Assembly (NCBI RefSeq): GCF_000190435.1 | Contig: NC_015152.1 | Span: 1,432,458-1,496,457, forward strand | Length of the DNA: 64,000 nt | Direction of reading: 5' to 3' | Source of the DNA: Sphaerochaeta globosa str. Buddy | GTDB taxonomy: Bacteria; Spirochaetota; Spirochaetia; Sphaerochaetales; Sphaerochaetaceae | Notes under the pieces: generated by a model | Seen by the model: the letters and a program-made list of their open reading frames with translations, nothing else | Database searches by the model: none | What the model was told of the DNA's origin: nothing | In this document: positions 1 through 64,000 of the stretch, one piece after another | How positions within the stretch are numbered: the first letter of the stretch is position 1 | How the letters are laid out: each line of letters starts with the position of its first letter | Made by a program: the position numbers and the translations under genes

Positions 1-859
1 GAATGAATTGGGTGACGATGCTGCTGAGAATACGGCCGCCGTAATACGTCTTATCGGTAATGGCATTGTCAGCCCCATAATAGAGGAACCCCATCATGGA
101 AGGAACCATGACCTCGCAGCCTTGTTCCTCCAGATAGGCTTGGAGGTTGTTGTTGCCCAACGGGGAGTATTTCATATAAATCTCCCCGACGATGCCAACT
201 TTGATTTTCTCCTCTTTTCTGACTGGGATGGCTGCAAACTGCTTGCAAATCTCATTGAGGTTGCGTTTCATCGCCCAACCGATGTATCCCTTGTTGTGTG
301 CAAATCGTTCACTGAGGTAGCGATTCCAGGTAGCAACCAAGGCATCGGCTTCACCTTTGCGTATCTCGTAGGGACGTACCTGATTGGAGAGAGCCATCAG
401 CAAGTCGCCATAGATAAACGCACTGTAAGCCTGCAGCAACATGAAGAAGGTGAGCTTGAACCCCGGGTTCTTTTCCATACCCTTGAGATTGAGACTGATT
501 ACGGGAATATGGGAGAGTTGGCACTTTTCCAGTGCCTTGCGAAGCAAAAACAAATAGTTGCTCGCCCTGCAACCTCCCCCGGTCTGGGTTATGGCAAGAG
601 CGACCTTGTGTGTATCGAAATTGCCATTCTTGACTGCGTCGATCAATTGGCCGATGACAAGCTGGGCAGGATAGCAGATGTCGTTGTGCACATACCTAAG
701 TCCCTCGCGAATGACATTCGGTCCTTGGTTTTCCAACAAGGCAACCTTATACCCGTGGTTTGCGAAGACTTCTTTCGCAATATTGAAATGAACCGGTGAC
801 ATATTGGGAATGAGGATGGTGTAATCCTTCCTCATTGCTTTGGTAAATACGGTACTCAT
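1..859 (-). CDS. 2-hydroxyacyl-CoA dehydratase-type subunit (HgdB/DUF2229-like), partial
   Basis: The first 286 codons lie in the window; the 3' end is beyond the left edge. The reading frame gives a start MSTVFTKAMRKDYTILIPNM, then segments such as YVHNDICYPAQLVIGQLID and TQTGGGCRASNYLF. Cysteines in these contexts are typical of the iron-sulfur-binding HgdB/BcrB-like subunits and of the C-terminal half of large activase-related proteins. The ATG at 859 overlaps the TGA of the upstream activase (ATGA), so the two are probably translationally coupled. In the family, such proteins take part in radical dehydration of 2-hydroxyacyl-CoA substrates or are uncharacterised relatives; the substrate cannot be read here. 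In many anaerobes this region is fused to the activase in one chain of about 1400 residues, here it is a separate gene. Confidence 0.75.
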   Translation of the reverse strand, partial: MSTVFTKAMRKDYTILIPNMSPVHFNIAKEVFANHGYKVALLENQGPNVIREGLRYVHNDICYPAQLVIGQLIDAVKNGNFDTHKVALAITQTGGGCRASNYLFLLRKALEKCQLSHIPVISLNLKGMEKNPGFKLTFFMLLQAYSAFIYGDLLMALSNQVRPYEIRKGEADALVATWNRYLSERFAHNKGYIGWAMKRNLNEICKQFAAIPVRKEEKIKVGIVGEIYMKYSPLGNNNLQAYLEEQGCEVMVPSMMGFLYYGADNAITDKTYYGGRILSSIVTQFI

Positions 860-3783
860 AGGCTTGAGGACTCCCCTAGGGCTGCGAGAAGACTGCGGAT
901 TCTGATCTTCACTGCACCCAAGTTTGCAATCTCGTCGATTTTTATCTGGGTATAGATTTTATCAGTTCGTCTGAGAATGTCCCGAATTTCATCGCTGGTT
1001 ACCGCATCCAGTCCGCAACCGAAGGAGACAAGCTGGATAATTTGCATGTCGGGTTGCGTGGTTACATACCTTGCAGCATCGTACATCCGGGCATGATAGG
1101 TCCATTGGTTGAGCACCGTACGCGTTTGTTTTTGCACCAAATGGCTGATGCTGTCCTCGCTGAGGACGGCGCATCCGCATTGGAGCAAAAGGCTGTCGAT
1201 ACCGTGGTTGACTTCTCCATCGATGTGGTAAGGCCGTCCGGCCAGAACCATGATCGGCCAGTTGCGCCTTCGTGCCTCCTCGATGATGATTCCTCCTTGG
1301 GTCCGTACAGCCATTTGATAGCAGCTCAGCGCTTCATACCCGTCTTTGCAGGCCTTTTTTACTTCGGCTTTCGTAACGTGGTAGTGCTCGCCCAAAACAG
1401 TGTGCAGTCTATTGGGGAGAAAGCGCTCGTCAGCGAGACTGAGGTAGTCGTTGATGAACAGGACCTTCTGTTCAAGCAAGGCCGGTATATTGTGTCTGAG
1501 CACCTCCGGATAATAGGCAACCACCGGACAGTTGAAATGATTGTCCCCCTTTTCTTCCTTGAGATTGTAACTGGAGCAGGGGTAGAAGATGGCATCGACA
1601 CCTTCATCGATAAGCTCCTGGATATGACCGTTCATCAGTTTTGCGGGATAGCAGATGGTATCGCTGCTGATGGTGGATTGTCCTTTGAGGTAGGTATTTC
1701 TGGTAGAAGGCTTGGAGACGACAACCTCGAAGCCCAGACTGGACAAGCATGCGTGCCAGAAGGGAAGCTGCTCATAGAAAGAAAGCTGCAGGGGAAGTCC
1801 GATTTTGCCTCTCTTGTTTTTCCCGGGCTGCAACGATGCAAGATACTGCTGCTTGAATGCGTACACATTGAGATTTTGTGGATTGCTGACAAAACTCTCA
1901 GGTCGTACAATACGGTCACACTTGTTGCCGCTGACCAACTTGCGTTCTCCATCGAAACTGTTGATGGTTAGCAGACAGGTATTGGTGCATCCTTTGCAAT
2001 GCACGGTGCGCGTACGATGGGAGAAGGAGGAGAGTTGCGCCAGGCTCAATGTGGTGCTGGCCTTGTGATCATTGTCGTGCTGCTCGCGTGCATACAGTGC
2101 ACAACCGTAGGCGCCCATCAAACCGGCTTCGTCAATGCGGATAACCTCACAGCCCAACTCCATCTCGAAGGAACGCAGTACTGCGTCATTGAGAAAGGTT
2201 CCTCCCTGTACGACGATATGCCTGCCCAAAAGTGAGGGATCGGTGGAACGGATGACTTTGTACAGGGCGTTTTTCACCACGCTGATGGCAAGTCCTGCAA
2301 AAATATCGGCGACACTCGCACCATCCTTCTGCGCTTGCTTGACCGAACTGTTCATGAAAACCGTGCAACGGCTTCCCAAGTCGACAGGATTCTGTGCAGT
2401 AAGGGCCAGCTGGGCAGCCTCTTCAGGAGAGTAGCCCAACGCATTGGAAAAGGTTTGCAGAAACGATCCGCATCCGGATGAGCATGCCTCATTGAGAAAT
2501 ATGTCGTCGATTACGCCATTCTCGATTTTGAAGCATTTGATGTCCTGACCTCCGATATCGATGATGAAATCCACTTCGTTCAGGAAGGTATGTGCACTTT
2601 TGTAATGTGCCATGGTTTCAACCAAGGAGTATTCGAAGTCGAAAGCGTTCTTGATCAACAGTTCCCCATATCCGGTAGAACAGGCTTTGATAATCTGAAT
2701 ATTGGGGTAGGTGGTCAAAAAGCTGGTTAAAAATTCCTTAACTGCTTGCACGGGATTGCCATTGTTCTGCTGATATCGGCTGTACAGAAGCTTTCCCTCG
2801 GTATCGATGACACAGGCCTTGACGGTGGTGGAACCAGCGTCGACCCCCAGGAAAGCTTGGCCGCTGTATGAGAGGGCATCGGCTTTGGGCAGCTTGGCCA
2901 GATCATGACGGGCTCGGAATGCCTCAAGTTGTCCAATATCCTCAAAAAGGGGAGGAATTGAAGTAAAGGCTTTGTCCATGTGGTAATGTTCGAGTTGATA
3001 CACCAAGTCGGAAAGCGAGAGATAGTGCTCCACCTTCGCCAAGGCAGTTCCCAAAGCCACAAAGTAGAGGGAGTTTTCCGGACATATGCCTTCCTGTCCC
3101 AAGGTTTGGTCAAAAGCCTTGCGTAGTGAAGAAAGAAATGTGAGCGGTCCTCCCAGGTACACAACCTGACCCTTGATCGGACGTCCCTGTGCCAGACCTG
3201 CAATGGTTTGATTCACTACCGATTGAAGAACAGAAAGGGCTATGTCCTCTTTTTCCGCTCCTTGGTTGATGAGAGGCTGAACATCACTTTTTGCAAAGAC
3301 TCCGCAGCGGGAGGCAATGGTATAGCTTTGTTTTGCCTGTTGGGCGAGGGTGTCCAATTGTTCTTGGTCGATATGCAGCAAGCTGGCCATCTGGTCGATG
3401 AACGACCCGGTTCCCCCTGCACATGTTCCGTTCATCCTCACTTCCATGTTCTTTCCCAAAAACAGGATTTTTGCATCCTCACCGCCGAGCTCGATGACGA
3501 CATCGGTTGACGGCAGATAGTGTTGGATTGCAATACGGGTAGCATAGACTTCTTGGACGAACGGGAGATGCAGCTGCTGGGAAAGCCCCATTCCGGCCGA
3601 ACCGGATAGAGTCGCAGAAATTTGCTGATCACCAAGCGTTTGAAGCAGGGGTGTCAGCATCTGTACAGCAGTCTGGGGTATTTGAGAATAGTGTCTGCGG
3701 TATGCACGATGAACAACACGCTGTTGTTCATCGAGTACTACGCATTTCATTGTAGTGGAGCCTACATCCAAACCGATTTTCAC
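856..3783 (-). CDS. Acyl-CoA dehydratase activase, two ASKHA domains plus DUF2229
   Basis: 975 residues from a GTG start at 3783, chosen because GGAGG lies 7 bases upstream (3791-3795); longer upstream starts have no ribosome site. Two BadF/BadG/HgdC ATPase domains are visible: residues about 1-270 (KIGLDVGSTTMK, NGTCAGGTGSFIDQ, SRCGVFAKSD) and about 315-560 (FLGVDAGSTTVKA, IDIGGQDIK, NEACSSGCGSF, SRCTVFMNS). The two Cys contexts in each are those that hold the bridging [4Fe-4S] cluster in HgdC. A DUF2229-type region follows (about 660-960; DTICYPAKLMNGH, YPCSSY). Known members use ATP to drive an electron into a 2-hydroxyacyl-CoA dehydratase. The next gene overlaps its stop codon by 4 bases. 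Confidence 0.85.
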   Translation of the reverse strand: MKIGLDVGSTTMKCVVLDEQQRVVHRAYRRHYSQIPQTAVQMLTPLLQTLGDQQISATLSGSAGMGLSQQLHLPFVQEVYATRIAIQHYLPSTDVVIELGGEDAKILFLGKNMEVRMNGTCAGGTGSFIDQMASLLHIDQEQLDTLAQQAKQSYTIASRCGVFAKSDVQPLINQGAEKEDIALSVLQSVVNQTIAGLAQGRPIKGQVVYLGGPLTFLSSLRKAFDQTLGQEGICPENSLYFVALGTALAKVEHYLSLSDLVYQLEHYHMDKAFTSIPPLFEDIGQLEAFRARHDLAKLPKADALSYSGQAFLGVDAGSTTVKACVIDTEGKLLYSRYQQNNGNPVQAVKEFLTSFLTTYPNIQIIKACSTGYGELLIKNAFDFEYSLVETMAHYKSAHTFLNEVDFIIDIGGQDIKCFKIENGVIDDIFLNEACSSGCGSFLQTFSNALGYSPEEAAQLALTAQNPVDLGSRCTVFMNSSVKQAQKDGASVADIFAGLAISVVKNALYKVIRSTDPSLLGRHIVVQGGTFLNDAVLRSFEMELGCEVIRIDEAGLMGAYGCALYAREQHDNDHKASTTLSLAQLSSFSHRTRTVHCKGCTNTCLLTINSFDGERKLVSGNKCDRIVRPESFVSNPQNLNVYAFKQQYLASLQPGKNKRGKIGLPLQLSFYEQLPFWHACLSSLGFEVVVSKPSTRNTYLKGQSTISSDTICYPAKLMNGHIQELIDEGVDAIFYPCSSYNLKEEKGDNHFNCPVVAYYPEVLRHNIPALLEQKVLFINDYLSLADERFLPNRLHTVLGEHYHVTKAEVKKACKDGYEALSCYQMAVRTQGGIIIEEARRRNWPIMVLAGRPYHIDGEVNHGIDSLLLQCGCAVLSEDSISHLVQKQTRTVLNQWTYHARMYDAARYVTTQPDMQIIQLVSFGCGLDAVTSDEIRDILRRTDKIYTQIKIDEIANLGAVKIRIRSLLAALGESSSL

Positions 3784-3868
3784 CGAGAAGCCTCCGAATA
3801 TACAAACCATACGTAATTTTAGGAAAATGGTACAGTGAACTAACACTGTATTTGGACACTGTCAGTGA

Positions 3869-5068
3869 TTATGTCTGAATACGCAACTGACCATCAGGTC
3901 CAAAGTCAAAAACCTGTGTATCGGCAATTGCCTGTTGAAGCAACGGCTCAATGCCCATCGTCACGTAGTGCTCAGTCACTATCTGTTTGTTCGGACGGAC
4001 CAACGGGTGCTTGGGGCTGAAAATTACACAGCAATCCTCATAGGGGAGAATGGAAGTTTCGTAGGTCCCGATGCGCTTGGCAAGGTCCATGATTTCCTGC
4101 TTGTTCATACCCACCAAAGGTCTGAGGACCAATTGATCACTCATACTATCGGTAAAGGACATGCTCTCCAGTGTTTGGCTGGCTACCTGACTGAGGGCTT
4201 CTCCGGTAACGATGCAATTACCTTCCTGCTGCAACGAAATTGCATTGGCTACCTTCATCATGGAGGCGCGGAACATCAAGGTAGTCTCATCTTCCTGGCT
4301 ATGCTGCTTTATCCACAATTGGGCCTCGGTGAAGGGAACCACATGCAACCTCGTCCCCTGAAGGTAGGGGGCTATGATCGATGCCAGTGTCTTCACCTTT
4401 TCCAAGGCTTGGTCGCTGGTGTACGGATAGGCGTGGAAATAGATGCACTCCATTTTCAGTCCCCTCTGGGCCATGCGATAGGCTGCAACAGGACTGTCGA
4501 TGCCTCCTGAAAGCAGAAGCATGCCCTTGCCGGCAGTGGTGACGGGAAGTCCCCCCGGTCCGCTTTTTGCAGAGGTGAAGAGGTAAGCCTTGTCCCTGAT
4601 CTCGCAATTGATCGTCATGTCCGGATTCTTTACATCGACGGTAAGGTTTGGATGAACGCTGTGGACCACCTCACCAAGTATGCAGTCAATTTGGTAGCTG
4701 TTTAGTGCAAAATTCTTGTCAGCCCGTTTGGTAATGGACTTGAAGGTGCCGACACCCTTGCTGAAGGGTTCGTCCTCCATCAGAAGACGGGCAGTCTCTT
4801 TGATGATTTCAATATCCTTGGCGCAGCGAAGACACCTCGAATACCCCACCACTCCGAACGTGGTACTGAACGCCCTTTCTACCGTTTCCTTTGGGCAGCT
4901 GTTCTCTATTTCAAAGAAAATTCGGCCTTTCTGCTTGGAGACTTGGGTGCGGTATCCCTTGAGCTTGTTCTTGATATTGATCTTAAGCCGCTTTTCAAAA
5001 AAATCACGGTTCAAACCTTTGAGGGAGATTTCTCCCAATCTAACTAAATACAATGTAGCGTCGTTCAT
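3869..5068 (-). CDS. thiI: tRNA 4-thiouridine synthase ThiI (no rhodanese domain)
   Basis: 399 residues. An N-terminal ferredoxin-like plus THUMP region (about 1-170) precedes the PP-loop SGGIDSP at 187-193, which adenylates the target uridine. The segment PYEDCCVIFSPKHP (Cys346/347) corresponds to the conserved ThiI cysteine. The chain stops at this point, so the C-terminal rhodanese domain of the 482-residue E. coli protein is absent, as in many Gram-positive and spirochaete ThiI proteins that take sulfur directly from a dedicated cysteine desulfurase. That partner is the gene just upstream: its TGA overlaps this ATG (ATGA at 5065-5068), which fixes the start. Confidence 0.93.
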   Translation of the reverse strand: MNDATLYLVRLGEISLKGLNRDFFEKRLKINIKNKLKGYRTQVSKQKGRIFFEIENSCPKETVERAFSTTFGVVGYSRCLRCAKDIEIIKETARLLMEDEPFSKGVGTFKSITKRADKNFALNSYQIDCILGEVVHSVHPNLTVDVKNPDMTINCEIRDKAYLFTSAKSGPGGLPVTTAGKGMLLLSGGIDSPVAAYRMAQRGLKMECIYFHAYPYTSDQALEKVKTLASIIAPYLQGTRLHVVPFTEAQLWIKQHSQEDETTLMFRASMMKVANAISLQQEGNCIVTGEALSQVASQTLESMSFTDSMSDQLVLRPLVGMNKQEIMDLAKRIGTYETSILPYEDCCVIFSPKHPLVRPNKQIVTEHYVTMGIEPLLQQAIADTQVFDFGPDGQLRIQT

Positions 5069-6204
5069 GCGTTCTCCCGGTAAAGTTGTGTAATTGCTCC
5101 AACCAAGGCTTGGACCTCTAGCAGGGTGGTTTCCTTGGATAGTGATATGCGGATGCTGTTCTTTGCAAGCTGGGGTGAGAACAACATCGAGGACAATACT
5201 CCCTGCGACTTCTGCTTGGCGTTGTTGGAACACGCCGATCCACTGGAGACACAGAAACCTTGGTCGAACAGCATTCGGGTGAATACTTCGCTAGGGAGTG
5301 AAGGATGGGCCACGTTCAGGATATAAGGCGAACAATCCTTCTGCGGTGAAAGAATGGGTAAAAAGGCCAGATGCTCGCGTAGATATGCATTCAGGCTCAT
5401 CACCTGATCATAATTGCTCTGCAGATGCAGATACGCATCCTTGATAGCCTGATGCATCGCTGCAATTCCCCCGAGATTTTCGGTACCCGCCCTCAGCCCT
5501 TTCTCCTGGTCCCCTCCGCGTGAAAGGCTTTCGATGCCGGCATTGGTGTTGTAGAGCAACCCTACACCCCGTGGTCCATGCAGTTTATGGGCACTGAAGG
5601 ATGCACTGTCCACCCCAAGGGAGCGAAGGTCGAACCCGATTTTTCCCAAAGCTTGGGTTGCATCGGTATGGAAGTGAATCTTGCGGTTGTTGTGCTCTTT
5701 TTCGAAAGAACGAACCACCTCGACCAAAGTTGCAATATCCTGTACTGAACCAACGACATTATTGACCAGCATGACACTGACAAGTCGTGTATCCGCTGTC
5801 AGGGCTTTTAGCAAATCCTCTTTTTGGACGAATCCCTTAGGCGCTGGAAGTATGACTATCTTCCAACCCAACTGCTTCAGCAATCGTGCATATTCGGAGA
5901 CCGAGGGGTGCTCAATGCCGCTGAGGATGACTTGGCCTTTGCGTTCCTTCCAAATAAGGCTGTTCAGGATGATTGCATTGGCTTCGGTCGCCCCACCGGT
6001 GAATGTCAAGGTTTCTGCTCCGACACCCAGCTGTGAGGCGATGTCCTGTCGAATCTCCTCGAGTAAGGCTTTTGCTTCTCTTCCTTCCCGATGGAGGGAT
6101 GATGGATTGCCTCTATAGTGTTGTACCACCTTCGTATATGCGCCAAGTGAGGATTCACTTATTGCAGTGGTGGCTGCATTATCAAAATAACGTATCTCGT
6201 GCAT
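5065..6204 (-). CDS. Cysteine desulfurase (NifS/IscS-like), ThiI partner
   Basis: 379-residue class V PLP enzyme. FDNAATT starts the chain; SFSAHKLHGPRG carries the PLP lysine (K207); SSGSACSNNAKQ carries the persulfide cysteine (C325). It transfers sulfur from cysteine to acceptor proteins. Overlap with thiI indicates it supplies sulfur for tRNA s4U. The ATG at 6204 was chosen because MHEIRYFDNAATT matches the family N-terminus. There is no convincing Shine-Dalgarno site, and a predicted promoter (TTGCAA-17-CACAAT) ends 7 bases before this ATG, so the mRNA may be leaderless. It is divergent from aroB. Confidence 0.92.
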   Translation of the reverse strand: MHEIRYFDNAATTAISESSLGAYTKVVQHYRGNPSSLHREGREAKALLEEIRQDIASQLGVGAETLTFTGGATEANAIILNSLIWKERKGQVILSGIEHPSVSEYARLLKQLGWKIVILPAPKGFVQKEDLLKALTADTRLVSVMLVNNVVGSVQDIATLVEVVRSFEKEHNNRKIHFHTDATQALGKIGFDLRSLGVDSASFSAHKLHGPRGVGLLYNTNAGIESLSRGGDQEKGLRAGTENLGGIAAMHQAIKDAYLHLQSNYDQVMSLNAYLREHLAFLPILSPQKDCSPYILNVAHPSLPSEVFTRMLFDQGFCVSSGSACSNNAKQKSQGVLSSMLFSPQLAKNSIRISLSKETTLLEVQALVGAITQLYRENA

Positions 6205-6211
6205 GGCCCAC

Positions 6212-6240
6212 ATTGTGCGACAATGCAAGGATTTTTGCAA
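6212..6240 (-). promoter_or_regulatory. Predicted promoter of the cysteine desulfurase-thiI operon
   Basis: On the minus strand TTGCAA (6235-6240), 17 bases, then CACAAT (6212-6217). Only 7 bases separate the -10 box from the ATG at 6204, so transcription would start at or next to the start codon. Read from sequence alone. Confidence 0.4.
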
Positions 6241-6261
6241 GCACGGCCTACGTGTTGGTTC

Positions 6262-6291
6262 TTGTCTTGCACCCCTGCCGTAGGGTATAAC
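6262..6291 (+). promoter_or_regulatory. Predicted promoter of aroB
   Basis: TTGTCT (6262-6267), 18 bases, TATAAC (6286-6291). The -10 box ends 6 bases before the aroB ATG at 6298, again implying a leaderless transcript. It overlaps no other gene and is divergent from the promoter of the cysteine desulfurase. Confidence 0.4.
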
Positions 6292-6297
6292 AAGGCT

Positions 6298-7362
6298 ATG
6301 AAGATATTAACAACCACTACCCTCGACCAAGGTAAAACAACGGATATTCTGCTTGCTGACGATTTGAAGGATTTATCAACTCACCTCGGAAGTTATGGTC
6401 GTTCGGTCATGTGGGTTTTTGATACCAATACGGCCAAATTATTCAAGCAGCTGCCCCCGGCCCATGTCGTTCTGGAGAGTGGGGAGAGTTCCAAGAATCT
6501 CGCTTCGCTTGAGCGAATCCTGTCCACCTCCCTGGATGAAGGATTGGCACGTGACGGTCGCATCATTGGTTTCGGCGGTGGTGTGGTCTGCGACCTCTCC
6601 GCCTTTGCTGCTTCTGTGTATATGCGTGGTTGCCGGCTCACCCTTGTTCCCACCACGTTGCTTGCGATGGTCGATGCCGCAGTAGGGGGGAAAACAGCGG
6701 TAGATTTTCGGGGAATGAAAAACATGGTCGGCTCGTTCTACCCAGCCAGCGAGGTGCTGGTATGCATCGATACACTGAGAACGCTCAGCGACAAGGAGTT
6801 TCTCAACGGTCTTGCCGAGGTTATCAAGCACGCCCTGCTCAGTCAGAATGAGGAGCTGTATAAACTCCTCCTGGTGAAAAAGAACGAAATACTCAGTCGC
6901 GATCCTAAAACCCTTGCAACCTTGGTTGAGCTTTCCTTGGATGTAAAGAAGTGGTATATCGAGCAGGACCCAACCGAAACCAAAGGCATCAGGCAGATAC
7001 TCAATCTTGGACATACCTTTGCCCATGCCCTGGAGTCTTCCTCCCACTTCGGTAGTTGGAGCCATGGCGCTGCCGTTGCATGGGGCTCTTGCCGGGCTTT
7101 GGAAGCAGGCCTTGCCTTGCAGGTAACCGAAAAAGCTTATGCAACAGGTGCTGCAAAACTTTTTAAGAGCTATGGCTACGATATCGATCACCGTATCGGC
7201 CGCGGCGATTGGATTGAATTCCGTGACCACCTGCTCAAGGACAAGAAAAAAGCGGACGGCAAGGTCCTTTTTGTCCTCCTGGAAGGGCAGGGAAAAGGCG
7301 TGCTCCGTCCGCTTGAAATGCCGTTGATCCAGCATCTCGTAATAGCAAAGCCGATCTTCTAG
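6298..7362 (+). CDS. aroB: 3-dehydroquinate synthase
   Basis: 354 residues, the normal family length. The NAD-binding segment IIGFGGGVVCDLSAFAAS, PTTLLAMVDAAVGGKTAVDF and the zinc-ligand segment NLGHTFAHALE are all present, as is GLAEVIKHALL. It converts DAHP to 3-dehydroquinate, the second step of the shikimate pathway, in the cytoplasm. It stands alone between divergent and convergent neighbours; its stop is 1 base from the convergent hrpA stop. No clear ribosome site precedes the ATG at 6298, and a predicted -10 box lies 6 bases upstream. Two other shikimate/chorismate-related genes (aroH, an aroA homologue) lie elsewhere in the window, not in the same operon. Confidence 0.95.
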   Translation: MKILTTTTLDQGKTTDILLADDLKDLSTHLGSYGRSVMWVFDTNTAKLFKQLPPAHVVLESGESSKNLASLERILSTSLDEGLARDGRIIGFGGGVVCDLSAFAASVYMRGCRLTLVPTTLLAMVDAAVGGKTAVDFRGMKNMVGSFYPASEVLVCIDTLRTLSDKEFLNGLAEVIKHALLSQNEELYKLLLVKKNEILSRDPKTLATLVELSLDVKKWYIEQDPTETKGIRQILNLGHTFAHALESSSHFGSWSHGAAVAWGSCRALEAGLALQVTEKAYATGAAKLFKSYGYDIDHRIGRGDWIEFRDHLLKDKKKADGKVLFVLLEGQGKGVLRPLEMPLIQHLVIAKPIF

Positions 7363-7363
7363 G

Positions 7364-9865
7364 TTATTCGACCAGCTTCAGCAATGCTCCATACACCTTG
7401 TCAACACGCTTGGCCAGCTGCTTCTGTCCAGCTCCATCCAAGCTTTCGGCGAGTTGCAGCAACGTGAACAATGAAGTGTCCAAGGCATCAAAACAGTCTT
7501 CGACTCCCGTAAAACGATAATTGCCATTTCCGCTCTCTTCCAAAGCAACAAAATTCAAGTGGTTACGGTCCTTCTTGTTCTTCGTGAAAGCGAGCAGCCA
7601 CATCAAATTGTCCACTAAGATATCTGCGTCCTCAAGGGTATAGATACCCGATGGGGGATTGTCCAGAATGCCTTGCTCGATCTTCAGTTTTCCGTACAAT
7701 TCCAGAATTGAGAAGAACTTGTCGCCGTAATGGATGTAGAATCCGTTGTGCATGAGGGCTGCGGGGAAATTCTTTGGCCGCTTCGGAGCTTTCTCGTTTG
7801 CCTGGACTAGATAGCCGAGATCCTCGAGAGGAATGATGGCCACCAGCTTCTGCTTTTTCTTTCCCATGACCAGAGTAGGGTAGGTCCGCTTGTAAATGGT
7901 GATGGTTGCCTTTCCCTTCTCCTCGACGCGTCCCTTTTTCTCCTCCCGTTCTTCCTTCTTTGAAGGTTTTTCTCCCTTGGCAAGGGCCGAAAGCCTGGGA
8001 TAGAGCTCCACTGAGATATCATCAAGCCAAGCTTTCTCCAACGGACTGACACTGCGGGCATAGAGACGGCTTGTTTGCACGATCTCCCCCGCAATAATGA
8101 ATTGGGGAAGGGTTTTAAAATAGGCACTTCCGGGGTGTATGAATACCTGGTCGGCTGTCAAGCTCTTGTACATATTGCCTTTCGCCTTGATGCAGACATA
8201 CTGCATGAGACCGCTGGCGATGCAGCACAGGTATTCGCGAACCGTACCCCCGCTGGAAATCGGGAAGCCGATGTCAGTGCAAATCTCACCCAACTGTTCA
8301 TTGACGTGGACGATCTCCTGCATTCCCTGGAAATCGAGATAGTTACGCTTGCAGAACTTCTGTTTGGCTTCCTTGCCGACATTTGCCGTATACTGGCGAT
8401 AGAGGTTGAGGTAGGAGACAAAATCCCCATATTCGGAGGTATTGAAGCGCTTGTGGGCTGCTCGGCTGAGTTCCTCCTCCCCGGGGATCATCAAAAACGG
8501 ATTTTTGGTGGAAAGGAAGGAGACAGCAATCAACACTTCCTCCAATACATCGGGGTGGTTCATCATCGCCTCGACTATCACCCGTGAATGACGGGGAAGC
8601 AAGGGGAATCGACACATCAGGGACCCGATGGAGGTGAGCCTGCGGTATTCATCGATTGCACCGATGAAACGCAGTGTATCCTCGGCACTGGTAATCGCAC
8701 TGTGCTTGGGGCGGGTGATGAAAGGAAAGTGCTCATAGTCATAGATGGAAAGATCACTCATCCTCAATACGACTTCGCTCAGATCGGTTCTCAGTATCTC
8801 CTCGGTTCCGTAGGGCAAACGGCTCTGATAGTCTTCCTCACCGTAGAGGCGGTAACATACTCCCGGACTCGTTCGTCCCGCCCGTCCCTTGCGTTGTTCA
8901 CAACTGGAACGGCTGGTGGGCAACGGTACAAGCGAAGAGGTGAAATCCTTTTGGTTGTAGAAGTTGATTTTTGCTATGCCGCAATCGATGACCGTGGAAA
9001 TGCCGTCGATGGTTACCGACGTCTCGGCTATGTTTGTTGCAACGACGACCTTGGTTTTGCCGACGCCTGTTTCATTGAAAACAGACTCCTGCTCCTCCTT
9101 GCTCAACCGTCCGAAGAGCGGGTAGATTTCCAGCTGGTGGTCAGTGTCAGCCATATACAAGGCGTTGACGCACGTGGTGATGTCAAATTCCCCGCTCATG
9201 AAAACCAAGAGATCACCGGAACGGCGTTTTGCCTCTGACATGACAATCGAGGTAATGGCTTGTATCTGATAGTCGAGCGTTTCCCGCTCCAACGGCTTAT
9301 AGATGACTTGGACGGGATAGATGCGGGCATCGATACTGACAATCGGTGCATTGTCGAAGAACTCACTGAAAATTTTGGTATTTATCGTGGCGCTGGAGAT
9401 GATGACCTTGAAGTCATGTCGTTGCACCATGACTTCCTTCAGAAGTCCCAGGATGAAATCAATGTTCAGCGAGCGTTCATGTGCCTCATCGACCAGAATG
9501 ACTGAGTAGGAGCGAAGCAATGGGTCGGCTTTCAACTCCATGAGCAGAATGCCGTCGGTCATGACCTTGATGCGGGTATTGGGAGTGGTCGTATCTTCAA
9601 AACGCATTTTGTAGCCGACGAAACTGTCGTCCTTGCCCACCTGGTTTTTGATGAACTCACTGACGCTGAGCGTCGCAATGCGTCTGGGTTGGGTGATACC
9701 AACCTGTAATTGGTCCGCGTACCCAGCCTCGTGGAGGATCAGGGGGATTTGTGTAGTCTTTCCGCTTCCGGTGGGACTTTCGACAATGATGACTTGGTTT
9801 TTTGCAAGTCCATCAAGAATTTCCTGTCGATGTAGATACACCGGCAAATGTTTCATGTCTTTCAA
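7364..9865 (-). CDS. hrpA: DEAH-box ATP-dependent helicase HrpA/HrpB-like
   Basis: 833 residues. Motif I PTGSGKTT (31-38), DEAH (126-129), the SAT motif in ISSATINTK and motif VI QRKGRAGRTSPG are all intact, followed by HA2 and OB-like regions. It is shorter than the about 1300-residue E. coli HrpA. A Lys/Glu-rich low-complexity insert (about 637-660) and a basic segment interrupt the C-terminal part. Such enzymes unwind RNA and in E. coli and Borrelia act on mRNA or stalled ribosomes; the role here is inferred. The start is a TTG at 9865, 1 base after the hisS stop and 6 bases after AGGA; an in-frame ATG lies 9 bases further in (9856). Cotranscribed with hisS. Confidence 0.88.
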   Translation of the reverse strand: MKDMKHLPVYLHRQEILDGLAKNQVIIVESPTGSGKTTQIPLILHEAGYADQLQVGITQPRRIATLSVSEFIKNQVGKDDSFVGYKMRFEDTTTPNTRIKVMTDGILLMELKADPLLRSYSVILVDEAHERSLNIDFILGLLKEVMVQRHDFKVIISSATINTKIFSEFFDNAPIVSIDARIYPVQVIYKPLERETLDYQIQAITSIVMSEAKRRSGDLLVFMSGEFDITTCVNALYMADTDHQLEIYPLFGRLSKEEQESVFNETGVGKTKVVVATNIAETSVTIDGISTVIDCGIAKINFYNQKDFTSSLVPLPTSRSSCEQRKGRAGRTSPGVCYRLYGEEDYQSRLPYGTEEILRTDLSEVVLRMSDLSIYDYEHFPFITRPKHSAITSAEDTLRFIGAIDEYRRLTSIGSLMCRFPLLPRHSRVIVEAMMNHPDVLEEVLIAVSFLSTKNPFLMIPGEEELSRAAHKRFNTSEYGDFVSYLNLYRQYTANVGKEAKQKFCKRNYLDFQGMQEIVHVNEQLGEICTDIGFPISSGGTVREYLCCIASGLMQYVCIKAKGNMYKSLTADQVFIHPGSAYFKTLPQFIIAGEIVQTSRLYARSVSPLEKAWLDDISVELYPRLSALAKGEKPSKKEEREEKKGRVEEKGKATITIYKRTYPTLVMGKKKQKLVAIIPLEDLGYLVQANEKAPKRPKNFPAALMHNGFYIHYGDKFFSILELYGKLKIEQGILDNPPSGIYTLEDADILVDNLMWLLAFTKNKKDRNHLNFVALEESGNGNYRFTGVEDCFDALDTSLFTLLQLAESLDGAGQKQLAKRVDKVYGALLKLVE

Positions 9866-9866
9866 A

Positions 9867-11201
9867 TTAATTCCTTTGTAGTATGGATAGGGCCTCTTCT
9901 AGTGTCAAAGAAGGATAGTTTTCCCGGCTCCCCAGGTTTTTCAGGGTGAACCGATTTTCTTCTTCCTCTTCCTTGCTTGCAAGAATGGCATAGGTGATGG
10001 CATTGTTTTCCGCCCACTTGTACTGGGCTGCCAACTTTTTGTCTGCGAGATAGACACAGACTCTCAAACCGGTTTTCCTCAGTGCTCTCGCGATGGTGTC
10101 ATAGTAAGCGAACGATGTCATATCTGTGTTAAGAATGGCGACATCGGCAGAGCTGGTGGACGCTACGATGGGACTCTTGAGCTCTTCAAGGGCGGCAAGC
10201 AAACGGTCCAGTCCAATGGAGGATCCAACTCCAGGTAAGTTCTCCTTGGTGTAGAGGCTTGCCAAGTCATTGTATCGTCCTCCGCTGCAGACCGATCCGA
10301 AATTGGGTAAATCAGTAAGGAAGGTCTCATAGACAATACCCGTATAGTAGTCGAGTCCGCGAGTTATGGAAGGGTCGAAAACAAAGTGGCTTTCAATTCC
10401 CGCATTTTTCAGATAGTAGTAAATGGTTTGCATCCGTTTGGTGTGAACTTCTTCATTACCTGCAAGCACGCTCAGCCGGTTGAGTGTGGTAAGGAAACTC
10501 TCGTTCTCATCTTCCTTGTGGATATAGCTGAGGATTTGTTCAGCTTTTTCGCTGCTCGTGGTTATTTCAGCAAGTTGGGAAGCTACCTCTTGTTTTCCGA
10601 TTTTTCTGAGCTTATCCACCGTTCTGAGTATTTCCGTACTTTTGTCCAAAACCCCGAGGTGGGACAAAAATGCATTGAATAGGCCCCGGTGCGCGATGCA
10701 GAACTGATAATCCTCGATACCAATGACAGAGAAGGAGCTATTCATCATAGAGAGTATTTCGAAATCAGCCTCGGCATTATCGACACCGACAATGTCAAAG
10801 TCGCACTGCGTAAACTCCCGGAACCTTCCTTTCTGTGGGTTCTCTCCACGCCAAACCTTATCTATATGAAAACGCTTGAAGGGGAGGGCAAGCTCACTCT
10901 GATGTTGGGCGAGAAAGCGGGCGAAGGGGACGGTAAGGTCAAAGCGAAGGGCAACCTCGCGCTCTCCATTATCCTTGAAATGAAAAATCTGTTTATCGGT
11001 CTCTCCACCACCTTTGCCAAGGAGCACCTCTGTGTATTCAAGGACGGGAGTATCGATAGGGACAAAACCATAGGAGGAAAAGTGGGTTTCCAATTTGCTG
11101 ATGATTGCTTTCTTGGGGATTTCCATGGCCGGCAAAAAGTCGCGGAACCCTTTGAGAACTCTAGGTTCTATGATGCTTCTTGCCTTTGTTTTGTCACTCA
11201 T
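9867..11201 (-). CDS. hisS: Histidyl-tRNA synthetase
   Basis: 444 residues, class II synthetase. Motif 1 region (GFRDFLPAM...), motif 2 FHIDKVWRGENPQKGRFREFTQCDFDI, the histidine-specific segments GLDYYTGIVYE and SGGRYNDLA, motif 3 GSSIGLDRLLAAL, and a C-terminal anticodon-binding domain are visible. Charges tRNA-His in the cytoplasm. AGGAG sits 9 bases before the ATG at 11201. It is the first gene of a hisS-hrpA unit, divergent from pcnB; a possible promoter TTGCAG-16-TATACA lies far upstream on the same strand. Confidence 0.96.
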   Translation of the reverse strand: MSDKTKARSIIEPRVLKGFRDFLPAMEIPKKAIISKLETHFSSYGFVPIDTPVLEYTEVLLGKGGGETDKQIFHFKDNGEREVALRFDLTVPFARFLAQHQSELALPFKRFHIDKVWRGENPQKGRFREFTQCDFDIVGVDNAEADFEILSMMNSSFSVIGIEDYQFCIAHRGLFNAFLSHLGVLDKSTEILRTVDKLRKIGKQEVASQLAEITTSSEKAEQILSYIHKEDENESFLTTLNRLSVLAGNEEVHTKRMQTIYYYLKNAGIESHFVFDPSITRGLDYYTGIVYETFLTDLPNFGSVCSGGRYNDLASLYTKENLPGVGSSIGLDRLLAALEELKSPIVASTSSADVAILNTDMTSFAYYDTIARALRKTGLRVCVYLADKKLAAQYKWAENNAITYAILASKEEEEENRFTLKNLGSRENYPSLTLEEALSILQRN

Positions 11202-11319
11202 TGATTCATGCTCCTGTTGTGTTTTTAGAGTGGATGGTGTACAAAGAGTGTATAACGAATCGCTTGTTCACTGCAATACGCGGTTCTTTCCACACCATAC
11301 AACTTCATTTGAGAGCGAT

Positions 11320-12588
11320 ATGCTGATACGATACAAACAAGACGAACTAGGAAAGACCCTGCCTGTTGCCAACATCTACACCCAATCGGAACATAAGATT
11401 CCGGCCCACTTGCTTGACAAGGACGCTTTATGGGCAATTAAGAAGCTGCAAGCCAGCGGTGCTGAAGCCTACCTGGTAGGGGGCGCCGTTCGGGATATGA
11501 TGTTGGGAACCATCCCCAAGGATTTCGATATTGCCACCAGTGCATCTCCGCGCCAAATCCAGAGATTATTCTGGAATGCCAGAATCATAGGAAAGCGCTT
11601 CAAGCTGGTGCACCTCGTGTTCAAGGACAAAGTCCTGGAGGTCTCAACCTTCCGTAGCGGAGAGGAAGCGATGGATGGGAACAACAATGTGTTTGGTTCC
11701 ATCGATCAGGATGCAAAGCGCCGAGATTTCTCCATCAACAGTTTTTATTATGACCCTTCCACCGGACAATTGCTTGATTTCAACCATGCCATGGAGGATT
11801 TCAAGAAAAAGAAGATCAGTTCCATCATAGACTTGGACGAGTCCTTCAAGGAGGACCCGGTACGAATGGTGCGGGCTATCAAATATTCCGTTTCCACCGG
11901 GTTCTCGCTGCGTTGGAGCGTAAAAATGGCCATCCGCAAGTATTCCAACGAATTGTCACGTGTATCGACCAGTCGGTTAACTGAGGAAGTGAACAAGATT
12001 TTGGCAAGCGGTCACAGTTGCGAAATCTTCAATGAGCTGAAACGGTATAAGCTTCTCGTCTTTATGCTGCCTGCCTTCTCCATCTACAGCAGTTATCCCC
12101 AGGTCCAATCAAGCCTCAAGGAACTTGACAAGCAAGTACTGCTTGCCAAGCAGGGAAAGGGGAGTGAGGTGTTGTTGGCTGATATGCTCAAGGCTTTAGT
12201 GGATCCCTTGATTGTCTTCACCGATGAAGCTTTGACCATCGACCAGCGTTTCAAAGAGACCTTCAGGCAGATCAAGGTGCTCATCAGCCCCATGACGCCT
12301 TCCAATTATGACATTGAACTGGCGAGCGAACGCCTGTTGTGCGAGCGTGGATTCAAGACTCCCAGAAACTGTGTCCGAGTACAGCGTCCCGCCAATCGGA
12401 TTCCTGGTCGCAGACCTCCTCTTGCTACCGCCCAGCGTAAAGCAAGGCCTGAAGTATCGGCTGAAGGTGCAAAGAAACGGAGAACCAGAAACCGGGGGCC
12501 CAAGAAGAGCACGGGATCTTCAGCGAATTCTCAAGCACTGAATGAACAGAGCGTTGCTCAGACCAGTGCCGAGGTGCATGATCTTTAA
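11320..12588 (+). CDS. pcnB: Poly(A) polymerase / CCA-adding nucleotidyltransferase family
   Basis: 422 residues. Nucleotidyltransferase head YLVGGAVRDMMLGTIPKDFDIATSA with the metal-binding DxD, then RRDFSINSFYYD and EDPVRMVRAIKYS, as in PcnB. The C-terminus is strongly basic (RRPPLATAQRKARP..., KKRRTRNRGPKK), which matches the RNA-binding tail of PcnB more than a tRNA CCA-adding enzyme. It probably adds 3' A-tails to RNA to promote decay; a tRNA nucleotidyltransferase role cannot be excluded from sequence. The ATG at 11320 follows GAGAG; longer upstream starts would run through the hisS leader. Its stop overlaps the next, convergent gene by 4 bases. Confidence 0.87.
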   Translation: MLIRYKQDELGKTLPVANIYTQSEHKIPAHLLDKDALWAIKKLQASGAEAYLVGGAVRDMMLGTIPKDFDIATSASPRQIQRLFWNARIIGKRFKLVHLVFKDKVLEVSTFRSGEEAMDGNNNVFGSIDQDAKRRDFSINSFYYDPSTGQLLDFNHAMEDFKKKKISSIIDLDESFKEDPVRMVRAIKYSVSTGFSLRWSVKMAIRKYSNELSRVSTSRLTEEVNKILASGHSCEIFNELKRYKLLVFMLPAFSIYSSYPQVQSSLKELDKQVLLAKQGKGSEVLLADMLKALVDPLIVFTDEALTIDQRFKETFRQIKVLISPMTPSNYDIELASERLLCERGFKTPRNCVRVQRPANRIPGRRPPLATAQRKARPEVSAEGAKKRRTRNRGPKKSTGSSANSQALNEQSVAQTSAEVHDL

Positions 12589-13451
12589 CCCCATTCCTCG
12601 ATTTCGATATTGACACTGGAGACAAAAATACTGCCGTACTTCTCTAAGCTGTCGGCGATATATTCCTGTAGTTCTCCCAGTGTAGTCGAGATTTGGTGTT
12701 GCATGGGGACTCTGAGTTTGACCGTAAGTGCATAGCCTTCAGCTTTGATCTGAACCTGTACCCGCTTTACCTTGATTTGGGAATCAAACTCATCCAGACA
12801 ATGGGCAACCATTTGCGTCAGGGCCGCTTCGCTGACCGTCACTTTACTGTATTTTGAAAATTCAGGACGTACAATGGTTTTCTCAAAGCTGACATTTCTC
12901 CGCTTGAAGGGAACCCTGTTTCCTTTCTTATTGAGAAATACCCGCATGGAATCGTAGACTATTTGAGGATAATTCCGGGTAATCTCAATGGAAGGGACAG
13001 GAATGACGTGCTTGCCTTCCGAGTAGCGGATACGCATCGCTGTCTCAATCTGTTCCTTGGTGGCAATATCTTCAATTCGAAATAGTTTCTCCGGTTGGGG
13101 GAGGTTGAGACGAGAAGCAATTTTATACACCATCTTCTCACTGGTTCCGATGATTAATATCTTGTGGTATTTCTCTTTAGTTAATGCTTCCCTGACTTGT
13201 TTCTGATGATCCAAATCATCGAAAACAGCCGTTCGCACCGCAGAAAGGACGTTTTCCTCACGTTTGGCTGATTTACCCGCAAGAATACGATCCCCTCGTA
13301 TAAGAAGACCGTCATCTATGATTATGTCTATATGATATTTCTGGGCAACCAGCTTGGAACGAAAGCTTTTGCCGGTTCCGCTCTTTCCGACCAGCGCATA
13401 TACCTTAATTCCCTTCAGTTTCCAGAAGGCATACTTAAAAACTCGATTCAT
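12585..13451 (-). CDS. P-loop ATPase with C-terminal Asp23/Gls24-like region
   Basis: 288 residues, function unknown. A Walker A motif GKSGTGKS is at about 22-29. The middle contains IIIDDGLLIRGDRILAGKSAKRE and LIIGTSEKMVYKIASRLNLP, which look like a small nucleotide-dependent kinase or regulator core. The last 90 residues (VSEAALTQMVAHCLDEFDSQIKVKRV... to VNIEIEEW) have the alternating pattern of Asp23/Gls24 envelope-stress proteins; this is my reading, not a search result. The ATG at 13451 is preferred because a perfect TATAAT (13459-13464) overlaps the in-frame ATG at 13460 and ends 7 bases before 13451. The upstream region now carries the ISL3 element. Confidence 0.7.
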   Translation of the reverse strand: MNRVFKYAFWKLKGIKVYALVGKSGTGKSFRSKLVAQKYHIDIIIDDGLLIRGDRILAGKSAKREENVLSAVRTAVFDDLDHQKQVREALTKEKYHKILIIGTSEKMVYKIASRLNLPQPEKLFRIEDIATKEQIETAMRIRYSEGKHVIPVPSIEITRNYPQIVYDSMRVFLNKKGNRVPFKRRNVSFEKTIVRPEFSKYSKVTVSEAALTQMVAHCLDEFDSQIKVKRVQVQIKAEGYALTVKLRVPMQHQISTTLGELQEYIADSLEKYGSIFVSSVNIEIEEWG

Positions 13452-13458
13452 GGTTTTC

Positions 13459-13464
13459 ATTATA
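13459..13464 (-). promoter_or_regulatory. Predicted -10 box of the P-loop/Asp23-like gene
   Basis: Perfect TATAAT on the minus strand, 7 bases before the ATG at 13451. No good -35 box at 16-18 bases (best TTCTAT), so the call is tentative. Confidence 0.3.
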
Positions 13465-13473
13465 CCGAAATTC

Positions 13474-13502
13474 TTGTACAATAGAACTGTATTTGCTAAA
13501 AT
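13474..13502 (+). promoter_or_regulatory. Probable former rnf operon promoter, now cut off by the IS
   Basis: TTGTAC (13474-13479), 17 bases, TAAAAT (13497-13502). Removing the IS and one target repeat places this -10 box about 42 bases before rnfC, a normal leader length. The TAAAAT is the first part of the 8-base target duplication, so the element inserted at the -10 box. Transcription from it would now run into the IS, antisense to the transposase. Confidence 0.45.
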
Positions 13503-13504
13503 TC
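13497..13504 (+). repeat. Left target-site duplication of the ISL3 element
   Basis: TAAAATTC directly before the left inverted repeat; the identical 8 bases follow the right end at 14927-14934. Eight-base duplications are typical of ISL3. Confidence 0.9.
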
Positions 13505-13534
13505 GGCCTTTCGCTGTTTATAGTGGGTAGCTCT
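13505..13534 (+). repeat. ISL3 left inverted repeat
   Basis: Begins GGCCTTTCGCTGTTT; pairs with 14897-14926. Its inner end overlaps the transposase stop codon region. Confidence 0.8.
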
Positions 13535-14837
13535 ACATGATTGGCTGCAGGGGAAGGGACAATTCTCCACAGACGAAGTAGATCATATTCATGAAGTTCC
13601 TCATGTTCCTGAAGCCTCTCGCACGGCTCTTGATGATGCTTATCTTCGAGTTGAACCCCTCCAGGATTGCATTGGTCCTCAGGGTCTGGAAGTAGTTGAG
13701 AATCTCCACCGCATTCCTGGTCAGGCACTGTGCAAACTTGCGGATTTCCATGACCGCCGAGTTGGCGAATCTGATGGCCAGCCGCTCAAAGTCAGACACC
13801 ATGTCCTCGTCATAGGCCTTGTGGGTCTCATAGAAATCCTGCAGCTCAAGACGGCAGCTGTAGGCCTGGACCGTATCCAGATATTCGACCTGGAGCAGTT
13901 GGCCGAGCCGCTCCCGCTGCCTGTCGGTGAGGTTGTCGGGGTTCTTCAGCCAGATGTACCGCGTCTCTTTCAGGTCCTTTGTCTTTGCGGCGTTCTTGCT
14001 GCGCATTTCCCGTTTCCTGGTATTGTCCACCGCATCCGAACAATTCTTGACCACATGGAACTTGTCCACGGTGACGACGGCCTCGGGAAAGCTCTCCCCC
14101 AGGACGCTGCGGTAGCCGTGGATCATGTCGCTGGTGGCAACCTTCACCTGCCCGGGTTTTCCGTCCTTCTCCTTGAAACGCTCAAGAAAACGTTTCACGG
14201 CATCCTTGTCTTTTCCTTCCGTCACAAAGAGTACCCTCGCTTTCCCCGCCTGCCTGCGCCTTCCAGCCTCATCGGTGACGACATCGGGATGGGAGAGGAA
14301 TACCGTGATGTAGTTGTGACCCTTGTGGCTGTACTCGTCCACCCCTATCGCACTGACATCCGAGAAGTCCTGGTCCTTGAGGGCCTCCCCCACATGGTAA
14401 TCGATCAGGCGCCACAGCTTGGTGTCGTGCTCCCCGATCTCACGGGCAACCGTCCTGACCGGCATATGCTTCACCAGGGTGAGTATCACCCCCTCCATCA
14501 TCAAGGTGAAGCCGCTGCCGCTTCTTGCCCAGGGCACCGGGACGGTCCTCACCTTGCCGTCGGGCGTGATGATCCTGGGAACCCTCGCCGTGATGTAGCA
14601 GCGATACTGGAAGAAATTGAGATGCCTCCAGGTTCTCTCCCGTGTGTCGTGGACCTTGCAGCCCTGGTCGAAGCCTGGACACGGGAAACTCGACCCTTCC
14701 TCAAAATCGATCCGTATGTGGAGTTCCAACAGCGTTGGCTGCTTCTCGGACGGAACCATCTCCAGTGAAGTGATGCGCCAAGGTTCCTCAAGGCCCAATC
14801 CGAGGCTGAAAAGTTTCTGAATATGCGGATCGATCAT
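13533..14837 (-). CDS. ISL3-family transposase
   Basis: 434 residues. The N-terminal region has the Cys-containing zinc-binding segment CPGFDQGC (53-60) and a helix-turn-helix region near MPVRTVAREIGEHDTKLWR. The DDE catalytic residues fit ISL3: D167 in IGVDEYSHKGHNYITV, D237 in VATSDMIHGYRSV, and E in NAILEGFNSKISIIKSRARG near the C-terminus. The ATG at 14837 is chosen for AAGGAG 8 bases upstream; an in-frame TTG lies 30 bases earlier. The frame is intact, so the element may be active. It is transcribed away from rnfC. Confidence 0.95.
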   Translation of the reverse strand: MIDPHIQKLFSLGLGLEEPWRITSLEMVPSEKQPTLLELHIRIDFEEGSSFPCPGFDQGCKVHDTRERTWRHLNFFQYRCYITARVPRIITPDGKVRTVPVPWARSGSGFTLMMEGVILTLVKHMPVRTVAREIGEHDTKLWRLIDYHVGEALKDQDFSDVSAIGVDEYSHKGHNYITVFLSHPDVVTDEAGRRRQAGKARVLFVTEGKDKDAVKRFLERFKEKDGKPGQVKVATSDMIHGYRSVLGESFPEAVVTVDKFHVVKNCSDAVDNTRKREMRSKNAAKTKDLKETRYIWLKNPDNLTDRQRERLGQLLQVEYLDTVQAYSCRLELQDFYETHKAYDEDMVSDFERLAIRFANSAVMEIRKFAQCLTRNAVEILNYFQTLRTNAILEGFNSKISIIKSRARGFRNMRNFMNMIYFVCGELSLPLQPIM

Positions 14838-14896
14838 CTGCTTTGCTCCTTGCTCTAAACATAGCAAATTACCCTCTATTCATGAATACCCAATTG

Positions 14897-14926
14897 AGTC
14901 TTACCCACCAGAAACAGCGAATAACC
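14897..14926 (-). repeat. ISL3 right inverted repeat
   Basis: Read on the minus strand it begins GGTTATTCGCTGTTT, matching the left end at most of 30 positions. Confidence 0.8.
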
Positions 14927-14934
14927 TAAAATTC
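14927..14934 (+). repeat. Right target-site duplication of the ISL3 element
   Basis: TAAAATTC, identical to 13497-13504. It also recreates a TAAAAT box 43 bases before rnfC, but with no recognisable -35 box at 16-18 bases inside the IS end. Confidence 0.9.
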
Positions 14935-14975
14935 TCAATCTGTTCTGATAATCATCTACATAAGGAGCGTTATGC

Positions 14976-16286
14976 ATGCAGAAAGTACCTACGTTCAGCA
15001 AGGGTGGTGTGCATCCTGATGACAAGAAGGTATATAGCCGTTCCCAGTCGATTGAAAGACTACCAATGCCATCGGAGTTGATCGTCGCACTGTCACAGCA
15101 CCTTGGTGCACCGGCGAAAGCCATCAAGGCCAAGGGCGATACCGTACTCAAGGGAGAAAAGATAGGCGAAAGTGCAGGGTTCATCAGCTCTGATGTCCAC
15201 TCACCTGTCAGCGGCGTTATAAAGGAAATTAGACGGGTAACCCTCGCCAACAGCGTCCAATGCGATGCGTTTGTGATAGTTCCCGATGCCGAGCAACCGG
15301 ACCAACAAAGCGAGAAGCTTGATTGGAAGGAGCAAAGCAGTGCTGATTTATTGGCGAAAATCAAGGATTTGGGTATTGTCGGTATGGGTGGAGCCACCTT
15401 CCCGGCACATGTGAAGTTCTCCGTTCCCCGGGACAAGAAGGTTGAGGCCTTTGTCGTGAACGGGGTAGAGTGCGAACCCTATTTGACCGCCGACTACCGC
15501 ATCATGCTCGAGAAGGGTGAAGAGGCTCTTGAGGGAGCCATGATCTGTGCCAAGATTACCGGGGCTCAGAGAGTTATCATCGGCATTGAGTTGAACAAGC
15601 CTGACTGTATCGCTCACCTGAATGAAATCATCAAGCAGAAGGGTTATCCGATTGAAATCATGGGCTTGAAGATTAAATATCCCCAAGGTGATGAGAAGCA
15701 GCTGCTCAAAGCTACGATACATCGGGAAATCCCCTCAGGCAAGCTTCCCCTTGATGTCGGTGCAGTTGTAGCGAACATCGGAACCTGTAATGCCATCTAT
15801 GAAGCAATTGTCCTTGGGAAAAGTCTCTACGAACGGGTCATCAGTGTGACCGGTGAGTGTATTGCCAACCCCAAGAATATCCTTGCCCCTGTTGGGACCA
15901 AGGTAAGCGACTTGCTCGCATTTTGCGGCGGCTTCAAGAGCGAACCTGAGAAATTGGTCAGCGGTGGTCCCATGATGGGATTCTCCTTCTTTGATACGGA
16001 AACTCCTATTACCAAAGGAAGCAGCGGACTGCTTGCATTACCTCCTCAGAAAAAGGTGCGTACAACGGCCTGTCTGAACTGTGGTCGTTGTGTTGCCGCC
16101 TGCCCGATTGGACTCATGCCGGCTAAACTGTATCGCCTGATAAACAATGGTCATTACGAAGAGGCGATGCAGACCAGTCTTATGGATTGCAAGGAGTGCG
16201 GTTGTTGCTCCTTCGTGTGCCCTGCACATCTTCCGCTTGTGCATACCATGAAGACCGGAAAGAAACTGGGGAGAAAGAAGAAATGA
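14976..16286 (+). CDS. rnfC: Rnf electron-transport complex subunit RnfC
   Basis: 436 residues. N-terminal lipoyl-like region (HSPVSGVIKEI), flavin/NADH-binding segments GMGGATFPAHVKFSVP and VNGVECEPYLTADYRIM, then two ferredoxin-type motifs CLNCGRCVAACP and CKECGCCSFVCP near the C-terminus. RnfC is the soluble NADH-oxidising or -reducing subunit of the ferredoxin:NAD+ oxidoreductase that pumps Na+ or H+. AAGGAG lies 8 bases before the ATG. First gene of rnfCDGEAB; its stop overlaps rnfD by 4 bases. The ISL3 element sits 49 bases upstream and may change the operon's promoter. Confidence 0.96.
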   Translation: MQKVPTFSKGGVHPDDKKVYSRSQSIERLPMPSELIVALSQHLGAPAKAIKAKGDTVLKGEKIGESAGFISSDVHSPVSGVIKEIRRVTLANSVQCDAFVIVPDAEQPDQQSEKLDWKEQSSADLLAKIKDLGIVGMGGATFPAHVKFSVPRDKKVEAFVVNGVECEPYLTADYRIMLEKGEEALEGAMICAKITGAQRVIIGIELNKPDCIAHLNEIIKQKGYPIEIMGLKIKYPQGDEKQLLKATIHREIPSGKLPLDVGAVVANIGTCNAIYEAIVLGKSLYERVISVTGECIANPKNILAPVGTKVSDLLAFCGGFKSEPEKLVSGGPMMGFSFFDTETPITKGSSGLLALPPQKKVRTTACLNCGRCVAACPIGLMPAKLYRLINNGHYEEAMQTSLMDCKECGCCSFVCPAHLPLVHTMKTGKKLGRKKK

Positions 16287-17377
16287 ATAAACCTACTTTG
16301 ACGGTTTCCTCTTCACCACACCTACATGCGAAGACGGATACCGCATCCATTATGTGGATTGTCTCACTTGCCTTGGCCCCTGCCACGTTGTGGGGTGTGT
16401 ATGTGTTCGGATTGCGTTCTGCACTCGTGCTGGCGGTTGCTATAGCGAGTTCTTTGCTCTGTGAATTCTTGTTGGGAAAAGTCAGCAAAGAATCGACGTT
16501 GTGGGATGGCTCTGCATTCCTTACAGGCTTGCTGGTTGGTTTGAACATGAGCCCGTCGGTTCCTTTGTTCATTCCCTTTTTGGCAAGTGCCTTCGCAATC
16601 TTTGTTGCAAAGTGGGTGTTTGGAGGTTTGGGTGCAAACTGGGCCAACCCGGCTCTTGCCGGCCGTGTCTTTGTTTTCTTTTCCTTCACGACACCGATGT
16701 CCAGTTATGTGACTCCCAGAACCCTTGCCTCTGCAATGCCTGATGCACTTGCTTCGGCAACCCCTCTGGGGTTCGCAAAGACTGCTATTGCTTCAGGTAC
16801 CCTGGGCATGGACGCAAATGCCTTGCTGCAATCTGCCTCCTATCCAGTTACCTCCTTTGCTCAGTCGCTTTCCTCTCTGACCGGGCTCAGTGCATACAGC
16901 ATTGACTCCTTCTTGGGTAACGTGGCCGGTTGTATCGGTGAGGTGAGTGCCTTGGCTTTGCTTATCGGTGGAATTTTCCTGTTGGCAACCAAGATTATTA
17001 CCTGGCATATTCCGGTAACCTATCTGTTGAGTGTCGGCGTATTCTCTTGGATTTTTGGAGGCATTCCTGCTGCAAGAGGAGCCTTCAGTGGCGCCTTCTT
17101 CCCTTCGATGTTCTCCGGCGGCCTGATGCTTGGTGCTTTGTTTATGGCAACCGACTATGTCACCAGCCCGATAACGCACAAGGCTCAGATTGTCTATGGA
17201 CTTGGGTGTGGTTTCTTTACCTTCCTGTTCAGATATTTCGGTAGTATGCCTGAAGCGGTCTCGGTTTCCATCCTTTTGATGAACATCCTGACGCCCACCA
17301 TCGACCGATATATAATTCCTCGCAAGTTCGGTGATACCAAGGAGTTGAGGAAGAAGCAGAAGGAGGAAAAAGTATGA
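16283..17377 (+). CDS. rnfD: Rnf complex subunit RnfD
   Basis: 364-residue membrane protein with about nine hydrophobic segments. LASATPLGF places Thr160 where RnfD/NqrB carry the covalently bound FMN (consensus S-G-A-T; here S-A-T, Gly changed to Ser). WANPALAGRVFVFFSF and VTYLLSVGVFSWIFGG are family segments. It is part of the Rnf ion-pump membrane core. The start is the ATG inside the ATGA overlap with rnfC; upstream extensions would read rnfC in another frame. Confidence 0.95.
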   Translation: MNKPTLTVSSSPHLHAKTDTASIMWIVSLALAPATLWGVYVFGLRSALVLAVAIASSLLCEFLLGKVSKESTLWDGSAFLTGLLVGLNMSPSVPLFIPFLASAFAIFVAKWVFGGLGANWANPALAGRVFVFFSFTTPMSSYVTPRTLASAMPDALASATPLGFAKTAIASGTLGMDANALLQSASYPVTSFAQSLSSLTGLSAYSIDSFLGNVAGCIGEVSALALLIGGIFLLATKIITWHIPVTYLLSVGVFSWIFGGIPAARGAFSGAFFPSMFSGGLMLGALFMATDYVTSPITHKAQIVYGLGCGFFTFLFRYFGSMPEAVSVSILLMNILTPTIDRYIIPRKFGDTKELRKKQKEEKV

Positions 17378-17931
17378 CAAAGAATATAAAGTATGCACTG
17401 ATACTTCTTTCCATCTGCGCGGTCAGTGCATTTGCTCTTGCTCTTACCAACTCGATTACCTCTCCGGTGATCGCCCAAATAGATGCCGATAATCGACTCA
17501 AGGCTCTTGAAGCGGTGAGTGCAGGGTATGTAATTGGAGACCAGAAAGAGGTCTCTGATAATGCGTATGTAACCTACACCATTGAGCTGCAAGATAATTC
17601 CAATGTCGCCGGATATATCTTGGGCCTAAAAACCGCAGGGTATGGTGGAGCAATGACGTTGGTAGCTTCCTATACTACCCAAGGTGAAATGCTCTTTGCT
17701 CAGCTTTTGGCCCATGGAGAGACCCCGGGTCTTGGAAAGAAGGCAGAGAATGAGGGCTATATGGACAAATTCAAAGGAACCGGTGCCGCAAAACCGGTGC
17801 CAACCAGCAAGACCATGCTCAGCGATAGCGATGCCCAGGCTGTCGGCGGTTCTTCTGTAACCTTCACAGCGATAGCCAAGGCGATCAGTGGCGGCAGTGA
17901 GTATGTGAAAGGTCTTGGAGGTGCAAAGTGA
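17374..17931 (+). CDS. rnfG: Rnf complex subunit RnfG
   Basis: 185 residues: one N-terminal membrane anchor (about 7-26), then an extracytoplasmic FMN-binding domain with GYGGAMTLVASY and HGETPGLG. The usual flavinylation motif (S/T-G-A-T) is replaced by V-G-G-S-S-V-T (157-163). Ser161 or Thr163 might accept FMN, but this is not the standard ApbE target. RnfG passes electrons between RnfC/RnfD flavins. It overlaps rnfD by 4 bases and rnfE by 4 bases. No apbE gene is seen in the window. Confidence 0.93.
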   Translation: MTKNIKYALILLSICAVSAFALALTNSITSPVIAQIDADNRLKALEAVSAGYVIGDQKEVSDNAYVTYTIELQDNSNVAGYILGLKTAGYGGAMTLVASYTTQGEMLFAQLLAHGETPGLGKKAENEGYMDKFKGTGAAKPVPTSKTMLSDSDAQAVGGSSVTFTAIAKAISGGSEYVKGLGGAK

Positions 17932-18557
17932 AAGCTAACGTAAAAGAGTTCACCAAAGGAATTTTCAAAGAGAATCCGGTGTTTGTCATTGTTCTTGGAT
18001 TGTGCCCGACCTTGGGCGTATCCACACAGGTGTCAAATGCCATCGGCATGTCGGCAGGTGTTATGTTTGTACTGCTGTTCAGCAATATTTTCATCTCAGC
18101 CTTACGCAAAGTGATTCCTGCAAGCATCCATATTCCTGCCTACATTGTCATCATTGCAAGTTTGGTTACCATCATCGAGATGGTGATGCATGCCTTTGTC
18201 CCTGCAGTGTACAGTGCTCTTGGTGTCTATCTTCCCCTGATTGTTGTTAACTGCATCATTCTTGGAAGGGCTGAGGCTTTTGCAAGCAGGAATACTGTTC
18301 TCGATTCCATCCTGGATGCATTGGGAATGTCGATCGGGTTTGCCTTGGGTATTACCTTGATCGCTCTCATTCGTGAACTGTTCGGCTCAGGGACCATTAC
18401 CTTGTTTCCTGTTGGAACCTTCGGTGGTGTTATCAACATTCCCTGGTTCTATGACAATCCGATCCGTGTTCTGTCACTCGCCCCTGGTGCATTATTGCTT
18501 ATGGGTTTCTTGAAGGCTTTCTTCGACTGGAACACCTCACGAAAGAAGGATAGGTAA
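17928..18557 (+). CDS. rnfE: Rnf complex subunit RnfE
   Basis: 209-residue membrane protein with six hydrophobic segments. ENPVFVIVLGLCPTLGVSTQ and VYLPLIVVNCIILGRAEAFAS are RnfE/NqrD signatures, including the conserved cysteines near the membrane-embedded [2Fe-2S] site shared with RnfA. GTG start at 17928 within the GTGA overlap with rnfG. Homologous to RnfA and inserted in opposite topology. Confidence 0.95.
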   Translation: MKANVKEFTKGIFKENPVFVIVLGLCPTLGVSTQVSNAIGMSAGVMFVLLFSNIFISALRKVIPASIHIPAYIVIIASLVTIIEMVMHAFVPAVYSALGVYLPLIVVNCIILGRAEAFASRNTVLDSILDALGMSIGFALGITLIALIRELFGSGTITLFPVGTFGGVINIPWFYDNPIRVLSLAPGALLLMGFLKAFFDWNTSRKKDR

Positions 18558-18558
18558 G

Positions 18559-19152
18559 ATGAGCTACATTGCAATACTACTCACATTCATTTTTATCAAT
18601 AACTTCATTCTTGTGCAGTTCTTGGGCTTGTGTCCGTTCATCGGTGTCTCCAAGAACAGCGAGAATGCCATCGGTATGGGTGCTTCGGTTACCTTCGTGA
18701 CCACGGTAGCCTCAGTGGTTACTTGGGCTATTTACTACTTTTTATTGGTGCCTTTCAATTTGCAGTACCTGCAGACGTTGACCTTCATTTTAGTCATCGC
18801 CAGTTTGGTACAGCTGCTTGAGATGGTGATACAAAAGATCAGCCCTGCTTTGTATAAGGCACTGGGAATATATCTTCCTCTCATTACCACAAACTGTGCA
18901 GTGCTTGGTATCGCATTAATCAACATCTCCAATTCCTATAATGTGATGGAAGCCTTTACGGCAGGTCTGGCAGCAGGTCTTGGATTCACCCTTGCTATTG
19001 TGTTGATGAGCAATATTCGTGAACGTCTTGATCTACAACCGGTACGCAGAGCGTATCGCGGCATGCCTATTGCTTTCATCAGTGCAGGTTTGATGGCCTT
19101 GGCATTCATGGCCTTCGACAAGTCCTTGATCACCAACCTGCATCTCGTATAA
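18559..19152 (+). CDS. rnfA: Rnf complex subunit RnfA
   Basis: 197-residue membrane protein with six hydrophobic segments. NNFILVQFLGLCPFIGVSKN and LGIYLPLITTNCAVLGIALIN are the RnfA/NqrE signatures with the paired cysteines. It forms the pseudo-symmetric membrane core with RnfE. It begins 1 base after the rnfE stop, with AGGATAGGTAAG upstream serving as ribosome site. Confidence 0.95.
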   Translation: MSYIAILLTFIFINNFILVQFLGLCPFIGVSKNSENAIGMGASVTFVTTVASVVTWAIYYFLLVPFNLQYLQTLTFILVIASLVQLLEMVIQKISPALYKALGIYLPLITTNCAVLGIALINISNSYNVMEAFTAGLAAGLGFTLAIVLMSNIRERLDLQPVRRAYRGMPIAFISAGLMALAFMAFDKSLITNLHLV

Positions 19153-19162
19153 GGGGGGAGCT

Positions 19163-19963
19163 GTGAATATTCTCTTTGCAATTATTGTGGTAGCCGTCCT
19201 TGGCGGCATATTTGGATTCGGCCTCTCGTATGCGGAAAAGAAACTTGCAATCAAGAAGGATCCGAGAATACTCGCCCTTGAACCCCTTATGCCCGGTGCC
19301 AACTGTGGTGTCTGTGGGTATGCTGGATGCAATGCGTATGCGGCAGCGGTTGCTTTGGGCGAAGCCGAAATTGGCTTGTGCAGCCCCGGTGGTTCTTCCT
19401 TGGTGGCCAAAATGGCTGAAATCATGGGAACAAAGATTGAAGCCGGTGGCGATACTCGCCGTAAGGTTGCCCACGTCATGTGCAAGGGTAACACTGAATT
19501 TACGGTAAAGGATTACAACTACGAAGGACTTCTTGACTGTAATGCTGCGTCCTTGTTGTTTGCAGGAGATAATAACTGCAAGAGCGGATGCATGCATTTG
19601 GGCAGTTGTATAAAAGTTTGTCCTGTTGGGGCTATCTCCAAGGATAAGGATGGGTATATCATAGTTGATGAAAAACTTTGCATCAGCTGTGAGAAGTGCG
19701 TCGCAATCTGTCCGAATGGGGTCATGCAGATGATCTATGAGGATAGTGAATATGTAATCGACTGCAATAGTCATGAGCCGGGTGGAAAGGTTCGAAAACA
19801 ATGTACGGTTGGATGTATAGGATGTAAGATTTGTGAAACCAAGTATCCCGAATCCGGATGCAAAGTCGATCGATTCCTTTCTACCTTTGATCAGATGCTC
19901 CCGCATGGCCAAATAGAAGAGGCTGCCCAGGCGTGTCCGACCAAAATAATCATTAAGCGGTAA
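19163..19963 (+). CDS. rnfB: Rnf complex subunit RnfB, polyferredoxin
   Basis: 266 residues, GTG start after AAGGGGGGAG. One N-terminal membrane helix (about 3-23); an Fe-S domain with C48, C51, C56 and C73 (PGANCGVCGYAGCNAY); then ferredoxin motifs CMHLGSCIKVCP, CISCEKCVAICP and further Cys sets (CTVGCIGCKICETKYP). RnfB takes electrons from ferredoxin. It is the last Rnf subunit of the operon; the next gene begins 3 bases after its stop, so the two are probably cotranscribed. Confidence 0.94.
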   Translation: MNILFAIIVVAVLGGIFGFGLSYAEKKLAIKKDPRILALEPLMPGANCGVCGYAGCNAYAAAVALGEAEIGLCSPGGSSLVAKMAEIMGTKIEAGGDTRRKVAHVMCKGNTEFTVKDYNYEGLLDCNAASLLFAGDNNCKSGCMHLGSCIKVCPVGAISKDKDGYIIVDEKLCISCEKCVAICPNGVMQMIYEDSEYVIDCNSHEPGGKVRKQCTVGCIGCKICETKYPESGCKVDRFLSTFDQMLPHGQIEEAAQACPTKIIIKR

Positions 19964-19966
19964 GGG

Positions 19967-21868
19967 ATGAAAGTACTGATAGGTGCCTATAGTCAACTTA
20001 GCCAAGGTGTTCCAGTGCCCGCATTCGAGCGGGCACTTGCTACTGTATTCAAGCCTCTTCTTACACTTATGCACCATACAGAGGGTTCATCCCTGCAACT
20101 TTCACTGGGTATACCGGTGCTGGAGTGGCTGGAGTTGACTCAACAGCCGGTTAACCTTTTGCTTGCCGATCTTGCCAGAAGCGGCAAGGTTGAGCTTTTG
20201 ACCGGCTCCTATCACCAAACCATTCTCAGCCTGCTCTCCCCGAAGGACCGTTCCAACCAGATTGAACTTACTACAACCTATCTGCGTAAGCGATATGGTC
20301 AGCGTTCAAAAACCTTGTTCTGTTATGCACAGGCATTCAATCCTCAGTATATCAATACGATGAATTTGTGTTGTGTTGACAACTTGGTTATTTCTTCCTA
20401 CGACTGCGATAAGCCGAAGCAAGAGTTTTCCGAGCCTTTTTCCATGCAGGAGATGGGCAAGTCCATTTCAATTTTTCCAACCAGTACGGCGATCAATGCC
20501 CTTGTATATACTTATGCACGCAAAGAAATCAGTTTTGGAAATCTATTGGACCAAATACAGTCTGTTTTTGATAGGAAACCCGCTTTTCTTATGGCAATGA
20601 TCAATCTGGACCAACTAATGCAGGGTGGCATCAATGAGGAACAGACGACTGAGTTGTTCCGATTGCTGATGAACTACGGGCCTGAAACTATCGAAGAAGT
20701 GCATACCTTGGAAGCTATTCCGAAGAAAGGGTATTTACAGGCAGGGTGGTATGGCTTTGATTCAATAAAAACCAATCTTTGCTGCATCAATGACCTGTTT
20801 GTGAAAGATGAAAGCTTTGCCTATCTGTATGGCAGGTATACCTCGCTGGTTGAGTGCGCCCGCACCTACAAGAAAGACAAAGATGTTCGAAAGCGCCTTG
20901 AGCAATTGATTCAGAAAGTCTCTACAGGAACGGTGTATTTGTGTGATGCAAATGCATCCATGCTTCGAAGTTCAGTAAGAAAGTTATTCTGGCGGTATAT
21001 CAGCGAAGCTGACAGCATCCTCTCATCATTGAAGGATTATTCCTATCCGGTCGTTACTGATTTTGACCATGATGAACTTGATGAGTATTTGGTTATCGGC
21101 AAGTACTTGAGTTGTGTGGTTGATTCCAAAGGCGGAAGTCTTGCTGAATTGACGTATCTGCCTTCACTGTATAACTATGGGGATGGTCTATCTCCTTTGC
21201 AAGGGTTCGGCAGCAGCAAGAATAATCAGCATCCTTCCATCGCTGGAAAGAAACAACGCCTGTTCAGTGATGTGTTTCTTTCCTCTGAGGCAGTATTGGA
21301 TGAATACTCGAAGGTACAGGAGCATCACTGTCTGGATATGAGTTCGACTGTATACAACCTTTGTGTTCTTGATCGCAGGAATACCGAATACCGTGCGGTG
21401 GCCTGTACCGGTCAATCAGATATCATCGGAGGGGAGTTGGAGATTTCCAAACATTTCAAGCTCCGACAGAATACTGTGTTGCTCGATGTCACCTTGTCCA
21501 ACCTGAGTGACCATCCTGTCAGCTTTTTGTATGGTTGTGAAATACCTCTCTCCATTGCATCCCTAAAAAGTCCGATTTCCTTCCTTCAGCTCGAAAATAA
21601 GAAGAATGTACAGTATGATGAAGCTGAGATTATCTTAAAGCAAGTGAAATCAATCCGGATGTTTGATGAACCAAACAGTACTTCCCTTACATTGGTTGCT
21701 GATACCCGCTTTACCTTACTCAAAGAAGACTATACTATTGAAATTGCCACCGTCCTCGGCGAGGAACAACTGTATCAACATACGTTGTTCATGACTTCTT
21801 GGCCCATCCAATTGGAGAGCGGAGCGGAGAAAAAAATTACCCTTGGACTCAGGGTGGAACGAAAATAA
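19967..21868 (+). CDS. GH57-family-like protein, catalytic residues apparently lost
   Basis: 633 residues. The layout resembles GH57 4-alpha-glucanotransferases: an N-terminal barrel region with LSLGIPVLEWL and LLTGSYHQTILSLLSPKDR, then DUF1925/DUF1926-like helical and beta regions ending LESGAEKKITLGLRVERK. However, three catalytic motifs look changed. The N-terminal HxHQP is replaced by the AYSQLSQG region. The nucleophile motif (E in ERVWQPE) reads AQAFNPQ (121-127). The acid motif (DDGEKFG) reads INLDQLM (212-218). It may be a non-catalytic glucan-binding or regulatory protein; family membership is by eye. It starts 3 bases after rnfB and probably belongs to the same transcript. Confidence 0.7.
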   Translation: MKVLIGAYSQLSQGVPVPAFERALATVFKPLLTLMHHTEGSSLQLSLGIPVLEWLELTQQPVNLLLADLARSGKVELLTGSYHQTILSLLSPKDRSNQIELTTTYLRKRYGQRSKTLFCYAQAFNPQYINTMNLCCVDNLVISSYDCDKPKQEFSEPFSMQEMGKSISIFPTSTAINALVYTYARKEISFGNLLDQIQSVFDRKPAFLMAMINLDQLMQGGINEEQTTELFRLLMNYGPETIEEVHTLEAIPKKGYLQAGWYGFDSIKTNLCCINDLFVKDESFAYLYGRYTSLVECARTYKKDKDVRKRLEQLIQKVSTGTVYLCDANASMLRSSVRKLFWRYISEADSILSSLKDYSYPVVTDFDHDELDEYLVIGKYLSCVVDSKGGSLAELTYLPSLYNYGDGLSPLQGFGSSKNNQHPSIAGKKQRLFSDVFLSSEAVLDEYSKVQEHHCLDMSSTVYNLCVLDRRNTEYRAVACTGQSDIIGGELEISKHFKLRQNTVLLDVTLSNLSDHPVSFLYGCEIPLSIASLKSPISFLQLENKKNVQYDEAEIILKQVKSIRMFDEPNSTSLTLVADTRFTLLKEDYTIEIATVLGEEQLYQHTLFMTSWPIQLESGAEKKITLGLRVERK

Positions 21869-21888
21869 CCATCTCAAGGAGTGAGCCC

Positions 21889-22993
21889 ATGTATTTCCAG
21901 AATAAATCTATGTTTGAAAGTGTAAAAGAAGAAGCCTATACCGTATGGAGGCGTCTTTGACCCGGATAAGATGCTCTCTGAAATCCAGAAACTGGAAACA
22001 AAAACACTAGAGGCAGGCTTTTGGGATGACCGAAAGGGTGCTGAACAACTGTTTGCACAACTCAATGGTCTCAAGGATTCCTACTATCCCTGGAAAGAGT
22101 TGATTGATTCTCTTGGTGATATGGCTGAGCTTATGGAAATCTATGCTGATGAACCGGATAACCCGGAGGAAGAGGCACAGATCGACGCCCAGATTACCCA
22201 ATTGAAAGAACAATACGGCCAACTTAAGCTGAAGACCCTGCTCGATGGCAAGTTTGACAAGAACGACTGTTTCTTGACCATTCATGCTGGAGCGGGAGGA
22301 AATGAAGCCAGTGACTGGGCCAATATGTTGATGCGCATGTACCTTAGGTATTGCGAGCGAAACGGATTCAAGAGCGAAGTCCTCGATCTGTTGGAGGACG
22401 AAGGTGGCATTAAGAGTGCCACTATCAGGGTCTCGGGTCCGTATAGTTTTGGGTATCTGAAGGGCGAGGCAGGCGTACACCGCCTTGTCCGAATTAGTCC
22501 TTTTGACTCGCAAAAGCGCCGACATACCTCATTTACCAGTGTCTATGCATCACCTGTCATCGATGACACCATTGAAATTGACTTGAAACCCGAGGATTAC
22601 CGCCTCGATACCTACCGGGCGGGCGGTGCCGGCGGCCAGCATGTCAATAAGACCGACAGTGCCGTACGTATCACCCACTATGAATCCGGTATTGTCGTTC
22701 AATGCCAGAATGAACGCAGTCAGGTTATGAACAAGGACGTTGCCTTCAAGATGCTTAAAAGCCGACTCTATGAGTATTATCGTGAGCTGAAGGAAAAAGA
22801 ACATCAGAAGGACGCTATTGAGAAGAAAGAAATTACGTGGGGAAGCCAGATACGCTCCTATGTGTTTCAGCCCTATACCATGGTCAAAGACCATAGGACA
22901 AGCGTGACCGTAGGTAACATCCAAGCAGTCATGGATGGGGAGATCGGGGATTTCATTGAAGGCTATCTCCAATGGGCCCAAAAGGAGGAGTAG
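21889..22993 (+). CDS. prfB: Peptide chain release factor 2, programmed +1 frameshift
   Basis: The coding sequence needs a +1 shift. The ATG at 21889 (AAGGAG 7 bases upstream) opens 23 codons ending in CTT at 21955-21957, followed by in-frame TGA (21958-21960). Skipping one T gives GAC at 21959 and continues to 22993, for about 367 residues. GGAGG at 21947-21951 lies 3 bases before CTT, the spacing of the E. coli RF2 site. The main frame carries the codon-recognition SPF (VRISPFDSQ) and the catalytic GGQ (AGGAGGQHVNKTDSAV). RF2 terminates at UGA and UAA, and low RF2 favours the shift, so the gene is autoregulated. Confidence 0.96.
21947..21961 (+). promoter_or_regulatory. prfB recoding site
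   Basis: GGAGG CGT CTT TGA C: internal Shine-Dalgarno, 3-base spacer, slippery CTT and the UGA read by RF2 itself. It matches the canonical RF2 frameshift cassette. Confidence 0.95.
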
Positions 22994-22996
22994 CTT

Positions 22997-24259
22997 ATGG
23001 CCAGGCGCTATGCCTTGCTGACACTCCTTATGCTAACCGTTTTTCCCCTTGTTGTAGTTGCAGCGGCAAGTCCAACCTTTCGGGTTGGTCTTGTTGCGCT
23101 TGACCCGAAGCTTGAAGGCCTCTCAGATGTTGTAGAAACTGCAGCAAGAACCTATGGCAAATCTATCTTTCTTGATGCACAACGCAAACAAGCCGTATTC
23201 GAACAACAAGAGTCCTCGTTGCTCAAGGCTGATGCACTACAGTTGCACGGTGCATACCAAGATCAAGATGCCAAGAAATTAGCTTCAATTGCAAAGAATG
23301 AACAAACTTACCCCGATGAGATCCCAGAAAATATTGTATGTGAATATTCCATCGAAGCCTACGATGGTGATGTCTCGTTGTTGCTTCGTTTTGATGAAGA
23401 GGCCTTGGCCTGGTACAAAGAAAGACAACAGTACGATGCTCTATTTCTTTTACAGTCTCAGAACTTAGGTGATTTTGAACGGGTGAGAATCGAATTCGTT
23501 TCCACATCCAGGACAGTGGTGCTCGATCGACTGGTGCAATACGGTGCCTATCAGAGCCTTGTCCAAGAATTGGAGGCACAAATTTTCAAGGTGATGGCAG
23601 CCCCTACACTGAGCGCTTTGGTATTTGAAAAGGGGATTGCTTCCTTTTCCATTCTGGTGGATGGAGCAAAGATTCCTGTCGATTCATCCCCACTATTTCT
23701 TGAAAGCGGTAACCATGACCTTAGTATCTCAGCTGCTGGCTACACAAATCAGAATCTTTCGGTGAGGTTGGAACCCGGCGAGATTCGGCGGATGACGTTT
23801 GCATTAACCAAGGTGCAGCATCCAGATTTGTACATTCAGGGAAGAAGCGGCTCTGTGACTTGGTTTGTTGACGGAAAAGAGAGAGGGACAAGCCTTTCCA
23901 TTTCGCTTGCCGATCCTACGTATCCATTGGTTCTCACGGGAACCAAAAAAGGATTCTCGAACCGTATACTCCAGCTTGACAAACCAACCCGCTCCTTGAC
24001 GGTACAGCTCAAAAACGAGCTTCTCTCTGACGAAGTACTCTTGCTTGACAGTCAGAAGGACTTTTATAAACGGTTGAGAAATACTATCTTATTGTTTGGA
24101 GCCTATGTGGGTTGTGCCTCTTTGTCAAAGATGTACGATACCTCAAATGCCCTCTGGCAGGTGGGCCTGGTGGGAACCAGCTCGATTGCACTTGTCTCTT
24201 CGGTCGCCTTGGTTATGGAACTTGCTTCATATGCATCCCGAGCAGACTCGGGCATGTAA
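22997..24259 (+). CDS. Exported protein with PEGA-like repeats, unknown function
   Basis: 420 residues. Hydrophobic signal-like N-terminus (about 6-24, ending VVAAAS). A mixed central region is followed by two segments like PEGA domains: FSILVDGAKIPVDSSPLFLESGNHDLSISAAGY (about 215-250) and VTWFVDGKERGTSLSISL with YPLVLTGTKKGF (about 285-320). Two hydrophobic stretches near the C-terminus (YVGCASLS..., VGLVGTSSIALVSSVALVMEL) suggest membrane anchoring. PEGA domains occur in surface and signalling proteins of diderm bacteria. It starts 3 bases after prfB and precedes ftsY, probably in the same operon. No specific role can be assigned. Confidence 0.7.
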   Translation: MARRYALLTLLMLTVFPLVVVAAASPTFRVGLVALDPKLEGLSDVVETAARTYGKSIFLDAQRKQAVFEQQESSLLKADALQLHGAYQDQDAKKLASIAKNEQTYPDEIPENIVCEYSIEAYDGDVSLLLRFDEEALAWYKERQQYDALFLLQSQNLGDFERVRIEFVSTSRTVVLDRLVQYGAYQSLVQELEAQIFKVMAAPTLSALVFEKGIASFSILVDGAKIPVDSSPLFLESGNHDLSISAAGYTNQNLSVRLEPGEIRRMTFALTKVQHPDLYIQGRSGSVTWFVDGKERGTSLSISLADPTYPLVLTGTKKGFSNRILQLDKPTRSLTVQLKNELLSDEVLLLDSQKDFYKRLRNTILLFGAYVGCASLSKMYDTSNALWQVGLVGTSSIALVSSVALVMELASYASRADSGM

Positions 24260-24279
24260 ATTGTAATTAGGAGTTATAT

Positions 24280-25155
24280 ATGCTGAAAGGATTTGGAGCG
24301 AAACTGAAAGCGCTCTTTGGAATGAATACCTTTGATGAAAATTACTTTGAAATGCTTGAGGACTTCCTTATCGAGGGAGATTTGGGTGCAAAGCTTGCCA
24401 TGGATATTACCTCAGAGGTGCGAAAGCTTGCCAAAAGTGAGAAAACCAAGACGCAGAAGGATTTGCAATTGCTGGTTAAGCGTCTGCTTGCAGACAAAAT
24501 TCGAACCTTCGATGAAAATCTCGATCCTAAAAGTCTGACGGTTTTCCTCATCCTTGGGGTGAACGGGGTTGGGAAGACCACCTCCATAGCCAAGCTAGCC
24601 AAGTACTACCAGAATCAAGGCAAGCAAGTGTTGCTTGCTGCAGCAGATACTTTCCGTGCCGCAGCCATCGACCAGTTGGAAGTTCATGCCCAGCGGCTTG
24701 GATGTAGAATCGTCAAACAGAAAAGCGGCAGTGACCCCGGCTCGGTGGTCTTTGACGCCATTACCTCAGCCCAGGCCAAAGGCGAGAATCTCATTCTTGT
24801 CGATACTGCAGGAAGGATGCACAACAAGGAAAACCTGCTGCGTGAGCTCTCCAAAATTGATAAAATTGTCAAGGGTAGGGGAATTGACGATGTCCATTAC
24901 AAGAAGTTTTTAGTTATCGACTCTACAACCGGGCAGAATGGCATCAGCCAGGCTGAACTATTCAACCAAGCAGTAAAGCTCGACGCCTTGATCCTCACCA
25001 AATATGATAGTCTTGCCAAAGGCGGAGCCTTGGTACAAATCGGCGAGAAGCAGGACATCCCCATCGCCTTTGTCGGGACCGGAGAAACATACAAGGATAT
25101 CCATCTCTTTGACAAGGATGAATTCTTGGATACCTTGGTGGGGCTTACCGAATAA
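24280..25155 (+). CDS. ftsY: Signal recognition particle receptor FtsY
   Basis: 291 residues, NG domain only. The G1 loop GVNGVGKTT (93-101), AADTFRAAAIDQLEV, DTAGRMHNKENLL and the G4 TKYD (in LTKYDSLAKGG) are all present. The acidic N-terminal A domain of E. coli FtsY is absent, as in short FtsY proteins. It binds SRP-ribosome complexes at the inner membrane for co-translational insertion. AGGAG is upstream of the ATG at 24280. It lies in a string of same-strand genes from prfB to the LolCDE-type transporter. Confidence 0.95.
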   Translation: MLKGFGAKLKALFGMNTFDENYFEMLEDFLIEGDLGAKLAMDITSEVRKLAKSEKTKTQKDLQLLVKRLLADKIRTFDENLDPKSLTVFLILGVNGVGKTTSIAKLAKYYQNQGKQVLLAAADTFRAAAIDQLEVHAQRLGCRIVKQKSGSDPGSVVFDAITSAQAKGENLILVDTAGRMHNKENLLRELSKIDKIVKGRGIDDVHYKKFLVIDSTTGQNGISQAELFNQAVKLDALILTKYDSLAKGGALVQIGEKQDIPIAFVGTGETYKDIHLFDKDEFLDTLVGLTE

Positions 25156-25156
25156 G

Positions 25157-26119
25157 ATGAAACGTCTACTGCTCGCTTGCGCCATACTCTTGTGTCTTGG
25201 CAGTCTTATTGCTGGAAGTCTACGGCTTTCCAACAGTATCGGCCAAGACAGGGGTGTCTGGACAGGCGAGGGTGCATTCCGTTTGGCCCTGCTGCCAAAT
25301 CAGACCCAGCTGTATGGACCCGATGGTTTGGTGTGGACAAAGCAGACGTTCGATGAGGAAGGCCGTCAGGTACAGGTTACGCGCTATGCAGATGGAAAAC
25401 CTGACTTGGTCGAGGTGTATCAGGATGGTCTCTTGATGCAGATGCAATCGGGTTCGGCTGTTGTGTATTACCATTACGCAACCGATGGCCTTCTCTCGCA
25501 GCTGACTACGTTGATTGGTGGACAGCTTGAGAGTGCCAGAATCTATAGCTACGCCGGTGGGTCTCTGTCATCAATCCTTACGGTTACCCCTGGGCAAAGC
25601 AATCTGCGTACCTTTGGGATGCTCAAGGAACTTGCTTACTTTTCCTTCTATGATCAGGATGGCGGGCAGCTGTTTACCACTCTGGATAATGGGAGAACAA
25701 TTGCCGAGTTCTGGGTAGGGGAGGAAAAAGCGGAAGAAATTTCGGTTGTCACCTACGAGGATGGCAGTTTCTCCCTCATCAGAAGAAAACCTGAGGGTGA
25801 AATCCTGGAACGGTACGACGCCCAAGGATTGTTGGTTTCTTCCAAAACTCCTTCCTATCTCACTGAATACCGGTATAATGAAAGTCGAGACCTCACTGAG
25901 CAACGAATTACGGAAATGGATGGTAGGGTGATGATCAAGATGTACGAGAGTGGGTCCCTTGTTTCAGCGATTGAGGAGATACAGGGCCAGAGCGTGAAGC
26001 ATACCCGATACAATGAAGATGGAAGCAGTATACAGACTCTCTATAGTGAGGGGAAACCGTATGCTGACGTCACCTATGCAGTTGATGGAAAACGCGTTCT
26101 TTCCATCGTCTATTATTGA
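25157..26119 (+). CDS. Anchored protein with MORN/YwqK-like strand repeats, unknown function
   Basis: 320 residues. The ATG at 25157 follows the ftsY stop by 1 base. An uncleaved anchor or signal peptide (about 3-22, LLLACAILLCLGSLIAGSL) precedes a region of short repeating strands of the type Y-x-D-G-x-x (RYADGKPDLVEVYQDGLL, TYEDGSFSLI, RYNEDGSSIQTLYSEGKPYADVTY). These resemble MORN/YwqK or YD-like beta repeats. The protein is therefore probably located outside the cytoplasmic membrane. It sits directly before two FtsX-type permeases and their ATPase (1-base spacing), suggesting a link to that transporter. No function is recognised. Confidence 0.65.
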   Translation: MKRLLLACAILLCLGSLIAGSLRLSNSIGQDRGVWTGEGAFRLALLPNQTQLYGPDGLVWTKQTFDEEGRQVQVTRYADGKPDLVEVYQDGLLMQMQSGSAVVYYHYATDGLLSQLTTLIGGQLESARIYSYAGGSLSSILTVTPGQSNLRTFGMLKELAYFSFYDQDGGQLFTTLDNGRTIAEFWVGEEKAEEISVVTYEDGSFSLIRRKPEGEILERYDAQGLLVSSKTPSYLTEYRYNESRDLTEQRITEMDGRVMIKMYESGSLVSAIEEIQGQSVKHTRYNEDGSSIQTLYSEGKPYADVTYAVDGKRVLSIVYY

Positions 26120-26120
26120 C

Positions 26121-27290
26121 ATGCGAGTACTGCTGCTCCTTTGCACCCGCTATGCCTTCTCCAAACAGAACCGGCATCGGGGGACCAGTATTAGAATAAC
26201 TATCGGCCTTGCTCTTTGCCTGTTCGCAATCATTGCAGTTTTATCATTCATGCAGGCACTGCAACGCGATCAATTTGAGGATATCAGGACATTTGAATCC
26301 TTTGACGTACAAGTTGCACTTGCGACGAATGATGAGGACAAAGCCTTTCAGGCTGCATTGGAGATAGAAGGGCTGGAATCAGTGGACGCAGCTTTTATCT
26401 ATGCCGACATTCCCGTCATTACCCAAGCCGCCGACGGCAGCACAATAGCCGGACGAATTCGAGGCCTTGAGGCAGAGGGTAGGCTTCTTTCCCAGCTGAA
26501 CAGTTACCGTGGCGAGCTTTTTGTACCAGGCATGCTTGCTTCTTCTTACTCAAACAGCCGTACTCACGGCCTTAAGGATGAGATAAAGGTGACGTTGCTG
26601 AAGAAAGGCAGGCAGGCCACTGTAATTCCAAGTCAACGAAGCATGGTAATCGGTTCGCTGTACTACACCTCCAGTTATGATTTCGACCGTTCTACCTTCC
26701 TCTGTGATGTAGAGACCTTGCTTTCGTTGAATCCTGATGCACCGCTTAAAGTGGGAATTTTCACTTCAGGCGATGTGCTTGAGGTAAAAAGGCAGATAGC
26801 AGATCTGGGCTATGCCGACGTTGCTACCTATAAAGAGGTGAATGCTTCCTTATATGGTGCCATGGAACTTGAGCAAAAAATGATGACCCTTATGCTGTTT
26901 TTGATGGTAATTGTCGTGCTTGTGCATATCAGAAGCAGCAGCAGACGTCTGTTGCTTGCTAAACAGCGGGAGATAGCGATGCTTCGTTCCATGGGTTTGA
27001 CCAAGCAGAAAGTCCAAGCGTTGTTCATCCTGCAATCGTTGTTGGTTACCCTCATCGGTTGCGTGTTAGGTCTGCTTGTGTCCTACACGGCGGTAGCATT
27101 CTATCCGATGCTTTCGCAGCTGGTGTATCAATCCATGGGTGTGCATCTCATTCTTGAAATCAGAACCTACGAAGTGGTTATTTTGGTAGTCTCAATCCTG
27201 GTTTTCAGCGTATTGGCGTCGCTGCAAGGGACGCATAGAATTCTGAAAGCCGATATTATGGAGATGTTTGCGCATGATGAAGTCAGCTGA
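26121..27290 (+). CDS. FtsX/LolC-type ABC transporter permease
   Basis: 389 residues. Topology is that of LolC/LolE and MacB: one N-terminal helix (about 25-45), a large extracytoplasmic domain, then three helices near the C-terminus (LMLFLMVIVVLVHI; LFILQSLLVTLIGCVLGLLVSY; EVVILVVSILVFSVLASL). The cytoplasmic segment KQREIAMLRSMGLTKQKVQALF is the coupling-helix signature of the family. With the following ATPase and a second permease it forms a LolCDE-like set, which in diderm bacteria releases lipoproteins from the inner membrane; another MacB-type role is possible. The start is 1 base after the preceding stop. Confidence 0.86.
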   Translation: MRVLLLLCTRYAFSKQNRHRGTSIRITIGLALCLFAIIAVLSFMQALQRDQFEDIRTFESFDVQVALATNDEDKAFQAALEIEGLESVDAAFIYADIPVITQAADGSTIAGRIRGLEAEGRLLSQLNSYRGELFVPGMLASSYSNSRTHGLKDEIKVTLLKKGRQATVIPSQRSMVIGSLYYTSSYDFDRSTFLCDVETLLSLNPDAPLKVGIFTSGDVLEVKRQIADLGYADVATYKEVNASLYGAMELEQKMMTLMLFLMVIVVLVHIRSSSRRLLLAKQREIAMLRSMGLTKQKVQALFILQSLLVTLIGCVLGLLVSYTAVAFYPMLSQLVYQSMGVHLILEIRTYEVVILVVSILVFSVLASLQGTHRILKADIMEMFAHDEVS

Positions 27291-27972
27291 AGTATTGACG
27301 CTACAACAGGTCTCAAAAAGTTTTCCTGCAACCTTGAGGGGTGGCCAGCCGATCCAAATTCTTGAGCAGGTGGATCTCTGTCTCTGTCAATCTACCAGTA
27401 TTGCCATTACCGGGCGAAGTGGAAGCGGAAAATCTACCCTTTTACAAATCAGTGCAGGCTTGCTCTCATGCGATGGCGGGCACGTGTTGTTTGAAGGCCG
27501 GCAACTTTCTGATTTGGATGATGCGAAGCTGAGTATGTTGCGCTGTAAGCGGATGGGATTCATTTTTCAGAGCAGTTTGTTGCTCGACGATTTCAATGCC
27601 TTGGAGAACGTCCAGATTCCTGCCATGATTGCTGGATATTCCGAGAAAGAAGCCCAAAAACGTGCCTTGAAGTTGCTGCAGACGGTAGGTCTTGAAGACC
27701 GACTCTATCACACCAGCGATCAGTTATCCGGTGGTGAGCGGCAGAGGGTCGCTATTGCTCGAGCATTGGTGAATGAGCCTGCGGTCATTTTTGCCGATGA
27801 GCCTACCGGCTCTTTGGATGAACGAAATGCTCAGTTGGTGGAGGATTTGCTTCTTGACCTTGTTTCAAAGCGCAAACTCTCTCTCATGCTTATCACCCAT
27901 AACAATGCATTTGCGAGCCGGTGTGACATAGTGTACCACCTGCATAACCGAAATCTGGAGGTGGACGCTTGA
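27274..27972 (+). CDS. lolD: LolD-type ABC transporter ATPase
   Basis: 232 residues. Walker A GRSGSGKST, Q-loop GFIFQSSLLLDDF, signature LSGGERQRVAIARALV, Walker B VIFADEPTGSLD and the switch His (LMLITHN) are intact. ATG at 27274 is chosen because GGAGA lies 9 bases upstream; it overlaps the preceding permease by 17 bases. The overlap and the flanking permeases indicate a heterodimeric LolCDE-like complex. Confidence 0.9.
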   Translation: MMKSAEVLTLQQVSKSFPATLRGGQPIQILEQVDLCLCQSTSIAITGRSGSGKSTLLQISAGLLSCDGGHVLFEGRQLSDLDDAKLSMLRCKRMGFIFQSSLLLDDFNALENVQIPAMIAGYSEKEAQKRALKLLQTVGLEDRLYHTSDQLSGGERQRVAIARALVNEPAVIFADEPTGSLDERNAQLVEDLLLDLVSKRKLSLMLITHNNAFASRCDIVYHLHNRNLEVDA

Positions 27973-29141
27973 AAGGTTCTCTCCTACACCTCATGGTATC
28001 CAGAAAACTAGGGTATCGAGGAAGCCGAGCAGCAAAAAAACGAATACTTTTCAATGTCCTACTCATCAGTTTGGTCGTTGCTTCCTTGGTGTTTGCCCAG
28101 ATATTTGTCGTGTCTATGAGCCGCGGCATAGCCGACAAGTACGCACTCTTGGGAAATGGCCATCTGCAGCTGCATGAAAAGCCGGGTCTTGAGCTTGCTC
28201 CCATCGAGGGACTGCTCGATACCCAGTTGGTAGCACAAAGCTTTGCTCTGATTTACAGCCCAAAAGCAAACAAAATGGTACGCCTCAAAGGGGTAGGCCC
28301 CTCCTATTTCAATGCTATGCGTCTTTCCCAACTCACGATGGGAGAGCAAGAGAACATCGAAACAACCAATCTCCCGCAAATCCTGCTCAGTACAACCTTG
28401 GCTGAATCACTGGGCGTGGGTATCTCGGACCGGGTAGCCCTCATGCTCGTCAATCAAAGTAGTATCCGTCCGCAATTGTGTGTGATTCGCAATCTCTATG
28501 ACTCCGGCTACCAGGAACTTGATGCAAACTTAGTCTTTTGTGATTACGATCTCATGCACAGACTCTTTGCCGGGAAAGAAGAAACCTACTATGAGTTGCT
28601 GGTGGAACAGACTCTGACTGAAACCATCAAGCAGCATCTTGCCCTCGAAGGGTATATGGTAACCTCCTGGGATGAGGAGAACTACAGCGTATCTACGAAT
28701 CTCAATACGAGTCGGCAGGCTGTGCTTGGGGTAATGATGGTGGTGGCCATACTCTGCGGGTATTTCATCAGTGAACTCTCCCGGGAGTTGGTGGAGGATG
28801 ACAAGCACAAAATCGCAATGCTTACGCTGCTTGGGGCCAGAAAAGTGTTCATCCGAAACGTATATTTCTCAACAGTTATGCTGGTTACTCTTATTTCGGT
28901 CATAGCGGGAACGGTGTTGGGTATCGTGCTGGCAAGCAACCTCGGCCCGATTCTCGCCTATGTAGCAGAGAAGTCGATCCCCTCCCTTTCCTATTATCTG
29001 CTGGATTTTTCCATAGTCATTCCCCCGAAGGATATTCTCACCATTATTCTGGTATTGGTCGGTGTAAGCATGGCTTCAGTGCAGTGGAGTCTCAGAAGGG
29101 TGAAGGTAATTGAACCACTTTCCTGTACACACTTTGACTAA
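27969..29141 (+). CDS. FtsX/LolE-type ABC transporter permease
   Basis: 390 residues, TTG start within a 4-base overlap with the ATPase gene. Four membrane segments in FtsX order: VLLISLVVASLVFAQIFVV near the N-terminus, then VLGVMMVVAILCGYFISEL, VMLVTLISVIAGTVLGIVLAS and DILTIILVLVGVSMASVQ. The DDKHKIAMLTLLGARKVFIRN segment is the cytoplasmic coupling loop. It pairs with the permease at 26121-27290. It lacks nothing obvious; which of the two corresponds to LolC or LolE cannot be decided. Confidence 0.86.
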   Translation: MKGSLLHLMVSRKLGYRGSRAAKKRILFNVLLISLVVASLVFAQIFVVSMSRGIADKYALLGNGHLQLHEKPGLELAPIEGLLDTQLVAQSFALIYSPKANKMVRLKGVGPSYFNAMRLSQLTMGEQENIETTNLPQILLSTTLAESLGVGISDRVALMLVNQSSIRPQLCVIRNLYDSGYQELDANLVFCDYDLMHRLFAGKEETYYELLVEQTLTETIKQHLALEGYMVTSWDEENYSVSTNLNTSRQAVLGVMMVVAILCGYFISELSRELVEDDKHKIAMLTLLGARKVFIRNVYFSTVMLVTLISVIAGTVLGIVLASNLGPILAYVAEKSIPSLSYYLLDFSIVIPPKDILTIILVLVGVSMASVQWSLRRVKVIEPLSCTHFD

Positions 29142-29161
29142 GTGTGGTTTTCAGCTATACT
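29134..29161 (+). promoter_or_regulatory. Predicted promoter of rnz
   Basis: TTGACT (29134-29139), 16 bases, TATACT (29156-29161), then 6 bases to the ATG. This is the best of the predicted leaderless promoters in the window. It overlaps the last codons of the upstream permease. Confidence 0.6.
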
Positions 29162-29167
29162 GACTGC

Positions 29168-30091
29168 ATGAATTTTGAAGTATTTGTTCTGGGGACCAGC
29201 GGCATGATGCCTCTTCCCAATAGGTATCTTACCAGTGCTATGGTTCGCCGGGATGGGGAACTCTTTCTCTTCGATTGTGGAGAGGGGACCCAGGTTTCGT
29301 TGAAGATGTTGAATCTCAAATGGAAGAAGATCCATTCCATATTCATCAGTCATATGCATGCCGACCATGTCACCGGACTTCCAGGGATCCTGATGCTTTC
29401 AAGCCAGGTCGACCGAAATGAACCCTTGACTATTTACGGCCCTGCAAGACTGAAGGAGTATATCGATGCCAATCGACGTATTCTGGATATGTATATCAAC
29501 TATGAAATTGTTGTGAAGGTTGCAGAGAGCGGCGTTATCCTCGAGACTGATGATTTCACCATTTCTGCCTTCCCTTTGCATCACACAAAACCTTGTGTGG
29601 GATATGTAATGCAGGAGAAAGATCGTCCGGGGGAATTTCATCCCGAGCAGGCCCAACAGTTGGGAGTTCCCATGGGACCGATGTGGGGAAAACTGCAAAA
29701 AGGACTTTCGATTACCCTGGGCGACGGAACGATCATAGAAAGCCATCAGGTAATCGGACCGAAGCGGGAAGGACGGAAATTCAGTTATGTCACCGATTCC
29801 GTGTATCTTCCTTCAATTGCTGAGCATGTAAAAAAGAGTGATCTCTTACTCTGCGAAGGCATGTTTACTGCCGATATGGCTGAGACGGCCTATGAGAAGA
29901 AGCACATGACAGCCGATCAAGCTGCCCGTATTGCCAAGGAAGCTGAGGTTGCGCAGCTCGGCTTGTTGCATTACAGCCCCCGATACAGCGACCGCGAGCT
30001 AAAATACTTGCTCAAGGATGCAAAAAAAGTCTTTGGTCCGACAATCCTGACCAAAGACCGTATGTGTTTTGATATTCCGTTGAAAGACTAG
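29168..30091 (+). CDS. rnz: Ribonuclease Z
   Basis: 307 residues. Metallo-beta-lactamase fold with FDCGEGTQVSL, the zinc motif SHMHADHVTGLPG, a distal CEGMFTADMAE and the C-terminal HYSPRYSD, as in RNase Z. It matures the 3' ends of tRNA precursors; both tRNA genes in this window lack an encoded CCA, which fits RNase Z processing. The ATG at 29168 is preferred over an in-frame GTG at 29144 because a good promoter's -10 box ends 6 bases before it. Its stop overlaps the convergent neighbour by 4 bases. Confidence 0.93.
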   Translation: MNFEVFVLGTSGMMPLPNRYLTSAMVRRDGELFLFDCGEGTQVSLKMLNLKWKKIHSIFISHMHADHVTGLPGILMLSSQVDRNEPLTIYGPARLKEYIDANRRILDMYINYEIVVKVAESGVILETDDFTISAFPLHHTKPCVGYVMQEKDRPGEFHPEQAQQLGVPMGPMWGKLQKGLSITLGDGTIIESHQVIGPKREGRKFSYVTDSVYLPSIAEHVKKSDLLLCEGMFTADMAETAYEKKHMTADQAARIAKEAEVAQLGLLHYSPRYSDRELKYLLKDAKKVFGPTILTKDRMCFDIPLKD

Positions 30092-30993
30092 TCTTCCTGG
30101 ATGTTGCAGGCAGCTTCCGCTTCATGAAGCAACTGCCTGCTGTCAATCATTCTTCCATTCCGTGAAGCAAACCCAATTTGCAGTGAAGAGCCCGAGAACT
30201 CCTTCTTGCAACTTTCAATCATGCCAAGCGTAAAGGAACGAGATTCATCTGCATTGTAGAAGGGAAGGACCATGGCAATTTTCCCTCCTTCCAGAGAAAA
30301 GCTATAGGCTAATTCCCCGCTCAGCATCATCAATTTGTTTGCGATCAAGGAAGCGGGACCTTCAGTTACTTCTATCAGGACCAAGGTCAGGTCGTAATCC
30401 ATATCCTTCGAATTATCCAGTTCTACAGAAAGAATCGTATCGAAGTCAGTTTTATAGACGATTTCCTCAACAATGGGCATAACCGGTTTCTCAACCGTTG
30501 CAACGTTCTGAACTACTGGTTCCTCTTCACTACGAACTACAGCCTTAGGAGCTTCTTGTACGCTGAATACAGGCTGGATTGGCTTTATCGGGTCTATTTC
30601 AAGCTTCTCTTCTTGTATATCAGATGATTGCATTCTTTCTTGGATAGGTTCAACTTTTTGTTGACCGAATGCGAGCTGCTCACTATGTAAATGGGAAGGG
30701 TCGTCATTGGGTAGCTTGTAAAATGGTTTGTCATAGGCATTCGGTGGCAGCTTGTCCACCTGATCTGCATAATCCTCGTCCCTGCGCCTGGCAACCATGA
30801 CACCGATCTCAATCATTACCAGTCCGATGAGAAGTGGGAAAAGTTTGACGAGCATGCCGTACAGCAACTCTTGATTGATGTCGTACAGCGGAAGGAGAAA
30901 TCTCGATGCCAGATAGAGGACTGCAAGCAAAAGAAAAACGGTAAGAAACAAGCTCAATATGATTTGCCGTCCATAGTGTTTGTTTTCAGACAT
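30088..30993 (-). CDS. Membrane protein with degenerate GGDEF-like C-terminal domain
   Basis: 301 residues. Two membrane helices (about 13-35 and 47-68), a charged/proline-rich linker (about 70-180) and a C-terminal domain starting YKTDFDTILSVELDNSKDMDYDLTLVLIEV. That pattern (F-x-x-x-L-x-x-E-L ... D-x-x-L-x-L-I-x-V) is how GGDEF diguanylate-cyclase domains begin, but the GG[D/E]EF loop itself is absent: the corresponding place reads SLEGGKIAMVLPF. So it probably does not make c-di-GMP and may only bind nucleotide or partner. The ATG at 30993 follows GGAGG by 5 bases. Divergent from the FtsB-like gene across a 20-base palindrome. Confidence 0.65.
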   Translation of the reverse strand: MSENKHYGRQIILSLFLTVFLLLAVLYLASRFLLPLYDINQELLYGMLVKLFPLLIGLVMIEIGVMVARRRDEDYADQVDKLPPNAYDKPFYKLPNDDPSHLHSEQLAFGQQKVEPIQERMQSSDIQEEKLEIDPIKPIQPVFSVQEAPKAVVRSEEEPVVQNVATVEKPVMPIVEEIVYKTDFDTILSVELDNSKDMDYDLTLVLIEVTEGPASLIANKLMMLSGELAYSFSLEGGKIAMVLPFYNADESRSFTLGMIESCKKEFSGSSLQIGFASRNGRMIDSRQLLHEAEAACNIQED

Positions 30994-31019
30994 CGCAACC
31001 TCCAAGCAAACTTTACACC

Positions 31020-31039
31020 GATACTATAGCTATAGTATC
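31020..31039. promoter_or_regulatory. Perfect 20-bp palindrome in a divergent promoter region
   Basis: GATACTATAGCTATAGTATC reads the same on both strands. It lies between the starts at 30993 (minus) and 31068 (plus). It contains -10-like TATAGT on each strand; on the plus strand TTTACA (31012-31017) with TATCAT (31036-31041, 18-base spacing) is a possible promoter. It may be an operator shared by both genes. Confidence 0.45.
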
Positions 31040-31067
31040 ATAATTATTATAGAGGTTGAAGGATTGC

Positions 31068-31520
31068 ATGACAAGAAAATTCCCGTTGATATTCACTTTG
31101 AGCCTAGGTATTTCCTTCCCTCTGCTGCTCTCAGTTTTTGGGAAAGGCGGTTTTTTACATAATCAAGCCTTGCGTACCGAGATTGAGCGGCTGCGCTATT
31201 CACAACAGGTTCTCTCATTGCAGGTGGATTCCTTGCAAGAGCAACGAGAACTCATGGGCGGGCGGGACGCTCTTCGGGATGCCGCATTCAAATATGGCTA
31301 CCAGACTGAGGGGGAACAAGTATTTTATTTTGAAAATGGAGGAGAAGACGCTGCTTTGGATATACCGATTACAGCACCCGCGCCTTCAGGACGACTCTCT
31401 TTTGAAGGATTGTCCAGTCTCATTGTATTTTTTATGGCACTAGCATTTTCAAGCCTTCTTACGGTATGCTATGCATTGCTAAAACGCAAACGGAGAAAGC
31501 GGAGTGGGTTGGATGGTTGA
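31068..31520 (+). CDS. FtsB/DivIC-like septum formation protein
   Basis: 150 residues. A short N-terminal tail and one membrane helix (about 6-24) are followed by a coiled coil (NQALRTEIERLRYSQQVLSLQVDSLQEQRELM) and the FtsB/DivIC-like end pattern DAAFKYGYQTEGEQVFYF. FtsB/DivIC form the FtsQLB-type divisome subcomplex. Unusually, the chain continues with a second hydrophobic segment (LIVFFMALAFSSLLTVCYALL) and a basic tail KRKRRKR, so both ends would be cytoplasmic. AAGGA precedes the ATG. It overlaps the next gene by 8 bases. Confidence 0.72.
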   Translation: MTRKFPLIFTLSLGISFPLLLSVFGKGGFLHNQALRTEIERLRYSQQVLSLQVDSLQEQRELMGGRDALRDAAFKYGYQTEGEQVFYFENGGEDAALDIPITAPAPSGRLSFEGLSSLIVFFMALAFSSLLTVCYALLKRKRRKRSGLDG

Positions 31521-32082
31521 AGAAGCACAGTTGCTCTACAAGACAGTGGATACTACTGTCGACCAAGTGGTAAGGCTCTTACAGGAAAATAAAATACTGG
31601 TTCTTCCTTGTGATACGATTTACGGTTTGAGCGGTCAATACAATACTTCTTTGGAAAAACTGTGCTCGCTCAAGCAAAAGAAAGGGCAGCATCAGTTTAT
31701 CGTTCTCGCCACTCTTATGCAGGCTCATCATTTGTGCAAGATTCCCCCAGTTCTTGAAAAGCATTGGCCTTGTGCTCTTACAGTCATTTTGGAGAATCAA
31801 AACGGAGAGGGGAGTACTGCCATCAGGGTTCCCGACGACCCCTTCACCCAGCAGATTCTGAACAAACTCGGAAAGCCTATCTACTCAACTAGCGTAAACG
31901 ATGCGGGATTCGCCATCACCAGCATCACCGATATCATATTTACCTACAAGCAAAAGGTGCAAGCCATTGTCATCGATCCGGATAGAGGAAGGGATACTCC
32001 CTCCACCCTGATCGATTGTACAAAAGAACCCTATGAGCTTATTCGGTGCGGTGCCTATGATGCATCCGCCCTGCTCAGTTAG
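31513..32082 (+). CDS. Sua5/YciO/YrdC family protein
   Basis: 189 residues. The family segments LVLPCDTIYGLSG, LKQKKGQHQFIVL, TVILENQNGEGSTAIRVPDD and KPIYSTSVNDAG are visible. YrdC/TsaC/Sua5 make threonylcarbamoyl-AMP for the t6A37 modification of ANN-decoding tRNAs; YciO-type members have uncertain roles, and length fits the short TsaC/YciO forms. The ATG at 31513 has GGAG 8 bases upstream; the in-frame GTG at 31504 is less likely. Overlaps the FtsB-like gene and ends in a 4-base convergent overlap with the DUF1015 gene. Confidence 0.83.
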   Translation: MVEEAQLLYKTVDTTVDQVVRLLQENKILVLPCDTIYGLSGQYNTSLEKLCSLKQKKGQHQFIVLATLMQAHHLCKIPPVLEKHWPCALTVILENQNGEGSTAIRVPDDPFTQQILNKLGKPIYSTSVNDAGFAITSITDIIFTYKQKVQAIVIDPDRGRDTPSTLIDCTKEPYELIRCGAYDASALLS

Positions 32083-33398
32083 TTCTGAATTCTGCGAGCT
32101 TCCATATAGAACCGTTTCTCATGCGCTTCTCCCATGGAAAAGGTTTTTCTTGGTAAAGCGTTGTCGCTGATGATGGTATCGAAGAATGTGGTTTTGGAAA
32201 CATCGGGAAGAATGAGGGCGATATTTCCCTTTTTCTTTCCCAGATTGGCAGTTACTTCAACGCCATGAATGTAATCCACGGTAGCTTTCTTCTGCTCAAG
32301 CAAGGAATCGATCACCAATTGCAACGTACCGGCAGCAATGTATGCTTTGGGCTCTGCCATGGCTACAACATAATAGCCTGTTTCATCACAGTACCCGAAT
32401 TTCTGTTTTCCATCCTGCAGATTGATGAGACTTTCGACTTCCTTCAGATTTGAGACAGGCGTGCTCGTGGATTCGAGGCAGACTTTCCCAATTTCATGGA
32501 AGAATGTCTTTTTGTCCAGGTTGAACAATACACGGTGGATGGGCTCGAATTCCAAGCCGGGGTCGAATATGTTTTCCAGTTCAACGAGTGCATACCGACT
32601 GGGATGCTGTTGCATTTCCTCTTCGCTCAGTCCCTTCCTGATGTCCATCCAGCAGCTTTTTGCTGTTGCAAGACTGTGATTGCCGTCTCCCATGGCAAAA
32701 AGCAGAGGGTTTGATGGATCCAGCTTTTGATACATCGCCTCGACGGCCAGGGCAATTGCGCTAAGATCTTCTTCCTTGTCGACCACCCAAGCGCTGAGGT
32801 GCCCACCGTTTGCCATCAAAGGAGTATCGTAAGCCTGTTGCAGGGCGTTTATCTTCTTTGTTAAGGGTTCAATAACCGAGCGTTTCTCATCGTTGATTAA
32901 AACCAGGATATGCGGAACTTCCAGGGGAGCATTGCGTCTGATCTCCTTTCGGGGAGGAATACGGCTGAGAATGGTACCCTCGGTCGCCCTGATCAGGGTG
33001 CGGGAATCCTTGGCATAATCATACTGTTCCAAATCGAGGGTGACCAATAAACCCCATCGACCTTGTGAATTTTCCTTAGTCGTACGGTGTACGAGGAAAA
33101 AACAATTTGGATACGTGGTGAAGATTTTCTTCTTCATATACTCTTGCATAGTGGCATTGATTGATTGGATGCGTTTCTGTGGCTGCTCTTCCTCCAGATA
33201 GACTTCTGGATAAATCAGATTCAGCGTCGACGGGGCGTCTTTGACATACTCGGCTGCTTGTTCCCAATACTCGGGTTCTGAAGTATACTGGTCACAAGCA
33301 ACGACTGCCCATTTGGTTAAGTCAGTTCCTGCCTTGGGAATCATGATATCGGCACATTTGAGTGCATACTGGGCCAGATGTTGAGCAACGTTGGACAT
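32079..33398 (-). CDS. DUF1015 family protein
   Basis: 439 residues. WAVVACDQYTSEPEYW at the N-terminus, EGTILSRIPPRKEIRRNAPLEVPHILVLIND, FAMGDGNHSLATAK and VTANLGKKKGNIALILP are characteristic of DUF1015, a family of unproven function often found near amino-acid and phosphonate genes in anaerobes. It is soluble, with no signal peptide. AGAGG lies 7 bases before the ATG. A possible promoter (TTGCGA-17-TAGTAT, 33432-33460) lies in the divergent gap with the thiamine pyrophosphokinase gene. Confidence 0.85.
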   Translation of the reverse strand: MSNVAQHLAQYALKCADIMIPKAGTDLTKWAVVACDQYTSEPEYWEQAAEYVKDAPSTLNLIYPEVYLEEEQPQKRIQSINATMQEYMKKKIFTTYPNCFFLVHRTTKENSQGRWGLLVTLDLEQYDYAKDSRTLIRATEGTILSRIPPRKEIRRNAPLEVPHILVLINDEKRSVIEPLTKKINALQQAYDTPLMANGGHLSAWVVDKEEDLSAIALAVEAMYQKLDPSNPLLFAMGDGNHSLATAKSCWMDIRKGLSEEEMQQHPSRYALVELENIFDPGLEFEPIHRVLFNLDKKTFFHEIGKVCLESTSTPVSNLKEVESLINLQDGKQKFGYCDETGYYVVAMAEPKAYIAAGTLQLVIDSLLEQKKATVDYIHGVEVTANLGKKKGNIALILPDVSKTTFFDTIISDNALPRKTFSMGEAHEKRFYMEARRIQN

Positions 33399-33431
33399 GC
33401 TATAACCTCTTTGATTTATGGATGTGGTAAT

Positions 33432-33460
33432 ATACTATTCCAATATTGCTTGAATCGCAA
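33432..33460 (-). promoter_or_regulatory. Possible promoter of the DUF1015 gene
   Basis: Minus strand TTGCGA (33455-33460), 17 bases, TAGTAT (33432-33437); leader of about 27 bases with an AGAGG ribosome site. Confidence 0.35.
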
Positions 33461-33476
33461 CATAAAGTGAGAAAAT

Positions 33477-34109
33477 ATGAGCAAAGCGATTATATGCACA
33501 GGTGGAGGAGCTCCGAGTCTTCTCCCTTTTGGACTTATAGAGGATGGTGATTACATCGTAGCAGCGGATAGCGGTTATGATACTGCACGTGCATTGGGTT
33601 TATCGGTTGACCTGTGCGTCGGGGATTTTGATTCAACCCTCTTCCCATCCGAAATACAAAGCAAAGCCCATGAGCGAAGCCTGAGGGACAAGGATGAGAG
33701 CGACACCGAGCTTGCAATAAAAAAGGTACTGAGCAAAGGCTTTCAGCAGTATTTGCTGATTGGGGGGGGAGGGTTTCGCATGGATCACCTCTTTGCTACC
33801 TTTGCCCTATTCGATCTCTACGGACCGCCTGAAGCATGGTATACAGGATATGAGGCTGTGCATCTTGTGAGAGGGTACCAGCGTTTTGAGGGTCTGAAGG
33901 CAGGCCAGCATGTCAGCCTCTTTCCTGCAAGTTTTTCCAAGGATGTTTCGGTAACAGCGAAACAGTTGCAGTGGCCCCTGGAAAATTATCGGTTGTCGAT
34001 GGGAACCCTTTCTCTCTCGAACCGTACAACCGATACGTTTTTGGATGTATTTGCCAAGCAAGGGGGAATGCTCTTTGTCAGCTTCCCGGTTGCAGACAAG
34101 CCAAGGTAG
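33477..34109 (+). CDS. thiN: Thiamine pyrophosphokinase
   Basis: 210 residues. The family motifs ADSGYDTARALG, VGDFDS, DKDESDTELAIKKVL and GGGGFRMDH (metal and thiamine/ATP site) are in order, followed by a beta domain with LSLSNRTTDTFLDV. It converts thiamine and ATP to thiamine pyrophosphate in the cytoplasm. Divergent from the DUF1015 gene and followed after 16 bases by a small membrane protein gene. No TPP riboswitch is seen upstream. The start ATG at 33477 lacks a strong ribosome site (GTGAGAAAAT). Confidence 0.9.
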   Translation: MSKAIICTGGGAPSLLPFGLIEDGDYIVAADSGYDTARALGLSVDLCVGDFDSTLFPSEIQSKAHERSLRDKDESDTELAIKKVLSKGFQQYLLIGGGGFRMDHLFATFALFDLYGPPEAWYTGYEAVHLVRGYQRFEGLKAGQHVSLFPASFSKDVSVTAKQLQWPLENYRLSMGTLSLSNRTTDTFLDVFAKQGGMLFVSFPVADKPR

Positions 34110-34119
34110 ATGGTATTCT
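34090..34119 (+). promoter_or_regulatory. Predicted promoter of the small membrane protein-aroH pair
   Basis: TTGCAG (34090-34095), 18 bases, TATTCT (34114-34119), 6 bases before the ATG at 34126; overlaps the end of thiN. Implies a leaderless transcript. Confidence 0.35.
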
Positions 34120-34125
34120 CTGTCT

Positions 34126-34467
34126 ATGTTGCAGACCAGACGCTTGCTGGCGTTCTCCAGCCGGGTACATACCTACACACTCCTGTTATATCTATTTTTC
34201 TTTCTTGTGTACTTGTTGGGCAGTTTTTTTTCTGTGACAGAAAACTTTGTTTCCCTTCTCCAATTTTTCTTGTATTTCATCAGCTGGACCAGTTTGTTGT
34301 TCGGCTTCTGGATATTGGTCTTTTCCTGTATTGTGTGGGCGGCGGACCGGGTATTCCCGCTTTCTGCCGTGCTGCTGACTATGGTAAGAATGCTCTGCAT
34401 ACTTGCCTTGAGTTTTGTGGTAGCCATTTTGGAGACCTTGTTCCAGCGAGGTCTGATCGTCAGTTGA
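34126..34467 (+). CDS. Small membrane protein of unknown function
   Basis: 113 residues with three strongly hydrophobic segments (TLLLYLFFFLVYLLGSFF; LLQFFLYFISWTSLLFGFWILVFSCIVW; LLTMVRMLCILALSFVVAILE) after a short basic N-terminus (MLQTRRLLAFSSR). No family recognised. No Shine-Dalgarno site precedes the ATG; a predicted -10 box ends 6 bases upstream. An overlapping frame (from 34110) has no membrane or protein-like pattern and is rejected. aroH begins 12 bases after its stop, so they probably share a transcript. Confidence 0.6.
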   Translation: MLQTRRLLAFSSRVHTYTLLLYLFFFLVYLLGSFFSVTENFVSLLQFFLYFISWTSLLFGFWILVFSCIVWAADRVFPLSAVLLTMVRMLCILALSFVVAILETLFQRGLIVS

Positions 34468-34479
34468 GTGAGGAGTAGT

Positions 34480-34848
34480 ATGCAAGAACCAACCATATGT
34501 GCCATTCGTGGAGCAATCTGTGTAGAGCGTGATGAACCGGCTCTCATTGAGGCTGCCGCCTGTAAGCTCTATGCATCCATTCTTGAACAAAATGGACTAT
34601 CCGAGACAAATGTTGTGAGTTTGCTCATCACCCAGACCAGTGATTTGAAGAGCAGGAATCCAGCAACCGGGCTTCGTAAAGGGGGCTATTGCAGCAGTAC
34701 CCCTCTGTTTTGTATGCAAGAGTTGGAAATCGACGGAATGCTTGGTAAGGTTATCCGCATGCTTCTCATACTGAATTACCATTCAAAGCATACTAAGCCG
34801 GTATTCCTGGATGGGGCTGAGCGTCTGCGTCCCGATTTATTGAAATAA
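34480..34848 (+). CDS. aroH: Chorismate mutase, AroH class
   Basis: 122 residues, the trimeric AroH type known from Bacillus. Active-site contexts are kept: AIRGAICVERDEP (Arg near residue 10), NPATGLRKGGY (Arg equivalent to Arg63), FCMQELEIDGMLGKVIRMLLIL (Cys75, Glu78 and Arg90 equivalents) and the C-terminal LRPDL. The Tyr108 position reads Phe (PVFLDGAERLRPDL). It converts chorismate to prephenate for Phe and Tyr synthesis. ATG at 34480 follows GAGGAG. It is followed by 203 bases without a gene before tctC. Confidence 0.93.
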   Translation: MQEPTICAIRGAICVERDEPALIEAAACKLYASILEQNGLSETNVVSLLITQTSDLKSRNPATGLRKGGYCSSTPLFCMQELEIDGMLGKVIRMLLILNYHSKHTKPVFLDGAERLRPDLLK

Positions 34849-34886
34849 CTAAAAAAATTCTCACTCTATGGCATTTTATTGTACAA

Positions 34887-34912
34887 CAATATGTAAATTT
34901 ACAATCATATTG
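34887..34912. promoter_or_regulatory. Nested inverted repeat upstream of the tct operon, candidate operator
   Basis: CAATATG (34887-34893) and CATATTG (34906-34912) are perfect arms. Between and overlapping them lies a perfect 12-base palindrome TGTAAATTTACA (34892-34903). The surrounding 203-base gap (34849-35051) is very AT-rich and holds a TATAAT near 34958 without a good -35 box. The LacI-type regulator at the end of the operon is a candidate ligand-responsive binder. Confidence 0.35.
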
Positions 34913-35051
34913 GTAAAAAGTTATGTCAATTACTCATTATTAATCCATAAGTTAGCTATAATGATGATAAATATTTGGATGAATATTGCATAAATATTTA
35001 AAAACAAGCATAATAATTGATAATTTACACATAATTCTTTAGGAGGCTCCA

Positions 35052-36080
35052 ATGCATCGTCGTATTGTTATCGCTCTCATGCTCGTCTGTACCTTGGGTC
35101 TGTTTGCAACAGGGGTTGCTGAAAACGAGGAAAACGCGTATCCACAGAAACCTATCACCATGATAGTTCCGTATGGTGCAGGAGGTACTACAGACATCAG
35201 TGGAAGACAGTTGGCCATACAGTTGGAAAAACACCTCGGCAAAAGTATTACCGTAATCAATCAGGGTGGGGCAAGCGGTTCCATTGGAGCGAGAACAGTT
35301 CTGGATGCAAAGAGTGACGGGTACACCGTTCTCTTCACCGCAGAGTCATTGGGCACCCAGCGTGTCATGGGCCTCAGTGAAATGAGTTACGATGATTTCG
35401 TTCCCATCATGGTGGCTGTCAATGACCCAAAAGTCATCGTTGTACACAAGGACTCTCCGTATCAGACGCTTGAGGATTTGGTGAATGACATAAAGAACCG
35501 ACCTGGTAAGGTGAAAATGTCCTATACAGGCCCCGGTGGCTCTGGACACGTTCAGGCCCTCATCTACAACAAAATGGGGTTGGATATGGCTTTGACTGCC
35601 TACCCGGGTGGAGCTGATTGCATTGTGGCTGTGTTGGGCAAGCAAGTTGAATTTACCAATTCAAACTACTCTACGGTGACCGGATACCTCGAAAGCGGGG
35701 ATCTTAAATTGCTGGGTATTTCTGCGTTGCAGAGACTTGCAGCTCATCCCGAGGTTCCAACGCTGTCGGAAATTCTGGTCGGCTCTGAGAAGTATCTGGA
35801 TAATCCCTTTACACCGCTCTCCTTGCTGGTAAAGGCCGATGTTCCTGCTTCGGTGGTTGATGCTTTGCGTTCTGCGGCCAAGAAAGCTGTGCAAGAACAG
35901 GGATGGAAGGATTTTGTAGCAGCCAACTCTTTGGATAAACTCTATGAGAAATATCCCGATGAAGATTCCATGCGCTCTTTCTATGCAGAATGGGAGTCAC
36001 TTGTTTCTTGGCTGTTGTATGACAATGGGGCTGCAAAAATCAGTCCTGAAAAGTTCGGTATCAAGAAATTGGATTATTAG
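35052..36080 (+). CDS. tctC: Tripartite tricarboxylate transporter substrate-binding protein
   Basis: 342 residues. A signal peptide (about 1-23, ending FATGVA) is followed by YPQKPITMIVPYGAGGTTDISGR, the Bug/TctC signature, then VINQGGASGSIGARTV and GPGGSGHVQALIYN. It binds the substrate outside the cytoplasmic membrane and hands it to TctAB; family ligands are mostly carboxylates, and the ligand here is unknown. AGGAGG lies 6 bases before the ATG. It heads tctC-tctB-tctA-aroA homologue-lacI, all closely spaced. Confidence 0.93.
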   Translation: MHRRIVIALMLVCTLGLFATGVAENEENAYPQKPITMIVPYGAGGTTDISGRQLAIQLEKHLGKSITVINQGGASGSIGARTVLDAKSDGYTVLFTAESLGTQRVMGLSEMSYDDFVPIMVAVNDPKVIVVHKDSPYQTLEDLVNDIKNRPGKVKMSYTGPGGSGHVQALIYNKMGLDMALTAYPGGADCIVAVLGKQVEFTNSNYSTVTGYLESGDLKLLGISALQRLAAHPEVPTLSEILVGSEKYLDNPFTPLSLLVKADVPASVVDALRSAAKKAVQEQGWKDFVAANSLDKLYEKYPDEDSMRSFYAEWESLVSWLLYDNGAAKISPEKFGIKKLDY

Positions 36081-36088
36081 GAGCTTGC

Positions 36089-36532
36089 ATGGCAACGCAT
36101 CAGAAACGCAGTACGACCTTTTTTGAAGGGATTGGATTCCTTCTTCTTGCTTGTGGTCTTTGTGTATATGCACTTGTACATCATATGCAAGCAGACATTG
36201 AGTGGAGACAATCCCCGTATCTATTCCCCCTGTTGATTGCCTTATTCTTGCTTCCCCTTTCCCTGTCAATAATGAGACAGGGTTTGGGGGAATCTGCACA
36301 CAAAGATGAAGAATTCCAAGGTAAGCCAACCTTGGTCATGATCTTGGCAACAACACTGTATATAGCAAGCATGGGGTTTCTCGGTTTTGTTGCCAGTACC
36401 TTTCTCTTTCTTTTGTGTATCATACGTTACTTGGGGGAAAAGCGATGGGCAGTGTCCATAGGTCTGTCTCTGGTATTCCCTGTGGTGCTGTATGTGCTTT
36501 TTGCCATGCTTCTGCATGTTATGTTGCCTTAG
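36089..36532 (+). CDS. tctB: Tripartite tricarboxylate transporter small membrane subunit
   Basis: 147 residues with four membrane segments (FFEGIGFLLLACGLCVYALV; SPYLFPLLIALFLLPLSLSI; TLVMILATTLYIASMGFLGFVASTFLFLLCII; VSIGLSLVFPVVLYVLFAMLLHV), the TctB layout. It is weakly conserved in sequence and identified by topology and position between tctC and tctA. Starts 8 bases after tctC. Confidence 0.88.
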   Translation: MATHQKRSTTFFEGIGFLLLACGLCVYALVHHMQADIEWRQSPYLFPLLIALFLLPLSLSIMRQGLGESAHKDEEFQGKPTLVMILATTLYIASMGFLGFVASTFLFLLCIIRYLGEKRWAVSIGLSLVFPVVLYVLFAMLLHVMLP

Positions 36533-36544
36533 GAGTGTGGAGTA

Positions 36545-38032
36545 ATGGCTGATCTGATGGGAATTCTTTCGTTTGCTTTGGATATTCGTTTTGTGCTTTT
36601 GGTTTTTGTCGGGTCGGTGGCCGGCTTGTTTGTAGGAGCGATACCCGGTTTATCGGTTTCCATGGCAACAGCCTTGTTGGTTTCGATTACCTACTCGTGG
36701 CAGACTAGCGATGCACTGGCGACCATAATGGGCGTGTATGTTGTTGGTGTTTTCTCAGGAGCGCTTTCAGCAATACTGATCAATATTCCTGGAGCTCCCT
36801 CCTCGGTGGTGACCACCTTGGACGGCTTTCCCATGGCAAAGCGTGGACAGGCGTATGCTGCAATGTCTTATGCTATCGTGTACTCTTTCGTAGGTACCAT
36901 TTTTGGCTTCATAGCACTGTTTCTCGTAGCAAAACCAATATCTTCGCTTGCCCTGCGCTTTACTCCGATGGATTATTTTCTGCTTGCCTTATTCGGGTTG
37001 ACCACCGTAGGCTCGCTGACCAGCAAACAATTTTCCAAAGGTTTGATCAGTGCAGCTTTGGGATTGCTTTTCAGTATGATCGGTATCGATTCGGTCATGG
37101 GTACTGCTCGTATGACCTTTGGAATACGCAATCTGCAGGCTGGTATCAACATTGTTCCGGCTTTGGTGGGTTTGTTTGGATTCTCTGAGGTCCTGATGAG
37201 CATCTCTTCTTCACTTGAAGACGGGGAAGTGAGTAAGGTATCAAAAACGCCTATTCGATTGAAAGAGTTGCTTCGCCATTTTCCTCTCTCTCTTTGGTAT
37301 GCCACTATCGGTGTATTTGTAGGAGCATTGCCCGGCGCCGGAGGGCCTGTAGCTGCCTTTCTGGCCTATAGCCAGGCCAAGCGGGTGGTCAAAAACCCCT
37401 CTGTACCGTTTGGTGAAGGAGCCGTGGAAGGCATTGTTGCCAGTGAGACGGCCAATAATGCCTGTATCGGGGGTGCTATGATACCCATGCTTACCTTGGC
37501 AATTCCCGGTGATGCGGTAACAGCCATTATTCTTTCGGTCTTTTATGTGCATGGTCTGCGTCCCGGTCCTATGTTCATTCAAACCAGTGGTGATATGTTT
37601 CAGGCCATTGTGGCAGGCGGTTTTGTTGGAAGCTTCTTTTTGTTGCTGCTGGGATACCTGGCTGCCCCGAGGATCAGCAAAGTGCTCACCATTCCCAAAC
37701 GGGTGTTGCTTCCCTTGGTAACTGTCTTGTGCGTCATTGGTTCGTTTGCAGCAAACAATAGGATATTCGATGTCATTCTGATGCTTTTCTTCGGTCTATT
37801 GGGTTTTGCCATGCGTCGTCGTTCCTATTCTGTAGCTCCGATGACACTGGCCATCGTACTGGGTGGTATGATGGATTCCAACTTCAGACGGGCTGTCAGT
37901 CTTGCTTCCAGCGAAGATCACGTGCTTTTTGCTTTGTTTGGAAGGCCGATAACGATTATCCTTCTCCTTCTTGTGCTAGGCACCCTTGTTTCAAACAGCT
38001 CTGTTTTTACGCGTAAGAGGAATCATCCATGA
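36545..38032 (+). CDS. tctA: Tripartite tricarboxylate transporter large membrane subunit
   Basis: 495 residues, about twelve membrane segments. The family signatures GLFVGAIPGLSVSMATALL, SAILINIPGAPSSVVTTLDGFPMAKRGQA, GALPGAGGPVAAFLAYSQAK and ETANNACIGGAMIPMLTLAIPGDAVTA are intact. It is the conducting subunit of a secondary transporter driven by an ion gradient. AGGAG precedes the ATG. Its TGA overlaps the next gene's ATG by 4 bases, tying the EPSP-synthase homologue to transport. Confidence 0.95.
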   Translation: MADLMGILSFALDIRFVLLVFVGSVAGLFVGAIPGLSVSMATALLVSITYSWQTSDALATIMGVYVVGVFSGALSAILINIPGAPSSVVTTLDGFPMAKRGQAYAAMSYAIVYSFVGTIFGFIALFLVAKPISSLALRFTPMDYFLLALFGLTTVGSLTSKQFSKGLISAALGLLFSMIGIDSVMGTARMTFGIRNLQAGINIVPALVGLFGFSEVLMSISSSLEDGEVSKVSKTPIRLKELLRHFPLSLWYATIGVFVGALPGAGGPVAAFLAYSQAKRVVKNPSVPFGEGAVEGIVASETANNACIGGAMIPMLTLAIPGDAVTAIILSVFYVHGLRPGPMFIQTSGDMFQAIVAGGFVGSFFLLLLGYLAAPRISKVLTIPKRVLLPLVTVLCVIGSFAANNRIFDVILMLFFGLLGFAMRRRSYSVAPMTLAIVLGGMMDSNFRRAVSLASSEDHVLFALFGRPITIILLLLVLGTLVSNSSVFTRKRNHP

Positions 38033-39321
38033 ATGTACAGGTAAAACCAGGTCCCCTGAAGGGGAAAATCCAAGTCCCCGGTTCCAAAAGTCATACCATT
38101 CGATCGGTATTGTTGGCCACGCTTGCCCAAGGGCAGACTTGCATCGAGAACCCGCTGGCCAGCGGCGATGGACTGAGTGCCTTACGCGCTGCACGTGCGT
38201 TTGGTGCGATTGTCGACCAAAGTCAGCAACGTTGGGTTGTGCAAGGCAGGGGAGGGAATCTGCTGGTTCCGCAAGATGTGGTGGATACGAAAAACTCGGG
38301 GACCACCACCTGTCTGTTTACATCGGTGGCCGCACTGGTAGATGGCTATACGGTTATTACCGGTGATGAACAAATTCGAAGAAGACCGATTCTGGGTCTG
38401 GTCGAGGCACTCAATACCTTGGGAGCGACTGCTTTCCTAACCAGACCGAAGCAAGGCTGTCCACCAGTGGTGGTCAAAGGTCTTTTGCAGGGTGGTGAGG
38501 TTTCCATAGAGGGAAAGAACAGTCAGTATGTTTCAAGCCTCTTGCTTTCAGCCCCGTTAGCCAAGCGCACTACCGTCATACATGTCCACAATGCACTGGA
38601 AAAACCCTATGTCCAACTGACGCTTGACTGGATGAAACGACTTGGTGTAGAGGTGGAAAACCCTGAACAGTACACTCGGTTCACCATTGAAGGGGGACAA
38701 AGGTATCACGGTGGGAATTTTCTGATTCCAGCCGACTGGTCTGCTGTAGCGTTTCCCTTGGTGGCTGCTGCAATAACCAACTCCGATCTGGTGCTTACCG
38801 GCCTGGATTTTTCAGACTCCCAAGGTGATAAGCGGATTGTAGAAATACTCACTTCGTTTCGGGCCAATATCCAGAGGCAGGGAGAAGGGGAGTTACGCAT
38901 TATGGGGAATGCTCCCTTGCAGGGTGGTTTGACGATTGATTTGTCCGACATACCTGATGCCCTGCCTGCGTTGGCCGTCTTGGCCACTCAGGCTGAAGGA
39001 CAGACGGTTTTTATCAATTTGGAACACGTCAGGCAGAAAGAAACCGACCGTGTTGAGGAAATGACTCTGAAACTGAATGCACTTGGTTGCAACCTGCGGA
39101 TGGAAAACGATTGTTTGGTAGTTGAAGGACCGACTCGGATTCAATCGGGTATTGTGTCCTCGTCGGATGACCATCGCATTGCCATGGCGCTCGTAGTTGC
39201 TGGTTTGGCTGCTCAGGGTGAGATTGTAGTAACCGATGCGCAGTGTGCCGATGTATCGTTCCCAGGCTTTTTCTCAAAATTGGCCGAATGTGGTGCTGAC
39301 CTGTCCATACAGGAGGAGTAG
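38029..39321 (+). CDS. EPSP synthase (AroA) homologue with altered active-site positions
   Basis: 430 residues, full length for the enolpyruvyl transferase family. Kept: PGSKSHTIRS (K20, S21, R25), NSGTT (89-93), the PEP-site Arg in RRRP (R119), NSQYVSSLL, SDIPDALPALA (D310), KETDR (338-342) and DDHRIAMAL (R383). Changed: the position of E. coli Arg100 reads Cys95 (GTTTCLF), and that of Lys411 reads Val409 (CADVSFPGFF in place of a K-S/T-x-P pattern). Both are important in known EPSP synthases. It may use a different substrate or may be weakly active. It is translationally coupled to tctA and followed by a LacI regulator, an unusual setting for aroA. Family membership is secure; function is open. 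Confidence 0.85.
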   Translation: MNVQVKPGPLKGKIQVPGSKSHTIRSVLLATLAQGQTCIENPLASGDGLSALRAARAFGAIVDQSQQRWVVQGRGGNLLVPQDVVDTKNSGTTTCLFTSVAALVDGYTVITGDEQIRRRPILGLVEALNTLGATAFLTRPKQGCPPVVVKGLLQGGEVSIEGKNSQYVSSLLLSAPLAKRTTVIHVHNALEKPYVQLTLDWMKRLGVEVENPEQYTRFTIEGGQRYHGGNFLIPADWSAVAFPLVAAAITNSDLVLTGLDFSDSQGDKRIVEILTSFRANIQRQGEGELRIMGNAPLQGGLTIDLSDIPDALPALAVLATQAEGQTVFINLEHVRQKETDRVEEMTLKLNALGCNLRMENDCLVVEGPTRIQSGIVSSSDDHRIAMALVVAGLAAQGEIVVTDAQCADVSFPGFFSKLAECGADLSIQEE

Positions 39322-39323
39322 CT

Positions 39324-40382
39324 TTGAATACCAAGAAAGTAACAATAACCGATGTTGCCAAAGAGGCCGGACTTTCCATTGCGACCGTATCGCGGGTGAT
39401 AAATAATGCACGCAATGTCGACGCTGCTTCTGAAAACTTGATTCGGGAGGCAATGAAAAAGCTTGGATATGTTCCTTCGGTCAAGAAGCAGAAGATATCG
39501 TTGCTTGCCATACTTGTACCAAACTTGGAAAACCACTTTTTTTCAGCCGTGGTTGAAGGGGTTATGAAGGAGGCGAATCGGGCACGTTGCCATGTAGTTG
39601 TGTACTCAGCGAATGGTAGTGCCGACCAGGAAGCCCAATGCCTAATCCAAGCAGCTTCCCTTGGCGTTTCGGCGCTTCTTTTCTGTCCGCTCTCCGACGC
39701 CGCCTCAACCTTGCTTCCAACGCTTTTTGCACCGGATTTCCCTTTGCTGATAGTGTATCGGAGAGACTATCTGAAACATGCAAATCATATCTATTACAAC
39801 AATGTGGAAGGAGGGTATCTCGCTGCCAAGTATTTGCTTAGAAGCAACCATCGGCATATAGCATTCTTCGCAAGTTTCTGGCAGAGTCCGATGGATGGTG
39901 TGGATCAGCTGATACCATACCTGGACCATCCCAACCGTGGCAGTTATTCCTCGCTTGACCGAATGGAAGGGTATAGGCGGGCTTTGGCAGAATACTCAAT
40001 TTCGCTGGAACCATCCCTGCTATGCATGACGGGCTATGATTTTTCCAGCGGCTATACTACAGCAAAAGAATTTTTGTCTCGCCTTTGTGACTTCGATGCC
40101 ATCATCTGTTGCAACGATGCAGTTGCCGCCGGCGTACTGCAAGCTTTGGATGAGCAGCGCATTGCTGTTCCCGAACAGGTCTCAATTCTCGGCTATGATG
40201 ACTCTTTTCTCGCTGAGATTGCCCGACCGGCACTCAGCAGCATCCATCAGGATCCGCGTCTTCTTGGAACAAAAGCATTTTTGCAGATATGGGAACGTAT
40301 GGCTGGTAAGCATGGTGGGGATATTGTACTCCAGCCAACTTTGAAGATTCGTAGTTCATCGCGGATGCGGGAGTTGCCATAA
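39324..40382 (+). CDS. LacI-family transcriptional regulator
   Basis: 352 residues, TTG start 5 bases after AGGAGGAG. N-terminal helix-turn-helix TITDVAKEAGLSIATVSRVINN with hinge residues (about 5-60), then a periplasmic-binding-protein-like effector domain (LLAILVPNLENHFFSAVVEGV, CNDAVAAGVLQALDEQRI, ILGYDDSFLAEIARPALSSI). It probably senses the tct substrate or a product and controls this operon; the palindromes upstream of tctC are candidate sites. Two bases separate it from the AroA homologue, so it is autoregulated if this holds. A hairpin follows its stop. Confidence 0.92.
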   Translation: MNTKKVTITDVAKEAGLSIATVSRVINNARNVDAASENLIREAMKKLGYVPSVKKQKISLLAILVPNLENHFFSAVVEGVMKEANRARCHVVVYSANGSADQEAQCLIQAASLGVSALLFCPLSDAASTLLPTLFAPDFPLLIVYRRDYLKHANHIYYNNVEGGYLAAKYLLRSNHRHIAFFASFWQSPMDGVDQLIPYLDHPNRGSYSSLDRMEGYRRALAEYSISLEPSLLCMTGYDFSSGYTTAKEFLSRLCDFDAIICCNDAVAAGVLQALDEQRIAVPEQVSILGYDDSFLAEIARPALSSIHQDPRLLGTKAFLQIWERMAGKHGGDIVLQPTLKIRSSSRMRELP

Positions 40383-40412
40383 AAAGGGCATACCAGAAAT
40401 TTCTGATATGCC
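40382..40412 (-). terminator. Hairpin terminator after tRNA-Thr (possibly also lacI)
   Basis: GGCATATCAGAAA and TTTCTGGTATGCC form a stem (40387-40412, one mismatch) followed on the minus strand by a T run. It ends tRNA-Thr transcription; on the plus strand the T run is poor, so it may act only weakly for lacI. Confidence 0.7.
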
Positions 40413-40419
40413 GTTTGAG

Positions 40420-40491
40420 AGCCGACTGTCAGGATTGAACTGACGACCCCGAGATTACAAGTCACGTGCTCTACCGCTGAGCTAAGTCGGC
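40420..40491 (-). tRNA. tRNA-Thr (anticodon TGT)
   Basis: Read on the minus strand: acceptor GCCGACT paired with AGTCGGC, D stem GCTC/GAGC, anticodon loop CTTGTAA (TGT, Thr), T arm GTCAG-TTCAATC-CTGAC. The anticodon stem has one T-T mismatch. CCA is not encoded. Confidence 0.95.
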
Positions 40492-40503
40492 TTGGACTGT
40501 TGC

Positions 40504-40532
40504 AATATACCGGCAGAAAAACTCTCTGTCAA
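40504..40532 (-). promoter_or_regulatory. Promoter of tRNA-Thr
   Basis: Minus strand TTGACA (40527-40532), 17 bases, TATATT (40504-40509), 12 bases before the mature 5' end. Near-consensus sigma-70 type. Confidence 0.8.
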
Positions 40533-40576
40533 GTCGTGTGAAAAAGTCTGTGATACCAGTTTTTTTTCAACAGCGG

Positions 40577-40605
40577 TTGACAAAAGATATAATAGTTTGT
40601 AATGT
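40577..40605 (+). promoter_or_regulatory. Promoter of tRNA-Tyr
   Basis: TTGACA (40577-40582), 17 bases, TAATGT (40600-40605) with a TG-like extension; 18 bases before the tRNA. A TATAAT at 40588-40593 is too close to this -35 box to pair with it. Confidence 0.6.
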
Positions 40606-40623
40606 ACCTTTGTCTTTTGGCAT

Positions 40624-40705
40624 GGAGAGGTTCCCGAGCGGCCAAAGGGGGCAGACTGTAAATCTGTTGGTTACACCTTCGAAGGTTCGAATCCTTCTCT
40701 CTCCA
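40624..40705 (+). tRNA. tRNA-Tyr (anticodon GTA)
   Basis: Acceptor GGAGAGG with TCTCTCC, long variable arm, anticodon loop CTGTAAA (GTA, Tyr), T arm GAAGG-TTCGAAT-CCTTC, discriminator A. CCA is not encoded. Closely resembles bacterial class II tRNA-Tyr. Confidence 0.96.
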
Positions 40706-40709
40706 CTTG

Positions 40710-40740
40710 GAGGCCTTCTTCTTTGAGGAAGGCCTCTTTT
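40710..40740 (+). terminator. Terminator after tRNA-Tyr
   Basis: GAGGCCTTCTTC, loop TTT, GAGGAAGGCCTC, then TTTT: an 11-of-12 base stem right after the tRNA. Confidence 0.85.
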
Positions 40741-40767
40741 CCGTTGTCTATGAAGAAAGAGGTGCTA

Positions 40768-41208
40768 ATGCGTTGTTTTTATGAGAAAGGTCTGGCATTT
40801 ACCTGTGTTCAAGGTTGCAACTATTGTTGCAGTTGTGAGCCGGGTTATGTATTCCTTTCTCAAGAGGATCTGGAAAAACTATGCGCCTTTACTTCGATGC
40901 AAGAGGATCAGTTCATCCGCACCTATTGTCGTCTGGTAAACATGGGAGCCTTTCACATGGTCAGTTTACTGGAGAGAGAGAATTACGACTGTATTTTCCT
41001 TACGAAACAGGGTTGCTCGGTCTATAACGCACGGCCTAGGCAATGTCGCACCTATCCTTTCTGGAGGAGCGTAATGGAAAACGAAGAGAGTTGGGAAGCA
41101 GAGAAGGCATCGTGCCCTGGAATCGGTAAAGGCAAGGTTTACTCGAAGGCGGAAATCGATGAGATTCTTCGTCAGCAGACCGGTCAAGAACCGATTATCC
41201 GTTTGTAG
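40768..41208 (+). CDS. YkgJ-family cysteine-cluster protein
   Basis: 146 residues. Cys pattern typical of the family: CVQGCNYCCSCEPGYVFLS near the N-terminus and CIFLTKQGCSVYNARPRQCRTYPFW near the middle, later CPGIGKGK. These cysteines are thought to bind zinc or an Fe-S cluster; the cellular role is unknown. The ATG at 40768 is chosen because AGAGG lies 5 bases upstream; earlier in-frame starts overlap the tRNA terminator. It precedes dnaG by 8 bases and is probably cotranscribed with dnaG-rpoD. Confidence 0.85.
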   Translation: MRCFYEKGLAFTCVQGCNYCCSCEPGYVFLSQEDLEKLCAFTSMQEDQFIRTYCRLVNMGAFHMVSLLERENYDCIFLTKQGCSVYNARPRQCRTYPFWRSVMENEESWEAEKASCPGIGKGKVYSKAEIDEILRQQTGQEPIIRL

Positions 41209-41216
41209 GGTATTCC

Positions 41217-43013
41217 ATGGCAAAAGTGTCTGATTCAGTCCTTGAGCAGATCAAGGCACGCATTCCCATCAGTGAAGTAGTCTCAGACTATGTGACACTC
41301 TCCGCTCGTGGGGGAAGGTTGTGGGGGTTATGTCCCTTCCACCAAGAAAAAACCGCCTCATTCTCAGTTGTTGACGATCAAGGGTTCTATTATTGTTTCA
41401 GTTGCAAGAAAGGTGGTTCCATGTTTGATTTCGTCATGGAGATGGAGAAGGTCCCTTTCATTGAATCGGTAAAGATTCTTGCAAAAAAAGCAGGCGTTGA
41501 AATTGCTGAAGAGAGCCCTGAGGACAAAAAGTCCCGTGACCTCAACGAAACACTCTATGATTTGTATGACAAGATAGCAGGTTCCTTTCATTTCCTTTTG
41601 ACTTCCTCTGCGCAAGGGGAACATGCACGTGAATATTTACGCAAGCGAAATGTTGCACAGAACATGTGGGAGACCTTCAACCTAGGCTATGCACCGCAGG
41701 ACAGTTCGTGGTTGTATTCGTTCCTCAAGAAACGGCATTACAGTGATGATTTGCTGGCCCAAAGCGGTTTGTTCAGCCAAAACAATGCAGCCTATCCCTT
41801 ATTCCGTGATCGTCTGATGTTCCCGATTCGTTCCTGGCAGGGTAAAACCGTTGCCTTTGGCGGCCGCGACCTAACCTTCACATCCAAAGCCAAATACATC
41901 AATACTCCTGAAACTGCGATTTATAGTAAAAAACATCATTTATTCGGTTTGTTTGAGTCCCTTGAGACAATCAAGAAAGGGCAGAAGGCAATCCTATGCG
42001 AAGGGAACTTCGATGTAGTTGCCTTACATCAAAGCGGCTTCACCAATGCCATGGCTCCTTTGGGGACAAGCTTTACCGAAGAGCAAGCCAAGCTTCTCAG
42101 ACGGTATTGCACTTCAGTGGAAATTCTCTTCGACAGCGATAAGGCCGGGCAAAGTGCTACCGCCAAATCGTTGGTGATTGCACAGAATTTGGGAATGGAG
42201 AATTCGGTGTTGACACTTGCCAATGCCAAGGATGCATCAGAGCTTGTGCAGCTTGAGGGAGAGCAGGCACTGAAAAGAGCCTTACAACAGCCACAGCAAG
42301 GGTTTCGTTATCTTGTAAACAATGCCGTAAACCAGTATGATATACTGACGCCCAAAGGCAAATCCGCAGTATTTAACGCTGTGAGACCATATTTGGACGC
42401 CACTGCATCATCTATTGAGAAGCAAGACTTAATCAAGAGGTTGGCTGCAGTGTTGAATGTTGACGAATCGTCGATTCATGACGATTATTCACGGAACGCT
42501 CCTGCCGAAGTCAAGGTGGTTGCGACTGTGGGGGAGATGCGGGTCAAACCTCTCAATCCTGCAATAATTTCCGTGGATTTGTATGCGATGTTGACATTGG
42601 TCAACAATAGGGAGTTGTACCTGCAAACGCGGTACAAAATCGCTGTTGAAGACTTGGAAGATGCAGAAGCAGAAGCGCTGTATGACGTATTGGAGGAAGC
42701 TGCCAGGGAAGAAGTTGGGAAGCATGATGAATATATCCTGCAGATGATAGGAGATGAGCAACTTCGCAGTGATGTCGCTTCATCCTTTACCATGGAGGAG
42801 TTCAAGCTTGCACCTCAAAGGGTGATTAATGAAGCGGTGAATCGAATTCAATTAAGGACGTACGAAAAAAAGCGTTTGAGTAATAAACGGCTCTTGGATA
42901 TCAGTCTGCTTGACGGTACCGGGGATGAGGGAATCGAAGAATTGCTGCGGGAGAAAACTGAGATTGACGCAAAGATTGCGCAGCTCAGAAAAGCTCTCGA
43001 GCAGGATATTTAA
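41217..43013 (+). CDS. dnaG: DNA primase
   Basis: 598 residues. The CHC2 zinc finger (C39, H42, C60, C63; CPFHQEKTASFSV and YYCFSCKKGG), primase core (LMFPIRSWQGKTVAFGGRDL), TOPRIM residues (AILCEGNFDVVALHQSG; EILFDSDKAG) and a C-terminal helicase-interacting region are present in order. It makes RNA primers for replication. It lies between ykgJ and rpoD in the classical macromolecular-synthesis arrangement without rpsU. Confidence 0.96.
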   Translation: MAKVSDSVLEQIKARIPISEVVSDYVTLSARGGRLWGLCPFHQEKTASFSVVDDQGFYYCFSCKKGGSMFDFVMEMEKVPFIESVKILAKKAGVEIAEESPEDKKSRDLNETLYDLYDKIAGSFHFLLTSSAQGEHAREYLRKRNVAQNMWETFNLGYAPQDSSWLYSFLKKRHYSDDLLAQSGLFSQNNAAYPLFRDRLMFPIRSWQGKTVAFGGRDLTFTSKAKYINTPETAIYSKKHHLFGLFESLETIKKGQKAILCEGNFDVVALHQSGFTNAMAPLGTSFTEEQAKLLRRYCTSVEILFDSDKAGQSATAKSLVIAQNLGMENSVLTLANAKDASELVQLEGEQALKRALQQPQQGFRYLVNNAVNQYDILTPKGKSAVFNAVRPYLDATASSIEKQDLIKRLAAVLNVDESSIHDDYSRNAPAEVKVVATVGEMRVKPLNPAIISVDLYAMLTLVNNRELYLQTRYKIAVEDLEDAEAEALYDVLEEAAREEVGKHDEYILQMIGDEQLRSDVASSFTMEEFKLAPQRVINEAVNRIQLRTYEKKRLSNKRLLDISLLDGTGDEGIEELLREKTEIDAKIAQLRKALEQDI

Positions 43014-43035
43014 ACAGGGTAGGTAGATAATACAG

Positions 43036-45093
43036 ATGCTTGATGAAAACATTTCGCAGGCCATAGTCAAAGACATGGTGGCGCGTTCAGCAGAGACCGG
43101 ACATGTGACGAAAGAGGACATCAGAAAGGCTCTTGCTCCACAGAATGCCACGGATGAGGCTGTCGATGAAATCATGCAGACCCTCAGTGAGTTGGAAATA
43201 GTCGTCACTGAAAGCGATGAAGTGCCTTCTGCAGCGCTTTTCTCTGATGGTCCTTCCGAGGATGAGATTGATACGGACATGGATGAGGAACCGGATGACG
43301 TCGACCTTTTGGAAGATGATCTGGAGGATGACCTCTCTGTTGATGTGCTGCTTGACAACTTTGCTGATCATCACGATGAAAAACCAGAATCGAAGAAGGG
43401 CGGCAGCGAGGAAAGCGAGGATGATGAAGAGGAAGACGATGTTGTCCTTGATGATGAGGATGAACAATCTCCCTCGATAAAACATCCCTGGAGCGGCATG
43501 GGCACCGATGATGATACCGTAGGTGGCAGTGACCACTTTGTAGACATCTCCAGCCTCGATGACCATGACGGGGATATCGACCATATCCGCCACAATACAA
43601 TTCTAGGAACAGATAAGAGTGATTCAAGCGGTGACGATCCGATCCGCCTGTATCTTCGAGAAATCGGCAAGGAAAATCTGCTTACTGCTGACCAAGAAGT
43701 TGAACTGAGCAAGAAGATGGAAGATGGTGCTCTGATCATCAAGGAAGTCATTCAGGAAAGCGGGGTAATGATTACCCGTTTCTATGATATCATCAAAACA
43801 CTCAATACCAAGATTGAAGGTCAGGAAGAAGAGTACAACGCCAAGGACTACAAGGAGTTGGTTACCAACCAGAAGCGGTTCACCCAGTTTTACCGGGAAC
43901 AGCTGAAGGATGTTCAGGCCAGCCTGAAGAATTATATTGTAAAGAAAGAGCAAATGATCAGCAGCGGCGAGGATGTGTTGCATGATGAGACGCTGATCAA
44001 GACTCGCATAGCATTGCTGAAAAAACTTGCAAAAGTAGATCTGCAGCCTGAGGAGATTACTTCGTTCACCCACGATTTCGTCGATGCAGAAAATAGGATC
44101 CGCTCCTACAAGGAGAAAAAGCAACAGCTTGAGAATAAATTGCATATCTCCTCCGCCAAGGAATTGCGACAGCTTGGCCGTGACCTCGCCACCCAGTCCA
44201 GAAGTGCAAAAATTGAAGAGGAACTCCACCTTTCCAGTGATACCATCAAGGATCTTATCCGTGAGTTGCAACTTACCGATAAGGATTTGAGACAGATTGA
44301 GTATCAGTTCGAGGAGACGTGTGAAAATATTCTCCAGCACTCAACCAAGATCAAGTATGGACAGAAGATGATGAAGGATGCCAAGGATCGTTTGATCCGT
44401 GCCAACCTCAGGCTTGTAGTGTCCATTGCCAAGAAATATACCAACCGTGGTCTCCATTTCTTCGATTTGGTTCAGGAAGGCAATATTGGATTGATCAAGG
44501 CAGTAGAGAAGTTTGAATACCGCAAGGGCTTTAAATTTTCCACGTATGCCACATGGTGGATCCGTCAGGCGATTACTCGCTCAATCAGCGACCAGGCCCG
44601 TACCATCCGTGTTCCCGTGCATATGATCGAACAGATCAACAAGGTGGTCAGGGAGTCGAGGATGTTGATGCAGTCGCTGGGTCGCGAACCTACCGATGAG
44701 GAAGTGGCTGAGAAGCTTGGCTGGACTGAGAGCAAGGTAAAGGCAGTCAAGAATGTCGCCCGTGAACCTATCAGTCTGGAGACTCCGGTAGGTGAGGAAG
44801 AAGACTCTTTGCTCTCAGATTTCATCGAGGACAAGGAAGTGGAGAATCCTGCCACCCAGACCGCTTATTCGTTGCTCCAGGAGCAACTTAAGGATGTACT
44901 TGCAACGCTTCCGGCACGTGAGCAGGAGGTCCTGAAGATGAGATTCGGCCTAGAGGACGGATATTCATTGACACTGGAGGAAGTTGGATTGTATTTTGAG
45001 TTGACTAGGGAACGTATCCGCCAGATCGAGGCCAAGGCACTCAGAAGGCTCAGACATCCTAAGCGTAGTAGAAAATTGAAGGATTTCATTTGA
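43036..45093 (+). CDS. rpoD: Primary sigma factor RpoD
   Basis: 685 residues. Region 1.1 at the start, a very acidic stretch (about 74-150, many Asp/Glu, e.g. [17 protein letters not shown] and [11 protein letters not shown]), region 1.2 ([29 protein letters not shown]), a non-conserved insert, region 2 ([42 protein letters not shown]), region 3, and region 4 helix-turn-helix ([25 protein letters not shown]). It recognises -35/-10 promoters of the TTGACA/TATAAT type, which is consistent with those proposed here. Follows dnaG by 22 bases. Confidence 0.97.
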
Positions 45094-45110
45094 GATACAG
45101 GGAGAAGATG

Positions 45111-45929
45111 ATGGAAGAAGCAGAAGTATTTGCAAAACTCAGCCAATTGCAGGAAGACCTGACTGTGCGGTTTGCCCTTGAGGATGAGATTGTCAAGTTG
45201 CCAAGAGATCTGAAGGTCAAGCAGGAACTGCTGGACAAGATCAACTTGGAATATATTGATGAACATGCTCACAGTGAAGCTGCCAAGGATGACTTGAGGA
45301 GTCTGCGCATCCAGTACGATGATGCCGTACATGCCCGTGAAAATTCTGAGAAGCAGATGGAATTGATTTCCACCCAGCGTGAGTTTGAAGCGCTTGAGAA
45401 GGAAATCAAGGATGCTGCAGCCAAGGAACAAAACCTTTTGAAGCAGTTGCACGTCAAAGAGAAGCAGGTCCATGAGTTTGGTGACCGTCTTACGGAAAAA
45501 GAGCAGCTGATGATATTGCAGAAGCAGGAAGTAGATAACGAGGCCAGCAAGATTGAAGCCTTGCTTTCCGAGAAGAGAAATCAGCTTTCAAAGCTCGAGA
45601 CTAAATGCGTACAATACATCACCGGTGATATCACCGAAGATCTGTACAATAAGTTTTGCAATATTGTAAAGAACAAGAAGGGCAAGGGTATCGTGCCCAT
45701 TCACGGTTTGGTCTGTCAGGGATGTCACATTGTGCTTCCCATTCAGTTTGTAAACGATGTCCGTTCTGCAAAGGACATTGAGTTCTGCCCGTACTGCAGC
45801 CGCATTCTCTATTATGAAGAGGTTGAGGGAGCAGATGAGCAGTTCCGCAAGAGAATCGAGGATGTTGAGATCGAGGAAGGCGGACTTTCCGACTTTGTCG
45901 ATTCCAGCGAATTCGACGACCTTCTCTAG
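45111..45929 (+). CDS. CdsZ-like coiled-coil protein with C4 zinc ribbon
   Basis: 272 residues. A long helical coiled coil (about 5-180, rich in Glu, Lys, Gln, Leu) is followed by a zinc ribbon: VCQGCHIVLP and FCPYCSRILYYEE, two CxxC pairs. This is the zinc-ribbon family also called zf-RING_7/CdsZ in chlamydiae and spirochaetes, of uncertain role. The ATG at 45111 has GGAG 6 bases upstream and is 18 bases after the rpoD stop; an in-frame TTG at 45090 overlaps rpoD. An acidic C-terminal tail follows. Cotranscribed with dnaG-rpoD, and directly upstream of rnpB. Confidence 0.82.
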   Translation: MEEAEVFAKLSQLQEDLTVRFALEDEIVKLPRDLKVKQELLDKINLEYIDEHAHSEAAKDDLRSLRIQYDDAVHARENSEKQMELISTQREFEALEKEIKDAAAKEQNLLKQLHVKEKQVHEFGDRLTEKEQLMILQKQEVDNEASKIEALLSEKRNQLSKLETKCVQYITGDITEDLYNKFCNIVKNKKGKGIVPIHGLVCQGCHIVLPIQFVNDVRSAKDIEFCPYCSRILYYEEVEGADEQFRKRIEDVEIEEGGLSDFVDSSEFDDLL

Positions 45930-45939
45930 GCTTTTTTAC

Positions 45940-46274
45940 AAGGTAGGCGAGATGATCGCGGGCGGTCGAAAGACCGCTTGAGGAAAGTCCGGGCTCCATA
46001 GGACATGATGCCGGGTAACACCCGGGAGCGGCGACGCTATAGAGAGCACCACAGAAAATATACCGCCGATTATTCGGTAAGGGTGAAATGGTGGGGTAAG
46101 AGCCCACCGCACCACTGGTAACAGGGGTGGCAGGGTAAGCCTCGTCAGGAGCAAAACCAAGCAGCAGGTTGGGTTGTCCGCCTTGAGCCTGCGGGTCGGT
46201 TGCTACAGCGTCTTGGTAACAAGAAGCGTGGATAGATGATCATCCGATACAGAACCCGGCTTATTGCCTGCCTT
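45940..46274 (+). ncRNA. rnpB: RNase P RNA, bacterial type A
   Basis: All universal segments are present: GAGGAAAGTCCGGGCTCC (P4 5' half), ACAGAAAATATACCGCC, GGGTAAGAGCCCACCG and the 3' end ACAGAACCCGGCTTA. P1 is formed by AAGGTAGGC (45940-45948) with GCCTGCCTT (46266-46274), one G-T pair included. It cleaves tRNA 5' leaders. A run of eight T follows the 3' end and may terminate it. Confidence 0.97.
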
Positions 46275-46283
46275 GTTTTTTTT
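46275..46283 (+). terminator. T run after RNase P RNA
   Basis: GTTTTTTTT directly after the P1 helix; P1 could act as the terminator stem. The next gene's ATG is only 22 bases downstream. Confidence 0.5.
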
Positions 46284-46304
46284 GATGGTATAGGAGAACA
46301 GAAG

Positions 46305-47072
46305 ATGATGAGAACGCGTTATTGCACCCTTCTTCTGTTCTCCTTTTGTTTGCTTTTTGTAGGCTGCCAAAAATCTGAATCGAACCTTGAGGAACTTGCA
46401 CTGCAAGGCAAGTTCGAACTTTTGGAACGTATAGCCTCTGACGATTTTTCCCGAACGTACCAGAAAAGTTCGCTCTTTTATGTAGCATTGGCACAAGAAC
46501 GACAAGGCAACGTACAAGAAGCGGCATTAAGTTTGAGGCTTTATCTGGCTTTGGCAGGGACACAAGGCTCTTCAGAAGCCGCTAAGAACTTGGCTGTCCT
46601 GGTGGGAAATCGTGCAGGAGATTCGGCTTTGGTCATCGAGATGGGTCTCTTGCTCGAAGAACAACAAGCACTGAACGAGACAACAGCAAAAGAATTGTAC
46701 CAAGCATTGCTTGCAGACAAAAGGATTGAGGATGCCCATAGAGTGTTCTCAACGTATTTGAAAGGGACACTCGATGGCCTTTCCTATGCAAAAGTGTTGA
46801 TTGAAGCGCAGGCTTCTTTCTCGCTGGTCATGCAGGCACTCGATGCGTTGCCTATTGGGGATGCTGTAAATCTGCTCTTGTCTGTCAGCAGTACCGAGCT
46901 GGGCATGCAGCGTTCGTTTGATTACTACAGCTACGCCATTACGTATGAGCGTAAGAACCTTGATGAGAAGCAGAAACAGGTGTTGTATGCTTCTCTTGCC
47001 CGATTCGCAAGCCAAGCTGATCTTAGGGTCCAGGCAAACAAGTACCAAAGCTTGGCCCAACCATTACCATGA
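46305..47072 (+). CDS. Lipoprotein with TPR-like helices, unknown function
   Basis: 255 residues. A lipoprotein signal peptide (MMRTRYCTLLLFSFCLLFVGC) gives a lipidated Cys about 21. The mature part is helical and repetitive (LALQGKFELLERIASDD..., VALAQERQGNVQEAALSLRLYLALAG, ELYQALLADKRIEDAHRVF), like TPR/SEL1 repeats. Its place is probably the inner or outer membrane. AGGAG is 8 bases before the ATG. The next gene starts 13 bases downstream on the same strand. Confidence 0.75.
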   Translation: MMRTRYCTLLLFSFCLLFVGCQKSESNLEELALQGKFELLERIASDDFSRTYQKSSLFYVALAQERQGNVQEAALSLRLYLALAGTQGSSEAAKNLAVLVGNRAGDSALVIEMGLLLEEQQALNETTAKELYQALLADKRIEDAHRVFSTYLKGTLDGLSYAKVLIEAQASFSLVMQALDALPIGDAVNLLLSVSSTELGMQRSFDYYSYAITYERKNLDEKQKQVLYASLARFASQADLRVQANKYQSLAQPLP

Positions 47073-47085
47073 ACAAGGATATGAT

Positions 47086-49566
47086 ATGCAGATTTTAGAT
47101 ACGATTGCCGATGACCTGTTGTTGATTCAGAATCCTGCCCGCTATACGGGTGGGGAATTCCATTATGGAGACAAAGATCTGTCAAAAGTGAATTTTCACG
47201 CAGCAATTTGCTTTCCTGATTTATATGAGATAGGAATGAGCAACAATGCAGTGAGAATCCTTTACGACTTGCTCAACACTATGGAAGACGTCTACTGCGA
47301 CCGAGTATTCTCTGTTGCTTCTGATTTTGAACAATTGCTGAGGGGTAAACAGATTCCCCTTTATACCTTGGATTTGCATATGCCGCTTTCACAGCTCGAT
47401 ATGCTTGGAATCTCCATCGGCTATGAGCTATGTGCAACAAACATCCTGCAAGTCCTCGAACTTGGAGGAATCCCACTACACGCTTGCGACCGTACCGATG
47501 AACATCCGATTGTCATCTGTGGAGGTCCTGCCGTAACCAATCCTCTTCCGTTTTCCCCCTTCATGGACTTTGTCTACATCGGGGAAGCTGAAGGTGGGCT
47601 GGAGGATTTGACACAACTGCTGATTGATGCGAAAAAGCAACACAAGACAAGAGCCGAGAAGATAGCGTTGCTTAAGGAGCTTTCCTATCTCTGGTACCCG
47701 GGTAAAAAGCTAGCATCACGATTCATTGACACTACCTTCGCTTCTTCTGGTTCCCATACCTATGGTCATTATGTGGTACCCAACTTCAAGGTAGCCCAGG
47801 ATAATGGTGTGGTGGAGATTATGCGCGGCTGTCCCAATAGTTGCCGTTTTTGCCATGCAGGGCAGTATTACAAGCCCTATCGGCAGAAATTGTACAGCAC
47901 CATGGTTGAGCAGGTTGAGCAGCACGTCAGCGATTTCGGCTATCGTGAGGTAACCCTCTCTTCGCTTTCAAGCGGCGATCATCCCTATATCAAGGAGTTG
48001 ATTGAGACGCTGAACAAGGAATACTCCAATCGTCATGTTTCCTTCTCTCTTCCCAGTCTGAAAGTCAACACGTTCTCGCTGGGGATACTTGAACAGCTTT
48101 CCGAAGTTCGCAAGAGTGGTTTGACGTTTGCCATTGAGACTCCCAAGGCAGCTTGGCAACGTGCAATGAACAAGGAAGTGCCACTGGAGCAGGTGATCGA
48201 AATCGCCCGTGAGGCTAAAAGTCGTGGTTGGAAACTGGCAAAATTCTACTTCATGGTTGGTCTTCCTTTTGTCGACCGGGAAGTTGAGAACCAGGCAATC
48301 GTCGATTATGTGGGGGCGATTTACGATGCTACCCGCCTTTCAATGAATATAAATATCGGAACCTTCATTCCAAAGCCCCATACACCATTTCAATGGTGCA
48401 GCCAGATAACTCCCCAGCAGTCGTATGAACAGCTTTCTTCGCTGAAGAAGGCGATCAACGAACGCATCAGGGGCTGCAAGGTGAGTTACCATGAGCCGAA
48501 CATCAGCTATCTGGAAGGTTTGATCAGCCGCGGTGATGAGCGCTATGCAGATGTAATCGAGAAAGCATACCAGAAGGGATGCCGCCTCGATGCCTGGGAT
48601 GAACATATGCGGGCCGATCTCTGGATGCAAGCTATAGCTGAGGCTGATTACGATCCGAATTCCTGTATATTCGAACCATATGGTTTGGAGGAGGACCTTC
48701 CTTGGGACTCGGTGAGCATGCGGGTAAGCAAGAAATTCTTCAAGGATGAGTATGAGATGGCCAAGAGCCTTCTTTTGACCGAGAGATGCCTAGAATCGTG
48801 CGATCATCTTTGCGGAGTCTGCTCAAAAGTTGCTGAAGTTGTTGACACCACCCACAAGGATCCGATTCTTGAACAGGTGAGAGACAAATCCTTGGTTATC
48901 GAACCAAAGATTGAGGTACAAGCAAAAACCGTACAAGCGGTAATTACCTACCGTCGCTTTGGGCAATCACTGTATATCAGTCACATTCATGCCATGCGCA
49001 ATTTTGAAATGGCTTTTCAGCGATCTAAAGTAGGGGTGCAGTTCACCCAAGGCTTCAATCCCAAGCCCAAGCTTGAGTTTGTCAATCCTCTCTCTGTCGG
49101 CATAGCCGGTGAACAGGAGGTGATGCTTGCCGAGCTTATCGATGGCCCTGATCTTACCGAGCAGGCAGTGAAAGAAAAGTTACAGGCAGCCTTGAACGCA
49201 GGGTATGAGCTTGACCAGGTCCTGTTCCTACGACTCGAAAAGAAACATTCCTTGGCAAAGTATCTGAAGGGAAGCCTCTATACGATTGATACCAGAGAGG
49301 ATGAGCAAAGCCGCTTGTTGCTGGAATCGTTTTGTATGCAGGACATGAAGGATATCGTAGTGCATAAGGAAGGCGATACGCTGTTCTCTGTGCGGCTGGA
49401 AGGTGAGAAGAATCTGGTAAAGTTGCTTTTCGGCAATGAAACTGACAAGTTCGAACTGGCGAGTCGGCTACGCATTACCCGAAAAGCGCTCTATGCAGGT
49501 TCCTGGGGTGTTTCCTATCCTGAGTTCTTCACTGCAATGATGCAAAAGCAAGGATCAGACCAATAA
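47086..49566 (+). CDS. Fused radical SAM protein (TIGR03960-type) with DUF2344 domain
   Basis: 826 residues. N-terminal B12-binding-like region (about 30-200; INFHAAICFPDLYEIGMSNN-like), radical SAM core with C-P-N-S-C-R-F-C (CxxxCxxC, near 250) and a C-terminal DUF2344/TIGR03936 domain (about 620-826; YRRFGQSLYISHIHAMRNFEMAFQRS, FTQGFNPKPKLEFVNPLSVG). In many bacteria these are two adjacent genes; here they are fused. No substrate is proven for the family; links to RNA modification or rnpB-proximal genes are only positional. AAGG precedes the ATG. It overlaps the convergent regulator by 12 bases. Confidence 0.88.
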   Translation: MQILDTIADDLLLIQNPARYTGGEFHYGDKDLSKVNFHAAICFPDLYEIGMSNNAVRILYDLLNTMEDVYCDRVFSVASDFEQLLRGKQIPLYTLDLHMPLSQLDMLGISIGYELCATNILQVLELGGIPLHACDRTDEHPIVICGGPAVTNPLPFSPFMDFVYIGEAEGGLEDLTQLLIDAKKQHKTRAEKIALLKELSYLWYPGKKLASRFIDTTFASSGSHTYGHYVVPNFKVAQDNGVVEIMRGCPNSCRFCHAGQYYKPYRQKLYSTMVEQVEQHVSDFGYREVTLSSLSSGDHPYIKELIETLNKEYSNRHVSFSLPSLKVNTFSLGILEQLSEVRKSGLTFAIETPKAAWQRAMNKEVPLEQVIEIAREAKSRGWKLAKFYFMVGLPFVDREVENQAIVDYVGAIYDATRLSMNINIGTFIPKPHTPFQWCSQITPQQSYEQLSSLKKAINERIRGCKVSYHEPNISYLEGLISRGDERYADVIEKAYQKGCRLDAWDEHMRADLWMQAIAEADYDPNSCIFEPYGLEEDLPWDSVSMRVSKKFFKDEYEMAKSLLLTERCLESCDHLCGVCSKVAEVVDTTHKDPILEQVRDKSLVIEPKIEVQAKTVQAVITYRRFGQSLYISHIHAMRNFEMAFQRSKVGVQFTQGFNPKPKLEFVNPLSVGIAGEQEVMLAELIDGPDLTEQAVKEKLQAALNAGYELDQVLFLRLEKKHSLAKYLKGSLYTIDTREDEQSRLLLESFCMQDMKDIVVHKEGDTLFSVRLEGEKNLVKLLFGNETDKFELASRLRITRKALYAGSWGVSYPEFFTAMMQKQGSDQ

Positions 49567-50196
49567 AAGTTCGATACGTGGCAGGGCCTCCTGAGGCCCT
49601 ACCATCATCAGCGTGTCTTCTACTTGCAGACGGAAATACGGACCCGGGGAGAGGGTGATGGACCCCTCCCTCCGTATAGCTACCACTGTAGCTCCCGTTT
49701 CCTGCCAGAATCGCAATTCACCCAAGGACTTGCCGATAGCTTTGCTTTGCTGAGGTACCGCATAGCTGAAAAGGGGAAAAGGATTTGACTCGGCAAAGTG
49801 GCTATGTATGGAGAATAAATCCTTGGCAAGAGAAAATAACTCTCGGTCCAATGCTTCATGTTCATCCATAAGAATTCGCATGCGATGAAGCAGGTGTTTT
49901 GACTCATCGTGCTTTTCATACGTTTCCATAAAAGCTTTAGCTTGCTTTTTGCTCAGAACGCGTACTCCGCTGTTTTGCATTACCTCAACAACACCCTGTT
50001 CTTCAAGCAGGGCAAATGACCGACGGATGGTTTCCGGTGAGACTCCATACTCGCCGCTGAGCAGAGTTCTACCGGAAAGCTTGACTCCCTCGGCAAATTC
50101 ATGATTTGAGATTCGTTTTGCAATGTCGACTGCAATGCGTTCATAGATGGCACTCGTTTCCCGTTTTTTTGGTCGGTTGGGTTGCAGTGGTTCCAT
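49555..50196 (-). CDS. BusR-like regulator: GntR winged helix plus RCK_C (TrkA_C) domain
   Basis: 213 residues. GntR-type helix-turn-helix (IYERIAVDIAKRISNHEFAEGVKLSGRTLLSGEYGVSPETIRRSFALLEEQGVV), a helical linker (about 85-125), and a C-terminal RCK_C domain (IGKSLGELRFWQETGATVVAIRREGSITLSPGPYFRLQVEDTLMMVG). This is the layout of BusR, a c-di-AMP-binding repressor of osmolyte transport in Lactococcus and Streptococcus. The GAGGAG site 10 bases before the ATG at 50196 lies inside the end of mazG, so both are cotranscribed. No bus transporter is nearby; its target may be elsewhere. c-di-AMP binding is inferred. Confidence 0.82.
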   Translation of the reverse strand: MEPLQPNRPKKRETSAIYERIAVDIAKRISNHEFAEGVKLSGRTLLSGEYGVSPETIRRSFALLEEQGVVEVMQNSGVRVLSKKQAKAFMETYEKHDESKHLLHRMRILMDEHEALDRELFSLAKDLFSIHSHFAESNPFPLFSYAVPQQSKAIGKSLGELRFWQETGATVVAIRREGSITLSPGPYFRLQVEDTLMMVGPQEALPRIELLLV

Positions 50197-50203
50197 CACT
50201 TGC

Positions 50204-51040
50204 TCACTCCTCGCTTTGTGATCGTTCATCTGCTTTGATTTCCTCCCAAAGCCGATCCATTTCACTCAGGTTGTCCTTATGCAATGCAATGCCTTGGTCT
50301 TGGGAACGTTTGTATAACGCATTAAAGCGTCGTTTCATTTTCTGATTCGATCGATGAAGTGCCAATGAGGGGTTGAATCCAAGGTAGCGGGCAAGATTCA
50401 CCGCAGCAAACAACAAATCTCCCAACTCCATCTCCAGGTCCTCGTTCTTGTCCTGTTGATGCTCAAAAGCAGTGTTGACTTCCTTAAGTTCTTCTGCAAC
50501 TTTCTCAAATACCCCTTGGGCATCGGGCCAATCAAAGCCAACCTTACGAATTTTCTGCTGGATTTCATTAGCCATTTCCAAAGGGGGAAGGGAAGGGGGA
50601 ACCCGGCTGAAGAAATCGTCTTTCTCATGAGTCTTTCCTTCCACATTTTGTTTGATGGCATTCCATACATCGATGACTTCTTTGCTGTTTGAGACTTTTT
50701 GGTCGGAAAAGACATGCGGGTGTCGGCGGATAAGCTTCTCGCAAACCTGATTCAGTGCTTCTATGCTTGCACTTGCATCTGTTTCTTGATGCATTTCCAG
50801 GAGCATCATGGCATTGAGCAACACATCACCAAGTTCTTCCTGTTGTCCCTCGTCATCATCAGAAAGGATAGCATCGAGGTACTCATAGGTTTCATCGATG
50901 AGATGGGTAGAGACTTGTTTGGGGCTCTGTTCCCTGTCCCATGGACAGCCTTGTTCACTGCGTAGCAGGCTGACGATAGCAAAGAGTTGCATCAGGGCAT
51001 CACTAAGGGTTGTTTTCTTTTCAAGGGTGAAGTCAATCAT
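50204..51040 (-). CDS. mazG: Nucleoside triphosphate pyrophosphohydrolase MazG
   Basis: 278 residues with two MazG repeats. First: GCPWDREQSPKQVSTHLIDETYEYLDAI with EELGDVLLNAMML. Second: EKVAEELKEVNTAF with EMELGDLLFAAVNLARYLG. These Glu/Asp sets bind Mg2+ and hydrolyse NTPs to NMP plus PPi. Typical length is 260-280. The ATG at 51040 matches the family N-terminus (MIDFTLEKK); there is no good Shine-Dalgarno site, and a -10 box TATACT ends 7 bases before it. Divergent from the YtrA-type gntR. Confidence 0.92.
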   Translation of the reverse strand: MIDFTLEKKTTLSDALMQLFAIVSLLRSEQGCPWDREQSPKQVSTHLIDETYEYLDAILSDDDEGQQEELGDVLLNAMMLLEMHQETDASASIEALNQVCEKLIRRHPHVFSDQKVSNSKEVIDVWNAIKQNVEGKTHEKDDFFSRVPPSLPPLEMANEIQQKIRKVGFDWPDAQGVFEKVAEELKEVNTAFEHQQDKNEDLEMELGDLLFAAVNLARYLGFNPSLALHRSNQKMKRRFNALYKRSQDQGIALHKDNLSEMDRLWEEIKADERSQSEE

Positions 51041-51047
51041 GCATACG

Positions 51048-51076
51048 AGTATACCTGTTCCCGGCAATCTTGAGAA
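51048..51076 (-). promoter_or_regulatory. Predicted promoter of mazG
   Basis: Minus strand TTCTCA (51071-51076), 17 bases, TATACT (51048-51053), 7 bases before the ATG; implies a leaderless transcript. The -35 box is weak. Confidence 0.35.
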
Positions 51077-51095
51077 CAGGAAATAGTTGAACCTC

Positions 51096-51123
51096 TTGAC
51101 ATGATGTTATAACTGTATATACT
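51096..51123 (+). promoter_or_regulatory. Promoter of the gntR-ABC operon
   Basis: TTGACA (51096-51101), 16 bases, TATACT (51118-51123). The -10 box is inside the inverted repeat at 51113-51135. Confidence 0.75.
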
Positions 51124-51135
51124 GTACATATACAG
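51113..51135. promoter_or_regulatory. Inverted-repeat operator over the gntR promoter -10 box
   Basis: A 23-base near-palindrome with arms CTGTATAT and ATATACAG around a central TGTA. It covers the -10 box and start-site region, as expected for autorepression by the YtrA-type GntR that follows. Confidence 0.6.
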
Positions 51136-51147
51136 AAGGAGCAACCA

Positions 51148-51525
51148 TTGGACATAATCCTTTCAAATGCTAATCCAGACCCAATTTATGAGCAGATAGC
51201 CCAGCAAATGCGTGCCCAAATAGTTTCTGGCATTCTCAAAGAAGGTGAATTGTTGCCCTCGATTCGTTCATTGGCTAAGGAACTTCGCATCAGTGTGATC
51301 ACTACCAAGCGTGCATACGATGAACTTGAGCGGGAAGGGTACATACAGACTATAGCTGCCAAGGGGAGCTATGTTGCGACTCGCAGTCATGAACAATTGA
51401 AAGAAGAATATTTGAGAAAAATTGAGGAGCATATGCGTTCGATTCATCTGCTAGCACAGTTCATAGGACTTAGCGAAGAGGAATTGGGAATGATGTATCA
51501 GCTGCTCAGAGAGGGAGAGAGCTAA
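51148..51525 (+). CDS. GntR-family regulator, YtrA type
   Basis: 125 residues, TTG start 5 bases after AAGGAG. Winged helix PIYEQIAQQMRAQIVSGILKEGELLPSIRSLAKELRISVITTKRAYDELEREGYI, then a short dimerisation tail without an effector domain, which is the YtrA subfamily. Such proteins repress their own ABC transporter operon. It is followed 1 base later by the ABC ATPase gene; an operator-like inverted repeat covers its promoter. Confidence 0.93.
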   Translation: MDIILSNANPDPIYEQIAQQMRAQIVSGILKEGELLPSIRSLAKELRISVITTKRAYDELEREGYIQTIAAKGSYVATRSHEQLKEEYLRKIEEHMRSIHLLAQFIGLSEEELGMMYQLLREGES

Positions 51526-51526
51526 G

Positions 51527-52378
51527 ATGGATAGTGCCATACTATGCAGTCAGGTAAAAAAATCCTATGGATCGTTTATTTTGGATATCAAGGATTTTTC
51601 CGTGACTAGGGGAACTGTACATGGTTTGATAGGAGCAAATGGGTCGGGTAAGACGACTACGATCAAGTTGCTGCTTGGTTTGTTGTTTCCTGATTCGGGA
51701 GAACTATCGGTTCTGGGATCGAACCGGATTGCCAACGATGCCGAGGTTAGGCAGAACATCGGTTTCATTGTTGAAGATGCATCGGTTCCCAGTCTCTTGA
51801 ATGCATCGGAAATCGCTGCAGTTCTGAAGCGCGTGTATGACAACTGGGACCAAGACTACTATGAAACATTACTTAGGCAGTTTCAGTTGGATGTAAAAAA
51901 GCAGTATCGAAAGTATTCCCGCGGTATGAAGGTGAAGCTTCAGTTGGCTATCGCGCTCAGTCATCATGCATCGTTGTTGATTCTCGATGAACCCACGAGT
52001 GGTTTGGACCCGCTTGCACGCGATGAGATCATCACCATTCTCTCAGAGTTCAAGGAGGATGAGAACCATTCCATTCTCATCAGCAGCCATATTACCAGCG
52101 ATTTGGAAAAGCTTTGTGATTATGTCACATTCCTGGAGCAGGGCTCGATTCGGTTCACCTGCGAAAAGGATGAATTGCTTGAGCAGTATCGTTTGGTAAA
52201 AACCACGCATCAAAAAGAATTAGATATGGACAGCGATGCAATACTCGCAAGACGTGAGGGCTCTTTCCAAGTGGAACTGTTGATGAAAACAGAGGATGTG
52301 CCTGCTTTTGTTGAATCACGGAGACTGAATCTGGAAGAGCTGATCATTCTCTTATCTAGGAAAGGAGGTACAGTATGA
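51527..52378 (+). CDS. ABC transporter ATPase of a YtrA-type operon
   Basis: 283 residues. Walker A GANGSGKTTT, Q-loop region, signature YSRGMKVKLQLAIALSH, Walker B LLILDEPTSGLDPLARDEI and the switch His (LISSHITSDLE). The C-terminal about 80 residues form an extra regulatory-type region typical of BcrA/YtrB-like ATPases. Substrate unknown; relatives export antimicrobials or cope with envelope stress. It overlaps the permease gene by 4 bases (ATGA). Confidence 0.92.
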   Translation: MDSAILCSQVKKSYGSFILDIKDFSVTRGTVHGLIGANGSGKTTTIKLLLGLLFPDSGELSVLGSNRIANDAEVRQNIGFIVEDASVPSLLNASEIAAVLKRVYDNWDQDYYETLLRQFQLDVKKQYRKYSRGMKVKLQLAIALSHHASLLILDEPTSGLDPLARDEIITILSEFKEDENHSILISSHITSDLEKLCDYVTFLEQGSIRFTCEKDELLEQYRLVKTTHQKELDMDSDAILARREGSFQVELLMKTEDVPAFVESRRLNLEELIILLSRKGGTV

Positions 52379-52980
52379 ATGCCTTGCTGCTCAAGGATTT
52401 GTTTTTGATGCGTAAGCGCAGCGGAATCATGCTTTTGGCGATTGCAATCTTTGCATTTCTTGCAGGTGTCCAGGGTGGGCTGGTGAATACCATCATGGCG
52501 ACCATGATGCCGCTCATGCTCAGTTTCACTACGTTGGCTTACGACCAAAGCGATGGTTGGGAGGCCTTTGCTGCAGCACTTCCATTTTCCAGAAAACACA
52601 TCATACAAAGTAAATATTTTCTGGCACTTTTACTCATCGGCCTTTCGATTGTAGTCATATTTGCAATTGGTATGATTGCAAGGGCCTTGCCGATGCATGA
52701 ATTGATTGGCAGTGCAATAACCCAATTCACGTTTGGAGCTTTCTTTGTAGCAATCAACTATCCTTTGATTCTTAAATTTGGTTTTGAGAAGAGTAGGCTG
52801 TACTATATTTTGGTTATGGTTGTGCTGATGTCATTTGGAGCGGCACTTTCTCCGCTCCAAGGAAATAACTCAATACCTTCCTTGGCGTTTGTGTTGCCCA
52901 GTATCGCCGTAGTTTGTCTGATTATCAGCTATACCTTGTCTGTTTCCATTATGAAAAATAAGGAATTTTCAGGTTCATGA
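52375..52980 (+). CDS. ABC-2 type transporter permease
   Basis: 201 residues, six hydrophobic segments, including MLLAIAIFAFLAGVQ, LLLIGLSIVVIFAIGMIA, FTFGAFFVAINYPLILKF, ILVMVVLMSFGAALSPL and VLPSIAVVCLIISYTLSVSI. The ERYDQSDGWEAFAAALPFSRKHIIQSKY-like loop is typical of ABC-2 permeases. With the upstream ATPase it forms an export pair under the GntR regulator. The ATG overlaps the ATPase stop. Confidence 0.88.
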   Translation: MNALLLKDLFLMRKRSGIMLLAIAIFAFLAGVQGGLVNTIMATMMPLMLSFTTLAYDQSDGWEAFAAALPFSRKHIIQSKYFLALLLIGLSIVVIFAIGMIARALPMHELIGSAITQFTFGAFFVAINYPLILKFGFEKSRLYYILVMVVLMSFGAALSPLQGNNSIPSLAFVLPSIAVVCLIISYTLSVSIMKNKEFSGS

Positions 52981-53051
52981 TGCAAAAACTCTAGTAGAAA
53001 CAGCACATTTCATGCTACTACAGCTTTAAAGAGACCGTATGGGGGTGGAGT

Positions 53052-54851
53052 ATGTGTGGCATTGTGGGATATGTCGGAACCGAGGAAGCTTCATCCATTC
53101 TCTTGGAAGCGCTTCGAAAGCTTGAGTACCGCGGGTATGATTCTGCCGGTATAGCTATGGTCGATGAGAAGAACGAACTACAGGTACGTAAGATCAAGGG
53201 TCGTCTTTCAAACTTGGAATTACTTGTGCAGCAAAAGCCCATACAGGGCAAGTGCGGCATTGCCCATACCCGTTGGGCAACCCATGGGGAGCCCTCAGAC
53301 CTGAACAGCCATCCTCATACCGATGTGTCAAAGAGCATTGCAGTTGTACACAACGGTATTATTGAGAATCATGCACAGCTTCGCACGTGGTTGGAACGCC
53401 ATCAGGTTACGTTCGTCAGCCAGACGGACAGCGAAGTTATCGCCCATTTGATCGACTTTCATTACAACGGTGATTTGCTGCTTGCTGTAACTGAAGCCGT
53501 AAAGCGTCTTGAGGGATCCTATGCCATAGCGGTTGCGTGCAAGCAACACCCGGAAATGTTGGTTGTGGCAAGAAAGGACAGCCCTTTGGTAATCGGACGC
53601 GGAGCTTCTTCAACCATGCTTGCCAGCGATGTGCCGCCGCTTCTGTGCCATACCAGGAAGGTGCAATACCTTGAGGATATGGAGGTGGCAACACTTACTC
53701 AGGACGAGGTGCATATTTACAATCTCGATGGTGATGAGATCGAGAGGGAAATCCAGACGATCGAGTGGGATATGGAAGCAGCTGAGAAGTGCGGGTATGA
53801 GCACTTCATGCTTAAGGAGATTTGTGAACAACCCAAGGCTTTGCGTGATACGCTTCGCGTGCGGTACAAAGATGGTTCACTGTCTTTTCCTACACAGGTT
53901 GAGAATCTCCTGGTGAATTGCAAGCATCTGCTGATCACCGGCTGTGGTACGGCCTACCACGCTGCCATGGTTGCATCGTATGTTATTGAACAGGTTGCAG
54001 GCCTTCCTGTTGAAGTGCTTGTTGCCAGTGAGCTCCGTTACCGATTGCATATTCGCAAGGAAGGAGAAGTCTGTCTTCTGATCAGCCAAAGCGGTGAGAC
54101 AGCTGACACGATTGCTTCCTTGCGTCTGCTCAAGGAACTGGGAGTTCCTACCATAGCGCTCACTAACGTAGTGGGCTGCACGCTAAGCAGAGAGGCGGAT
54201 TGGGTCCTGTATACCCAAGCTGGTCCAGAGATCGCTGTAGCCTCAACAAAAGCGTTTACAACGCAGTTGCTGAGTCTCTTTACCATCGCTGCATTGGTTG
54301 CCAAGCAAGAACGATCTGCTTTGCTGGAGGCTTTGGAACTGTTGCCGGGAAAAACGCAATTGCTCATCGACAGACAAGAGGACATACAACGATTCGCATC
54401 CAGCCAGTTCAACAAGACAAAAGTATTCTTTATGGGTCGGCTTGTCGATTTTGCGATCAGCCTGGAAAGTGCATTGAAGCTCAAGGAAATCAGCTATACC
54501 CATAGTGAAGCGTTTGCAGCTGGTGAACTGAAGCACGGGCCGATTGCTCTGGTGGATACGTCAACCTTGGTGGTTGCATTGTGCACCCAGCCATCCTTGT
54601 ATGCAAAGATGGATTCCAACATCAAGGAAGTGAAAGCCAGAGGCGCAGCAGCTTTGGTTATTACCTTCGAGGATGTTCATACGTTTGATGATACGGCCGA
54701 TGCCATTTTCAGGCTTCCGCAGACCCATCCGTTGTTCAGTCCGATCCTCAGTGTGATTGTCAGCCAGCTGTACGCATACTATTGTGCAGTGCTCAAGGGC
54801 AACGATCCCGACAAGCCGAGAAACCTGGCCAAGTCTGTTACTGTTGAATAA
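53052..54851 (+). CDS. glmS: Glucosamine-fructose-6-phosphate aminotransferase
   Basis: 599 residues, full length. N-terminal glutaminase domain begins MCGIVGYVGTEEA (nucleophile Cys2, exposed after Met removal) with THGEPSDLNSHPHTD. Two SIS domains follow: CGTAYHAAMVASYVIEQ, SQSGETADTIASLR, and CAVLKGNDPDKPRNLAKSVTVE at the C-terminus, with the ESALKLKEISYTHSEAFAAGELKHGPIALV lysine loop. It makes glucosamine-6-phosphate, the first step to peptidoglycan and lipid A amino sugars. GGGGGTGGAG precedes the ATG. Stands alone; a 71-base gap upstream holds only a weak inverted repeat. Confidence 0.97.
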   Translation: MCGIVGYVGTEEASSILLEALRKLEYRGYDSAGIAMVDEKNELQVRKIKGRLSNLELLVQQKPIQGKCGIAHTRWATHGEPSDLNSHPHTDVSKSIAVVHNGIIENHAQLRTWLERHQVTFVSQTDSEVIAHLIDFHYNGDLLLAVTEAVKRLEGSYAIAVACKQHPEMLVVARKDSPLVIGRGASSTMLASDVPPLLCHTRKVQYLEDMEVATLTQDEVHIYNLDGDEIEREIQTIEWDMEAAEKCGYEHFMLKEICEQPKALRDTLRVRYKDGSLSFPTQVENLLVNCKHLLITGCGTAYHAAMVASYVIEQVAGLPVEVLVASELRYRLHIRKEGEVCLLISQSGETADTIASLRLLKELGVPTIALTNVVGCTLSREADWVLYTQAGPEIAVASTKAFTTQLLSLFTIAALVAKQERSALLEALELLPGKTQLLIDRQEDIQRFASSQFNKTKVFFMGRLVDFAISLESALKLKEISYTHSEAFAAGELKHGPIALVDTSTLVVALCTQPSLYAKMDSNIKEVKARGAAALVITFEDVHTFDDTADAIFRLPQTHPLFSPILSVIVSQLYAYYCAVLKGNDPDKPRNLAKSVTVE

Positions 54852-54962
54852 CCAAGAGAATTCCAGACAGTATTGTTTGGAAAGGTTTCTAGTTAACAGA
54901 ATATATATTATACACAGATTATAATGAATCCGATTTTTAAGAGAGTAGGTACCCTATTGGGC

Positions 54963-55727
54963 TTAATCGAGTTGTAATACTCCCAAATATGCCAAATTTG
55001 TCCAATAGATATTGGAGAAAGAACCTTCAGTTACCGTTATGGCAGCAAAAATATGACAATATAACTCGTTCGAAGGATTTTTAGAATAGAAGTAATCAGG
55101 AAAAGACCCTTTTTCACTATACGGTACATCGTTGCGAAATTGGGTTCCGTCATATCTACGAAGTATTCCATCATCTATATGACTGACAAATTTTGCGTTA
55201 TCAAAAGCAAGGGTAAACTGAACATGCGTAGCATCAACATCTGATTTTGTGATGGTGAATGTGTCTTCGGGACTGGTATGATCGACTGCTGTGGCATGGT
55301 ACAAAGGCGCGGCATAATCGTTTAATCGATTGGTATCTGAAAATTGAAAGAGTGCATATGAATTATCACTTAAGGTAAGTACAGCTGGATCTGATTCGGA
55401 GAAAGGATCGATGGTACGCCCGTTTGGTCTTCTTACATATGTTTCATTGAATTTGGAAATAATACTACCGGAAGCAGATAAGGTTGATGAATCACTGACA
55501 ACATATCCAAGCCAAAGGGAGGGTCCAGTATCATCCTCGATGAGAGCTATATTGTTAAAACTGTCATTTGTTACTCTATACGTACCAGATAGGGTTGTCG
55601 GGGTATCATTTTCATTAGTATCGATGTATGAATCAATATAAAAAATTACTGCAATCCCACAACCAACCAGCACCAGCACAAGAAAAAAGACAGACACCAA
55701 TCGAAGAATGTGTATTCTCATCTTCAT
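54963..55727 (-). CDS. Predicted lipoprotein, unknown function
   Basis: 254 residues. A lipoprotein signal (HILRLVSVFFLVLVLVGCG, Cys about 23) is followed by a long, beta-rich, Ser/Thr/Asp-rich region without recognisable domain (LSGTYRVTNDSFNNIALIEDDTGPS..., ATHVQFTLAFDNAKFVSHIDDG). The second hydrophobic piece right after the Cys (IAVIFYIDSYI) is unusual for a lipoprotein. GGAG lies 9 bases before the ATG. It is alone between glmS (convergent) and the TPR gene (same strand, 54 bases apart). Confidence 0.7.
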   Translation of the reverse strand: MKMRIHILRLVSVFFLVLVLVGCGIAVIFYIDSYIDTNENDTPTTLSGTYRVTNDSFNNIALIEDDTGPSLWLGYVVSDSSTLSASGSIISKFNETYVRRPNGRTIDPFSESDPAVLTLSDNSYALFQFSDTNRLNDYAAPLYHATAVDHTSPEDTFTITKSDVDATHVQFTLAFDNAKFVSHIDDGILRRYDGTQFRNDVPYSEKGSFPDYFYSKNPSNELYCHIFAAITVTEGSFSNIYWTNLAYLGVLQLD

Positions 55728-55780
55728 GGCATCTGTCTCCTCTCTTCACGGTGGGTTCTAGTCTACCCTACCCCGTTTGC

Positions 55781-56470
55781 TTATAAAAGTGCAAGTCTAT
55801 TGGTTGCAATCTTGGCAAACTCCGAAGTTGGGAATTGGTCAGCAAGCTGCTGGAATGTTGCTTTAGCAAGATCGGTATTACCGCTCTTTTCCTGCAGACG
55901 AGCTTGTCCGAACAAGGCTTTCGGAGCTTCGGCAGCAGTCAAACCAAATTCATCAATGACTTTGGTATAGTATTCAAGTGCCAAGGAGTCATTGCCCAGC
56001 TCTTCAGCACTTACAGCGGCATTGTTCAATGCCAAGGATGCAAGATAAATCTTTCCTGCATTCGTGTAAGTGGAGACAAAGCTATCAAGAGCTTTTTGAT
56101 ACTCCTCTTTTTCAAAAGCTACCATACCAACCAAGTATTGAGCCTTAAGACTGGGATAGTTTTTGCCTTTGGAGGCCAAGTCATTCAAACCAGCGACGAG
56201 TTCATCGTACTTTGCCTGATAACCCTCATCCTCAGAGCCCATGGTCAGTAGTTCAGAATAGGATGTTTCCAGCAAATCAATCGAGTTGAATTGCGTCTGC
56301 AACGTCTTCTGATTGACCGAAGTAACGATTCCCAGTACTACCAGACCGATAACAACAACTGCCAAAACAATAATGGCAATTTTCTTGTTACGAGCTAGAA
56401 AGCTATTCAATGATCCTTCGATTTTTTCAGTCAAAGTAATTTCAGCTGAATCCTTTTTGTTTTTACTCAT
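55781..56470 (-). CDS. Membrane-anchored TPR protein
   Basis: 229 residues. One membrane helix near the N-terminus (about 29-50, KIAIIVLAVVVIGLVVLGIVTSV), then TPR-type helical repeats (PSLKAQYLVGMVAFEKEEYQKALDSFVST; AAVSAEELGNDSLALEYYTKVIDEFG; ALFGQARLQEKSGNTDLAKATFQQLADQFPTSEFAKIA), as in YfgM or YbgF-like proteins. Such proteins act as scaffolds in the envelope. GGAGAAG precedes the ATG. It is the last gene of the scpA-rpsA operon, 70 bases after rpsA. Confidence 0.78.
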   Translation of the reverse strand: MSKNKKDSAEITLTEKIEGSLNSFLARNKKIAIIVLAVVVIGLVVLGIVTSVNQKTLQTQFNSIDLLETSYSELLTMGSEDEGYQAKYDELVAGLNDLASKGKNYPSLKAQYLVGMVAFEKEEYQKALDSFVSTYTNAGKIYLASLALNNAAVSAEELGNDSLALEYYTKVIDEFGLTAAEAPKALFGQARLQEKSGNTDLAKATFQQLADQFPTSEFAKIATNRLALL

Positions 56471-56540
56471 GGTTCTTCTCCGTTATCAAGGGTATAAAAC
56501 ACAGGCGGCAATGTGCCGCCTGGTATGGTGGAACACAACC

Positions 56541-58256
56541 TTAGTTGTCTTCCCTGTCCTCATCCTTGTAACGCATCATGTCTGCAAGGGAGAAGGTATC
56601 GCTGTCATTATCCTCATGGATGTATTTTGCAATCTCAGACTGCTGAGAACGCTTGACCATCTCCTTGACGGAGAGAGAAAGCTTCTGAGTAGTGGGGTTG
56701 CATTCTACAACCATAGCAGTGATAGGCTCACCAACTACGAACTTCTTGAGGATCTCATCGGTATACTCTTCATCCGGTCCAACCAAGTTGTACTTGCTGA
56801 TCAGGCCTTCAATGTCGCCAATGACCTTTACGAAAACGCCAAAGTCAGTCACGTTGGTGATAACACCGCTGATGGTGCTGAACTTCGGATAGTCGTGGCG
56901 AAGAGTCTGCCAAGGATTGCCCTCAAGCTGCTTTACGCCAAGGCGGATTCTGCGGTTTTCGGGTTCGACGCGGATGACTACGACTTCAATCACATCACCT
57001 TCTGCACAGAAAGAAGCCATGTTCTTGACCTTTTTGGTCCAGGAAATGTCATCAATGTGCAAGAAACCGTCAATCCCTTCCTCGAGGTTGACGAATGCAC
57101 CGCTATTGGTGATCTTCACAACCGGCTTGGAGAGTGTCATTCCGACAGGGTAACGATCAACAATGGTATCCCATGGGTTTTCCTCAAGCTGCTTAAGGCC
57201 GAGGGAAACACGCTTCTTATCCAAGTCATAGCCAAGAACCTTTGCTTCGACAACATCACCTACATCCAGGACTTCCTTGGGGTTGTTGACCCTCTTGGTC
57301 CAAGACAGCTCGGAAATGTGGGCAAGACCCTCGATACCAGGCTCAATCTCAATGAAAGCACCAAAGGTGGTAATCTTGGTTACCGGAGCCTTGATGGTAT
57401 CACCGACATTGTACTTCTGCTCGAAGGTTGTCCAGGGATCTTCCTGCATGTGCTTCAGCGAAAGATTAATCTTCTGTGTCTCAGGATCGATATTGATGAG
57501 TCTGAGCTGTACAACCTGACCCTTCTTTACAAAATCCTTGGGACGGGTGACATGGCCCCAGCTCATGTCGTTGATATGCAACAGTCCGTCAAAACCACCA
57601 AGGTCGATGAAAGCTCCGAAGGAGGTAAATGATTTGACCACACCTTCGACAACGTCACCGATCTGTACGGTTGAGAAGAACTTTTCTTTATTTTCCTTAA
57701 TTTTCTGGTCAAGATACTCACGTCTATTTACCACGCTCTTGAGCTTGGTACCGCCGTGGAACTTGTCAATGATGAAGTAATCTGTTACTCCGATCAATGT
57801 CTCAGGTTCCTCGACACGAACAACGTCAGCCTTGGAGAGGGGGCAGAACCCCTTGTACTCGCCTCCGAGATCAACCTCGAAGCCACCCTTGATTACTTTC
57901 TCAAATTTGCCCAAAATCGGAGACCGGTTTTCAGACGCAGCCTTCAATTCATCAGTGCGTTCCTTGAAATCGGCGCGCTTCTTGGAAACGACGATCTGGC
58001 CGCCCTTCCCTTCCTTATTGATGATGACGACTTTTACTTCTTCACCAACTTCGGGAATAGATGCGAATTCATCACGAGAGATTCTTCCCTCGCTCTTGTA
58101 ACCGACATCCACGAATACATACTCGTTGTTTACCTGGACAACAGTACCGGCCACGAGCTGACCGTCTTCGATTCCATCAAGAGATTTAAGATACTCCTCC
58201 TGCAGCATATCCTGCATTTTGGTCTTCTTTTCATCCATTTCTTGTTCTTCAGCCAC
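56541..58256 (-). CDS. rpsA: 30S ribosomal protein S1
   Basis: 571 residues with six S1 RNA-binding repeats. Repeats begin around GQLVAGTVVQVNNEYVFVDVGYKSEG, then GDVVEGVVKSFTSFGAFIDLGGFDGLLHINDMSWGH, GDTIKAPVTKITTFGAFIEIEPGIEGLAHISELSW, GMTLSKPVVKITNSGAFVNLEEGIDGFLHIDDISW and a last ISGVITNVTDFGVFVKVIGDIEGL. It assists translation initiation on structured leaders. GTG start after AGGAG (7-base spacing). The acidic tail DEDREDN is at the end. Follows cmk by 30 bases, an order common in many bacteria. Confidence 0.96.
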   Translation of the reverse strand: MAEEQEMDEKKTKMQDMLQEEYLKSLDGIEDGQLVAGTVVQVNNEYVFVDVGYKSEGRISRDEFASIPEVGEEVKVVIINKEGKGGQIVVSKKRADFKERTDELKAASENRSPILGKFEKVIKGGFEVDLGGEYKGFCPLSKADVVRVEEPETLIGVTDYFIIDKFHGGTKLKSVVNRREYLDQKIKENKEKFFSTVQIGDVVEGVVKSFTSFGAFIDLGGFDGLLHINDMSWGHVTRPKDFVKKGQVVQLRLINIDPETQKINLSLKHMQEDPWTTFEQKYNVGDTIKAPVTKITTFGAFIEIEPGIEGLAHISELSWTKRVNNPKEVLDVGDVVEAKVLGYDLDKKRVSLGLKQLEENPWDTIVDRYPVGMTLSKPVVKITNSGAFVNLEEGIDGFLHIDDISWTKKVKNMASFCAEGDVIEVVVIRVEPENRRIRLGVKQLEGNPWQTLRHDYPKFSTISGVITNVTDFGVFVKVIGDIEGLISKYNLVGPDEEYTDEILKKFVVGEPITAMVVECNPTTQKLSLSVKEMVKRSQQSEIAKYIHEDNDSDTFSLADMMRYKDEDREDN

Positions 58257-58286
58257 TTGATTTCTCCTGATCCTAAATTTACCTAT

Positions 58287-58931
58287 TTACTCGCCTTTAA
58301 GCGTAAAAATAGCAGATAACACTTTCTCACAAACTTGCCCCATAGTCAAGTACGAGGTATCGATATAGAGAGCCCCTTGGGCCACTTGCAGAGCCCCTAC
58401 AGGCTTTGTTCTATCGATATGATCTCGTTCTATGATCTCTCTGAGCACTGATTCATAATCTTGGCCTTCGGGATGCTGTTTGTACCTTCGTTCGGCCCGT
58501 ACTTCAGGCTTGGCATCGAAATAGCACTTGAGTTCTGCATCAGGAAACACAACCGTAGTAATGTCTCTTCCCTCGACCACGACATCAATATCCTTGGAAA
58601 TTCTTCTAAGCTGTTCATTCACAAACTCTCGCAAAGGAGGGTATGCAGAAACTTTTGCAACATATCGATCAACATCCCTGGTATGCAATTGGTCCTCGAT
58701 ATTTTTGCCATCGACACAGATGTGTCCCTCATCAACGGTAAGGACATAGTGTTTGGCGGTTTGGAGCACTGAGGGAAAATCCATGGGATCCTTTCCCTCT
58801 TGCACATGCAGGTATGTATAGGCCCTATAAAAAGAGCCCGAGTTCAGATAATAAAAATTGCACTCTTGCGCAATCATTTTGGCAATGGTGCTCTTGCCTA
58901 CCCCTGCAGGTCCGTCTATCGCCACTACCAT
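58287..58931 (-). CDS. cmk: Cytidylate kinase
   Basis: 214 residues. P-loop AIDGPAGVGKSTIAKMIAQ (about 4-22), CMP-binding segments YLNSGSFYRAYTYL and VVVEGRDITTVVFPDAELKCYFDA, and lid ERRYKQHPEGQDYESVLREIIERDHIDRTKPVGAL. It phosphorylates CMP and dCMP. Overlaps rluB by 7 bases and is followed by rpsA, the common cmk-rpsA order. Confidence 0.94.
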   Translation of the reverse strand: MVVAIDGPAGVGKSTIAKMIAQECNFYYLNSGSFYRAYTYLHVQEGKDPMDFPSVLQTAKHYVLTVDEGHICVDGKNIEDQLHTRDVDRYVAKVSAYPPLREFVNEQLRRISKDIDVVVEGRDITTVVFPDAELKCYFDAKPEVRAERRYKQHPEGQDYESVLREIIERDHIDRTKPVGALQVAQGALYIDTSYLTMGQVCEKVLSAIFTLKGE

Positions 58932-59677
58932 GTGACTTTTCTCTTTTTGACCGGTTCTGTTTCACCTTTCAGCATCGCTTCAATCTCGGAGGAGAAAAGT
59001 GCACGATATTGCCCGGGTTGCATTTCCCCAAGTTCAATGCAGCCGATTCTCATGCGTACGAGCTGCTTTACATCATACCCGTAGTAACTGAAGATTTTTC
59101 GAATCTCTCGGTTCTTTCCCTCAGTAAGGATAATTCTTACCCACTTCTTGGAAAGAATTTCAAAACGCTTGATACGATATGGCTGGGGGATATCGATATA
59201 AATGCCCTTCAGAGCCTCTTCAAGGTCTTCCCTTCTTACTTCGGTGGAGCAACTGACCAAGTACTCTTTTTCAATCTCACGTGATGGATGCATTATCTTC
59301 TGGGCAACATCGCCGTCATTCGTATACAGAATGAGACCACTGGATTCCTTATCGAGTCGACCGATATGAAAGAGCAGATTCTTGTCGGCAATATCGATGA
59401 GATCGCGGGCATAGAGTTTCTCATTGGGATCGTAGTTTGTGCAGACATACCCACGTGGTTTGTACAAGGCGTAGTAATACGTCCTATCGGCGGGTTCTAT
59501 GAGCTGGTCATCGACCATGACCACATCTTCCTCATTGACCTTGGTGCCAAGTTCGGTCACACGCTTTGTGTTGATTGTGACTCTTCCTGCTGTGATCAGG
59601 GTCTCGCAGAACCGGCGTGAACCACAGCCACTTTTAGCCATATAGGCTTGTAGGCGGATCGGATATTCTAGTTTCAT
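58925..59677 (-). CDS. rRNA large-subunit pseudouridine synthase, RluB/RsuA family
   Basis: 250 residues. N-terminal S4 RNA-binding domain (IRLQAYMAKSGCGSRRFCETLITAGRVTIN), then the catalytic GRLDKESSGLILYTNDGD with Asp and EGKNREIRKIFSYYG, as in RsuA/RluB/E/F. It makes one pseudouridine in rRNA, most likely 23S by RluB-like length. It overlaps scpB by 4 bases upstream and cmk by 7 bases downstream, so it is in the same operon. Confidence 0.92.
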   Translation of the reverse strand: MKLEYPIRLQAYMAKSGCGSRRFCETLITAGRVTINTKRVTELGTKVNEEDVVMVDDQLIEPADRTYYYALYKPRGYVCTNYDPNEKLYARDLIDIADKNLLFHIGRLDKESSGLILYTNDGDVAQKIMHPSREIEKEYLVSCSTEVRREDLEEALKGIYIDIPQPYRIKRFEILSKKWVRIILTEGKNREIRKIFSYYGYDVKQLVRMRIGCIELGEMQPGQYRALFSSEIEAMLKGETEPVKKRKVTW

Positions 59678-60279
59678 ACTTCTTCAGTCTCCTGTGTCGT
59701 CTCCGTTTCAAACCGCAAACGGTCAATATCCGAAAGCTTGGGTAGAGCGCTTATGCTGCTCAGGTTGAATTCGAAGAGGAATTTTCTTGACGTTCCATAC
59801 AAACAGGGATGGCCTGGAACGTCCTTTCGGCCAACCACTTTGATATACTCCCGTTCCCTCAGCAGCCGGATGATTGTGTCACTGGCAACCCCACGGATAT
59901 TGTCGATCTCCCTACGGGTGATCGGTTGGCTGTAGGCAACAATGGAGAGGGTTTCCAGAGCCGCACGGGAAAGGCGCCTATCGACACGCTTGCCGTAACA
60001 GGAACGCAAGTTATCGTGTAAATCGGAAGACGGAAGAAAGTGATAGGAACCTTGGCTCTCAACAAGATCGAGCCCATGGAGAAAGAGTGCATAATGCTCT
60101 TTGACTTCCGACAAAGCAGCCGTAGCTGTCTCTTGCGAGAAGGAGGTCATTTTCATCAACTTTTCCAAGCTCACTGGTTCATTCTCCAAAAAGAGAATAA
60201 CTTCCACTAAACGGGCCTCTGTACTCAAGAGGGGGCCTTGCTGCAGCATTTCATTGCCGGCTTGCCTCTTCTTATCCAC
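59674..60279 (-). CDS. scpB: Segregation and condensation protein B
   Basis: 201 residues. Two winged-helix domains: TEARLVEVILFLENEPVSLEKLMKMTSFSQETATAALSEVKEHY and RRLSRAALETLSIVAYSQPITRREIDNIRGV, with the GRKDVPGHPCLYGTSRKFLFEF segment. It forms the SMC-ScpAB chromosome condensation complex. GTG start at 60279 has AGGAG 8 bases upstream (inside the end of scpA); a TTG at 60285 is too close to that site. It ends in a 4-base overlap with rluB. Confidence 0.93.
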   Translation of the reverse strand: MDKKRQAGNEMLQQGPLLSTEARLVEVILFLENEPVSLEKLMKMTSFSQETATAALSEVKEHYALFLHGLDLVESQGSYHFLPSSDLHDNLRSCYGKRVDRRLSRAALETLSIVAYSQPITRREIDNIRGVASDTIIRLLREREYIKVVGRKDVPGHPCLYGTSRKFLFEFNLSSISALPKLSDIDRLRFETETTQETEEV

Positions 60280-60290
60280 TACCAATGCTC

Positions 60291-61253
60291 CTATTCTTCA
60301 TCGTCGAGATTGATTTGCTCAACCTCACTTTCATCATCATATAGAAAAACGCGACCGTCGTCAGTAGTTGTACATGAAGAATCTGCATCTTGCTGAGAAT
60401 CTTCTGCAAAAAACTCCAGTTCTTCCTCTTCGGTTATGGGAAGATCAGTAAGAACCTCTAATTCTTGGTCCGCATCCCCATCATACAGCTGGTCATAATC
60501 AAGTGCGAAAGCCTCATCCCGTCGTCGAATAAGTATAGGGCCGAAGGGCTCTGTCTGCACCAACATAATCATGCGAAGCTTGCACGCATCAAGAATTGCC
60601 ATAAAGGAACAAATTATGTGGAGTGCAACATCCAGGTGAATGATAATATCCTCGATGCTGATGTACTCCTTGGTTTCAAACAATTCCTGCATCAAGGCAA
60701 TTTTCTCATTGACGGTAACAGACTCATACACATTGAACACCTTATTCGGTGTTATGGTAGTCATCAAACGGGAAAATGTTGCAAGAAGATCCTGCAAGGA
60801 AACCTCGGAAAACAGTTCTTCATCGCCAAAAGGTAAACGGAATTGAGAACTCTTGCGACTGATGAACAACTCTGAGGAACCTGACGTATTCGTGAGTAAT
60901 TCGGTATATTTCCTGAACTTTTGATACTCCAACAGCCGTTCTACCAGTTCCTGTCTTGGATCCTGATACTCCTCATCGAACTCAAGATCGACGGGGAGCA
61001 ACATTCTGCTCTTGATATAGAGAAGATCTGCAGCCATTTTGTAAAATTGCGTAAGATCAGCAAGTTCCGTAAATTTCTCATTTTTTATGTAAGCAAGGAA
61101 TTGTTCGGTGATATCACTGATGGGGATATCGTAGATGTTGATTTCGCTCTTTTGAATCAAAAAAAGAAGAAGGTCCAGCGGACCATCAAAAATGGGAGTA
61201 TGAAACGTCTTCCCACTCCCTTGTATCTCTTTTTCATTCTCTTGATTCTGCAC
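60291..61253 (-). CDS. scpA: Segregation and condensation protein A
   Basis: 320 residues. FHTPIFDGPLDLLLFLIQKSEINIYDIPISDITEQFL is the ScpA kleisin N-terminus, followed by LADFYKMAADLLYIKSRMLLP-like segments and a C-terminal winged helix near SFMAILDACKLRMI. An acidic tail (DLPITEEEELEFFAEDSQQD and others) is unusually long. It bridges SMC heads with ScpB. GTG at 61253 is used, with AAGGG 8 bases upstream; ORF extensions upstream run through the promoter. It heads scpA-scpB-rluB-cmk-rpsA-TPR. Confidence 0.93.
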   Translation of the reverse strand: MQNQENEKEIQGSGKTFHTPIFDGPLDLLLFLIQKSEINIYDIPISDITEQFLAYIKNEKFTELADLTQFYKMAADLLYIKSRMLLPVDLEFDEEYQDPRQELVERLLEYQKFRKYTELLTNTSGSSELFISRKSSQFRLPFGDEELFSEVSLQDLLATFSRLMTTITPNKVFNVYESVTVNEKIALMQELFETKEYISIEDIIIHLDVALHIICSFMAILDACKLRMIMLVQTEPFGPILIRRRDEAFALDYDQLYDGDADQELEVLTDLPITEEEELEFFAEDSQQDADSSCTTTDDGRVFLYDDESEVEQINLDDEE

Positions 61254-61272
61254 TGTGATCACCCTTTGAACG

Positions 61273-61301
61273 AGTATACCCAAGCAGAGACACATTGACA
61301 A
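61273..61301 (-). promoter_or_regulatory. Promoter of the scpA-rpsA operon
   Basis: Minus strand TTGTCA (61296-61301), 17 bases, TATACT (61273-61278); 19 bases from the -10 box to the scpA GTG. The -35 box overlaps the base of the recA hairpin. Confidence 0.7.
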
Positions 61302-61328
61302 GGAAGCGTTCTTGACGAACGCTTCCTT
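61300..61328 (-). terminator. Hairpin after recA
   Basis: AAGGAAGCGTTC and GAACGCTTCCTT (12 perfect pairs) around TTGAC/GTCAA. It follows the recA stop by 9 bases. On the minus strand only TTGTC follows, so a classical T run is missing; termination may be partial. Confidence 0.6.
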
Positions 61329-61337
61329 CAACCTTCC

Positions 61338-62423
61338 TTACTCTAGAGCGGCTGCCTCTTTTTTTGCTTCTCTGTCTTTCTTGGACTCTCGTACCTTTTT
61401 AGGGAACATGAGAGCTCTCAACTTTACATCCAAGTCGGCAACAACATCCGGATTATCCTTGAGGAAGTCCAAAGTCTTATCCCTGCCCTGCCCGATTTTC
61501 TCTCCATTGAAAGAGTACCAGGAGCCACTTTTTTCAAGCATCTCGTATTTGAGCGCAGCATCCAGAACACTTGCGACGTAGCTGATACCCTCACCGAACA
61601 ACAAATCCAATTCAACTTTCTTGAATGGGGGGGATACCTTGTTCTTCACAACCTTGATGCGAACGCGGTTGCCGATAATATCATCAGCACCCTTGCTCAG
61701 CGATTCAATCTTGCGAACCTCGATGCGCACCGAAGCATAAAACTTTAAGGCATTACCACCGGTAGTGGTCTCAGGATTGCCAAACATTACACCAATTTTC
61801 ATACGAATCTGATTGATGAAAATTATTGTGGTATTACTTTTACTCAAAAGGCCGGTTAATTTTCTGAGCGCTTGGCTCATCAAGCGGGCTTGCAAGCCCA
61901 TATGACTGTCACCCATATCCCCATCAATTTCCGCCTGGGGAGTCAAAGCAGCAACCGAGTCAACAACTATGATGTCAACGGCTCCACTGCGAACCAAGGA
62001 TTCTGCAATTTCAAGAGCTTGCTCTCCACTATCCGGCTGGCTGATCCACAACTCATCGATATTTACTCCCAACTTCTTGGCGTAACTGGGATCCATTGCA
62101 TGTTCTGCATCGATAAAGGCTGCGATGCCCCCTGCTTTTTGGCTTTCGGCGATTGCATGCAGGGCCAACGTAGTTTTACCGCTGCTTTCCGGTCCATAGA
62201 TCTCAATTACCCTACCCTTGGGGTATCCGCCGATACCCAGAGCCTCATCCAGCAACAATGAACCTGAGGAAATGTATCCGATATCCAAGGATTCATCGCT
62301 GTCACCCAGCTTCATCAGTGAACCCTTGCCGAATTGCTTGTCGATCTGGATTCTTGCTGCTTCCAATGCTTCTCGTTTCTGATTAAGGTCGGTAGGAAAC
62401 GACGTCTCTTTGCTCTTTGCCAT
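61338..62423 (-). CDS. recA: Recombinase RecA
   Basis: 361 residues. Walker [10 protein letters not shown] (about 77-85), Walker [11 protein letters not shown], the L2 loop region [21 protein letters not shown] and a C-terminal basic/acidic tail ending [14 protein letters not shown]. It catalyses strand exchange and co-protease activity. GGAG lies 6 bases before the ATG. It follows dtd by 66 bases and is probably in the rpe-dtd-recA unit. No LexA-type palindrome was seen upstream of recA. Confidence 0.98.
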
Positions 62424-62489
62424 AGTATGCTCCTCAGGCTCTATCAGCCCTTTCCTTACAAGGAAGAGGCTGTTCGTAATTGCTTCACA

Positions 62490-62927
62490 TCATGCTTCCA
62501 GCACAAAGGTAACCGGTCCATCATTCGTGTAGGAAACGTCCATATGTGCTCCAAAACGACCACTGGCCACTGTATATCCCATTGCCCTAAAGAGTGACAG
62601 AGCCGCTTCGTATAAGGCTTCCGCCTCTTTGGGATCTGCCGCATCATCATAGGAAGGACGATTGCCCTTGCGCAGGTTAGCCAACAACGTAAATTGGCTT
62701 ACTACCAATAATTGTCCGCCCACCTCATCGAGTGCTTTATTCATCTTGCCCAGGTCATCGGAGAAAAGACGTAGCTTCACTATTTTTTGGCATAACCAGG
62801 AAAGATTTTGGTGTGTATCACTTTTCCCAAAACCCAAATATACCAACAAGCCATGCTCAATACTCCCAACCATGTGTTGGTCAACAGTAACGTGAGCATT
62901 CTTAACTCGTTGGATGACTGCTTTCAT
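62490..62927 (-). CDS. dtd: D-aminoacyl-tRNA deacylase
   Basis: 145 residues. MKAVIQRVKNAHVTVD start, the catalytic GSQFTLLA-type segment (LLVVSQFTLLANLRKGNRPSY) and the C-terminal NDGPVTFVLEA that closes the D-amino-acid pocket. It hydrolyses D-aminoacyl-tRNAs (for example D-Tyr). Its ATG overlaps the rpe stop by 4 bases (ATGA). Usual length for the family. Confidence 0.96.
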   Translation of the reverse strand: MKAVIQRVKNAHVTVDQHMVGSIEHGLLVYLGFGKSDTHQNLSWLCQKIVKLRLFSDDLGKMNKALDEVGGQLLVVSQFTLLANLRKGNRPSYDDAADPKEAEALYEAALSLFRAMGYTVASGRFGAHMDVSYTNDGPVTFVLEA

Positions 62928-63592
62928 TGCCTAGCTTTGTCCCACATCGCCTGGATAAAACCAGAGCGGTCTTGTTCGCAGAAAAATGCGCTACCACAAA
63001 CAGCAACATCCGCACCACGTTCGGCGATCATGTTTACCGTCGATAGGTTGACGCCACCGTCGACACTCAGGAGATACTTGTATCCCTTTTGGGTTCTGAT
63101 GGATGCAAGTTCACTGATCTTTTCCAAGGTTGAGGGAATAAGGCTTTGACCGCCGAATCCTGGGTTGACTGTCATTATCAGAATTAGATCAACCATATCC
63201 AGGATGGGCAGGATTGATGTAATCGACGAGGATGGTATGAGTGAAACCCCGGCTTTGCATCCGCTGTCCTTGATCATCTGAAGCGTTCTATGCAAATGAA
63301 CGGAAGCTTCTGCATGTACGGTGATATAATCGCTGCCACTCTGCGCAAAATGGGTAATATAGCGTTCTGGCTTATCCACCATGAGGTGAGTATCGAATAC
63401 CAAATCAGAATGAGAGCGCAAGTCCTTGATGAACTTTGGGCCGAATGTAATATTGGGTACAAACATGCCATCCATGACATCAAGATGAACCCACTGTGCA
63501 CCGCTTTTGTTAATGCTTTCAACTTCCTCGGCAGTACGGGAAAAATCAGCGGAAAGCATGCTTGGAGCTATAATCAGAGAAGTTTTTTCCAT
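62924..63592 (-). CDS. rpe: Ribulose-phosphate 3-epimerase
   Basis: 222 residues, TIM barrel. APSMLSADFS, WVHLDVMDGMFVPNITFGP with catalytic Asp, HLMVDKPERYI, MTVNPGFGGQSLIPSTLEKI and the C-terminal VDGGVNLSTV. It interconverts ribulose-5-P and xylulose-5-P in the pentose phosphate pathway. The ATG at 63592 is preceded by AGGAGT only 1 base away, too close for normal use, and a -10 box TATAAC ends 6 bases upstream, so the mRNA is probably leaderless. It overlaps dtd by 4 bases. Confidence 0.95.
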   Translation of the reverse strand: MEKTSLIIAPSMLSADFSRTAEEVESINKSGAQWVHLDVMDGMFVPNITFGPKFIKDLRSHSDLVFDTHLMVDKPERYITHFAQSGSDYITVHAEASVHLHRTLQMIKDSGCKAGVSLIPSSSITSILPILDMVDLILIMTVNPGFGGQSLIPSTLEKISELASIRTQKGYKYLLSVDGGVNLSTVNMIAERGADVAVCGSAFFCEQDRSGFIQAMWDKARQ

Positions 63593-63598
63593 ACTCCT

Positions 63599-63627
63599 GT
63601 TATAGCAGGTAGCCGGCTGTTTTGCAA
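63599..63627 (-). promoter_or_regulatory. Predicted promoter of the rpe-dtd-recA unit
   Basis: Minus strand TTGCAA (63622-63627), 17 bases, TATAAC (63599-63604), then 6 bases to the rpe ATG; implies a leaderless transcript. Confidence 0.45.
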
Positions 63628-63689
63628 TGTCATTTATCGCAAAAATACTATATATTTGTTAATATGTTTTGGGCCTTTTTGAAAATCAA

Positions 63690-63718
63690 TTGCTAGTTTT
63701 TTCAAAGCATGGTATAGT
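63690..63718 (+). promoter_or_regulatory. Promoter upstream of the last gene
   Basis: TTGCTA (63690-63695), 17 bases, TATAGT (63713-63718). The transcript would have a leader of about 95 bases containing a hairpin. Confidence 0.5.
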
Positions 63719-63740
63719 TAATTACGCTGATTTAAATGAC

Positions 63741-63780
63741 AAACCCGAGCAGACTATGACCCGGTCTGCCCGGTTTCTTT
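63741..63780 (+). terminator. Leader hairpin with T-rich tail, possible attenuator
   Basis: AAACC-G-GCAGAC on the left pairs with GTCTGC-CGGTTT on the right (63741-63776, one mismatch and one bulge), followed by CTTTTACG. It looks like a terminator but lies inside the leader of the next gene, between its promoter and its ribosome site. Confidence 0.5.
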
Positions 63781-63819
63781 TACGTCTGAGAATATGGATA
63801 AATATGTTTGGAGGAAGCC

Positions 63820-64000
63820 ATGGGATTCCAGGAGATTGAGAACTTACTGAAAGAAGAGCAGTGGACAAGAACTACGGTGCAAACCTATACGGTCAACAGC
63901 TTTCAGACTCTAGATACGCAAATCAAAGAGTTGGATGAGGAGCAGAAAACCGAGGCGAAAAACCTATGTGACAAGCACCTCGCAGAGCGAGAGCGCAATA
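63820..64000 (+). CDS. N-terminal part of a probable long GreA-type protein (spirochaete form), partial
   Basis: First 60 codons only; the gene runs off the right edge. The ATG at 63820 has GGAGG 5 bases upstream. The peptide starts MGFQEIENLLKEEQWTRTTV and is helical and charged (QIKELDEEQKTEAKNLCDKHLAERERN). Spirochaetes such as Treponema have a large GreA with an extended helical N-terminal region that begins in this way as far as I recall; I cannot confirm it without a search. It could equally be another helical protein. Confidence 0.4.
   Translation, partial: MGFQEIENLLKEEQWTRTTVQTYTVNSFQTLDTQIKELDEEQKTEAKNLCDKHLAERERN

Follow-up and report, generated by a model that had tools for sequence, protein, structure and literature searches.

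What becomes of an operon for an energy-converting complex when a transposable element lands directly in front of it? We addressed this question for the rnfCDGEAB operon of Sphaerochaeta globosa str. Buddy, within a stretch of 64,000 nucleotides of its genome (positions 1,432,458 to 1,496,457 of NC_015152.1; hereafter, the window), in which an insertion sequence (IS) lies between rnfC and a divergently transcribed P-loop gene (Table 1). The original prediction for this locus, made from the sequence alone, held that the element had struck the −10 box of the only good rnf promoter, so that rnf might be silenced or driven from the element itself. Our analysis points instead to an insertion just downstream of an intact promoter.

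Table 1. Features around the insertion, in window coordinates
Feature	Position	Strand	Details
P-loop gene (divergent)	12585..13460	-	intact; weak Asp23-like C-terminal match; adjoins rnf in most relatives
P1, conserved candidate rnf promoter	13454..13482	+	−35 TTTTCA (13454-13459), 17 nt, −10 TACAAT (13477-13482); intact
P-loop gene promoter (predicted)	13459..13486	-	−35 TTCTAT (13486-13481), 16 nt, −10 TATAAT (13464-13459); intact; shares DNA with P1
P2, promoter of the original prediction	13474..13502	+	TTGTAC (13474-13479), 17 nt, TAAAAT (13497-13502), TGn; intact left of the IS
Target duplication, left copy	13497..13504	.	8 bp, TAAAATTC; exact match to right copy
ISL3-family IS	13505..14926	-	1422 bp; inverted ends GGCCTTTCGCTGTTTATAGTGGGTA / GGTTATTCGCTGTTTCTGGTGGGTA
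ISL3 transposase	13533..14867	-	444 aa read from TTG; ATG at 14837
Target duplication, right copy	14927..14934	.	8 bp, TAAAATTC; exact match to left copy
rnfC Shine-Dalgarno	14962..14967	+	AAGGAG; undisturbed; invariant in 21/21 distinct rows
rnfC	14976..16286	+	intact; TIGR01945 506.6 bits; dN/dS ~0.04 vs relatives
rnfD	16277..17377	+	intact; PF03116 2e-105
rnfG	17374..17931	+	intact; PF04205; TIGR01947 76.6 bits, below cut-off 102
rnfE	17928..18557	+	intact; PF02508 2.9e-63; E/A assignment by operon order
rnfA	18559..19152	+	intact; PF02508 2.8e-62; E/A assignment by operon order
rnfB	19163..19963	+	intact; PF04060; TIGR01944 94.4 bits, above cut-off

A recent ISL3 transposition upstream of rnfC

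The element was originally described as an ISL3 insertion with an 8-bp duplication starting with TAAAAT, and its ends, its duplication and the family of its transposase all bear this out. The transposase matches PF01610 (1e-61) along with PF13542 and PF14690, as ISL3-type DDE transposases do, and scores 283.6 bits against NCBIfam NF033550, above the cut-off of 180. The terminal inverted repeats are imperfect and about 25 bp long, and 8 bp is the classical ISL3 duplication length according to the available portion of PMC7643977; in transposase type, ends and duplication we noted no difference from the family. The closest annotated plasmid-borne transposases, among the matches listed, are about 39-44% identical (Bifidobacterium longum 44.2%; ISTfe1-type 40.7%).

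The genome, a single contig of 3,316,466 bases, contains the IS four times, including the copy linked to rnf. Two of the others match this copy exactly, and the remaining one departs from it at 2 of 1,422 positions. All four are flanked by exact 8-bp duplications, as is typical of the family, and each duplication is different (TAAAATTC at rnf, and CTTGAAAC, GTAATTAT and CTTTCATC). Near-identical copies that each carry their own exact duplication indicate recent activity of the element. One copy (L002, 1860283-1861704) has ORFs on both sides and appears to interrupt the reading frame of a large protein with repeats that is probably exposed at the surface. Another (L003, 287476-288897) lies between ORFs that, named by eye, are glycosyltransferase-like and acetyltransferase-like, the latter seemingly without its N-terminus. 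Three full-length copies of the same IS, at 96-97% identity, are also present in a genome from another genus of the same family (G084; L037), which suggests movement between genera.

We then asked about the state of this site in relatives, searching for RnfC in the S. globosa genome and in 59 relatives, one genome per species. A long RnfC match was found in 23 of 25 genomes of the genus; the remaining two are assemblies of 68% and 81% completeness. The region upstream of rnfC could be aligned in 22 of these 23, and none of the 22 carries the insert; two of them (L006 and L007) directly display an uninterrupted TTTGCTAAAATTCTCA, with flanks that match almost base for base. The same IS at this site in all relatives, which the original prediction had named, together with normal rnf expression, as counting against it, is not what the genus presents, and the uninterrupted site in all 22 aligned regions indicates that the insertion is recent and lineage-specific. 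Together, the separate duplications of the other copies and the empty site in relatives establish the IS at rnf as a real transposition and not a chance resemblance.

A conserved candidate promoter ends before the insertion

Candidate promoters were scored with a matrix of E. coli-like frequencies, which covers sigma-70-type sites only. As a control, it detected strong sites upstream of both tRNAs in the window (13.6 and 11.1) and missed rnpB (2.8). For this RNase P RNA (class A, 300.7 bits; 45939-46279), 2.8 was the best sigma-70-type score within 150 nt upstream, with no recognisable site.

The pair on which the original prediction was built, TTGTAC 17 nt before TAAAAT (P2), is indeed present and scores 9.7. 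The original prediction saw no other good promoter facing rnfC; a second pair, P1, whose −10 box overlaps the −35 box of P2, scores 9.5 and is far better conserved. P1 has a predicted transcription start near 13489, and a separate promoter scan also lists it as TTTTCA-17-TACAAT. A score of 9.5 is reached by 2.1% of the 120-nt pieces of the window (median 5.1) and lies at the 90th percentile when the bases of the native region (120 nt) are shuffled 1,000 times, so that neither P1 nor P2 is striking by score alone.

Conservation separates the two. We compared 35 distinct short intergenic regions between the P-loop gene and rnfC, 17 from the genus and 18 from outside it. At the place of P1, and at the same offset, a score of at least 7.5 was found in 17/17 genus regions and 14/18 outside the genus, and a score of at least 9 in 17/17 and 13/18, respectively; outside the genus, the next-best 3-nt offset bin accounted for 5/18 regions. 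At the place of P2, only 7 of the 17 genus regions scored at least 7, and outside the genus a single region of the 18 scored at least 7.5 within one base. Across 21 distinct genus rows, five of the six −10 positions are invariant in P1, compared with none of six in P2. Between genera the hexamer at the P1 place varies yet stays −10-like (TACAAT, TATAAT, TAGAAT, TAAAAT, TATTAT, TAAGAT). In the genus rows a block of strong conservation extends up to about 13493, before the insertion at 13504, and conservation then drops until the Shine-Dalgarno sequence.

P1 thus joins a −35/−10 pair, at a spacing within the 16-18 nt of sigma-70-type promoters, to a conserved position. We conclude from the comparison that P1, rather than P2, is probably the rnf promoter and that the original assignment was probably wrong in detail; P2 may still provide an additional genuine start in S. 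globosa and the species nearest to it. The palindrome TTGTACAA was also considered as an operator, a reading that we rejected: since it is not kept in L021, L023, L026 and L027 (C at position 1; TATAAT in L021), a promoter box fits better. A promoter call made on a single sequence can take a −10 box for a −35 box, an error that comparison with relatives corrects.

P1 overlaps a predicted promoter of the P-loop gene

P1 and the predicted promoter of the P-loop gene face each other head-on, on opposite strands of about 30 bp of common DNA, with the −10 box of each lying over the −35 box of the other. The TATAAT of the P-loop promoter is invariant at 6/6 positions across the genus rows. Because the −10 box of P1 shares bases with the −35 box of this promoter, part of the conservation of P1 could stem from the P-loop gene, and these shared bases are the main weakness of the argument for P1. 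In sharing its DNA between opposite strands, the pair resembles bacterial bidirectional promoters (PMC10268837). The class defined in the available part of that paper has a shared −10 box and starts 7-25 bp apart, and the present pair, with predicted divergent starts about 37 bp apart, falls outside it.

For the P-loop gene the original prediction needs a correction: the gene keeps its −10 box, as stated, but the −35 box is retained as well, plus 18 bp of native sequence beyond it. The −10 box lies very near the possible start codons (ATG at 13460 and 13451), and judging by this placement transcription may start at the second ATG or right beside it, giving a leaderless mRNA. The encoded protein resembles PF00005 (1.6e-4) and PF03780 (7e-4) without reaching the curated cut-off of either, and has no NCBIfam match. 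Of 110 overlapping loci from Sphaerochaetaceae-type genomes, 89 have the gene and rnfC in divergent orientation, a pairing that suggests a link to Rnf or common regulation.

The two junctions of the element

The insertion point at 13504 is 22 bp past the end of the P1 −10 box and about 15 bp past the expected P1 start. With P1 complete before this point, the most likely location of the IS is the 5' leader of rnf, shortly after an unbroken promoter, and not the −10 box as originally proposed. Even P2 survives entire to the left of the element, its TAAAAT being regenerated by the duplication. Both promoters point into the IS, antisense to the transposase, which is encoded on the minus strand and, as had been recognised, is transcribed away from rnfC. 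The earlier description of a complete left-hand promoter directed into the IS holds, and its distance from rnf is about 1.43 kb.

At the right junction, the second TAAAAT has no usable −35 box, again as predicted: the best candidate, TACCCA at 19 nt, scores 4.5, which is less than the median 120-nt piece of the window attains (5.1). No outward sigma-70-type promoter was recognised at the right end of the IS in the matrix scan (best 4.5), and a hybrid or outward promoter for rnf, which the original prediction had allowed for, was rejected on these grounds. In the other three IS copies, good outward scores come from flanking DNA only (for example, 10.9 in L002).

These junctions bear directly on the proposal that the insertion hit the −10 box of a sole rnf promoter, TTGTAC-17-TAAAAT, leaving rnf silent or on a hybrid or outward IS promoter. 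The high score of P2 with its TGn extension, and its recurrence at a score of 7 in 7/17 distinct genus regions, speak for it. However, P2 is not the only candidate, its −10 box has no invariant position in the genus, it is matched (at least 7.5 within its offset bin) in 1/18 regions outside the genus, and the duplication leaves it whole on the left while the right junction scores only 4.5. We regard this proposal as rather unlikely.

Within the IS (13505-14926), no intrinsic terminator was recognised on either strand. A structured RNA in the leader was also sought, with no Rfam match in 8000-22000; across the whole window, Rfam models match just the RNase P RNA and a pair of tRNAs. We also considered whether the IS end might mask the ribosome-binding site of rnfC, and discarded this idea because the predicted fold at the Shine-Dalgarno sequence is unchanged by the IS.

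Probable consequences for rnf expression

Downstream of the element, rnfC, D, G, E, A and B run in the same direction, all intact and without stops (RnfG being identified by Pfam and gene order). The rnf genes have dN/dS values of 0.02-0.05 against two relatives (G005 and G013), indicating purifying selection, with some genes compared over part of their length. Codon changes in rnfC that are unique to this genome are mostly synonymous (66, against 4 that are not), and the same test for G005 gave 49 and 3. Decay of rnf was rejected on this evidence; a long-standing decay is ruled out, with dN/dS being blind to young silencing.

The reading that we favour, and consider likely from the sequence evidence, is that the rnfCDGEAB 5' leader was the recent target of an active ISL3-family element, which inserted some 15-22 bp past an intact P1 and probably left the operon with reduced, leaky expression rather than without a promoter. 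Transcription would still begin at the native promoter or promoters, but rnfC would be reached only after some 1.43 kb had been read. The RNA made over this stretch would be untranslated and antisense to the transposase, and its synthesis would run against transcription of the transposase gene. Rho, which is encoded in the genome, could add polarity to such a read-through transcript. Expression of rnf would then probably be lowered but leaky, sustained by read-through, and not silenced through promoter loss. The transposase and the P-loop gene are transcribed in the same direction, and transcripts of the former may extend into the latter.

The insertion might also have little effect, if rnf expression is kept normal by read-through or by a promoter of non-sigma-70 type that escaped recognition close to the right end. 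Intact rnf coding sequences and Shine-Dalgarno sequence, and the lack of a recognised intrinsic terminator in the IS, are compatible with this, as is a case in Enterococcus, where an ISL3-family element sitting between vanS and vanH but clear of the promoter was judged to have no part in the loss of expression (PMC11702846, in its available part). There, as at rnf, the IS stands outside the promoter, between regulatory DNA and the operon; the operon here encodes the energy-converting Rnf complex of a spirochaete. Against a negligible effect stand the leader lengthened by 1.43 kb of untranslated RNA, the opposing transcription and the presence of Rho, and we consider such an outcome unlikely.

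A further, unlikely reading is that the long RNA from the rnf promoter, antisense to the whole transposase mRNA, forms a self-limiting arrangement that ties transposition to the rnf promoter. Since the IS copies are identical or nearly so, antisense RNA from the rnf-linked copy could damp the transposase of all four. If this were true, one RNA would damp the transposase while carrying on into rnf.

Our search of the literature on rnf operons and insertion sequences, on read-through of ISL3 elements in leaders, and on Sphaerochaeta genomes with Rnf did not retrieve any account of this insertion. The event described here is ordinary IS biology, recent and cleanly documented, and it may plausibly affect an operon central to energy metabolism. 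As this is the only rnf operon of the genome, the insertion in its leader offers a natural experiment on the extent to which this group depends on Rnf.

Follow-up and report, generated by a model that had tools for sequence, protein, structure and literature searches.

Leaderless mRNAs are translated through direct binding of a 70S ribosome or of an initiator-tRNA-loaded 30S subunit, and in the leaderless genes of mycobacteria and Deinococcus 6-7 nt separate the -10 box from the start codon. Leaderless genes are already on record in spirochaetes, where they have been predicted in several genomes, mapped in Leptospira and reported in Borrelia. The survey that described TA-led genes, recognized by a TANNNT box ~12 bp upstream of the start as counted from the first T, found 6 of 18 Spirochaetes genomes positive with a mean of 3.9% of genes (1.8-6.9%), next to averages of 19% in Actinobacteria and 39% in Deinococcus-Thermus (Zheng et al. 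2011, PMC3160421). By dRNA-seq, ~440 genes of Leptospira interrogans have 5' ends at most 10 nt from the start, 170-184 of them exactly at the start (PMC5243855), and leaderless transcripts are stated to occur at high frequency in Borrelia burgdorferi, for which sequestration of the anti-Shine-Dalgarno sequence near bS21/bS18 has been proposed (PMC10618245).

We describe here a class of genes in Sphaerochaeta globosa that resembles the TA-led genes (PMC3160421) in box position, lack of a Shine-Dalgarno site and excess over dinucleotide shuffles, and that goes beyond them in presenting a -35 box, a pyrimidine at position -1 and conservation in orthologues. L. interrogans is likewise a spirochaete, of a different lineage, and its RNA ends were measured whereas ours are predicted from sequence; B. 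burgdorferi is a spirochaete of another family. As in mycobacteria (PMC4633059) and Deinococcus, leaderless initiation would operate here beside Shine-Dalgarno initiation, although those bacteria devote a larger share of their genes to it. The literature searched yielded no paper combining Sphaerochaeta and leaderless, and no relevant paper on leaderless mRNA in Treponema; what is new is the Sphaerochaeta lineage, the evidence from the -35 box and the -1 base, and the retention of the arrangement in individual genes across 22 genera. We consider it very probable that sigma-70-type promoters make leaderless mRNAs in this lineage, as a conserved second initiation mode beside the Shine-Dalgarno one.

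Near-start promoters in the window

The window, a 64,000-nt stretch covering positions 1,432,458-1,496,457 of the 3,316,466-bp single-contig genome of S. globosa str. Buddy, holds seven genes for which a first-pass annotation had quoted promoter strings close to the start codon, and all seven strings and their spacings were found in the sequence as claimed (Table 1). Distance is given throughout as the number of nucleotides between the end of the -10 box and the start codon, distance 6 placing the first T of the box at -12. When -10 and -35 boxes were scored with fixed weights chosen by hand, the promoter 6-7 nt before the ATG outscores every other position 0-30 nt upstream in 7 of 7 genes, the cysteine desulfurase promoter with its CACAAT box scoring lowest (4.8) and the other six genes reaching 6.2-8.8.

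Table 1. Promoter elements and genes discussed in the text (window coordinates; the 34126 gene is named after its first position)
Feature	Positions	Strand	Remarks
Cysteine desulfurase -35 box TTGCAA	6235..6240	-	sequence
Cysteine desulfurase -10-like box CACAAT	6212..6217	-	7 nt to ATG; weakest of the seven
Class-V aminotransferase / cysteine desulfurase	5065..6204	-	divergent from aroB; Pfam Aminotran_5
aroB -35 box TTGTCT	6262..6267	+	sequence
aroB -10 box TATAAC	6286..6291	+	18-bp spacer; 6 nt to ATG
aroB, predicted leaderless	6298..7362	+	Pfam DHQ_synthase
P-loop gene -10 box TATAAT	13459..13464	-	7 nt to ATG at 13451; holds second ATG (13460)
P-loop protein, predicted leaderless	12585..13451	-	weak ABC_tran match, below Pfam cut-off
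rnz -35 box TTGACT	29134..29139	+	sequence; overlaps last codons and stop of upstream gene 27993-29141
rnz -10 box TATACT	29156..29161	+	16-bp spacer; 6 nt to ATG; score 8.8, best of 0-30 nt
rnz (tRNase Z family), ATG start	29168..30091	+	predicted leaderless 5' end 29168; Pfam Lactamase_B_2
34126 gene -35 box TTGCAG	34090..34095	+	within 3' end of upstream gene 33477-34109
34126 gene -10 box TATTCT	34114..34119	+	18-bp spacer; 6 nt to ATG
34126 gene, 113-aa protein, predicted leaderless	34126..34467	+	no Pfam match; family-conserved
mazG -35-like box TTCTCA	51071..51076	-	retained as TTCTCAAG in two orthologues
mazG -10 box TATACT	51048..51053	-	7 nt to ATG
mazG, predicted leaderless	50204..51040	-	Pfam MazG
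Best match in the genome to ribosomal protein S1 (rpsA)	56541..58256	-	TIGR00717, 556 bits, slightly below the 577-bit cut-off
rpe -35 box TTGCAA	63622..63627	-	sequence; retained in several orthologues
rpe -10 box TATAAC	63599..63604	-	17-bp spacer; 6 nt to ATG
rpe, predicted leaderless	62924..63592	-	Pfam Ribul_P_3_epim

Gene starts were called with a simple dicodon caller that is blind to upstream signals, and the calls were left uncurated. These plain calls failed for four of the seven window genes, the starts of rpe, cysteine desulfurase and the P-loop gene being displaced and the 34126 gene remaining uncalled. The latter is a real gene: in a 22-genus family sample, 28 of the 41 genomes have matches to its frame that begin at residue 1. 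Two ORFs that a caller may prefer overlap it, 34110-34478 on the forward strand and 34173-34427 on the reverse strand. In the P-loop gene a second in-frame ATG (13460) lies inside TATAATG, 9 nt before the one at 13451, which orthologues favour; the caller chose 13460, though this codon falls outside the transcript expected from the P-loop promoter. The gap between aroB and the cysteine desulfurase gene (6204-6298) measures 93 bp and accommodates two near-start promoters back to back, and in most of the family-sample genomes the orthologues of the two genes adjoin.

Spacing, pairing and the base before the start codon

We extended the analysis to 40 evenly spaced 20-kb stretches; together with the window these amount to 864 kb, 26% of the genome, with 777 usable genes. 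Across these, TANNNT boxes number 40 at distance 6, 9 each at distances 4 and 5, 14 at distance 7 and 11 at distance 8; the count at distance 6 compares with 12.3 (maximum 23) in shuffles, and 29 of the 40 fall among the 257 genes that lack a Shine-Dalgarno match, defined as a match of at least 4 nt. Strict promoters, that is TTG-N3-(16-18)-TANNNT-(6/7)-start, occur 26 times, whereas 300 dinucleotide shuffles gave 1.44 on average and 7 at most. In a wider set that accepts promoters scoring at least 6 at 6-8 nt, and nearby in-frame ATGs as alternative starts, 53 genes distribute as 33, 14 and 6 over distances 6, 7 and 8, while the remaining distances up to 16 hold 0-6 each. No 4-nt Shine-Dalgarno match is present in 21 of the 26 genes with strict promoters and 44 of the 53 in the wider set. 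An unsupervised EM search without promoter prior, run on non-internal genes lacking a Shine-Dalgarno match, returned TAttgT/TAtagT, mostly at 6 and 7. The claim of the first-pass annotation that the tight spacing is unlikely by chance is thus borne out in the 26% of the genome covered, where the excess at 6-7 bases takes the form of a sharp peak made up mostly of genes without Shine-Dalgarno sites; its "6 or 7 bases" stands with the refinement that 6 is the peak, and 7 and 8 are its tail.

Two other origins of this peak were considered and rejected. Chance AT-richness is ruled out by the shuffles and by control ATGs, a promoter of the wider-set kind preceding 6.05% of called start ATGs versus 1.03% of intergenic and 0.38% of other genic ATGs. 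In-frame TAA or TAG stop codons read as false boxes are dismissed because 53% of the boxes at distance 6 are paired with a TTG -35 box over a 16-18-bp spacer, a share that is 0-20% at most neighbouring distances, and because many of the boxes are of the types TATACT, TACxxT or TATxxT. A special tie to divergent genes was likewise dropped: 14 of the 26 strict-promoter genes are divergent, a proportion that does not differ significantly from that of other non-internal genes (p=0.14). Among the called starts of this genome, leaderless GTG and TTG starts number 0 of 48 and 1 of 35, respectively. Among the 25 strict-promoter genes that lie outside the window are some with Pfam matches to NAD-dependent DNA ligase, signal peptidase II, AIR carboxylase, a CCA-adding-type enzyme, LptC and response regulators, and the leaderless mode therefore appears to carry housekeeping genes.

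For genes close behind an upstream neighbour, the near-start promoters may be real and much of the translation may also come from read-through operon mRNA, in which case the leaderless transcript would be one of two forms. The gaps to same-strand upstream genes are only 26 nt for rnz and 16 nt for the 34126 gene, both with -35 boxes inside those genes, and 3 of the 26 strict-promoter genes lie within 30 nt of the gene upstream. Read-through copies, however, would have no usable Shine-Dalgarno site, and most strict-promoter genes are divergent or well-separated first genes, so that we regard this dual-transcript explanation as unlikely.

The leaderless reading has to be set in a genome whose Shine-Dalgarno system is intact. 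The genome holds four copies of the 16S end TGGATCACCTCCTTTCT with its unaltered anti-Shine-Dalgarno, 67% of genes have a Shine-Dalgarno match, and neither an altered 16S 3' end nor genome-wide Shine-Dalgarno loss, the marks of lineages that have abandoned the signal, was found; leaderless initiation is therefore a second mode and not the main one. A bS21 gene is present in the genome. The earlier statement that operon-internal genes have Shine-Dalgarno sites reduces to a tendency, a match of at least 4 nt preceding 78% of internal genes and 59-60% of first or divergent ones.

Where the +1 base is a purine, RNA polymerase generally favours a pyrimidine at -1, and a promoter whose transcript begins with the A of the ATG should accordingly have C or T as the base before the ATG. 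A pyrimidine is found at this position in 21 of 21 strict distance-6 promoters and in 52 of 53 genes of the wider set, versus 242 of 368 (66%) Shine-Dalgarno starts (binomial p=6.6e-9), 64 of 89 starts with a promoter 10-31 nt away and 52 of 108 genic non-start ATGs with a chance promoter. The pattern was first spotted in 21 of the 53 sites, and the remaining 32 have a pyrimidine in 31 cases. This preference fits a predicted transcription start on the A of the ATG.

The same figures bear on the proposal that promoters further upstream give these genes normal leaders, on which translation begins without Shine-Dalgarno contact, for example through S1 and unstructured leaders, the near boxes being AT-rich look-alikes. 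About one third of called genes indeed lack a Shine-Dalgarno match, most of them also lacking a near box, and an rpsA homologue is present. Yet dinucleotide shuffles reproduce neither the spacing peak nor the pairing with -35 boxes, the -1 base is a pyrimidine in all but one of the wider-set sites, and in none of the seven window genes does any position within 30 nt outscore the near promoter, which makes this proposal highly improbable.

Conservation in orthologues and distribution in other genomes

The rnz gene was compared over 76 distinct upstream regions from Spirochaetales with proteins 62-91% identical, a Spirochaetales MAG standing at 91% and named Sphaerochaeta genomes at 80-82%. TANNNT lies 4-9 nt before the start in 72 of the 76, the -1 base is a pyrimidine in 71 and no Shine-Dalgarno site is present in 66; some relatives start with GTG at the same box spacing. 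The -35 box reads TTGACT or TTGATT in the 14 closest relatives, one relative excepted. For the other six genes, orthologues were taken from the 41-genome, 22-genus family sample, and the box adjoins the same start in most of them. A strict TANNNT at 5-9 nt is found in 17 of 19 orthologues of the 34126 gene; among the 29 orthologues compared for each of the other genes it is found in 20 for the P-loop gene, 16 for rpe, 14 for mazG, 12 for aroB and 3 for cysteine desulfurase, the weakest of the set. The strict pattern misses many aroB and rpe orthologues that have TATAAC or TATAAA variants at the same place, aroB orthologues retaining an GGTATAAC-like -10 box, and the CACAAT of cysteine desulfurase is retained in three same-genus orthologues. 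The mazG orthologues without a strict box have Shine-Dalgarno sites or AT-rich leaders, an apparent turnover in which some genera would have put a Shine-Dalgarno site in place of the box. These counts are non-independent through shared ancestry, and the spacing stays while the surrounding sequence changes. Judged from these alignments, the near-start promoter arrangement is inherited gene by gene across the Sphaerochaeta family.

The alignments also speak against the idea that the true translation starts lie further downstream and that the promoters give ordinary leaders: start calls are uncertain and some genes have alternative in-frame starts, but proteins align from residue 1 in relatives for rnz, the P-loop gene, mazG, the 34126 gene and aroB (close relatives), leaving this the least probable explanation of all, with hardly any weight.

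The same pipeline was applied to 400 kb each of other genomes (300 kb for E. coli) with 100 shuffles, the spirochaete families f2, f3 and f14 being placed by kinship. Strict promoters at 6/7 nt number 10 versus 1.55 in shuffles in the f3 genome (2.8 Mb), and 5 versus 0.19 in the GC-rich f2 genome. In contrast, 400 kb of the genome from f14, a distant member of the phylum with 28% GC, gave 1 versus 1.65, and 300 kb of E. coli K-12 gave 0 versus 0.57. The signal therefore belongs to at least several families of class Spirochaetia and is no product of the pipeline. The -1 pyrimidine preference is not visible in the f3 genome (12 of 17). In the f2 genome (G046) near boxes peak at 6-7 nt, with a second group at 9 nt (8 boxes, 5 of them with a TTG -35 box), and in the AT-rich f14 genome (G158) TTG-paired boxes cluster ~28-31 nt before starts.

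Proposed mechanism and extent

The promoter anatomy, the non-random spacing, the missing Shine-Dalgarno sites, the -1 pyrimidine and the conservation support a model in which the first base transcribed from ordinary vegetative sigma-70-type promoters (TTGNNN, 16-18 bp, TANNNT) would be the A of the start codon. Initiating there, directly after a pyrimidine, RNA polymerase would make a leaderless mRNA, and ribosomes would initiate at its 5'-terminal AUG without Shine-Dalgarno contact; we infer both the position of the RNA 5' ends and the ribosome pathway from the sequence evidence. The mode would serve mostly first genes of transcription units, several of them of essential type.

The excess over background amounts to ~38-47 of 777 genes, or 5-6%. 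This proportion is a floor because the caller, used as it stood, failed on four of the seven genes in the window, and at least ~5-6% of genes, or ~1/10 of the first genes of transcription units, is probably an underestimate of the leaderless share. The first-pass annotation had called a second initiation mode common in this lineage, which holds at this frequency and does not extend to a main mode. We entertain, tentatively and as a rather doubtful extension, that the leaderlessness of particular genes, above all rnz, has been kept under selection since early Spirochaetia for the different translational control that 5'-AUG initiation would offer, rather than being a neutral outcome of compact promoters.

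Overall, these results place a sizeable conserved class of predicted leaderless genes in a lineage of spirochaetes whose Shine-Dalgarno system is intact, a class that includes the essential-type genes rnz, ligA, lspA, purE and that of the CCA-adding enzyme. Start-codon annotation stands to improve, several true starts having been missed by a caller that ignores the near-start promoter. Finally, the gene list is comparable between genera, so that the question of why particular genes stay leaderless becomes testable.

Follow-up and report, generated by a model that had tools for sequence, protein, structure and literature searches.

The sole EPSP synthase gene of Sphaerochaeta globosa lies in a tripartite tricarboxylate transporter operon with a predicted dedicated LacI-family repressor

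Introduction

Import of shikimate and quinate is known from ShiA and QsuA, which are single-protein MFS carriers. The aroA gene, which encodes EPSP synthase, an essential enzyme of aromatic amino acid synthesis, is generally regarded as a biosynthetic gene with constitutive expression. Here we analyse a window of 64,000 nucleotides from Sphaerochaeta globosa str. Buddy (NC_015152.1, positions 1,432,458 to 1,496,457), in which aroA, in a departure from its usual setting, is encoded within a tripartite tricarboxylate transporter (TTT) operon. As elsewhere in the TctCBA family, the three subunits are encoded in the order C-B-A, but aroA follows as a fourth gene. The candidate importer would resemble ShiA and QsuA in bringing an acid of the shikimate pathway into the cell, yet it belongs to the TTT systems and uses a binding protein; a literature search returned no papers on point linking TTT systems with shikimate or EPSP synthase. 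The regulator of the operon resembles LacI-family repressors with paired operators in combining DNA-binding and sugar-binding-protein-like domains, and in the palindromes that lie 126-127 bp apart around the promoter. It differs from them in its shortened hinge region, in the AT centre of its putative operators and in having a biosynthetic gene among its predicted targets.

Results

Organisation of the locus

The features of the locus, in window coordinates, are:

34468..34848, forward strand: chorismate mutase, AroH type (Pfam CM_1, 4e-33; TIGR01796, 86.1 bits against a cut-off of 82)
34892..34903, no strand assigned: predicted upstream operator TGTAAATTTACA, a perfect 12-bp palindrome with a conserved footprint
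34986..35014, forward strand: sigma-70-like promoter TTGCAT-17-CATAAT, conserved upstream of tctC
35018..35029, no strand assigned: predicted second operator TGATAATTTACA, just past the -10 box and 126 bp from the upstream operator
35052..36080, forward strand: tctC, periplasmic solute-binding protein of the TTT importer (PF03401, 2.5e-39)
36089..36532, forward strand: tctB, small membrane subunit (PF07331, 3e-21)
36545..38032, forward strand: tctA, large membrane subunit (PF01970, 7e-139)
38029..39321, forward strand: aroA, EPSP synthase, sole copy in the genome (Pfam EPSP_synthase, 1e-105)
39324..40382, forward strand: lacI-family regulator with a TTG start (Pfam LacI and Peripla_BP_3)
40419-40706: tRNA-Thr and tRNA-Tyr, just 3' of the operon

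The list of open reading frames gives the gene order tctC-tctB-tctA-aroA-lacI and Pfam supports all five genes, with the three transporter subunits encoded together. The tctA and aroA genes overlap by 4 bp (ATGA), and 2 bp separate aroA from lacI. The five-gene operon put forward in the original prediction is therefore real. That prediction was made without the upstream chorismate mutase gene, the operators or the class-wide sharing of two residue changes in AroA described below.

Identity of the EPSP synthase

The aroA product matches the TIGR01356 model over residues 12-423 of 430 with 385.9 bits, above the equivalog cut-off of 287.25, and scores merely 96.7 against the 392.7 required by the MurA model. 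It retains K22, S23, R27, N94, G96, R124, S170, Q171, D313, K340, E341, R344, H385 and R386 (E. coli numbering). The alignment also places Cys at the Arg100 position and Val at the Lys411 position of the E. coli enzyme, and the original prediction had read these residues correctly. It had further taken them as signs of a divergent enzyme, possibly one acting on a new substrate in catabolism, and had called for a search for a second, canonical aroA. A PF00275 search of the complete 3.32-Mb genome detected no second aroA, returning this gene and a weaker match taken as murA, so that the locus aroA stands alone. Since aroF/G, aroB, aroDE, aroK and aroC are all encoded in the genome, the whole shikimate pathway is present together with aroA. 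An incomplete upper pathway that would force salvage was hence rejected, as was the assignment of a second aroE paralogue (G000:C1, ~251.8 kb) to a quinate system, its neighbours being unrelated.

A survey of 106 AroA relatives (105 spirochaete genes and one from Lachnospiraceae), most of them the sole AroA match in their own genome, revealed Cys, Ser, Thr, Tyr or Phe at the Arg100 position and Val or Ile at the Lys411 position in 106/106. The two substitutions are thus a class-wide trait and not marks of this operon, and the survey indicates that Arg100 and Lys411 are not family-defining for AroA. They are consequently unusable as markers of non-EPSP-synthase function in the Spirochaetota. 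With its full-length match, intact catalytic residues and single copy alongside a complete pathway, the locus aroA looks like the normal EPSP synthase gene of this organism.

History of the operon within the genus

In basal members of the genus chorismate mutase lies directly beside aroA, and the same arrangement is seen for orthologous aroA genes in genus members devoid of the transporter and LacI. The genus survey limits tctCBA and lacI to one clade, and 10 other genomes share the five-gene order; for one of these, G014, the contig starts within tctA and shows just tctA-aroA-lacI. Given this conservation, and dN values far below dS for aroA and lacI where tested, the order is not a chance product, and the proposed tie of aroA to the transporter operon holds. 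G013 has lost the transporter but keeps the promoter, the two operators and an intact lacI with aroA, and in G016, which also carries an intact lacI, the transporter is reduced to tctC and tctA remnants; lacI is under purifying selection in both genomes. Misassembly is unlikely to account for the genes missing from the chorismate mutase-aroA region, since G016 keeps the ends of tctC and tctA and G013 both operators. As judged from these comparisons, the transporter and lacI were inserted around aroA once, and the transporter was later lost in several lineages. The gap between lacI and YkgJ in G018 and G003 contained nothing pathway-related; one gene there resembles, by eye, ribosomal protein S4.

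Regulator and predicted operators

Both the HTH and the periplasmic-binding-like domains of the LacI family were identified in the lacI product, which the alignment reveals to be shortened at the usual position of the hinge helix: 3-5 residues are missing after LGY-P in the LacI of this locus and in those of G005, G013, G018, G003, G012, G016 and G021. Upstream of the operon, 11-12 of the 12 operator bases are kept in relatives, against 40-48% identity in the spacer. The spacing of 126-127 bp, at the same position, recurs in every readable tct-bearing genome of the main branches and in G013, and the operator is only partly recognisable in the branch comprising G016, G021 and G020. The operator centre is AT, not the typical (but not universal) central CG of LacI-family operators. 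The perfect palindrome at 34892-34903 is the sole exact occurrence in the 3.3-Mb genome, and a search for exact matches thus yielded no further sites that would indicate a wider LacI regulon. The sigma-70-like promoter also precedes aroA, in conserved form, in five genomes that lack tct and lacI.

These data suggest that the two 12-bp palindromes are probably operators of the operon's own LacI, flanking or overlapping one promoter, and the footprint bears out the LacI control anticipated in the original prediction. Because lacI stays on aroA in the absence of an intact transporter in G013 and G016, aroA itself is probably a target of the repressor.

The transporter and other pairings of importers with aroA

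Solved relatives of TctC include a terephthalate-binding protein and Bug proteins, and the TctC sequence does not disclose its ligand. Orthologous TctCBA systems, with TctC and TctA 60-70% identical, occur in other genera, and no shikimate genes were seen in their sampled neighbourhoods, which hints at a general substrate.

A TTT system beside aroA, with its own LacI, recurs in G036, G273 carries a remnant of such a pairing, and a Lachnospiraceae cluster places a TRAP importer beside aroC, aroA, aroD and aroE. A single EPSP synthase clade holds the gene analysed here, those of G036 and G273, the Lachnospiraceae gene and second copies linked to TAXI-TRAP importers. Tentatively, and with a fair measure of doubt, we propose that this clade has repeatedly become linked to acid importers that depend on a binding protein, in most cases together with repressors of the LacI type, thereby forming a shikimate-type uptake route with aroA under control of the acid taken up. 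If true, this would define a class of shikimate-pathway import modules absent from the literature searched.

The TAXI-TRAP-linked second EPSP synthase was observed in nine spirochaete genomes, with a LacI gene linked to the pair in 8/9. Because this locus prompted the survey, the odds given for co-location are all approximate and in part post hoc.

Discussion

The explanation that we favour, with about even chances of being right, is that a normal aroA, once paired with chorismate mutase, received a TTT importer and a dedicated LacI in a single insertion, and that all are now under one switch that responds to a metabolite connected with aromatic synthesis while a shikimate-pathway acid is imported. 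The repressor would occupy the two palindromes, probably with DNA looping between them, and would switch importer, aroA and lacI together. The retention of repressor and operator at aroA after loss of the importer makes a metabolite associated with aromatic biosynthesis the most likely ligand of the repressor. Judging from the wiring, the importer may supply the synthesis of aromatics or send it a signal. The imported substrate may be a shikimate-like acid, and some shikimate-pathway acid is our best guess for the substrate, most likely shikimate, quinate or dehydroshikimate, which would enter the pathway above EPSP synthase. Against this substrate, the complete pathway leaves the cell with no need for imported shikimate.

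A substantial possibility, though short of an even chance, is that the substrate of the TTT system is an unrelated tri- or dicarboxylate and that the transporter genes happened to insert downstream of the aroA promoter, ahead of aroA, trapping the latter in their transcript. This is consistent with the tRNA genes just downstream and with TctA orthologues (69-70% identity) in G028, G279 and G315, none of which has aroA in its sampled neighbourhood. The genome also holds many TTT systems (14 first-look TctA candidates), making a chance TTT neighbour a ~1% event by rough and partly after-the-fact odds. Retention of lacI, under purifying selection, on the aroA of G013 (with operators) and G016 despite transporter loss argues against such trapping, as do two other cases in the class in which TTT and aroA were paired independently and the endurance of the arrangement across deep divergence within the genus.

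The importer and repressor might instead handle an aromatic end product or analogue, with aryl carboxylates and aryl-pyruvates as examples. Such a compound would spare chorismate synthesis or act on it as a signal, aroA being turned down when aromatics are available. The aromatic-acid binder among the solved TctC relatives and the predicted LacI targets, aroA and the importer, fit this proposal. We nevertheless consider it improbable, since import and synthesis would be wanted at opposite times, yet gene order implies that they share one transcript. Far less credible still is a neofunctionalised EPSP synthase homologue that, as originally predicted, uses an imported cyclic acid as substrate for a new catabolic route. 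Its location in a transporter operon and the Cys and Val replacements relative to E. coli would agree with such an enzyme, but the gene is the only aroA in a genome with the rest of the pathway, the same residue classes occur in all spirochaete AroAs compared, and orthologues exist without any transporter. Of the original interpretation, the linkage to the transporter operon and LacI control stand, and the divergent enzyme with its new substrate does not.

In this organism aroA and an acid importer share a predicted dedicated repressor. Should shikimate or quinate be what the importer carries, anaerobic spirochaetes living on plant material would have a means of salvage towards aromatic amino acids, and the many orphan TTT binding proteins would gain a testable substrate class.

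Organization of the locus

The five genes of the putative operon, encoding a tripartite tricarboxylate transporter (TTT), an AroA homolog and a LacI-type regulator, were found where the original prediction had placed them, and each was confirmed by Pfam. A gene absent from that prediction, encoding an AroH-type chorismate mutase upstream of tctC, is the key to the history of the locus. The features are as follows:

34468-34848, AroH-type chorismate mutase gene
34892-34903, upstream palindrome (putative operator), TGTAAATTTACA, upstream of tctC
34986-35014, promoter TTGCAT-17-CATAAT, upstream of tctC
35018-35029, second palindrome (putative operator), TGATAATTTACA, just past the -10 box
35052-36080, tctC
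36089-36532, tctB
36545-38032, tctA
38029-39321, aroA
39324-40382, lacI

An ATGA overlap joins tctA to aroA, and 2 bp separate the end of aroA from the start of lacI. Genes for tRNA-Thr (reverse strand) and tRNA-Tyr (forward strand) lie just past lacI (40419-40706), close to the border of the inserted segment.

Identity of the AroA homolog

The presence of Cys and Val at the positions of E. coli Arg100 and Lys411, from which an enzyme with an unusual substrate had been proposed, was read correctly. In an alignment of 107 sequences, E. coli included, K22, S23, R27, N94, G96, R124, S170, Q171, D242, D313, K340, E341, R344, H385 and R386 were invariant. The Arg100 position was occupied by Tyr (77), Cys (14), Ser (6), Phe (5) or Thr (4), and the Lys411 position by Val (76) or Ile (30), with Arg and Lys present at these positions in E. 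coli only. Both changes are thus shared across the class and give no reason to posit an unusual substrate.

The genome, a single contig of 3,316,466 bases (99.97% complete), was also searched for a second aroA. The EPSP_synthase family (PF00275) returned two matches, the aroA of the window and a weaker gene at 14.8-16.0 kb that is taken to be murA. The window gene scored 385.9 bits on TIGR01356, against a cut-off of 287.25. The rest of the shikimate pathway is present, comprising a DAHP synthase fused to an apparent prephenate dehydratase (L167:1612-3522), a second DAHP synthase (L168), an aroB inside the window (6199-7362; 275 bits, just under the equivalog cut-off of 305), an aroD-aroE fusion (L161:3969-5453), and aroK directly upstream of aroC. 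By elimination, the window AroA is almost certainly an ordinary, sole-copy EPSP synthase. A second aroE-like gene, encoding 294 aa, lies apart from the other shikimate genes (L162:6736-7620).

History of the locus in the genus

The neighborhood of aroA was read in 22 genus members. The chorismate mutase-aroA order was observed with a gap of 5-69 bp in G007, G015, G023 and G011, and the same pair is present in G004, where the contig stops soon past aroA. In the 10 genomes showing the block (G005, G018, G001, G003, G010, G012, G019, G025, G021 and G014, the last from within tctA), tctCBA lies between chorismate mutase and aroA, and lacI follows aroA. In a five-gene concatenated tree, the block-less genomes fall outside or, for G002, G024 and G008, form the sister of the window's group. 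A single gain with several losses fits both this placement and the identical insertion point. The start of tctC and the C-terminus of tctA remain ahead of aroA in G016, and a weaker tct remnant was detected in G020, where 2 of 1000 shuffles scored equally well. In the aroA tree the genus, except G017, is nearest to a Lachnospiraceae gene, suggesting a possible horizontal origin for aroA.

Probable regulation by LacI

Across eight genomes compared, both palindromes retain 11-12 of 12 bases at a spacing of 126-127 bp (~12 helical turns), and the spacer between them shows only 40-48% identity to that of the window. The perfect palindrome is found at a single site in the window genome. In G013, which has lost tctCBA and kept lacI, both palindromes and the promoter lie directly upstream of aroA. 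The promoter is also present upstream of aroA in G002, G024, G008, G004 and G007, in which no operator match within 2 mismatches and no lacI were seen (the G004 contig stopping soon past aroA). G016, with lacI kept and tct decayed, presents a 13-bp operator variant, TGTAAATTTTACA.

These conserved paired palindromes, still upstream of aroA in G013, support the proposed LacI control, and regulation of the whole operon, aroA included, is likely. LacI would bind both palindromes with DNA looping. Unlike usual LacI family members, the LacI proteins of this locus are 3-5 residues short at the usual start of the hinge helix, and their putative operator has AT at its center instead of the usual CG. 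Following tct loss, lacI stays with aroA and its dN remains far below dS (0.117 versus 1.5 in the G013 comparison; 0.031 versus 0.52 in that with G016), indicating that the repressor is not just the transporter's private switch.

Nature of the imported acid

The solved relatives nearest to TctC include a terephthalate-binding protein and Bug proteins, and the literature searched yielded no report linking a TTT system to shikimate or EPSP synthase. The importer could take up a general, unrelated tri- or dicarboxylate, with aroA as an incidental neighbor trapped in its transcript. This explanation is favored by orthologous TctCBA systems in G028, G279 and G315 (TctA identity 69-70%), near which no shikimate genes were seen in the stretches read, but two further cases of TTT genes next to aroA occur in the class. 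G036 presents an independent arrangement, lacI-tctA-tctC-tctB-aroA, with a different TTT subfamily (L077, reversed coordinates 494-7517), and in G273 a TctA C-terminal remnant directly precedes aroA (L116, reversed coordinates ~4827-7750). A rough estimate, which assumes a few TTT systems per genome and concerns a survey prompted by the window locus itself, puts the number of chance adjacencies among the ~72 other spirochaete aroA loci looked at well below one. In G036, aroA is followed by a gene for a 483-aa protein without Pfam match; the G273 AroA has Ser at the Arg100 position, and an MmgE/PrpD-family gene follows.

Importer genes of another type also accompany aroA. An EPSP synthase gene of a distinct clade lies beside a TAXI-TRAP binding protein gene in nine spirochaete genomes from at least four families (G006, G016, G017, G029, G038, G065, G079, G238 and G292; loci L055, L056, L058, L060, L070, L083, L086, L087 and L089). 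Eight of them also show a fused TRAP permease and a LacI-type regulator, the G038 contig ending inside the TAXI gene (L070). All nine have, or are reported to have, a further EPSP_synthase-family match that scores well above the MurA range (that of G238 was not inspected). The linked enzymes carry the motif AENSGTGFY (AQNSGTGFY in G292), and a TGTAAACGTTTATCAATT-like site or near form was found in four of the five intergenic regions read upstream of these loci. In a Lachnospiraceae MAG, a ~12.5 kb cluster (L006:8800-21273) holds the sole aroC of this MAG together with aroA, TRAP dctM/dctP, aroD, two zinc dehydrogenases and aroE, and a second aroA lies at L156; this cluster looks like shikimate or quinate uptake feeding the pathway.

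That the TTT importer of the window takes up a shikimate-pathway acid is a reasoned guess, given slightly less than an even chance. The recurrent pairing of importers with aroA, in TTT, TAXI-TRAP and Lachnospiraceae TRAP systems, is the best, if indirect, argument for it.
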